A stretch of DNA of 24,212 nt from a virus: positions 1 to 24,212 of the IMG/VR virus record IMGVR_UViG_3300020084_001170; one strand, given 5' to 3'. The position numbers and the translations under genes are program-made. Under the pieces are notes generated by a model that saw nothing but the letters and a program-made list of their open reading frames with translations, did no database searches and was not told the origin of the DNA. Position 1 is the first letter of the stretch. Each line of letters begins with the position of its first letter. Of this stretch, positions 1 through 24,212 are shown piece after piece.

Positions 1-117
1 AAAATTAAAAAAAAAATAGAAGAAGAAAAAAGAATGAACGTGGAAAGAAATGTTGGTGAAAGTGGTAACAAATCTCTTGACTTAATGAAAAGATTATCCG
101 ATTATTTGGGTAAATAA
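1..117 (+). CDS. C-terminal end of an upstream protein (partial)
   Basis: The window opens inside a reading frame that gives 38 residues and stops with TAA at 115-117. The tail is highly charged (a run of Lys and Glu, then a Ser/Leu-containing stretch ending DYLGK) and would form a helix. It lies just ahead of the scaffold and capsid genes. In T4-type phages that position is held by the portal, small prohead proteins or the prohead protease gene 21, so a head-assembly protein is likely. Too little is present to choose among these. The frame and the stop are seen directly; the role is inferred from position only. Confidence 0.6.
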   Translation, partial: KIKKKIEEEKRMNVERNVGESGNKSLDLMKRLSDYLGK

Positions 118-125
118 AAAAAATT

Positions 126-341
126 ATGGAACAAGGAGAAAAATATTTTGTAGCAAAGATTACATCAGATTTGTTAGATTCGGAATCTGGAAGAGTAAAA
201 AAACAAAAAGAAGAAAAATTAGTTTTGGGTTACACGCCGACGGATGTTGAAGCTAAAGTAACTAAAATCTATGAAAATTACACAATGGATTGGAGAATTA
301 CGTCAATCACAGAAAGTAAAATTGATGAAGTTATAGAATAA
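126..341 (+). CDS. Small DUF4494-like protein
   Basis: This is a 71-residue soluble protein that starts 8 bases after the upstream stop. The layout is a beta-strand-like opening (YFVAKITSDL), a charged turn rich in Lys and Glu, a strand (KLVLGYTPTD), a helix (VEAKVTKIYENY) and a last strand-helix ending DEVIE. This pattern resembles DUF4494, a family of short proteins from Bacteroidota and their phages; the match is from memory and not searched. The function is unknown. It sits between the upstream head-type gene and the scaffold gene and is followed by a terminator, so it probably ends the upstream transcript. If the family assignment holds, it supports a Bacteroidota host. Confidence 0.7.
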   Translation: MEQGEKYFVAKITSDLLDSESGRVKKQKEEKLVLGYTPTDVEAKVTKIYENYTMDWRITSITESKIDEVIE

Positions 342-362
342 AACCCAAAATAATAAAGATTA

Positions 363-397
363 AAAAAGGGAATGACAATAGTTGTTCCCTTTTTTTA
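363..397 (+). terminator. Intrinsic terminator before the scaffold gene
   Basis: GGGAA and TTCCC form a short stem, flanked by a run of A on the left and a run of T on the right, which extends the pairing and gives a U-tract. The loop holds a possible second CAA/TTG pairing. It lies 22 bases after the DUF4494-like stop and would end the upstream transcript. The stem overlaps a spurious ATG at 372, one reason for rejecting a start there for the scaffold gene. Confidence 0.7.
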
Positions 398-458
398 TTG
401 TCAAAAATCAAACTTTTTCAAAAATCAATGTATTTATTTGAATAAAGTCAAAAAAAAA

Positions 459-2096
459 ATGGCAAAAAATCAAAGAGAAATCGAAGACGCGTTATTCCAG
501 ATTAAGAATTTGGAAGAGTCTTTACAAAGAAATGCACAAGGAATACTTTCTTCAACAATGAAGGATGAAATCAAATCATTAGTAAAAGAATCTCTGACAG
601 AACAAGATGAGGTTGAGGATGACGAAGTTGACGTGGACGTTGAGGACACAGATACTGATAATGAAGAAGAAGAAACTGATGACGAAGTATATGCTACAGA
701 TGATGTAGATGATGAAGAAATGATGGGTCAACCAGTTATGCCTTCTGATGATGACACAGTAGATATGACCGGAGCTTCTGATGCTGAAGTTTTAAGAGTA
801 TTTAGAGCAATGGGTGATAACGATGGTGTTATTGTAAAAAGAGACGATAATATGATACATTTATCAGATAACGAAAACGATACAGAATATATTATCCAAC
901 TTTCTGAATCGATGATGGATGATAGTGAATTGAAAGAATTTGGAAAATCTGAATTTGATATGTATTCACATCATTCTGATGGTGAAGATGAAGATGAAGA
1001 TGAATTTGAAGATGACGATGATTTCAGCTTTATGTCATATGATGAAGAAGATGATGACGACTATATGCCTATGAACAAATTGGATATGGGTATTAGAAAA
1101 AAAGGAATGCTTAATCAAGATCCTATGGGTGGAAGATTTAAATCTAATGATTTTGATTTCGAAGAAGAAGATGATTTTGATTTCGAAGAAGAAGATGATT
1201 TTGATTATTCAGAATTTGGGGAAGATAAAGAAACAATCACTATGGATAATGGTCAAGAATCTTCTAGAGAACGAACTGAAAACATCTATGAATTAGAATT
1301 GGATGATGATATGATGGATTTTGAAGATTCTGAAACCCCAATTGAATTTATGGAAGACGATTTTGAAGATATTCGTAACCATAGAATGATGGAGTCAAAA
1401 GGATTCAAAGCAAAAGGTGTTGGAATGGGTAATGCTTCTAAGTATAAAATGAGTAAAAAACCAAATATGGATGGTGGCTTTAAAACTGTTAAGAAAAATG
1501 CCAACAAAACTATGGGTACTGGTAAAGCAAAATTTGAATACAAAGAAGGTGAAAACTTAAATGGTGAATTCAAGGTAAAACCAACTTCTAGAAAATCAGA
1601 ATTTAAAGAAGCTTCAAGAACTTTAGGTAATGGTAAGTCTTGGGGTGAAGGTGGTGTAAATAAAAGAAGAACAGCACCAGCTAACCTAAGAAAAGAAAGT
1701 ACAGAAGAACTTGAATTGTTAAGAACTAAGAATGACGAATACAGAAAAGCACTTGATTTATTTAGAACTAAATTAAATGAAGTTGCGGTATTTAATTCTA
1801 ACCTTGCATACGCTACAAGACTATTTACTGAGCATTCAACAACTAAACAAGAAAAGATAAATATTCTTAGAAGATTTGACAATGTTGAAACTTTAAAAGA
1901 ATCTAAAAATCTTTACAGAACATTAAAGTCTGAATTAGGAAATGTAAAAACAAGTGAAAATACGATTACAGAATCGGTACAGAGAAGAGTTGAAATTACT
2001 CCATCTACTGGATCTGCAGTAAATTTGATTGAATCAAAAACGTATGAAAATCCACAATTTTTACGAATGAAAGACTTAATGACGAAAATAAAATAA
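459..2096 (+). CDS. Prohead core scaffolding protein, T4 gp22-like
   Basis: This 545-residue protein probably forms the internal scaffold around which the capsid shell assembles. I chose the ATG at 459 because the frame upstream of it runs through the terminator and encodes an unrelated hydrophobic stretch. Layout from 459: a helical start (to about residue 45), a very acidic region (about 46-310) packed with Asp/Glu and Met, a Lys/Gly-rich basic region (about 315-430), and a C-terminal helical region (about 435-545). The C-terminal region (KLNEVAVFNSNLAYATRLF, then a 'KINILRRFD' segment) has the look of scaffold tails in T4-type phages. It lies directly before the capsid gene, as in T4 (22 then 23). 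T4 gp22 is about half as long; the extra length is mostly acidic. Sites of the (L/I)-x-E type near the C-terminus (TITE-S, LIE-S) could be cut by a prohead protease. Confidence 0.8.
   Translation: MAKNQREIEDALFQIKNLEESLQRNAQGILSSTMKDEIKSLVKESLTEQDEVEDDEVDVDVEDTDTDNEEEETDDEVYATDDVDDEEMMGQPVMPSDDDTVDMTGASDAEVLRVFRAMGDNDGVIVKRDDNMIHLSDNENDTEYIIQLSESMMDDSELKEFGKSEFDMYSHHSDGEDEDEDEFEDDDDFSFMSYDEEDDDDYMPMNKLDMGIRKKGMLNQDPMGGRFKSNDFDFEEEDDFDFEEEDDFDYSEFGEDKETITMDNGQESSRERTENIYELELDDDMMDFEDSETPIEFMEDDFEDIRNHRMMESKGFKAKGVGMGNASKYKMSKKPNMDGGFKTVKKNANKTMGTGKAKFEYKEGENLNGEFKVKPTSRKSEFKEASRTLGNGKSWGEGGVNKRRTAPANLRKESTEELELLRTKNDEYRKALDLFRTKLNEVAVFNSNLAYATRLFTEHSTTKQEKINILRRFDNVETLKESKNLYRTLKSELGNVKTSENTITESVQRRVEITPSTGSAVNLIESKTYENPQFLRMKDLMTKIK
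1149..1207 (+). repeat. 24-bp in-frame tandem repeat in the scaffold gene
   Basis: A 24-base unit encoding DFDFEEED occurs at 1149-1172 and again, identical, at 1173-1196, followed by the first 11 bases of a third copy. The repeat keeps the reading frame and lengthens the acidic tract. The perfect identity suggests recent duplication by slippage. Confidence 0.9.
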
Positions 2097-2112
2097 ACAT
2101 TTTAAAAAAACA

Positions 2113-2136
2113 GTATATTTATAATATACATAAATA
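2113..2136 (+). promoter_or_regulatory. Candidate promoter region upstream of the capsid gene
   Basis: The 69-base gap before the capsid gene contains a hyphenated inverted repeat (GTATAT, 5-base spacer, ATATAC at 2113-2129). It also has a TATAAT-like element at 2120-2125 and CATAAATA at 2129-2136, one base from the T4 late consensus TATAAATA. The last would place a start about 20 bases before the capsid ATG. In sequence this A/T-rich such matches arise easily by chance, so this is only a candidate. Confidence 0.3.
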
Positions 2137-2165
2137 AAAAAATAAAACAAAAAAAACAAATAAAA

Positions 2166-4007
2166 ATGGGAGCATTATTAGAATCAGGTCTTGTTGGTAA
2201 CATAGGTCTAAAACACCTAAAAGTTATCAAAGAAGATACAATTAACAAATGGGATAGATTAGGATTCCTAGAAGGTCTTAGAGGACATTTAAAAGAGAAC
2301 GTTGCGCAGTTGTATGAAAACCAAGCGTCTCACCTAATTAACGAAGCAACTTCTGAAGGTTCAAACGGAGCTTTCGAAACTGTTGTTTTTCCTATCGTTA
2401 GAAGAGTTTTTTCTAAATTATTAGCTAACGATATCGTATCTGTACAAGCTATGAACTTACCAATTGGTAAATTGTTCTACTTTGTACCTAAAATCCAAGG
2501 ATATTCTACTGATGTTGCAGCAGGTGACGCAGCTCATTATCCACCAGTTGGTTCTCCAGAAGCTGTTAATTTAACACAAAATAGTCCAGGACAAGGTTAT
2601 GATACTGGGTATCCTTATGCAAAAAATCTTTATGATTTATTCTATGAAGGTGCAGAACCAGGATTAGATCCTGCCGGTTTATTTGACTACTCAAAAGGTC
2701 GTTGGTCAGCAATTACAGCTCCAGCCACAGTTGTTGTTTGGTCAAATGGTAATTTAGCTGATGCAATAGGAACAACAGTTAATGCTTATACTGGTAACAC
2801 AAGAAAAGTTCTTATCAAACTTTGTGGATGGACTAACGTACTAGGTGCTGGTAAATTAATTGGTCCTGATGGTAATGAAATCGATTCTGAAACTTTCCTT
2901 TCTGATTTGAAAATCTTACCTAATACAGGTCTTGCGTTTGCGGCTTCTAACGTATGTCCATTACCTACTGCATCTACACCACTTTTATTTAGAGTTGTTA
3001 CTCAAAAATATGGTAAAGGAATCGTTCAATACGGTAGTCAACAAGGAACAACTTTCCCAACAACTGGAAATGGTGGATCTTTCTACGATATCTGTGATGC
3101 GGATGGTTGTATCTTCTTAGAAGTTGACCTTTCTTGCCCTGCTTGTGCATCTTGTGGTTCTGATTCACTTGACGGATACACAGGTTCTTCTATTTCTGCA
3201 ATTACTTCTGGAACATCATTTACTGCTGTATGGAGAAGATATGAAGAATTAGAATTCGAAGAAAAAATCGGAGAAGTTTCTTTTGATTTGGAATCTGTAA
3301 CAGTTTCTGTAACTGAAAGAAAATTAAGAGCACAATGGTCTCCAGAGCTTGCTCAAGACGTTGCTGCGTTCCACAACATCGATGCTGAAGCTGAACTTAC
3401 AGCATTACTTTCTGAGCAAGTTGCTGCTGAAATCGATAGAGAAATCATGAGAGATTTGAGAAAAGGTGCTGCTTGGAACTTAAGATGGGATTACAACGGA
3501 TGGAGAAGATTGTCTTTAACAACTTCTTATACTCAAAAAGATTGGAACCAAACTTTGATTACTGCAATCAACCAATTGTCTGCACAAATTCACAAATCAA
3601 CTTTGAGAGGTGGTGCTAACTGGATTGTTGTATCTTCTGAAGTTTCTGCAATCTTTGATGACTTAGAATACTTCCACGTATCTAACGCGTCTCCTGAGCA
3701 AGACCAATACAACATGGGTATTGAAAGAGTTGGTACTTTAGCTGGTCGTTACCAAGTGTATAGAGACCCTTACTTCCCACCAAACACAATCTTGTTGGGT
3801 CATAAAGGTACTTCTTTATTAGACACTGGATACATCTACGCTCCGTATGTACCTCTTCAATTAACACCTACAATGTATAACCCATTCAACTTTACGCCTA
3901 TCAAAGGTATTATGACCAGATATGCGAAAAAAATGGTAAATAACCGCTTCTATGCCCGTGTTACCGTTGATGGAGTTCGTACATTTGATTTAAGAGAATT
4001 GAGATAA
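2166..4007 (+). CDS. Major capsid protein, T4 gp23-like
   Basis: This 613-residue protein forms the hexamers of the head shell. The clearest family signature is at residues 378-430: a run with the order K-L-R-A-Q-W-S-P-E-L-A-Q-D, then AFHNIDAEAEL and AAEIDREIMRDL, which follows T4 gp23 closely (ELAQDL, HGMDADAEL, EINREV). An earlier block, FPIVRRVF then LANDIVSVQAMNLPIGKLF (75-104), also matches. The first 60 residues are helical and end in LINE-A (57-61), a (L/I)-x-E site close to where T4 gp23 is trimmed (residue 65) by prohead protease. It is about 90 residues longer than gp23. The middle (about 220-345) holds five cysteines, C310, C315, C324, C327 and C330, with a CPACASC core. Scaffold before it and terminator after it fit a single late unit. 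Confidence 0.93.
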   Translation: MGALLESGLVGNIGLKHLKVIKEDTINKWDRLGFLEGLRGHLKENVAQLYENQASHLINEATSEGSNGAFETVVFPIVRRVFSKLLANDIVSVQAMNLPIGKLFYFVPKIQGYSTDVAAGDAAHYPPVGSPEAVNLTQNSPGQGYDTGYPYAKNLYDLFYEGAEPGLDPAGLFDYSKGRWSAITAPATVVVWSNGNLADAIGTTVNAYTGNTRKVLIKLCGWTNVLGAGKLIGPDGNEIDSETFLSDLKILPNTGLAFAASNVCPLPTASTPLLFRVVTQKYGKGIVQYGSQQGTTFPTTGNGGSFYDICDADGCIFLEVDLSCPACASCGSDSLDGYTGSSISAITSGTSFTAVWRRYEELEFEEKIGEVSFDLESVTVSVTERKLRAQWSPELAQDVAAFHNIDAEAELTALLSEQVAAEIDREIMRDLRKGAAWNLRWDYNGWRRLSLTTSYTQKDWNQTLITAINQLSAQIHKSTLRGGANWIVVSSEVSAIFDDLEYFHVSNASPEQDQYNMGIERVGTLAGRYQVYRDPYFPPNTILLGHKGTSLLDTGYIYAPYVPLQLTPTMYNPFNFTPIKGIMTRYAKKMVNNRFYARVTVDGVRTFDLRELR

Positions 4008-4028
4008 TCAAAATCTTAACTAAATAAG

Positions 4029-4059
4029 AAAAAGGAGACAATAAATTGTCTCCTTTTTT
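4029..4059 (+). terminator. Strong terminator after the capsid gene
   Basis: A perfect 9-bp stem (GGAGACAAT at 4034-4042 with ATTGTCTCC at 4045-4053) is flanked by A5 and T6, so pairing can extend and the stem is followed by a U-tract. It lies 21 bases past the capsid stop and should end the capsid transcript. The A-tract on the left means it could also work on the other strand. Confidence 0.88.
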
Positions 4060-4072
4060 ATTTTTATTATGG

Positions 4073-4101
4073 GAACTATAGATTTTTAGATAGAATAGTT
4101 C
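4073..4101 (+). promoter_or_regulatory. Inverted repeat in the leader of the HNH gene
   Basis: GAACTAT (4073-4079) and ATAGTTC (4095-4101) can form a 7-bp stem with a 15-base loop, 12 bases before the HNH start codon. Freestanding homing endonuclease genes in T4 often have leader hairpins that limit their translation from early transcripts. A similar role here is an inference, and the stem is weak. Confidence 0.35.
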
Positions 4102-4113
4102 ATATTTATTAAT

Positions 4114-4791
4114 ATGAAGAAATATGTACCAACACAAGAAATTATTGATGTAATACTTAAAATGTATAATGATGAATTATTAGGTTCTAAATCAATTTCA
4201 AAAGAATTAAATATAAACCAACAAATCATTTTAAGAATTTTGAAAGAAAGTGGTATTCAAGTTGGTCCTTCTGGAAGAAGATTTATAGGTGGTAAAAAAA
4301 TTGCAGATAAAAAATATAGACAAAAAAATAAAGAAAAATTAGATTTAAATTCTAAAAATTGGTATGAACAAAACAAAGAACATAGAAAACAATATTTAAA
4401 AGAATACCGCGAAAAAAACATAGACAAAATTCGTGAAAATAAAAGAAACTACGAAAGAACCCGTAAAGCAAATGACCCAATTTATAAATTAATTAATAAT
4501 TTTAGAACGGCAATCTATCAAGTATTAAAAGAAAACCAAGTTCAAAAAAACGGACATTATTTTGATATATTAAAATATTCACCAGAAAACTTAATAGAAC
4601 ATTTAGAAAGTAAATTCAAAGATAATATGACTTGGGACAATTATGGTGAGTGGCACGTAGACCATATAAAACCAATATCATCTTTTAAAATTACAGAAAT
4701 TGGTGATAACGAATTTATGTCTTGTTGGTCATTAGACAACCTACAACCATTGTGGGGTGATGAAAATATCCGAAAATCAAATAAATTATAA
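4114..4791 (+). CDS. HNH homing endonuclease, freestanding
   Basis: This 225-residue predicted nuclease would cut DNA at an intronless target and spread by repair. The N-terminal 50 residues form a helix-turn-helix-like unit (KSISKELNINQQIILRILKE). Residues 60-130 are a Lys/Arg/Asn-rich helical linker, probably DNA-binding. The HNH fold is C-terminal: WHVDHIKPISSF gives H181, D183 and H184; then LDNLQPLWGDENIRKSNK gives N209, N218 and N223, the H-N-N variant common in phage homing enzymes. All key residues are present, so it may be active. It sits directly behind the capsid terminator, in a region that in T4-type phages is often invaded by such genes, and it is unrelated to its neighbours. 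Its target is probably nearby, for example in a relative lacking the insertion. Confidence 0.85.
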   Translation: MKKYVPTQEIIDVILKMYNDELLGSKSISKELNINQQIILRILKESGIQVGPSGRRFIGGKKIADKKYRQKNKEKLDLNSKNWYEQNKEHRKQYLKEYREKNIDKIRENKRNYERTRKANDPIYKLINNFRTAIYQVLKENQVQKNGHYFDILKYSPENLIEHLESKFKDNMTWDNYGEWHVDHIKPISSFKITEIGDNEFMSCWSLDNLQPLWGDENIRKSNKL

Positions 4792-4805
4792 TCTAATTAA
4801 GGAAG

Positions 4806-5276
4806 ATGAATAGATGGGATATGTTTGAAAGGTTGTTCACATCGTTTTTGGCGTTAGCACAACCCTTCATTGTTTATTTCCTATACGGTGACAATCACGC
4901 AATATCAAGAGTTTGGGACACACCACTACAACCTTTATTTATTATCACAAATGCTCTTGTTAGTTTTTTCTTTTTTAAAATACCTAAATGGAGAATCCCA
5001 GCGTTACTTCTTTTATTATTAACATCGTTTCCGGTTACAGATTATTTTGTATTACATAATATTTTTGCAATACTATTTTTTATATTTTCTGGTGTGTCAC
5101 TCTGGAGTATAAAAAAATTCAGATACTACCTTGGGATATTTTTAATTTCGGCTTTGTTTTTGTTTCATGGATTGTTCTGGGCTGAAACTTGGGGAATAAT
5201 TACTTTGGTTGCGTATCACACACACGTTTTACTATATTCACTTAGCCTTACTAGAAATCGTTCTAATAGCCTTTGA
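4806..5276 (+). CDS. Multi-spanning membrane protein, unknown function
   Basis: This 156-residue protein has five or six hydrophobic helices, roughly at residues 9-27, 42-60, 64-82, 84-101 and 106-128, with a shorter hydrophobic stretch at 130-146. Loops are short, with a Lys/Arg segment near 100-106 and basic residues at the extreme C-terminus, as expected for an inner-membrane protein. No signal peptide, catalytic motif or holin-type organisation was recognised; holins are usually shorter with one to three helices. It starts 15 bases after the HNH gene and may share its transcript. Unusually, the start is preceded by AGGAAG directly next to the ATG, too close for a standard Shine-Dalgarno. 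The last 39 bases overlap the converging gene on the other strand. It may be a host-derived or exclusion protein, but nothing shows this. Confidence 0.7.
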   Translation: MNRWDMFERLFTSFLALAQPFIVYFLYGDNHAISRVWDTPLQPLFIITNALVSFFFFKIPKWRIPALLLLLLTSFPVTDYFVLHNIFAILFFIFSGVSLWSIKKFRYYLGIFLISALFLFHGLFWAETWGIITLVAYHTHVLLYSLSLTRNRSNSL

Positions 5277-5456
5277 AATTACTTCAACTTCACCTATACT
5301 AAAAGCACCTCTTTTATGTGCTGCTTTTACTGATTCAATTAAATAATAAATTGAATGTTCTCTATCCATAGTTGTAAGAATTACATCGAGATGATCTTCA
5401 CTTAAAAGGTTAATAGAACCAAATAAATTACCGAATAGTTTATTTTCATTTTCCAT
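5238..5456 (-). CDS. Small hypothetical protein
   Basis: This 72-residue soluble, mainly helical protein is charged throughout, with a central segment (YLIESVKAAHKRGAFSIGEV) followed by a basic tail. It is not recognised. The start at 5456 faces away from the 370-residue gene, and both starts flank a 16-bp palindrome. Its end overlaps the membrane protein gene by 39 bases on the opposite strand. That reduces confidence in one of the two, but both have plausible protein-like composition. It is the only minus-strand gene inside the otherwise plus-strand left part of the window. Confidence 0.6.
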   Translation of the reverse strand: MENENKLFGNLFGSINLLSEDHLDVILTTMDREHSIYYLIESVKAAHKRGAFSIGEVEVISKAIRTISSKAK

Positions 5457-5464
5457 AAATTATG

Positions 5465-5480
5465 ATATTTATATAAATAT
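5465..5480. promoter_or_regulatory. 16-bp perfect palindrome between divergent starts
   Basis: ATATTTATATAAATAT reads the same on both strands and fills most of the 24-base space between two divergent start codons (5456 minus and 5481 plus). It contains TATAAATA on each strand, the T4 late -10 sequence. These lie too close to the start codons for ordinary leaders, so an operator or an A/T-rich initiation context is as likely as a promoter. A palindrome made only of A and T has a fair chance background. Confidence 0.3.
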
Positions 5481-6593
5481 ATGAAAATAGAAGAGATAAT
5501 AAAGAATGTACTTAAAGAAGCGACTGGTGACTCAACCGGTAGTAGGGGGTCTTTTGCACCACCATTACAACCTGGAATACGTGATTTTGATAAATCAAAA
5601 TTAGCACCTTTTACAGATTCTTTAACAAACTATAAAAGTCCTTTAGTTGCATACGATAGTTATGACCACGATTGGGATTTAACTAAAAATCAAAGGCAAA
5701 GTTTAGAAAAAACAGCAAGAAAGATATCAAATTTTATAAAAAGGCATCCAGAAGCAACTAATAGTGATGAAGATGGTAATGTTTTGAACAGAACTCCAAG
5801 TGGTAAAGAAAATTCAAAAAAATTAGAAATAGTCCCAGTAAAACATAAAAAAAATAAATCAAAAATTAACGAAATAACAACAACAACAACTGCTGGTGAA
5901 TATTCTGGTCCACAAGAACTTGGTTTAAGAAAATGGAAAAAATCAGAACTAGGTGCTTTTGATATTGAAAGCGATAATCCACCAAATAATGTCTTCAAAA
6001 AAAGAACAACAAAAAAAAATGTACATAAAGTAGTTGGTGGTTGGGAACCACAACACGGTAACTTTGAGGTTCCAACATATGATGTTGATGGTGAACACGA
6101 ATCACAATTATCAAAAGGACAACTAACAAATGACCCTATTGAATGGTATAGACCTTTAAAAAGAAAACCAGTAACAAAAAAAGATATTATTAAAAAACAA
6201 AAAATGAATGAAGATCTTGCTGTATGGTTTGGTAAAAAGAAAAAACCAAAAGGTTCTTCAGAACCAAAAGGACCTTGGGTTGATATATGTAGAAAAGTAG
6301 ATGGTAAACATCCACCTTGTGGTAGATCAGACGCTAGCACCGGTTCTTATCCTAAATGTAGAGCGGCAGGTGTGGCAGGAAAAATGTCAGATTCACAAAA
6401 AAGAAATGCTTGTCAACAAAAAAGAAGAGCCGAAAAAAATGACACACAATCTGGAAAAGGTCAAAAACCAGTAATGGTATCACATACGAAAAAAACGAAT
6501 GAAAATATAAAAAGAAGAATTATCACATTAACAGAAAATGATTTAACAAGAATTGTTAAACGTGTTTTAAATGAAGATACAAATAAAATTTAA
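5481..6593 (+). CDS. Basic Lys-rich probable internal head protein with targeting-like ends
   Basis: This 370-residue hydrophilic, strongly basic protein has no membrane segment. It begins MKIEEIIKNVLKEATG and ends with LTENDLTRIVKRVLNED; both are amphipathic helices of the same pattern, closing in (L)-x-E. The pattern recalls the capsid-targeting peptide of T4 internal proteins, which is cut after (L/I)-x-E. Residues 13-47 and 131-164 appear to be two copies of one unit: E, Thr/Ser-rich, then G(I/L)R, an aromatic, KS-x-L and Phe. Residues 243-325 hold a module with WFGKKKKPKG, WVDICRK and GKHPPCGR, then four cysteines in all (C270, C280, C293, C311). I recall similar modules in other phage and large-virus proteins but know no function. 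The best guess is a protein packaged with the DNA. The reading frame stays open after the stop (next entry). Confidence 0.8.
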   Translation: MKIEEIIKNVLKEATGDSTGSRGSFAPPLQPGIRDFDKSKLAPFTDSLTNYKSPLVAYDSYDHDWDLTKNQRQSLEKTARKISNFIKRHPEATNSDEDGNVLNRTPSGKENSKKLEIVPVKHKKNKSKINEITTTTTAGEYSGPQELGLRKWKKSELGAFDIESDNPPNNVFKKRTTKKNVHKVVGGWEPQHGNFEVPTYDVDGEHESQLSKGQLTNDPIEWYRPLKRKPVTKKDIIKKQKMNEDLAVWFGKKKKPKGSSEPKGPWVDICRKVDGKHPPCGRSDASTGSYPKCRAAGVAGKMSDSQKRNACQQKRRAEKNDTQSGKGQKPVMVSHTKKTNENIKRRIITLTENDLTRIVKRVLNEDTNKI

Positions 6594-7004
6594 GGTATTG
6601 GTAGGTTAGATTTAAAATGTGTCAACTATTTAAATGGTAATAAAAAAGAATATTTAGATTATACTTTTTTTAGTGAAACAGAACCAGGACAATTTTCTAT
6701 AAAAAAAATAAAAACTAGTGCAATACCAAATGATGGGATTCAAGAACGAACTAATGAATTATTATTTTTAACAATATCACAACCAAACCAAGAAATAATG
6801 GACTTTATTAAAAGTAGGCTTCCTAATTTTTATTGGAATGAGGCGTTAAAATATATTATTTATTTGTCAACAACAGCAACACCGTCATATTTTTGTAAAG
6901 TAATGCAAAACGGTGTTGACGCAGGCGGTCAAACTTCAGAAAAATGGATTACTTTTTTTGAAAATAGCTCGGTTGCTTATAACTTACCGAATTCAATTTT
7001 CTAA
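6594..7004 (+). pseudogene. Start-less gene remnant
   Basis: Directly after the TAA of the previous gene the same frame stays open for 136 codons and ends with TAA at 7002-7004. The translated stretch is protein-like (for example EYLDYTFFSETEPGQFSIKK and later FYWNEALKYIIYLSTTATPS) but has no ATG for the first 68 codons. An ATG exists only at 6798, in the middle of what reads as one continuous protein. The preceding gene ends in a natural-looking motif, so this is best read as the C-terminal part of a separate gene that lost its start, perhaps when the upstream gene arrived. Alternatives are a short product from 6798 (68 residues) or stop-codon read-through. The protein family is not recognised. 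Confidence 0.6.
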
Positions 7005-7291
7005 TCTTTTTTTTCTGGAACACCACTATCAACTAGTAGATATTTTTTTATAAAAACTAAAAGTTCTTCATCTGACATTTTGTTCATTGCAAGAGCTAAA
7101 CTCTTTTCACCATCGTGAGAGTCACTAAAGTCAACACCATTAATATAGAATTTTTATTTATTAACACTTACCGTTTCAATATTTGACCTTTCAATCGGTT
7201 TTGGCTTTGGCATTACAGTTGGGTAACCTTCTTTTTGACCAAAAGAATTAAAAGAAAATAATAAAGTTAAAACTAAAACTAACTTTTTCAT
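7001..7291 (-). pseudogene. Small secreted-protein gene interrupted by an in-frame TAA
   Basis: From the ATG at 7291 the frame gives a signal peptide (MKKLVLVLTLLFSFNSFG then Q), a Pro/Lys-rich segment, and a TAA at 7156-7154 after 45 residues. The same frame then continues without interruption for 50 more codons (KFYINGVDFSDSHDGEKSL onward, ending EKKD) to a TAG at 7003-7001. The two halves read as one 96-codon protein broken by one nonsense codon. The final TAG overlaps the stop of the plus-strand remnant. The signal peptide has a Lys-rich start, a Leu/Val core and an SFG-Q cleavage region typical of flavobacterial secreted proteins, which supports that host range. A 45-residue secreted peptide could still be made. 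Sequencing error is a possible alternative. Confidence 0.7.
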
Positions 7292-7301
7292 ATTATATAA
7301 A

Positions 7302-7733
7302 TTATTGGTTATTACTATTTGAAATTCTTTCTAATACATTATGTAACGAATTTTTAATCTGAGAGTTGATTGTTTCTTCGTATTTTAATCTTCTTTTTTC
7401 TGTTTCCATATCAAAAATATATGTGACTCTTTCCCAATCTCTACCGGTAAGTTTAACACTATAATGATATATGTGATTTGTTAAATCGATTCTACCATAA
7501 TCCATAGTAATAAAAAGGTCGATTTCTTTATTTTCAATATACCTTTTATTTGACATTGGTGCAATCATAAATTTGGTTGATGGGTGTTTTATCACTTGAA
7601 GGCAAATTTGGAAACAAGTTTTCTCATAAGATGAAACTTCTTCTTCATATGTTTTAAACATTTTACCTTTTTTACTTAATAAGTAAAATCTTAATTTTAA
7701 CCTCCTAAAAAATCTGACTATTCTTTTTATCAT
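7302..7733 (-). CDS. Hypothetical protein with basic N-terminus
   Basis: This 143-residue protein is not recognised. Its first 25 residues are a strongly basic amphipathic segment (IKRIVRFFRRLKLRFYLL) that could contact membrane or nucleic acid. The remainder alternates helix (EEEVSSYEKTCFQICLQVIK) and strands (DLFITMDYGRIDLTNHIYHY, then a WERVTYIFDM strand), ending in a Glu/Lys/Asn-rich helix. There is no signal peptide or clear transmembrane helix. It starts behind a 13-base-loop inverted repeat that pairs with part of its ATG, suggesting translational control. It is the last intact gene of the long minus-strand run before the decayed region. Confidence 0.7.
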   Translation of the reverse strand: MIKRIVRFFRRLKLRFYLLSKKGKMFKTYEEEVSSYEKTCFQICLQVIKHPSTKFMIAPMSNKRYIENKEIDLFITMDYGRIDLTNHIYHYSVKLTGRDWERVTYIFDMETEKRRLKYEETINSQIKNSLHNVLERISNSNNQ

Positions 7734-7760
7734 ATCTTTAACTTAACTCCACAAAGATAT
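7732..7760 (-). promoter_or_regulatory. Inverted repeat pairing with the start codon of the 143-residue gene
   Basis: On the minus strand, ATATCTTT (7760-7753) and AAAGATAT (7739-7732) form an 8-bp stem with a 13-base loop. The last two stem bases are the A and T of the start codon at 7733-7731. Such a hairpin could mask translation initiation. Only one pair is G-C, so it would be weak. Confidence 0.35.
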
Positions 7761-7800
7761 AAAAAAAATAATTATACTTCCAAATTATTTTAAGTTATTT

Positions 7801-8262
7801 TTAACAATATGCCCCAGAACATCTTTTTTTACCATCAAGACCTGGTTTTGTTCCTTTACAAACTTGTACGGCGTAACCATTGGCGTAAGCACTAGGATAC
7901 ACGTCAAATTTTGCTTTGGCCGCTGCCTTTCCTCTGGCACATAGTTTTGTTCCAGTTTTTTTTCTTCCTTCAGCCATCACCATATCTTTATCATCAATAT
8001 TCATTGACATTTCAATACCATCTTTTTTTGATTCATTCATAATAAAATCAAATACTTGATCCATATTGTTTTTTGCTTCAGCTATGTGATCTTGGGCCCA
8101 GTCATGTCCATTTTCTAAAATTGACTCAACCATTTCTTCATCTAAATCAAGTAATAAATCACATTGTCTTCTCATTTGTTGTAGGTTTGAAAAGAACATA
8201 TATCTTGACGACCCGTGTTCTTCTTCTCTTAAAACCTTTCTAATTATTCTATCTAAATTCAT
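7801..8262 (-). CDS. Probable head-packaged protein with Cys-rich C-terminal module
   Basis: I start this at the ATG at 8262 (153 residues). That leaves MNLDRIIRKVLREEEHG at the N-terminus, which matches the N-terminus of the 370-residue protein (MKIEEIIKNVLKEATG). The alternative ATG at 8280 adds six residues and overlaps the previous gene. The middle is acidic and helical (about 20-95). The C-terminal 50 residues are basic with four cysteines: LCARGKAAAKAKFDVYPSAY, a VCKGTKPG turn and a CSGAYC end. I recall this module from other marine T4-type phages, but its function is not known to me. The (L)-R-E at the end of the first helix fits a T4-type prohead protease site. Packaging inside the head is therefore inferred from the shared motif. 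About 39 bases of A/T-rich DNA separate it from the next gene. Confidence 0.75.
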   Translation of the reverse strand: MNLDRIIRKVLREEEHGSSRYMFFSNLQQMRRQCDLLLDLDEEMVESILENGHDWAQDHIAEAKNNMDQVFDFIMNESKKDGIEMSMNIDDKDMVMAEGRKKTGTKLCARGKAAAKAKFDVYPSAYANGYAVQVCKGTKPGLDGKKRCSGAYC

Positions 8263-8272
8263 ATCTAATATG

Positions 8273-8890
8273 TTAAGCATTTAATCCGTTTGGTCCTCCT
8301 AAGACAACCATATTTAATTGTGTTACAGGTGTTCCATAACCATCTGTCCATACTGGGTGTGGTGGTGTTACAGCTGTTGATCCAGTAAATTCACAATCTG
8401 GAATACAAATAAAATTTTCTGTATTTGCACTTCTTGGTGGTGATGTAGTAGTTGTTGTAGTAGTACAATCACAATCATCGTAAATTGAGGAATCGTGTGA
8501 GCTGTATCCTTCAGTAGGGTCATCACTAATAGCACCAATAAGTTGAGCACAAACTGTGGTATCATCGACTGCATAGTCGAATAAAAAAAACGGTGGTTGA
8601 AATTCTGGACAAAAAGCTTGTGAATTTATAATAAATTCTGTTGGTTCCTCTTCCTCTCCACATATTTGAAATACTAAATTTAATTCGTTTTCTCGAAAAC
8701 ATTCACAACAAGTACCATACGTGTCCCCAAGGACTGAATCGGAAGAATCTATGGTTTCTTCTACTACTACTCCGCAATAAATGGCTTCTCCAAAATATAA
8801 ACTTATAAAGTCACCTAGATTTAAGGTGTCACTCGAAGAAACAATAAATGTATCTTCAGTAATACAATTTCGTACTAAATAATTTGTCAT
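8273..8890 (-). CDS. Putative virion surface or tail protein with poly-Thr linker
   Basis: This 205-residue acidic protein is predicted to be rich in beta strand. The N-terminal part (NYLVRNCITEDTFIVSSSDT, then GDFISLYFGEAIYCGVVVEE) resembles a small beta-barrel module. Cysteines are frequent and paired (CCEC near residue 61; CDC near 139). A run of seven Thr then SPP (about residues 141-150) forms a flexible linker to a C-terminal segment rich in Pro, Gly and Thr ending NMVVLGGPNGLNA. It lies in a run with larger virion-type genes: 12 bases after the 485-residue gene and overlapping the next gene slightly if that one uses its upper start. Tail, fibre or head decoration roles are possible; none is shown. 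Confidence 0.65.
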   Translation of the reverse strand: MTNYLVRNCITEDTFIVSSSDTLNLGDFISLYFGEAIYCGVVVEETIDSSDSVLGDTYGTCCECFRENELNLVFQICGEEEEPTEFIINSQAFCPEFQPPFFLFDYAVDDTTVCAQLIGAISDDPTEGYSSHDSSIYDDCDCTTTTTTTSPPRSANTENFICIPDCEFTGSTAVTPPHPVWTDGYGTPVTQLNMVVLGGPNGLNA

Positions 8891-8902
8891 ATTTTTATTT
8901 TT

Positions 8903-10360
8903 TTATTTTTTATTAACTATTTGAAACTTTATCTGTTTCTTATAAGTATTTATCTCTCCCGATGAAATCACTTTAATATCAATAAAATATTCATTAGGTA
9001 TTTTATCTCTTGTATCAAATATAAAATAATATTCATTTGGTGTTCTATTTAGTTTAGTCCAATCCTGGACTTGAACTTCTGTTTGACCCTCCCTAACATA
9101 TATTCTATAATAAGATTCTATTTTTGGTAATTGTTGGTTTTTTGTATAAGCTTTTTTAATTATTACACCAACTTTTCTGATATCAGTATCTAATATTTTT
9201 TCATCTTGTTTAATCCCATAAAAATCAAATCCATAAATTGATGGGTCATTTGTCGTTGTTCCAAACTGTAATGAACTTTCCAATGGTTTGATCACAAATT
9301 CATTAACAACATTTGGTAATGAAAAATTATTTAATTTTATATTTGACCAAGTATCTGTAAAAATACAAGGCGAATGATAATTTAATAATGGAGGAATTGC
9401 AATTTCATAAACACCTTTTGTTCTTTGGCAACTATCTAAATTAATAAGTCCAGGTATTGGTGTACCAGTTTGGTCTGAAATTGTTACTTTTGGTATTTCA
9501 TCTAAATTAACAAAATCACCATCTTCATATGTATAAAGATATAATTTATTAACTTTTCCCAAAGAAAAATTATTTCTATCATCTTGGATTAAATCATCGT
9601 ATATCGTTTCAAGCCTCGGTTCATAAAATGTTTGAGTGTGTCTTGAAAAGAAACCAACATAATATGATTCTGTTGTACCAGTTAAATTTTCGAGTTGAGG
9701 CAAAAATGATATCCCCCAACCCACCGGATTTACAAATGAACCATCTAAAATGGCTTCAATTTCACTTGTCATATCAATTTCCAAGTCTTCATTACCAAAT
9801 TCAAAGTGCTGTGTACCAACAATTGTTAAAGCTGAAAATGGAAAATTTCCATAGTTTTCATTGTTGTACACACCTTTTTCTTCCCAAGGTGTAAGTGTTT
9901 GTCTCAAATACCAATTTGATGGTCTTGTTGAAAAGTTTCTGTCACCAGGTACCGAATCTATGTCCGTAAAATCATAACCAACACCCTCATCCCAATATTG
10001 TGGTAATGTTTCGTTGAAATCTTCATAGGGTATTCTCCAGACAATTAAATCAAATGATGTTGCCCTTTCTTTTTCTTCAGATGTCTTTGTGTTTAAAAAA
10101 TCACGACTGAACGATGAAGTGTTAATCATACGTAATATGTGTTTAATATTCGTTGTACAACCAGTTGAAATAATTTTTTGATTATATTTTTCTTGTAATT
10201 CTGATAAATCAATATCAAATATACATCTTGAAAAACCAATAGGTACTTTTACACCACCATCAGCATAATATAGTTCTATTATTGGATTTCTACCAGTATT
10301 TGTTTCACCACTATAAACAATAGTATTGTTTCTACTAAAATAGGAATTATGAATTGACAT
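8903..10360 (-). CDS. Putative tail or baseplate structural protein
   Basis: This 485-residue protein is predicted to be mostly beta. The opening (SIHNSYFSRNNTIVYSGETN, TGRNPIIELYY, then GFSRCIFDIDLSELQEKYNQ) has the order of a jelly-roll module like those in DNRLRE-type surface proteins: a strand, a 'TG+NP' turn, then an S-R-x-I-F-D-I-D strand. The middle contains many aromatic and Asn/Gly-rich turns. The last 150 residues have repeated strands (KVGVIIKKAYTKN, YYRIYVREGQTEVQVQDWTK, YYFIFDTRDKIP) consistent with Ig-like or fibronectin-like folds. No enzyme motif was seen. The neighbouring OB-fold baseplate-like gene lies 20 bases upstream on the same strand and a Thr-linker protein follows, so it probably belongs to the tail or its fibres. 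Confidence 0.6.
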   Translation of the reverse strand: MSIHNSYFSRNNTIVYSGETNTGRNPIIELYYADGGVKVPIGFSRCIFDIDLSELQEKYNQKIISTGCTTNIKHILRMINTSSFSRDFLNTKTSEEKERATSFDLIVWRIPYEDFNETLPQYWDEGVGYDFTDIDSVPGDRNFSTRPSNWYLRQTLTPWEEKGVYNNENYGNFPFSALTIVGTQHFEFGNEDLEIDMTSEIEAILDGSFVNPVGWGISFLPQLENLTGTTESYYVGFFSRHTQTFYEPRLETIYDDLIQDDRNNFSLGKVNKLYLYTYEDGDFVNLDEIPKVTISDQTGTPIPGLINLDSCQRTKGVYEIAIPPLLNYHSPCIFTDTWSNIKLNNFSLPNVVNEFVIKPLESSLQFGTTTNDPSIYGFDFYGIKQDEKILDTDIRKVGVIIKKAYTKNQQLPKIESYYRIYVREGQTEVQVQDWTKLNRTPNEYYFIFDTRDKIPNEYFIDIKVISSGEINTYKKQIKFQIVNKK

Positions 10361-10380
10361 TTATCTTTTTAATATAAATA

Positions 10381-11922
10381 TCAATTAATTCGAATATTTG
10401 GATTCAAATATCTTTTTCTTTCTAATTCAGCTCTTATCTGTTCTTTACTAATTCCAGAACTAGTTTTTTTGGCCGGCGGTCTTAATGGATTATGAACGTG
10501 ATCTGTCATAAAAGTAACAATCTTATCAAGTAGTTCATATAGTTCATCACCTCTAACCATAGCATTTGTCCTACCTTTCAAGTAATCAGTAAATGTTGGT
10601 TGTTCAATACCATATAAAGTATTTTTCAAATCAATTGTAAAAACATCATCGGTAGTTTGATGTGTTAAAAAGTAAAGAAAATCACCACCCATTGTTGCGT
10701 ATGTAACTGGGTTTGACTTATATTCAGATTTTTCAACATCAACGGATGTTTCAATATTTTGTGGCCCAACGATATTATAATCCCAAATTACAGCAAATCC
10801 AGGTTCAGTACTTGAATCAAAAAGTTTTATTTTATTATAAATGTTAGTTACTACATTATTTTCTGTAAAATCTGTTGTTGGGTTTATATCTAAGATTTTT
10901 GAATTAGTTGACACACTAGGCCCATAAACAAAAGGAAACTGGTCAATTAATTTTCCAGAATTTGGGTATTTGTTATACCCTTCAATATTAATAACACCTT
11001 TATTGAAACCTCTAATGTATGTATTAATAAAATTAATCGAATCTTCGATACTTAGTCCAGTAAAAACATATTTTGAATTAGGAATTAGATTAAAATTTAC
11101 AGTAGTCCCAGTATCAAAATTAAAATTATATGTTGTAACATTTTTTACAGTATTTATTTGTACATAACCATCAACAGTATTTGCAGTAATGTTTATGTTT
11201 GAAATGTCCCATTCAACAAAATTTTTAACTTCTTTATCGACAAACTTTGTTATATCAATAGTTTCAGTACCAGTATCAACTAATTCTTGGTCAAAAATAG
11301 ATAATTGTAAGAATGATCTTTTATCATATGGTCTTACATCTGGTTGTGTTATTTGGCCAGTATCAGTAAAATCTAAATCAAATGTTTTTCTATATTTTCC
11401 AGCACGTAATAAAACATCAGTTTTTTTTAAAACTAAGTCTGTTGATCCACGACTTAACAATGCGTTATCACCAGGTAACGGATAAATATCCTTTACAATT
11501 TCTTGAACATTACCAGTTTTACTATTTCTTGTTTCGTAACTTTTTTGAAGTGGTGCACCATTATCTAAGACTGATTGTGCGTTATTATAATTTTCACGAA
11601 CATTATTCCAAGGTCTACTGATTGGTCCTTGAATATAGAATTTATTACTAGATAAAGGTTCAACTCTTGTTGAATACATAATGTTGACATATTCACCGAC
11701 TTCAGGTACTTGACTAATGTAATAAGGTAATAAAGGTAAAAAAATGAAAGGGTCGTCAGATGTCCAAGCGTATTCACTAACTGATTTTGGTGTCCCATCT
11801 GAATTTGTGGGGATAGATTGATTTTCAAACTTTGTTTGGGGTTCAACTCTAATTCTACCAATCATAAGTGGATCAGTATTATCTAAAACTTTACCAGGAA
11901 GTATTATTCTATTATCTTGCAT
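10381..11922 (-). CDS. Baseplate spike or hub protein with gp5-like OB domain
   Basis: This is a 513-residue protein. The first 115 residues look like the OB-fold that opens T4 gp5 and related spike proteins. RIILPGKVLDNTDPLMIGRI leads into RVEP, then after a loop DDPFIFLPLLPYYISQVPEVGEYVNIMYS, a typical 'five-stranded barrel with a V-P-E-V-G-E turn' order. The middle is beta-rich with many Thr and Asn and carries no lysozyme domain, unlike T4 gp5, so cell-wall cutting would have to be elsewhere. The C-terminus (RGDELYELLDKIVTFMTDHVHNP) is helical and then Pro/Lys-rich. The start overlaps the end of the 69-residue gene by 11 bases, suggesting coupled translation. The gp5-type assignment is by recognition only. 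Confidence 0.6.
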   Translation of the reverse strand: MQDNRIILPGKVLDNTDPLMIGRIRVEPQTKFENQSIPTNSDGTPKSVSEYAWTSDDPFIFLPLLPYYISQVPEVGEYVNIMYSTRVEPLSSNKFYIQGPISRPWNNVRENYNNAQSVLDNGAPLQKSYETRNSKTGNVQEIVKDIYPLPGDNALLSRGSTDLVLKKTDVLLRAGKYRKTFDLDFTDTGQITQPDVRPYDKRSFLQLSIFDQELVDTGTETIDITKFVDKEVKNFVEWDISNINITANTVDGYVQINTVKNVTTYNFNFDTGTTVNFNLIPNSKYVFTGLSIEDSINFINTYIRGFNKGVINIEGYNKYPNSGKLIDQFPFVYGPSVSTNSKILDINPTTDFTENNVVTNIYNKIKLFDSSTEPGFAVIWDYNIVGPQNIETSVDVEKSEYKSNPVTYATMGGDFLYFLTHQTTDDVFTIDLKNTLYGIEQPTFTDYLKGRTNAMVRGDELYELLDKIVTFMTDHVHNPLRPPAKKTSSGISKEQIRAELERKRYLNPNIRIN

Positions 11923-12121
11923 TTCTAGACTTATATTCTTTAAGTATTGTGTTATATGTTATTTCTAACTTGTCCAGATGGTCTGTAAGTTTAATAAGAT
12001 TTTCTTTTGTTTTTTCAAATTCAGTATTAATAAATTCAAGGGCAATTTCTAAATCTTTATTAGATTTTTCTTTATACTTTGAAACTATTTCTAAAATTTG
12101 TTCTTTTGTTACCGTTTCCAT
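11912..12121 (-). CDS. Small coiled-coil protein
   Basis: These 69 residues are almost entirely helical and charged. From about 8 to 65 (KEQILEIVSKYKEKSNKDLE onward) hydrophobic residues recur with a heptad-like spacing, so a coiled-coil dimer or trimer is likely. There is no known family. It begins two bases before the stop of the 651-residue gene's upstream-side neighbour space and ends overlapping the start of the spike-like gene, so it is embedded in the baseplate-type run and may be a small assembly factor or chaperone. The ATG at 12121 sits inside the string TATAAATATGG. Confidence 0.7.
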   Translation of the reverse strand: METVTKEQILEIVSKYKEKSNKDLEIALEFINTEFEKTKENLIKLTDHLDKLEITYNTILKEYKSRNAR

Positions 12122-12123
12122 AT

Positions 12124-14079
12124 TTATAATTTTTTTCCAAAAGCAATACTAGGTAATGTCGTACCAATTGGTGTTATGGATAATGGATCAATTGCGATTT
12201 GTACTTGATTATTTTCAGCGTCTTCTTTATCCATACCATCAATTATAGCCTTCATTGCTAGTAAGTATTCATTTGGAGAACCGTCAGGTAATGGACCTGT
12301 CGGTATCCCAAGTTTTTCTAATTCTTCAATAACATTAAGATAAGCTCTTGTTGAAGAAAATCCACTTAAAAATCTTGTTGCTAATAACAAAGGAAGTGGT
12401 ATTTGATTTCCGAAACCCCTAGATGCTAATTTTAATAATTTTAATAAATTATCTATAACACTTTTACATTCTCTAACATCAGTGATGATATCTGCAATTA
12501 CTAAAAGAATTTGTGTTAAAGCAAATATAACCGATAATGTTTTTTTATTTTTTTCAAGTTTAATATCAATTGTTATTGTTGATATTAATTGCTTAATGTC
12601 TTGAACGACTAAATCAAAAATAATTTTTATAAATATTCCATATATTTTTGAAGTTACATTTACAGCAAAATCTTTGAATTTTTTAAAAAAATCAACGTAT
12701 GATTTTACTAAATTGAGAGTTTCATTACCTAAAGCCAACAGCACAATTGCTAATGGTAAAATAACTTTAGGTGACAGTACTGAAAATAAAACCGCCTTTG
12801 GAAATTCCTTAATCATTGATTCGTCAATGTTTATTTGTAATGGTAACCAATCTGGGTTTTTTGTTAATGAATCGGTAATATTTGTTGCATTATCTATTGT
12901 ATTATTATTATTTGATCCGGGTACAAAATTTAAGTTATTTATACTAGTTATTATTGCGGAAGTATCTACAGGTAATTTTATTGTTTGACATTCTTCAAAC
13001 TCTACAACACCATTAAGTGTGTCTGAAATAGATTGGTCAATAAATAAAGTGTCTAATTCATCAAATTCAAAAAAAGAATCGTCAATATTGTCGTTTTCAG
13101 AAACTTTAGCACTACCAGAAACATCAATTTCTTTGTTGCCGTCAAAACATAAACCAAGTATTCTCTGTACAATTAAAGAGACTTTATAAAAATCACCAAG
13201 GTCATTTTTACCATCACCTTTTTCTATCGAAATCGCCCCAGTTAATATATTCATTAAATTTGCAAAAATTGCTTTGAAATCTATAATTTCAATGGACTTA
13301 TAGTAATCTTTAATAAATTCTTTTATCTTTTGACCAGAAACTCTTTGTTTTGGCGTTACCTTAAAATAGTTACCTGAAACACCATTGTTATCTACTTCGG
13401 TATAAGAAATATCAAATAAATCTTGTAATGAAATACCTTGAAAGTTAGAAGAATATTGAATTGAAAAATTTTGATTTATATTTTGAATTCTTTGATATAA
13501 TTCTTTATTCATTGGGAATGGGTTGGAAGGGTATGATAAATTTTCATTTTCATATGAAATTTTTCCAATTTCAGTTGTGGGATCAATTTTTAATAAACCT
13601 AAAAAATCGATTGATTTTACATTAATATATAAATCTTGATTTGGTTGGTATGTCTGGTCGTCTGAACAACCAGCAGTATTTAAAACTTCTTCTTGTAGTA
13701 AACTAAGAATTTTAGGTTTTAATTCATTTAATGCTGTAATAAATTTACCAATTATGTATTTTTTAACATCACCACCCTTTTTATATTTTTCTAATTTATT
13801 TGGGTCTAAACTTTTTAAACCATCGGTAAACTGGTCATCAGCAGATAAAAATTTTATCTTCAACAATTCGTCTAATTGACTATTTTGTTTTTTTTGCCAT
13901 TTATTAAATTTTGATTTTTGTTTTTGATATCTTTTGGTTATTTTAGATTTCTTTTTTTCAAAAGAAGTACCAAGCTTCTTTTTTAATTTTTTATAGTCTC
14001 TAGAAAGTTTTTTATATGTTTGATTTTTTTGTATCGAACTACCAATAGTTTCATATCCTTCTTGAATATCAATTGCCAT
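12124..14079 (-). CDS. Large virion-type protein with a hydrophobic block
   Basis: This is a 651-residue protein. The first 75 residues are a very basic coiled-coil-like segment (KKLSRDYKKLKKKLG, then many Lys/Gln). Residues 100-430 are mixed and Asn/Asp-rich. About 430-540 form a long hydrophobic helical block (for example VILPLAIVLLALGN, IYGIFIKIIFDLVV and LSVIFALTQILLVIADIIT). The C-terminus contains a Pro-rich turn (GIPTGPLPDGSPNEY) and ends in short strands. The family is not recognised. The length, position directly before the coiled-coil and spike-like genes, and hydrophobic helices would suit a tail-tip or baseplate component that meets the membrane. A short tape-measure-like role is also possible, though 651 residues is within the range and not decisive. 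Its start shares a base with the previous stop (TAATG), so translation is probably coupled. Confidence 0.6.
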   Translation of the reverse strand: MAIDIQEGYETIGSSIQKNQTYKKLSRDYKKLKKKLGTSFEKKKSKITKRYQKQKSKFNKWQKKQNSQLDELLKIKFLSADDQFTDGLKSLDPNKLEKYKKGGDVKKYIIGKFITALNELKPKILSLLQEEVLNTAGCSDDQTYQPNQDLYINVKSIDFLGLLKIDPTTEIGKISYENENLSYPSNPFPMNKELYQRIQNINQNFSIQYSSNFQGISLQDLFDISYTEVDNNGVSGNYFKVTPKQRVSGQKIKEFIKDYYKSIEIIDFKAIFANLMNILTGAISIEKGDGKNDLGDFYKVSLIVQRILGLCFDGNKEIDVSGSAKVSENDNIDDSFFEFDELDTLFIDQSISDTLNGVVEFEECQTIKLPVDTSAIITSINNLNFVPGSNNNNTIDNATNITDSLTKNPDWLPLQINIDESMIKEFPKAVLFSVLSPKVILPLAIVLLALGNETLNLVKSYVDFFKKFKDFAVNVTSKIYGIFIKIIFDLVVQDIKQLISTITIDIKLEKNKKTLSVIFALTQILLVIADIITDVRECKSVIDNLLKLLKLASRGFGNQIPLPLLLATRFLSGFSSTRAYLNVIEELEKLGIPTGPLPDGSPNEYLLAMKAIIDGMDKEDAENNQVQIAIDPLSITPIGTTLPSIAFGKKL

Positions 14080-14447
14080 TATTTTTTCATTTTATAATTT
14101 TTATCTGAAGTATCTTTTTCTATTAATGACTTCATAACGTCATCATCTAAATCTAAGTCTGAAAGAGTAAACTCTTCTTCTTTTTCTTGTGATTTTTGCC
14201 AAATTTGGGCTTGTAGTTTCGATAATGAAAGTTTCTTTTCAACACAATCGTTTATAATTTTTTGTTGTTTTTCAATAACAGGACCAATTAGTGTCATATC
14301 TTCTGGTTCTTTCATCATTGTTAACATTTTATTTTGAATCCTAATAGCTGTATTTCTTTGTTCAACAAGTTCATTATAAATTTCTTGCATCAAAGATAAC
14401 ATAGAATCTTTTGTAAGATTAATTTGTTTTTTTTGTGGTCTTGGCAT
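14079..14447 (-). CDS. Small helical hypothetical protein
   Basis: This is a 122-residue hydrophilic protein. The basic N-terminus (PRPQKKQINLTK) is followed by a long helix (SMLSLMQEIYNELVEQRNTA, then RIQNKMLTM) and a second helix (IEKQQKIINDCVEKKLSLSK), giving a helical hairpin. An acidic segment (EEEFTLSDLDLDDDV) and a Lys-rich end close it. It is not recognised. It lies 11 bases after the sigma factor gene and shares TAATG with the large virion-type protein downstream, so it belongs to the same transcript. It may assist assembly of that protein, as small coupled partners often do, but this is only positional. Confidence 0.7.
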   Translation of the reverse strand: MPRPQKKQINLTKDSMLSLMQEIYNELVEQRNTAIRIQNKMLTMMKEPEDMTLIGPVIEKQQKIINDCVEKKLSLSKLQAQIWQKSQEKEEEFTLSDLDLDDDVMKSLIEKDTSDKNYKMKK

Positions 14448-14458
14448 ATTAATAAATA

Positions 14459-15211
14459 CTAATCTTTTAAAATATCCTGTAACAATTCACCATATAATTT
14501 TTTATATCTCTTCATAGATGCCCTAATTTCTTTAGTTGTTAAATTAGTCATCTCCCTCAATTCAAATAAAATAACATTTTTATTGAACTTATTATTGTTG
14601 TTTGTTTCAATAAAAAGATTTTTATAATTTTCAAAAAGGTCAAAAAGTGATTGACCAAGTTTTTGTTCTTGTTCAGTTATTTTTTTATCTTCTAATGAAG
14701 TTTTAAGTTTTTTAAGAAATTTTTTCATAATTTCTTCACTTGTAATTTCTTCATTGTCGATATAGTAAACCATATCTGGACTATTTTGTAAATCAGTTGA
14801 AATGTCTTGATAAGAAATTTTTCTATTCATTTCTTTTTGATCTTTCATTATTTGACCCATCAAATAATTTTTACAAATAGTTCCAAAATAGGAATACGCT
14901 TTTTTTTCTTTTGATGGTTTAAATTTATCAATTTTGGTCATCAAAAATGAATGTGTGTCAATATGGATTTCTTCGTAGTCCATATCTTTTCTATATAATT
15001 TGTATCGTCTAATTATTGACGATATCATTTTATCTAAAGGATGTTTCAAAAAATCATTATATATTTTGTTTTTTTCTTCAAAAGTAGTTGCTTTTAGATA
15101 GTTTCTTACCGCAATTTCTTCTTGTTCGGCAAAATAGTTTTTTACTTTTGGTTTTCTTCCTTTCTTTTTCTTATCATCACATTGTTCACAATTTTCTTCA
15201 TTAATTAACAT
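14459..15211 (-). CDS. Late transcription sigma factor, T4 gp55-like
   Basis: This is a 250-residue protein. I use the ATG at 15211, which overlaps the GT2 stop as TGATG; a TTG one codon earlier is less likely. It should direct host RNA polymerase to late phage promoters. Residues 55-135 carry a sigma region 2 pattern: DFLKHPLDKMISSIIRRYKL, then THSFLMTKIDKFKPSKEKKA, YSYFGTICKNYLMGQIMKDQ and KEMNRKISYQDI. T4 gp55 has the same order ([20 protein letters not shown] then F-V-Q-R-I-K-K-E). The last 45 residues (REMTNLTTKEIRASMKRYKK) look like a helix-turn-helix of region 4 type, which T4 gp55 lacks. The first 25 residues have C8-x-x-C11 and a GRKP sequence that could touch DNA. Its location among virion genes fits a late regulator. 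Confidence 0.75.
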   Translation of the reverse strand: MLINEENCEQCDDKKKKGRKPKVKNYFAEQEEIAVRNYLKATTFEEKNKIYNDFLKHPLDKMISSIIRRYKLYRKDMDYEEIHIDTHSFLMTKIDKFKPSKEKKAYSYFGTICKNYLMGQIMKDQKEMNRKISYQDISTDLQNSPDMVYYIDNEEITSEEIMKKFLKKLKTSLEDKKITEQEQKLGQSLFDLFENYKNLFIETNNNNKFNKNVILFELREMTNLTTKEIRASMKRYKKLYGELLQDILKD

Positions 15212-16017
15212 CAAACTTCTTGTGGTTCATATTTTATATCTCTTTCTTTAATAAAAAGATATTCTCTTTTAGCGGAGTCAATCCAGAATTTAACTTCATC
15301 TTCAGATAATCTATCATCACCATTTTTGTAATTCCAGAAAATTGACCCATCTCTTAAATTCATATGTTTGTAACCGATTCTTGGTATTGTCATAATTTTA
15401 ACATTGTTATTTGTCATTCTTAACAAGAACTCATAACCAAACGTGAGTTTGAAAGAATCTTTTAACATTCCAAAATCAACGAAAGATTTTTTTCTTATGA
15501 CCATTCCAGATATTTGGAAATTTTGGTATGTAAGTAAAGTTTCATTATCCAAGTAACCCATTTCAGTTGAAAAGTTTGCAGCAAAAGTTGCTTCATTGGT
15601 AAAACCCACAAAAACACCTTTATAGTCCACATCAACAACTATTGGTAAAAATGCGTCAACATTACCATAAATGTCCATATAATTTTTTGCATTCTTGAAC
15701 CAAATTTTGGAGTATTCATCGTCAAATTCCAAAATAGAAACCCACTCAGATGTTGCTTTACTAACACCATAATTTACCTGGTTTGCAAAACTTGGGCTTC
15801 CGTCAAATTCTTCTATAATTACATCTAATGTTCCAAAATCAAAACTTGAAACAAAATTTTGAAAATAACTTTCTCCTACGTGAACAATAATTAATTCACT
15901 AACTAAACCTTCTTGGTTTTTTACAGAAGTTATTGCCTTTTCAAAAAATTCTTCAAAGTCTACTGCTTTACCAGATTTTATTGGTAATATAACCGATATT
16001 GTGTTTTTACTTTCCAT
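15211..16017 (-). CDS. Family 2 type glycosyltransferase
   Basis: This 268-residue protein starts at the ATG at 16017, two bases past the previous stop; a TTG at 16035 is the less likely alternative. The N-terminus (TISVILPIKS) is the first strand of a GT-A fold. DGSPSFANQVNYGVSKATSE then WVSILEFDDEYS (72-103) matches the GT2 pattern of an 'N-x-G-x-x-x-A-x-G' helix followed by a D-x-D-like acidic cluster (E97-F-D-D-E), which binds metal and nucleotide sugar. The acceptor side includes GMVIRKKSFVDFGMLKDSF and a GYEFLLRM element, in the place of the GT2 'E-D-x-x-L' step. It probably adds a sugar to a phage or host glycan. It is coupled to the sigma factor gene by a one-base overlap. Confidence 0.75.
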   Translation of the reverse strand: MESKNTISVILPIKSGKAVDFEEFFEKAITSVKNQEGLVSELIIVHVGESYFQNFVSSFDFGTLDVIIEEFDGSPSFANQVNYGVSKATSEWVSILEFDDEYSKIWFKNAKNYMDIYGNVDAFLPIVVDVDYKGVFVGFTNEATFAANFSTEMGYLDNETLLTYQNFQISGMVIRKKSFVDFGMLKDSFKLTFGYEFLLRMTNNNVKIMTIPRIGYKHMNLRDGSIFWNYKNGDDRLSEDEVKFWIDSAKREYLFIKERDIKYEPQEV

Positions 16018-16018
16018 A

Positions 16019-17080
16019 TTAATCAATTGTTTCAAATTTATTTAGTTGTTCTTCAAATGTTTTCATTCTTGTTTCTATCATTTCTGAAAAAACACTAATA
16101 ACATTTTTTTCAAAGTTTTCGATGTTTGAGTATTGCTCAACAGTTTTATCCATAGCATCAAAAAGTTCTGGGTTCAAATTATCTTCTAACCAGTTCTGTG
16201 TAAAATCGGCAACAACTTCAACCAATGAATTTTTATTTGCTAACCAAATTCCGTTGTCTTCGTTCAACCATTCTGGTTGTAAATGTGGTAACATACCAAT
16301 AACTGGAACACCAGATTTCATTGATTCTAATGGGAATGTACCAAAACCACTTGTTTGATCAATCCATACCGAAACAAAACTTTCTTTAAGTGCTGTTGCA
16401 AATTCTTTTTCTGTTAGTCCTCTTAAATCTCTAAATGTAATCCATCTATATTGTGGAAACTTAACATAGAATTGTTTAATTAAATTTACAGTTTCCCTTT
16501 GATCTCTTGAATGGATTGAAATGATAGTTTTTGCTGGGTTTTCACTTTTAACAAAACAATCACTTATTATAGGTTTTATAATTTCGAAAGAAACTTTTCT
16601 CATAATTTGTTCAATATGGGTTTTTTGTGTTTCGGAAGTTGTGATACATTTAAAAAACCCTAATTGTTGCCAGTTTTGTCCAGGTTGTAGTGTTTCAAAA
16701 ATATGGTCATAAGCTTGTGCTATAACAACTTTTCCACAAGGTAACTTTTTTACTTGGTCCATAACATATCCAAAAATTTCTGGTATAATTAAAATATCAT
16801 CTGGTGAAATTTCTAAATTACCATCATCAATAGATTTATGTTGTAGTTCATTCATATATTCTTCACCTAACCATTCACCAACACCAATATATTCTTTGTT
16901 TTCGTGTAATATTATAGGATTGTAACCATCTTTTTTTAAGACCATAGCGATTTGATAAGTCAGTCTAACTGAAGCTTTCGCATTTCCTTTAGTATCCTGG
17001 ACAACAAAGTATAATCTGGATTTTTTGTCCTTCATACTTTGAACTGCTTTTTCTAATTTTTTTATCTGTTCGGCATTCAT
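16019..17080 (-). CDS. Family 4 (GT-B) type glycosyltransferase
   Basis: This 353-residue enzyme probably transfers a sugar from a nucleotide donor. A short helical leader (1-22) precedes an N-terminal Rossmann half (RLYFVVQDTKGNAKASVRLT, with later strands PIILHEN, DDILIIPEIFG and KVVIAQAYDHIFE). The C-terminal half begins at TIISIHSRDQRETVNLIKQF (about 185). SVWIDQTSGFGTFPLESMKS followed by GVPVIGM (237-263) is the donor-binding signature of GT4 enzymes: the Gly-Phe-Gly turn, E252 and the G-V-P-V strand. The usual E-x7-E is relaxed to a single clear Glu. It ends two bases before the GT2 start, so the two glycosyltransferases are probably made together. Acceptor and sugar are unknown. Confidence 0.75.
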   Translation of the reverse strand: MNAEQIKKLEKAVQSMKDKKSRLYFVVQDTKGNAKASVRLTYQIAMVLKKDGYNPIILHENKEYIGVGEWLGEEYMNELQHKSIDDGNLEISPDDILIIPEIFGYVMDQVKKLPCGKVVIAQAYDHIFETLQPGQNWQQLGFFKCITTSETQKTHIEQIMRKVSFEIIKPIISDCFVKSENPAKTIISIHSRDQRETVNLIKQFYVKFPQYRWITFRDLRGLTEKEFATALKESFVSVWIDQTSGFGTFPLESMKSGVPVIGMLPHLQPEWLNEDNGIWLANKNSLVEVVADFTQNWLEDNLNPELFDAMDKTVEQYSNIENFEKNVISVFSEMIETRMKTFEEQLNKFETID

Positions 17081-17085
17081 ACTTT

Positions 17086-17388
17086 TTATATTTTATTTAT
17101 TATTTTCTTAATTAATAATGAATTAAATGCAATTTTAAATGGTATTGAAACTTCATTTGATTTCATACCTAAATCTTCATCAACTTCATTTGATTCTGTT
17201 AATACTGTTTCTAAAAAATTTTTAATTAATTCATATTTTACTAAATGAATTTGTTTTTCTTCCTTTTTTTCTGTTGCCATATCAACGTCGCCACCATCAA
17301 GCTCTTCTTTAAGTTCAGCCGTAAATTGTACATATTCATCAACTGCATCAATGTCAATGTAATAGTTTTCATTAAATATTTTAAACAT
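17086..17388 (-). CDS. Hypothetical acidic protein
   Basis: This 100-residue protein is not recognised. It has a strand-like opening (FKIFNENYYIDIDAVDEYVQ), an acidic segment (ELKEELDGGDVDMATEKKEE), then two helices (HLVKYELIKNFLETVLTE and IPFKIAFNSLLIKKIINKI). A TES sequence after the VL helix has the (L)-x-E order seen elsewhere in this window, but here it is probably chance. The start overlaps the HAD-like gene by 8 bases, so it is probably translationally coupled to it. No signal peptide or membrane helix was seen. Confidence 0.65.
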   Translation of the reverse strand: MFKIFNENYYIDIDAVDEYVQFTAELKEELDGGDVDMATEKKEEKQIHLVKYELIKNFLETVLTESNEVDEDLGMKSNEVSIPFKIAFNSLLIKKIINKI

Positions 17389-18043
17389 ATTCTTCTTTTA
17401 TTTTTTTTAATAATAAGTTAAAATCAGATAAAGTGGATATTTCAAAGTCACAATTAATTTCTTTATTATATTCACGAATAAATTTTATAACAGTCTTATT
17501 TTCTGGTTTATTTTTAATTAAATCTGGATTCGATGTTATTAATATGTCTACTTCGTCCCACATTTCAGATTTTGTAACTTCACTATAAAAAACAACCTTT
17601 TCTAATAAACATCCAAATTTTGCTAAAAAAAATAATGATGCTGGCTTTGATTTACCAATTTCATCGGAAACAATCAAAAGTTCGAATTCATCTCTTAATT
17701 CGTAGTACAAATCATTTAATATGTTAAATGTGTTCATTTCTGTTGATGGTGCGTGACCAAATAATTCCATTGTATATTCTTCATACATAAATGAATATAA
17801 TTCTTCTTTATTTTGAAATGAAAAATGTTTCATTAAATCTAAAGAATTGACATCACTAATTATTTCATAGTTAAATGGTTCTGGTGTTGTTTCTTCTTCA
17901 GTATTTCCAGACATATCAAGTTTATATGTTTGACCTATAAATTCATTTTGGTTGCTATAAATTAAATGTTTTTCATAAACTTGTTTAAATTTTTCTATGG
18001 TGTCTCTTAAAACACCATTAATTTCAATCCCTATTCTCTTCAT
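17381..18043 (-). CDS. HAD-like protein with altered catalytic motif
   Basis: This 220-residue protein has the order of a small HAD phosphatase of the deoxyribonucleotidase type, but key residues differ. The opening KRIGIEINGVLRDT corresponds to motif I, normally D-x-D-G-V-x-x-D. Here the nucleophile Asp is E7 and the general acid Asp is N9, while G10, V11 and D14 remain. Motif II fits LLIVSDE (S126), motif III the lysine in KSKPASLFFLAKFG (K131 or K133), and motif IV DEVDILITSNPDLI (D163, E164, D166). With E7 and N9 it probably cannot form the phospho-aspartate, so it may bind a ligand or regulate instead. It overlaps PhoH by 20 bases. The HAD fold is inferred from motif order; another Rossmann-like fold is possible. 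Confidence 0.6.
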   Translation of the reverse strand: MKRIGIEINGVLRDTIEKFKQVYEKHLIYSNQNEFIGQTYKLDMSGNTEEETTPEPFNYEIISDVNSLDLMKHFSFQNKEELYSFMYEEYTMELFGHAPSTEMNTFNILNDLYYELRDEFELLIVSDEIGKSKPASLFFLAKFGCLLEKVVFYSEVTKSEMWDEVDILITSNPDLIKNKPENKTVIKFIREYNKEINCDFEISTLSDFNLLLKKIKEEYV

Positions 18044-18755
18044 ATTTTGACAATATTTTACCTATTAATGGGTTACGAACATTTTTTGCACCTCTAAAAT
18101 CAAAAACACCAATATTTGGAATATCAGTAAATCTTTGTATTGCATCATAAAGACCTGATTGTTTTTTATCTTTATATCTGTCAGTTTGTTCTAAATCACC
18201 TGATATAAAGAATTTACTATTGAAACCTATTCTTGTCAATAAAAGTTTCATTTGATTTGGTGTTGAATTTTGTGCTTCTTCAAAAATTAATATTGAATTA
18301 TCTATGTTCATACCTCTCATATATGCAAGAGCAAAAACTTCTATAATTTCAGCATCCTTTAATTTTTCTCTAGCTTCCTTACCGATAATTTTATTCAATA
18401 AGTAGTAAGAAGGAAAAATATAAGGATCTAACTTTTCTTCTAAATTACCAGGTAATGAACCAAGTTTTTCTTCAGCTTCAACAGCTGGCCTTACAATTAT
18501 AATTTTTTCATAAGAATTATTTGGATCCATAAGTAAATCAACAGCTGCTTTCATTGCTATATATGATTTACCAACACCTGCCGGCCCTGAAGCAATTGTT
18601 ATTTCGTTTGATTTTAAAATATTATAATAATCTTCTTGGTGTTCAGTTAAAAATTTATTTTTTTGTTTTTTCTTAATTACGGAATTAATGTATTCTTTTC
18701 TTGAAAACGGTTTTGATTCGGAATCATCATTCTGTGTAACTTTCTTTCTGTTCAT
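18024..18755 (-). CDS. phoH: PhoH-family P-loop ATPase
   Basis: This is a 243-residue ATPase of the PhoH family, common in marine phages. PhoH-like proteins are linked to RNA metabolism and phosphate stress, but the role in phage is not settled. After a basic leader (1-35) it has LTEHQEDYYNILKSNEITIA and the Walker A motif GPAGVGKS (57-64). VRPAVEAEEKLGSLPGNLEE (88-107) is a hallmark of the family. ILIFEEAQN (155-163) is Walker B with the E-A-Q-N ending, with Glu where most family members have Asp. FISGDLEQTDR is the sensor-like segment after it. The length matches the ATPase core alone. The start lies 29 bases inside the end of the GMD gene, an unusually deep overlap that suggests coupled translation. 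Confidence 0.93.
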   Translation of the reverse strand: MNRKKVTQNDDSESKPFSRKEYINSVIKKKQKNKFLTEHQEDYYNILKSNEITIASGPAGVGKSYIAMKAAVDLLMDPNNSYEKIIIVRPAVEAEEKLGSLPGNLEEKLDPYIFPSYYLLNKIIGKEAREKLKDAEIIEVFALAYMRGMNIDNSILIFEEAQNSTPNQMKLLLTRIGFNSKFFISGDLEQTDRYKDKKQSGLYDAIQRFTDIPNIGVFDFRGAKNVRNPLIGKILSKYEENRD

Positions 18756-19731
18756 AGTCTTTTTTTAATTTGTTTAGCCAATAGTCTATCATTTCGTCTA
18801 ACATCGTTTCAAATGTATAAGTTGGTTCCCAACCAGTTGTAGACTTTAGTTTTTTTGAATCGCCTTTCAAATCATTTAATTCTTCGGGTCTAAAAAATTT
18901 TTCATCTGTTGTAACGTATTTTTTCCAGTCCAATTCTAATTTATTAAATACATACTCAACAAGTTCTTTTACAGAATGTGAAATTCCTGTTGAGCAAACA
19001 AAATCATCTGGTGTTTCTTGTTGTAATATTAACCACATAGCTTCAACGTAATCTTTTGCATGCCCCCAATCTCTTGTTGCCTCTAAATTACCAAGTTTTA
19101 ATTGATCAGATAAACCTAATTTAATTTTTACAGCTTCTTTACAAACTTTGTTTGTTACGAAATTTGTACCACGTCTTGGCGATTCGTGATTAAATAAAAT
19201 ACCATTTGATATAAACATATTGTAAGAATTTCTATAGTTTCTACAAATGTTATATGAAAATACTTTTGCACATCCATAGGGTGATACCGGAGACATCGGT
19301 GTCGATTCTCTTTGATACCCATCATCATCAATGTTGTTTCCAAACATTTCAGAAGAAGACGCTTGGTATAATTTAATTGTTGGGTCAACAAGTTTAATAG
19401 CTTCTAACATATTTAGTGTTCCCATCCCAGTTGCGTTAGCCGTATATATCGGTTGGTCAAATGAAATTCTTACATGTGATTGTGCTGCCAAATTATATAT
19501 TTCGTTTGGTTTTGTTTTTTGTATAACACTAATTAGAGATGATAAATCTGTTAAATCGCCGTAATGTAATTTTAATTGGTTATAAATATCATCAAGTCTT
19601 GATGTTTGGTTTTCTGAAACAGAATTTCTTTTTAATGTTCCGTGAACTTCATACCCTTTATTAAGTAAAAATTCCGCAAGATATGATCCGTCCTGACCAT
19701 TTATTCCTGTTATAAGCGCTATTTTTTTCAT
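18727..19731 (-). CDS. gmd: GDP-mannose 4,6-dehydratase
   Basis: This 334-residue enzyme converts GDP-D-mannose to GDP-4-keto-6-deoxy-D-mannose, the first step to GDP-L-fucose and other deoxyhexoses. It is an extended short-chain dehydrogenase. GINGQDG (9-15) binds NADP, and GDLTD (58-62) and NLAAQSHV (80-87) line the cofactor. ASSSEMFG (124-131) supplies the Ser and E128, and Y152-x-x-x-K156 (PYGCAK) completes the catalytic set. FNHESPRRG and the GNLEATRDWGHAKDYVEAMW stretch are nearly invariant in this family. All active residues are intact and the length is close to the usual. It sits two bases after the fucose synthase gene, the usual partner. Confidence 0.95.
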   Translation of the reverse strand: MKKIALITGINGQDGSYLAEFLLNKGYEVHGTLKRNSVSENQTSRLDDIYNQLKLHYGDLTDLSSLISVIQKTKPNEIYNLAAQSHVRISFDQPIYTANATGMGTLNMLEAIKLVDPTIKLYQASSSEMFGNNIDDDGYQRESTPMSPVSPYGCAKVFSYNICRNYRNSYNMFISNGILFNHESPRRGTNFVTNKVCKEAVKIKLGLSDQLKLGNLEATRDWGHAKDYVEAMWLILQQETPDDFVCSTGISHSVKELVEYVFNKLELDWKKYVTTDEKFFRPEELNDLKGDSKKLKSTTGWEPTYTFETMLDEMIDYWLNKLKKDYEQKESYTE

Positions 19732-19733
19732 TT

Positions 19734-20648
19734 TTATTTTCTTATAAGATTATAGTTTTTTTCAAAATATTCAATAGTTTCTTTTAAACCATTATATATT
19801 GGTGTAAATTTGAAATTTGGTAAATAATTTTTAATTTTACTATTATCACTTGGTTTTCTAAATTGCCCATCTGGTTTTGATGAATCCCATTTTACGGAAC
19901 CTTTAAAGTTCATAAGTTCAACAATAATTTCAACAACATCTTTAATTGCGATTTCTTCTGAAGTTGATAAAATAATTGGTTCATTTTCGGTGTAGTTTTC
20001 TAGAACCCACTCTGTAAGTTTTGCAACGTCACGACTAAATATGAATTCTCTTAATGGTTTTCCAGAACCCCAAATTGTAAAATCAGTTTTGTTTTTTCTA
20101 GCCAGATAACATTTGTGAATTAATGATGGAATTACGTGTCCGTTTTCTATATTGTAATTATCGTTTGGACCATATATGTTTGTTGGTATTACAGACTTAT
20201 AATTTAAATCATATTGTTCTTTGTAAGCCCTAATTTGAATGTCCGACATTCTTTTAGAATAGGCATAAGCATCATTAGAAAAATGCGGTGGACCAAGATG
20301 TATTTTTTTTTCTGTTAATGGGTATTCAACATCGTTTGGAAAAACACAAGTCGACAAAAAAGCTACAAGGTTTTTAATTTTGTATTTTCTAGCTTGTTCA
20401 ATAACATTAGTATTCATCATAATGTTATCGTAAAAAAACTCACCTTTGTATTTCATATTACTACCAACACCACCAACTTTAGCAGCACAATGTATTATAC
20501 CATCAAAATTTGTTTGGTTAAAAAAATTATCAACATCTAAAGTATTTCTTAAATCAACATTATTTGATGATATTTTTATATAATTTTCTTTAGTAAATTC
20601 AGACCCAACTAAACCATAACCACCAGTAATTAAAATTTTATTATTCAT
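19734..20648 (-). CDS. fcl: GDP-L-fucose synthase
   Basis: This 304-residue epimerase-reductase turns GDP-4-keto-6-deoxy-mannose into GDP-L-fucose with NADPH. The cofactor loop is TGGYGLVG (8-15). Family marks are HCAAKVGGVGSN (53-64), LSTCVFP (98-104) with S99 and the catalytic-type C101, and NDAYAYSKRM with Y128 and K132. IPTNIYGPNDNYNIENGHVI and then GSGKPLREFIFSRD are typical of this enzyme. The length is slightly below that of the bacterial enzyme (about 320). It starts directly before the FkbM stop (adjacent stop and start), so it is read in one unit with that gene and gmd, giving a two-step pathway from host GDP-mannose. Confidence 0.94.
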   Translation of the reverse strand: MNNKILITGGYGLVGSEFTKENYIKISSNNVDLRNTLDVDNFFNQTNFDGIIHCAAKVGGVGSNMKYKGEFFYDNIMMNTNVIEQARKYKIKNLVAFLSTCVFPNDVEYPLTEKKIHLGPPHFSNDAYAYSKRMSDIQIRAYKEQYDLNYKSVIPTNIYGPNDNYNIENGHVIPSLIHKCYLARKNKTDFTIWGSGKPLREFIFSRDVAKLTEWVLENYTENEPIILSTSEEIAIKDVVEIIVELMNFKGSVKWDSSKPDGQFRKPSDNSKIKNYLPNFKFTPIYNGLKETIEYFEKNYNLIRK

Positions 20649-21254
20649 TTAATTTATTCTTTTTTGCCAATTTTCCCAAACAAAGTCAAAATTGTAAGTT
20701 AATTTATGTGTTTTAAGTAATTTTTCTTGAAGTTCATTTCTTAAATTTTCTGCGTCTGGTATAAAATTATGAAACTGAACTTGTATGTCTGTAAAAATTT
20801 CTATCAGATTATTTTCAATAAGTGATTTTAATGTTTCGAATTCATCACCTTCAGTATTAATTTTTATTAAATCAATTTTTTCTATTTTATTTTCTGAAAT
20901 AAAATCACAAATTGATTTTATTTGACATTCAATAATTTGTTTACCTACGTTTGAATGGAAACTACTACCATCTTCTGAATAATTTATATTTAATTTTTTA
21001 GTTTCATTTGATAAACCAAAATTAAATACTTTAATTTTTTCGTTACCTAAAAATTTATTTTTAATTTGTTCTGACAAATGTGGTATTGGTTCAAAAACAA
21101 ATATATTACATTTATATTTTTCCCATATTCTACTTGTCCAGTCACCAACGTATCCACCTAAATCAAACACTATTGAATTTTCATCAAGTTGATAATCTAA
21201 TCTTAACGTCGAATCTCCATTTGCCGCAAACCATTCATTAATTTGTTGTTTCAT
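20649..21254 (-). CDS. FkbM-family methyltransferase (first)
   Basis: This 201-residue SAM-dependent methyltransferase probably O-methylates a sugar. IVFDLGGYVGDWTSRI (about 28-43) is the SAM-binding motif I, with G-G-Y-V-G. NIFVFEPIPHLSEQIK is the acidic strand that contacts the ribose. NFGLSN follows, and IDLIKINTEGDEFETLKSL carries the K-I-N-T-E-G-D-E motif that FkbM members use in place of D-x-E-G. The C-terminus contains IFTDIQVQFHNFIPDAE, probably the acceptor side. The start follows the GT10 stop by two bases. Three complete genes of this type lie in the cluster and are diverged from each other, so they likely methylate different positions. Confidence 0.85.
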   Translation of the reverse strand: MKQQINEWFAANGDSTLRLDYQLDENSIVFDLGGYVGDWTSRIWEKYKCNIFVFEPIPHLSEQIKNKFLGNEKIKVFNFGLSNETKKLNINYSEDGSSFHSNVGKQIIECQIKSICDFISENKIEKIDLIKINTEGDEFETLKSLIENNLIEIFTDIQVQFHNFIPDAENLRNELQEKLLKTHKLTYNFDFVWENWQKRIN

Positions 21255-21256
21255 AT

Positions 21257-22105
21257 TTATTGTATTAAAAATTTGTAATTTTCATAAAGATAATTTTCAG
21301 ATAAAATATATTTTTTTGATTCATCAAAATTATTTTTTATCCCAGTTTTGTACAATTCAAAATCAATTTTTTGAATTTCATTTATAACTTCATTAATTTC
21401 TTCAAAAGAGTTTACTATTATCATCCCAGAAGTGTCAAAAACCTCGTCAATTTTTGGATCCCCCCAATAAATTGGTACAGTTCCTGTTACAAAACAATCT
21501 ATTAATTTTTCTGTAAAATACCCAGGCACCCTTGAATTTTCAATTGTTACGTGAAATTTGTAATCTTTTAAAGCTGTTATTTTATTTTCAATGTAATTAA
21601 AGCCTCTACCAAAAATATCAATTGGTAAGTTTTCGTTTTTAATTTTATGTCTCAATTTATGTCCTTCTAATTGTGTTTTATTAGAAATCATCATTGATAC
21701 TAATTTATTTTTTTGGTATTCACAAGACCAGTCCGAATCACTTACCCAACAACCACCAGTAGGTAACCAAAGTGAGTTTGGAATTTTAGGTATAATTTCT
21801 TTATCGTGAGTTAATACATAGTCGTATTTTTTATAATTTGATTCTATCCAATAATAGTTCATAGGTGAAAAAAACTTACATTCTAAAAGCCAAGCTATTT
21901 TTTTAATGGGTAGATTTATTATTGATTGATTCATAATGTTAGACTCTGTAACAAACAATGTTTCGTTTTGATTAATGTTTGGTGACCTATCCCAATAAAG
22001 ATATTGTGATTTTTGTAGTGGAGGTGTTGGGTTATTACTGTATTCACAATGTGAAAAGGCAGCATCAACAATTTTTAATTTTATTTTATTTAAATTTTGA
22101 TCCAT
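21257..22105 (-). CDS. Family 10 alpha-1,3-fucosyltransferase-like
   Basis: This 282-residue enzyme is predicted to move fucose from GDP-fucose to a glycan. I use the ATG at 22105. The longer start at 22156 would lengthen the overlap with the GT11 gene from 16 to 67 bases. The N-terminal half contains VDAAFSHCEYSNN and an aromatic KIAWLLECKFFSPMNYYWIE segment. The GT10 signature is near residues 182-213: YKFHVTIENSRVPGYFTEKL then IDCFVTGTVPIYWGDPKI, with the E-N-S, Y-F-T-E-K-L and V-P-I-Y-W-G elements that bind GDP-fucose. It overlaps the GT11 gene. The presence of a full GDP-fucose pathway two genes away supports fucose as its sugar. Linkage and acceptor are inferred from the family only. 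Confidence 0.82.
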   Translation of the reverse strand: MDQNLNKIKLKIVDAAFSHCEYSNNPTPPLQKSQYLYWDRSPNINQNETLFVTESNIMNQSIINLPIKKIAWLLECKFFSPMNYYWIESNYKKYDYVLTHDKEIIPKIPNSLWLPTGGCWVSDSDWSCEYQKNKLVSMMISNKTQLEGHKLRHKIKNENLPIDIFGRGFNYIENKITALKDYKFHVTIENSRVPGYFTEKLIDCFVTGTVPIYWGDPKIDEVFDTSGMIIVNSFEEINEVINEIQKIDFELYKTGIKNNFDESKKYILSENYLYENYKFLIQ

Positions 22106-22857
22106 TCTTCTAATAATAAATCTTTTATTTCGTGTTTTATTGCTGAACCAAACCATCTACTTGGTGCCACAACAATCTTTTCATTGTTATTATTTAACCA
22201 GGCACCCCACCAAGAAAATGTAGAATTTGCAATTATATTATTTTTGCACATAGACATTAACCATAATTCAATATAGTCAGGGTTACCATCTATGTAAATT
22301 ATTTTATTTTTATAATTTTTAAAACTTTCTTTACACCAATTAATATCGTCAGAAAAAATTAATAAGTTTTCTGGTTTTATAATATCAATTGCTTTATGAT
22401 AGTATGACATTTCACATATTGGGTGATGTAATGGTAAATTTTTATAATCGCCACGTCTTATATGTAACGATGTAGAATTTAAAAAATCAATATCTTTGTA
22501 TTTTTCATTAATGTACTTTAATGAATTTTTGTCAATAGAAAATAAATCTAGAATTTTATTTCTATTATTTTTGAAGTATCTTTCACTCTGGAAATAACCA
22601 TTCAATAAAAGATTTTTTATGTGTGGTATTTTTTCATACGTAAAGCTTGTTTCGTTGTAAAAAAAATCAGGTTTTACTTGTCCAAATTTTAAATCTCTAA
22701 AAATATTCGGTATGTACGTTTCTATTTTTTTATGTCCGATTTTACTTGTTTGTATATCAAAAACACATTCATCATTATTATCTAAAGCTAAAGAATATGC
22801 CGCAGAAATCTGAAACATAAAATTACCCAAACCGCCGGCTAAATTTGTGCTAACCAT
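22090..22857 (-). CDS. Family 11 alpha-1,2-fucosyltransferase-like
   Basis: This 255-residue fucosyltransferase of GT11 type has three family motifs in order: AGGLGNFMFQISAAYSLA (7-24), SLHIRRGDYKN (130-140), where H-I-R-R-G-D-Y is the donor-binding H-x-R-R-x-D-Y, and IIANSTFSWWGAWLN (208-222). The last motif is the clear mark of bacterial alpha-1,2-fucosyltransferases. SYYHKAIDII and LIFSDDINWCKE lie between them as expected. The N-terminus is full length. The gene ends inside the GT10 start (16 bases), so the two fucosyltransferases are probably translated together. Its substrate, typically a galactose-type terminal sugar in the family, is not known here. Confidence 0.9.
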   Translation of the reverse strand: MVSTNLAGGLGNFMFQISAAYSLALDNNDECVFDIQTSKIGHKKIETYIPNIFRDLKFGQVKPDFFYNETSFTYEKIPHIKNLLLNGYFQSERYFKNNRNKILDLFSIDKNSLKYINEKYKDIDFLNSTSLHIRRGDYKNLPLHHPICEMSYYHKAIDIIKPENLLIFSDDINWCKESFKNYKNKIIYIDGNPDYIELWLMSMCKNNIIANSTFSWWGAWLNNNNEKIVVAPSRWFGSAIKHEIKDLLLEEWIKI

Positions 22858-22858
22858 T

Positions 22859-23488
22859 TTATTCGTAAATAATTAAATCCCACTCACTATTATTTTTTTC
22901 AAAAATTTTAATATATTCGTAATTTACATATTTTGGGTTGTAATACCAATCTTCATAAGGAAAATTATTACTACAAACGTCAGAAGAAATTAATTCATAA
23001 CCCATTTGTTTAAATATTTTTCTGGATTCTTTTCGGTATTGATCTCCAAACCTATATTTGTCATGTTCATAAGTTATAACAGAAAATTCTATTTTATCAA
23101 ATGGAATTGCTTTTAGACATTCTAGTGTTACATTTGCTGGCTCTAAATCTAGAGATAAATAATCAATATGATTACTATTATAATAACTTAAAACTTCTTC
23201 AAAGTCTAAAGAAGTACAATCTCTTGTTATTGATTTAGTATTTCTATGACTTGGGTATTTTGATGTTAAACTTTCGTCAATGTCAATTGACAACCCATCC
23301 CAACCAAAATATTTTTCAAGTAAATAGGTGTTGTTTATATGAGTTGGGTGAGCACAACCTAAATCCAAAAAAGTACCATTTTTTTTCCCTTTCAAACAAG
23401 AAAGTACAAACAAATCTTGTGCTGCCTGACTATAGTTATTTTCTATTTTGTCGTAATCTGTAAATGGTAATTTAAGATTTTTTTTCAT
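22859..23488 (-). CDS. FkbM-family methyltransferase (second)
   Basis: This 209-residue protein with an FkbM fold opens with SQAAQDLFVLSCLKGKKNGT and then FLDLGCAHPTHINNTYLLEK (SAM motif I, with an unusual C-A-H-P-T after the first Gly), then GWDGLSIDID for the ribose-binding strand. IDYLSLDLEPANVTLECLKA replaces the common D-V-E-G motif with D-L-E-P. A C-terminal segment with ISSDVCSNNFPYEDWYYNPK is Cys- and aromatic-rich. The two motif changes set it apart from the other copies; it is probably a methyltransferase with a different acceptor. It ends one base before the GT11 start and begins three bases after the third FkbM gene's stop. Confidence 0.8.
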   Translation of the reverse strand: MKKNLKLPFTDYDKIENNYSQAAQDLFVLSCLKGKKNGTFLDLGCAHPTHINNTYLLEKYFGWDGLSIDIDESLTSKYPSHRNTKSITRDCTSLDFEEVLSYYNSNHIDYLSLDLEPANVTLECLKAIPFDKIEFSVITYEHDKYRFGDQYRKESRKIFKQMGYELISSDVCSNNFPYEDWYYNPKYVNYEYIKIFEKNNSEWDLIIYE

Positions 23489-23491
23489 TTT

Positions 23492-24115
23492 TTAAATGTT
23501 GAAATTTTTATTTTTGTATATGTAATCACAACCTAAAGTAGTAATCTTTTCAAAATTTTTCGATTCTAAATAATTAGATATAAAATCTGAATTGTGATTT
23601 ACTTCGATTGAAATCAAATTTATTTGATTTTTATTAAAATCAATAGTTTCTAAAATTTTCATTTCTGAACCTTCAACATCTAAACTCATGTAATCTATAT
23701 TTTTTGGTAGATTTAATTCGTCAAAAGTTATAGTTTCTGTTGTTATAATTTTTTTATTACCTCCCATCATTCTTAATTCATTTTCTATTCTTAATAAATG
23801 TGCTGGATTGTAATTTTCTAATAAACCACTCAACATTTCGGTATAACCCTCAAGTAATAGAAAATTTTCAGTACCCTTTTTATTCGATAGAGCACAATTA
23901 AATAATTTACAGTTTCTATTTTCTTTTAATTTATTGAACACGTTTGGTATCGGTTCTATACAAACCCCATCCCAACCCAATTTTTCAAAAAAGTAAGTAT
24001 TACTTAAAGTTATACCGTCGTGTGCTCCTATATCTAAATAAAACCCATTATTTTTTTCTTTAAAAAAGTTTTCAAATAAAAACTTATCTTGACCATATTG
24101 TGAATAAAATTCCAT
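23492..24115 (-). CDS. FkbM-family methyltransferase (third)
   Basis: This 207-residue protein is the most typical FkbM member in the window. YSQYGQDKFLFENFFKEKNN is the usual FkbM opening (S-Q-x-G-Q-D). GFYLDIGAHDGITLSNTYFF is SAM motif I with D-I-G-A-H-D-G. GWDGVCIEPIPNVFNKL has the E-P-I-P ribose strand, NCALSN follows, and IDYMSLDVEGSEMKILE holds the D-V-E-G-S-E motif. The protein ends in a Lys/Asn tail. It shares the S-Q-x-x-Q-D opening and GWDG with the second copy, suggesting an old duplication of these two, while the first copy is more distant. It probably methylates a sugar hydroxyl. Its ATG is preceded by A/T-rich DNA without a Shine-Dalgarno. Confidence 0.88.
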   Translation of the reverse strand: MEFYSQYGQDKFLFENFFKEKNNGFYLDIGAHDGITLSNTYFFEKLGWDGVCIEPIPNVFNKLKENRNCKLFNCALSNKKGTENFLLLEGYTEMLSGLLENYNPAHLLRIENELRMMGGNKKIITTETITFDELNLPKNIDYMSLDVEGSEMKILETIDFNKNQINLISIEVNHNSDFISNYLESKNFEKITTLGCDYIYKNKNFNI

Positions 24116-24127
24116 AAATATATTTTT

Positions 24128-24212
24128 TTAATTTAAAATGTATAGTGTGTCGTATTCAAATCTTTCTTTTATAGAATAACCAAGTGAAAACAAAAGGTTA
24201 TCTAAATCATCT
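24128..24212 (-). CDS. C-terminal end of a gene at the window edge (partial)
   Basis: On the minus strand a frame runs in from the edge and gives 27 residues (DDLDNLLFSLGYSIKERFEY then DTLYILN) before TAA at 24130-24128. It ends 12 bases before the third FkbM gene. The pattern, a helix then 'L-G-Y' and a final 'D-T-L-Y-I-L' strand, matches how FkbM-type methyltransferases often end, so another such gene may begin outside the window. This is suggestive only. Confidence 0.55.
   Translation of the reverse strand, partial: DDLDNLLFSLGYSIKERFEYDTLYILN

Follow-up and report, generated by a model that had tools for sequence, protein, structure and literature searches.

The DNA analysed here (the window, 24,212 nucleotides) carries a minus-strand run comprising gmd, fcl, two putative fucosyltransferase genes of families GT10 and GT11 and three complete FkbM-family methyltransferase genes. 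The preliminary description had reported this set at 18727-24212; all genes are present with open frames, but the start and end do not hold, as the run continues both ways. On the left it extends into PhoH, a GT2 gene and a GT-B-like gene, and on the right it passes the window on a longer contig into a fourth FkbM gene and two genes for glycosyltransferases, plus a GT4-like gene with a weak match (22.2 bits, under its cut-off of 27).

This 127.7-kb contig matches the window at 99.988% identity over 24,194 bases and belongs to a T4-type phage. It encodes a gp23-type major head protein (2166-4007 of the window, plus strand; phrog_138, E 1.1e-65), which we used to place the phage, and a T4-type terminase (PF03237, 44.7 bits, cut-off 22). 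The head protein has a relative in Flavobacterium phage immuto (41.6%, query coverage 54%) and is less than 60% identical to every one of 2,485 matching phage records. The terminase and gp23 lie on one side of the cassette and a phage-type peptidase (phrog_16701) on the other, and the synteny is common to other phage records; this bears out the supposed phage origin and leads us to reject host-chromosome contamination, which the preliminary description had named as an outcome that would overturn it. The minus-strand neighbours at 7302-15214 matched neither Pfam (seven scanned) nor PHROG (six scanned), so that the placement of the cassette inside the virion gene block was made by eye and is weakened as evidence.

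Enzymes of the cassette

The gmd gene (18727-19731, minus strand) encodes a GDP-mannose 4,6-dehydratase. The protein matches PF16363 with E 2.8e-122 and exceeds the cut-off of the NCBIfam equivalog TIGR01472 (421.7 bits, cut-off 415), and the catalytic SS(S)E and YxxxK signatures can be read within the motifs TGINGQDG, SSSEMFG, SPYGCAK and NHESPRRG. The adjacent fcl gene (19734-20648, minus strand) encodes a GDP-L-fucose synthase-like epimerase/reductase, as judged by its Pfam match (PF01370, E 2.5e-48), its motifs (STCVFP, YAYSK, GHVIPSLIHK), its position in a tree and its closest PDB entry, the GDP-L-fucose synthase 4e5y (E 4.8e-91); its nearest solved relatives are GDP-fucose synthases. With 236.7 bits it stays under the cut-off of 500 of the GDP-fucose synthase equivalog NF047922, which is nonetheless its top NCBIfam model. 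In the alignment with 4e5y, its Ser/Cys, Tyr/Lys and His residues line up with those of the solved enzymes, and we take these positions to be catalytic. The two enzyme families and the PDB match agree with the fucose-type donor pathway proposed earlier, and the predicted product of Fcl is GDP-L-fucose.

Both fucosyltransferase classes named in the preliminary description are supported by profiles and by fold comparisons. The GT10 gene (21257-22105, minus strand) has its longest frame from 22156 but more likely starts at the ATG at 22105, from which it overlaps the GT11 gene by 16 bases. Its product scores 59.1 bits against PF00852 (cut-off 23.9); residues R152, E189-N190 and E199-K200 are invariant in 17 of 17 aligned sequences, and N190, E199 and K200 align with positions 240, 249 and 250 of HpFucT, presumably donor-site residues. 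For its structure model (pLDDT 86.5), the best PDB matches in Foldseek are H. pylori FucT, also as GDP-fucose complex, and FUT9, with FUT11 among the matches; TM-scores are near 0.55, and the GlcNAc-type transferase SdgB ranks fourth. Judged by the Pfam cut-off, the donor-site residues and the modelled fold at these TM-scores, the protein belongs to the GT10 fucosyltransferases.

The GT11 protein (22090-22857, minus strand) likewise passes its Pfam cut-off (PF01531, 94.9 bits, cut-off 23.9) and shows the motifs GGLGNFMFQ, HIRRGDY, which contains the HxRxGD signature, FSDD and FSWWGAW. Its sequence found no credible relative in the PDB, but all 50 matches listed by Foldseek for its model (pLDDT 93.6) are fucosyltransferase entries, with TM-scores of 0.47-0.58; NodZ with GDP-fucose comes first, and POFUT1 and FUT8 are included. 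Profile, motif and the GDP-fucose-type fold of the model place it in GT11.

The three complete FkbM genes are confirmed, all passing the PF05050 cut-off of 22.7 and two of three matching TIGR01444 (cut-off 37.7). FkbM a (20649-21254, minus strand) scores 42.9 bits with PF05050 and 63.9 bits with TIGR01444, and FkbM c (23492-24115, minus strand) 87.3 and 50.1 bits. The weaker FkbM-like b (22859-23488, minus strand) is barely above the Pfam cut-off (24.5 bits) and has no NCBIfam match; it is 39.7% identical to c over 68 amino acids. The window end truncates FkbM d, of which the 3' end lies at 24128-24212 (minus strand); it is complete at 87776-88405 of the contig (PF05050, 70 bits).

A variable locus across relatives

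The left border of the cassette is phoH (18024-18755, minus strand; PF02562, E 6.6e-63). Beyond it lie two further genes of a conserved backbone, both on the minus strand: a GT-B-like glycosyltransferase gene (16019-17080), named by eye and without a Pfam match, which is 49-91% identical to 18 homologues in relatives, and a GT2 family glycosyltransferase gene (15211-16035; PF00535, 29.2 bits), which is 93.3% identical to its nearest relative with a dN/dS of 0.045. GT2_5, dUTPase and exonuclease form the backbone on the other side. With the GT-B-like gene as second anchor, we compared 45 distinct loci, this phage included, obtained from 80; identical GT-B sequences and loci with the anchor starting before base 9000 were left out. 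In other sets of loci, near-duplicates were collapsed, in one by eye (from 26 to 18) and in another where the DNA was identical (from 80 to 59).

All 45 loci have phoH upstream of the anchor. The interior is far less uniform: gmd occurs in 19 of the 45, GT10 together with GT11 in nine, and 98 of 164 gene families, 144 of which were scanned through a representative, are confined to one locus. At the level of sequence, this comparison shows a hypervariable presumptive glycan locus between phoH and dUTPase, with interchangeable nucleotide-sugar enzymes, glycosyltransferases and methyltransferases. Since relatives carry other sugar-making genes at the same spot, it looks like a changeable sugar-coat locus of the phage.

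Towards the nearest relative, identity drops at one gene junction, from 94% (gmd) to 40% (fcl). The difference in identity between cassette and remaining genes is weak (p 0.046 with missing genes set to zero), the relative being incomplete and 44 of 116 other ORFs also unmatched. Low identity is also seen outside the cassette, in the contig ORFs 71921-72538 (39.6%) and 104288-106768 (59.7%). Between phages, dN/dS values of gmd, ColD, Fcl/ColC, GT10 and GT11 range from 0.035 to 0.323 in the pairs examined with unsaturated dS, which indicates purifying selection on the core cassette genes.

A second sugar branch is predicted for eight of the 45 anchored loci, which encode a ColD-type dehydratase with catalytic His188 in place of the usual PLP-binding Lys. 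One such protein, searched against the PDB, is closest to the solved ColD 2gms (E 2.2e-56; next class 3.3e-26). One sample yielded ten distinct ColD-type proteins, nine of which we aligned, and among 30 loci examined, the best ColD match has the His in all 22 that have a match. By these features the relatives possess ColD, which predicts GDP-L-colitose (3-deoxyfucose) rather than fucose as their product. The Fcl homologues fall into clades in the tree, and ColD shares the upstream stretch with a colC1-type protein in 6/6 anchored loci. Purifying selection, the abrupt boundary of the swap and the presence of ColD alongside an Fcl homologue all speak for complete sugar pathways being both maintained in working order and exchanged.

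In loci L136, L141, L149 and L180, gmd is followed by genes for a small protein resembling DegT and for a hexapeptide acetyltransferase matching entries named galactoside O-acetyltransferase; perosamine is at most a tentative third branch, the DegT-like protein having only a marginal PDB match (E 0.005). A link between FkbM copy number and the fucose branch was dropped. Among 18 records, at least two FkbM matches occurred only in the two with Fcl but without ColD; of the six such loci in the anchored sample, however, five gave no FkbM match when this phage's four FkbM proteins were searched by tblastn, the sixth being this phage itself. Neither the variability nor the colitose-type enzymes can be seen from the window alone.

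Proposed fate of the glycan

Our main reading, to which we give a probability of about 0.5, sees the cassette as the fucose variant of a hypervariable locus for glycan biosynthesis in a clade of uncultured T4-type phages, with the glycan most likely placed on phage proteins. Gmd would convert host GDP-mannose to GDP-4-keto-6-deoxymannose, from which Fcl would form GDP-L-fucose in this phage and ColD, with a different Fcl homologue, GDP-L-colitose in some relatives. In the cytosol, GT10 and GT11 would then extend a growing glycan with the deoxysugar, and O-methylation would be the task of the FkbM enzymes. The glycan would most likely end on the phage's own proteins, where its alteration would alter recognition of the virion.

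The cellular site is suggested by gene families missing from nine phage records, which are fragments rather than whole genomes, include this phage and probably contain two parts of one phage. The initiating transferase PF02397, the Wzx-type flippase PF01943 and the sugar nucleotidyltransferase PF00483 are each found in 0/9, while the controls were positive in 9, 13 and 14 of 14 genomes, respectively; this favours cytosolic glycosylation of phage proteins from host GDP-mannose. A simple hydropathy count found more than four membrane segments in none of the 148 ORFs of the contig. The contig does encode a PF11397 protein (235.1 bits; six of nine records), a family which we take to be that of the cytosolic protein GlcNAc-transferase of eukaryotic Skp1, and a prolyl-hydroxylase-type 2OG-Fe(II) oxygenase (PF13640, 57.4 bits; one of nine). 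Pro/Ser/Thr tracts, as candidate acceptors, occur in five of 148 ORFs against a shuffled mean of 0.22. Under a slightly looser rule, the tract of a papain-domain protein is shared by 9 of 15 distinct homologues, this phage's copy (L101) counted among the nine, and that of window ORF 8273-8890 by just 2 of 34; these tracts are suggestive only.

The same enzymes might instead act on host lipopolysaccharide, capsule or glycoproteins via the host's lipid carrier and flippase, masking receptors from competing phages. We regard this as rather unlikely, although Gmd-derived sugars are typical of O-antigens, whose clusters the cassette resembles in gene content. The transferase and flippase families missing from the nine records and the lack of a protein with many membrane segments on the contig speak against it; the host could supply both, so their absence is not decisive. 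Changes of the host surface have been proposed for cyanophage LPS genes, according to excerpts of PMC2984593 and PMC9602691.

It is improbable that another GDP-sugar, colitose or a related one, is the main donor for the clade's transferases and that the product here is not plain L-fucose. Members of the same GT10 and GT11 families do occur alongside ColD in relatives, and window-type Fcl shares the upstream stretch with ColD in two of eight anchored loci and co-occurs with it in L117 and, weakly, L162, so the Fcl clade alone is no proof of fucose. However, a search of the 127.7-kb contig for ColD found none (best E 0.34), and both the solved relatives of Fcl and the best fold matches of GT10 and GT11 point to fucose. 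Decoration of phage DNA instead of protein is very improbable: DNA glucosyltransferases occur in T4, but GT10, GT11 and FkbM are families of protein and lipid glycans, and the thymidylate synthase/dCMP hydroxymethylase family, present in two of nine records, was not found on the contig. DNA glycosylation is cited as one role of phage glycosyltransferases in a passage of PMC12619734. Least probable, and disfavoured, is stuffer or recently captured DNA without function in the phage. The part of PMC3037559 that concerns LPS-like clusters of T4-type cyanophages raises it and states function versus stuffer as unknown; the low dN/dS values, the constant phoH and the joint occurrence of ColD and an Fcl homologue are at odds with it here.

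Within the reading of glycosylated phage proteins, we tentatively propose, at somewhat under even odds, a serotype-like locus with fixed borders, in which gmd would often be the entry point and interchangeable branch enzymes and transferases would provide alternative deoxysugars for the virus coat (L-fucose, L-colitose and possibly an N-acylated amino sugar), phage-encoded GDP-colitose synthesis included. In its boldest form, by analogy with Skp1, the PF11397 GlcNAc-transferase might set the first sugar on a protein in the cytosol, perhaps on the Pro-rich tracts. Should virions carry the glycan, phage coats would come in serotypes that arise in the way bacterial O-antigens do, with consequences for phage recognition, adsorption and ecology.

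Comparison with known systems

Bacterial O-antigen clusters, including the gmd-colD-colC operons for GDP-colitose, have conserved borders and swapped sugar genes, a likeness to the locus described here. Among bacterial and archaeal loci with His188 ColD, 18 of 34 contain gmd and an Fcl homologue within the sequence retrieved around them (at most 6 kb to either side). The present locus differs in being phage-borne and is not a Wzx/Wzy-type cluster by the two families searched, PF01943 and PF02397, both missing from the nine fragment records.

The preliminary description had held that both fucosyltransferase classes beside their donor pathway are unusual on a T4-type phage. This does not stand, nor is the gene combination unique: cyanophage S-SRM01 has gmd, fcl, GT10, FkbM and two GT11 genes within about 11 kb, S-SKS1 has gmd, fcl and GT10, and the T4-like S-SCSM1 is described in a section of PMC9602691 as carrying gmd, fcl, an alpha-1,2-fucosyltransferase, an O-fucosyltransferase and NodZ. 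For P-SSM2, one LPS cluster is reported near phoH (PMC3037559, in part). The T4-like cyanophages S-SRM01, S-SCSM1, S-SKS1, P-SSM2 and ACG-2014f share gmd and fcl in one cluster, several with GT11, GT10 or FkbM. The present phage differs in its lineage, its four FkbM genes, its phoH-dUTPase bounds and the gene-by-gene replacement among close relatives. Thus, the combination was already known in cyanophages, and the variable locus across relatives is the less expected result; as cultured cyanophages share the gene families, the idea of exchangeable coat sugars is testable now.

For glycans on phage proteins, the mycobacteriophages, with glycans on capsid and tail tube proteins, offer a parallel that we draw from the citing paper's description only (Freeman et al., 2023, as cited in PMC12619734). 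A further likeness by description is Chlorovirus PBCV-1, for which the relevant portion of PMC4691112 reports an own GDP-L-fucose pathway (GMD and GMER), glycosyltransferases, a methyltransferase-like domain, enzymatic activity and a capsid glycan. PBCV-1 is a eukaryotic algal virus with this reported activity, whereas the present phage is known from its genes; the two have in common a virus-encoded GDP-L-fucose pathway, predicted in the case of the phage, accompanied by glycosyltransferases and methyltransferase-like domains.

The gene run and its enzymes

The window is a complete IMG/VR record of 24,212 bases. Its minus-strand run, read from 24212 to 18727, comprises the 3' end of an FkbM methyltransferase gene (FkbM d), FkbM c (23492-24115), FkbM b (22859-23488), GT11, GT10 (which likely starts at 22105), FkbM a (20649-21254), fcl and gmd; phoH comes next. 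The least secure assignment of the run is FkbM b, which scores 24.5 bits where the cut-off is 22.7. FkbM c is in frame with FkbM b, and the two are separated by TAA and one codon (23486-23494), so that readthrough would yield a double FkbM protein.

A GT10 scan retrieved a 127,688-base IMG/VR contig of the same phage, which matches window bases 19-24212 at 99.988%; the window corresponds to contig positions 63649-87860, the first being extrapolated from this match. Past the window end, the contig has the fourth FkbM in full (PF05050, 70 bits) and continues with genes for a galactosyltransferase-like GT, GT2_5 and dUTPase, then for an exonuclease-like protein and a GT4-like one whose score is weak (22.2 bits; cut-off 27). 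Further on lies a 954-aa protein (contig tile L092, 17127-19991) that has a tract rich in Pro and Thr and, at its C-terminus, a papain-type peptidase domain (PF00112, E 3.1e-5; phrog_16701, E 4e-54). Far to the right of the cassette, tile L093 encodes a GT8 (6854-7597, 87.5 bits) and a PF11397 GlcNAc-transferase (12132-13376, 235.1 bits). The GT-B-like backbone gene (window 16019-17080) and several side observations were named by eye.

On the level of the individual enzymes, Gmd passes its equivalog cut-off. Fcl stays below its own (236.7 of 500 bits); among solved structures it comes closest to GDP-fucose synthases (4e5y, E 4.8e-91), with which its catalytic residues align. The GT11 model (pLDDT 93.6) matches NodZ with GDP-fucose, POFUT1/2, FUT8 and plant FUT1, and all 50 of the 50 matches listed are fucosyltransferase entries, at TM-scores of 0.47-0.58. 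The GT10 model (pLDDT 86.5) is matched best in Foldseek by H. pylori FucT and FUT9, while FUT11 and FUT13 rank lower. TM-scores are about 0.55; the fourth rank goes to SdgB, which is no fucosyltransferase, and the top TM-score among the matches listed (0.65) belongs to the unspecified glycosyltransferase 6eji. The fold thus supports GT-B, and the family assignment relies mainly on sequence. The residues aligning with the donor-site residues N240, E249 and K250 of HpFucT are the same in all 17 phage proteins aligned.

A variable locus between phoH and dUTPase

The cassette lies between phoH and dUTPase in the 26 loci retrieved with GT11 or flank queries, which were reduced by eye to 18 distinct ones, all but one found through GT11. 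Because this sample was selected by GT11, the survey was repeated, this time anchored on the GT-B-like backbone gene. The closest 80 of the loci matched, which represent close relatives and not a census, contain 45 distinct ones (this phage included) with at least 9 kb upstream in view. Among these 45, phoH is present in all, gmd in 19, GT10 in 12, GT11 in 11 and both GTs in nine; window-type Fcl occurs in eight, ColC-type Fcl in six and ColD in eight, and the dUTPase end is reached in 16. Their cassettes contain 406 ORFs, which sort into 164 families; 98 of these families are confined to a single locus. In a Pfam scan of 144 of the 164 family representatives, GT2 (15), FkbM (12) and Methyltransf_24 (11) were matched most often, followed by epimerases, other methyltransferases and hexapeptide acyltransferases (five each).

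Protein identities were compared with the nearest relative, which is represented by two contigs. They amount to 90.7% for the GT-B-like protein, 81.5% and 69.5% for two small genes, 91.8% for phoH and 94.3% for gmd, after which they are 39.7% for fcl, 45.1% over 59% of GT10 and 54.1% for GT11; FkbM a, b, c and d have no match in these two contigs. Past FkbM d, identity is 77.9%, then 93.3% for GT2_5, and then 88.8%, 93.6% and 94.4%.

Pairwise dN/dS, computed with our own NG86 script on pairs with unsaturated dS, is 0.035-0.323 for gmd, ColD, Fcl/ColC, GT10 and GT11, and reaches 0.50 for a GT2-like gene (c9) and 0.53 for an acetyltransferase (c21) in distant pairs; the values are rough because dS exceeds 1 in many pairs, and it is saturated in one gmd pair. 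Judged by these values, the function of the core cassette genes is probably kept.

As to transcription, TATTTAT[AT] occurs within 120 bases upstream of 52 of the 148 ORFs on contig tiles L088-L094, the head protein among them (in the window, for instance, upstream of 4114, 5481 and 14447), and of 123 upstream stretches, 31 contain ATATTTAT, where 3.4 would be expected. The AT-rich TATTTAT[AT] is likely a phage promoter element. On the minus strand between contig positions 94145 and 78106, its only copy lies inside gmd; transcription of the cassette may therefore start at a promoter far away.

Fucose or colitose

A 382-386-aa protein of the relatives has its best PDB match in ColD (one protein compared: E 2.2e-56 to 2gms, 3.3e-26 to the next class). 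By the STIEGG motif, its cluster of 14 distinct members comprises 10 ColD-type proteins, besides four Lys-type ones, and the ColD residue His188 is invariant in nine aligned ColD-type proteins. ColD is matched in 22 of 30 loci examined, with His in the best match in all 22 and a weaker Lys-type match also in six. A genome scan yielded 34 bacterial and archaeal ColD loci, all with His; in 18 of them, the fetched stretch also contains gmd plus an Fcl homologue. On the contig of this phage, no ColD is encoded (best E 0.34).

A tree of 46 Fcl homologues places most of the phage proteins that share a locus with ColD in two clades, one of which also contains bacterial ColD neighbours (100/99). The Fcl of the window clusters with that of L166 (100/99), a relative's locus without ColD. 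E. coli and cyanophage Fcl fall in a separate part, which contains some long branches and some ColD neighbours, too. A rule linking Fcl clade to ColD presence is not clean: window-type Fcl and ColD co-occur in two of eight anchored loci (among the 80 closest), and also in L117 and weakly in L162. Among the 18 distinct loci, 10 have ColD with an Fcl homologue (one, L122, without gmd), two have Fcl without ColD (this phage and L166), four have gmd without an Fcl homologue and two have neither.

In cyanophage ACG-2014f, gp225 (L266, 5883-7076) is annotated as an aminotransferase, carries the ColD His and adjoins gmd and an Fcl-like gene; it is probably an unrecognised dideoxysugar dehydratase in Synechococcus phages. 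Among titles and abstract beginnings in the open-licence literature, colitose with bacteriophage returned no report of phage-encoded colitose synthesis, and GDP-colitose with virus returned nothing there. Separately, a contig of a Lokiarchaeota MAG (L226) bears ColD, an Fcl homologue, and matches to GT11 and GT10 that closely resemble those of the phages; it may be a wrongly binned phage contig.

The phage, its glycan and known relatives

The contig encodes a T4-type terminase left of the cassette, and the head protein is gp23-type. The latter's best match in the phage collection is an uncultured phage (46.7%), with Flavobacterium phage immuto at 41.6% over 54% of the query and a Microcystis phage close behind (41.2%). 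Shine-Dalgarno-like sites are lacking at the starts (3 of 123; 4.0 in shuffled sequence), which are preceded by A-rich stretches; a Bacteroidota host is our guess. Directly behind the head protein, an Endonuclease VII-type gene (4114-4791) is possibly a mobile insertion, since it was found in 22 of 80 loci from gp23 relatives, although many of these loci are short. Tile L094 encodes, on the minus strand, a 697-aa ORF (2856-4949) with a mid-protein Fe/Mn superoxide dismutase (PF02777, 133.3 bits) and a metalloprotease-like N-terminus by eye, as well as an SNF2-type helicase (5389-7464) whose N-terminal part has LAGLIDADG homing-endonuclease matches, probably an intein.

PF02397, PF01943 and PF00483 were detected in 9, 13 and 14 of 14 control genomes, respectively, and in none of nine phage records (three of 215-282 kb), so GDP-mannose would come from the host; no phage-borne lipid-carrier route was found in these nine records. 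PF11397, the family of the eukaryotic, cytosolic Skp1 protein GlcNAc-transferase, occurs in six of the nine and in none of the 14 control genomes. We infer, with a probability of roughly 0.5, that the glycan is assembled in the cytosol on phage proteins. The main rival is a glycan on the host surface, which we consider possible, if less likely. The neighbours of the cassette are candidate virion genes, whose nature was judged by eye. Elsewhere on the contig lies a prolyl-hydroxylase-type 2OG-Fe(II) oxygenase (PF13640, 57.4 bits; L088, 9508-9819), which among the nine records is present in this one only. A 205-aa protein (window 8273-8890) has a poly-Thr tract followed by Ser-Pro-Pro, and two of its 34 homologues have such a tract.

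Glycosylation is familiar from T4, whose DNA is glucosylated. In the phage collection, GT10 matches 22 and GT11 103 records at E 1e-3, and Fcl 139 at E 1e-5. S-SKS1 has gmd, fcl and GT10, and S-SCSM1 is described with gmd, fcl and several fucosyltransferases (PMC9602691). The preliminary description had regarded both fucosyltransferase classes beside their donor pathway as unusual for a T4-type phage, a claim that is not supported, since some 11 kb of cyanophage S-SRM01 contain gmd, fcl, NodZ, GT10 (annotated as a putative transferase and matched by the GT10 of this phage), FkbM and two copies of GT11.
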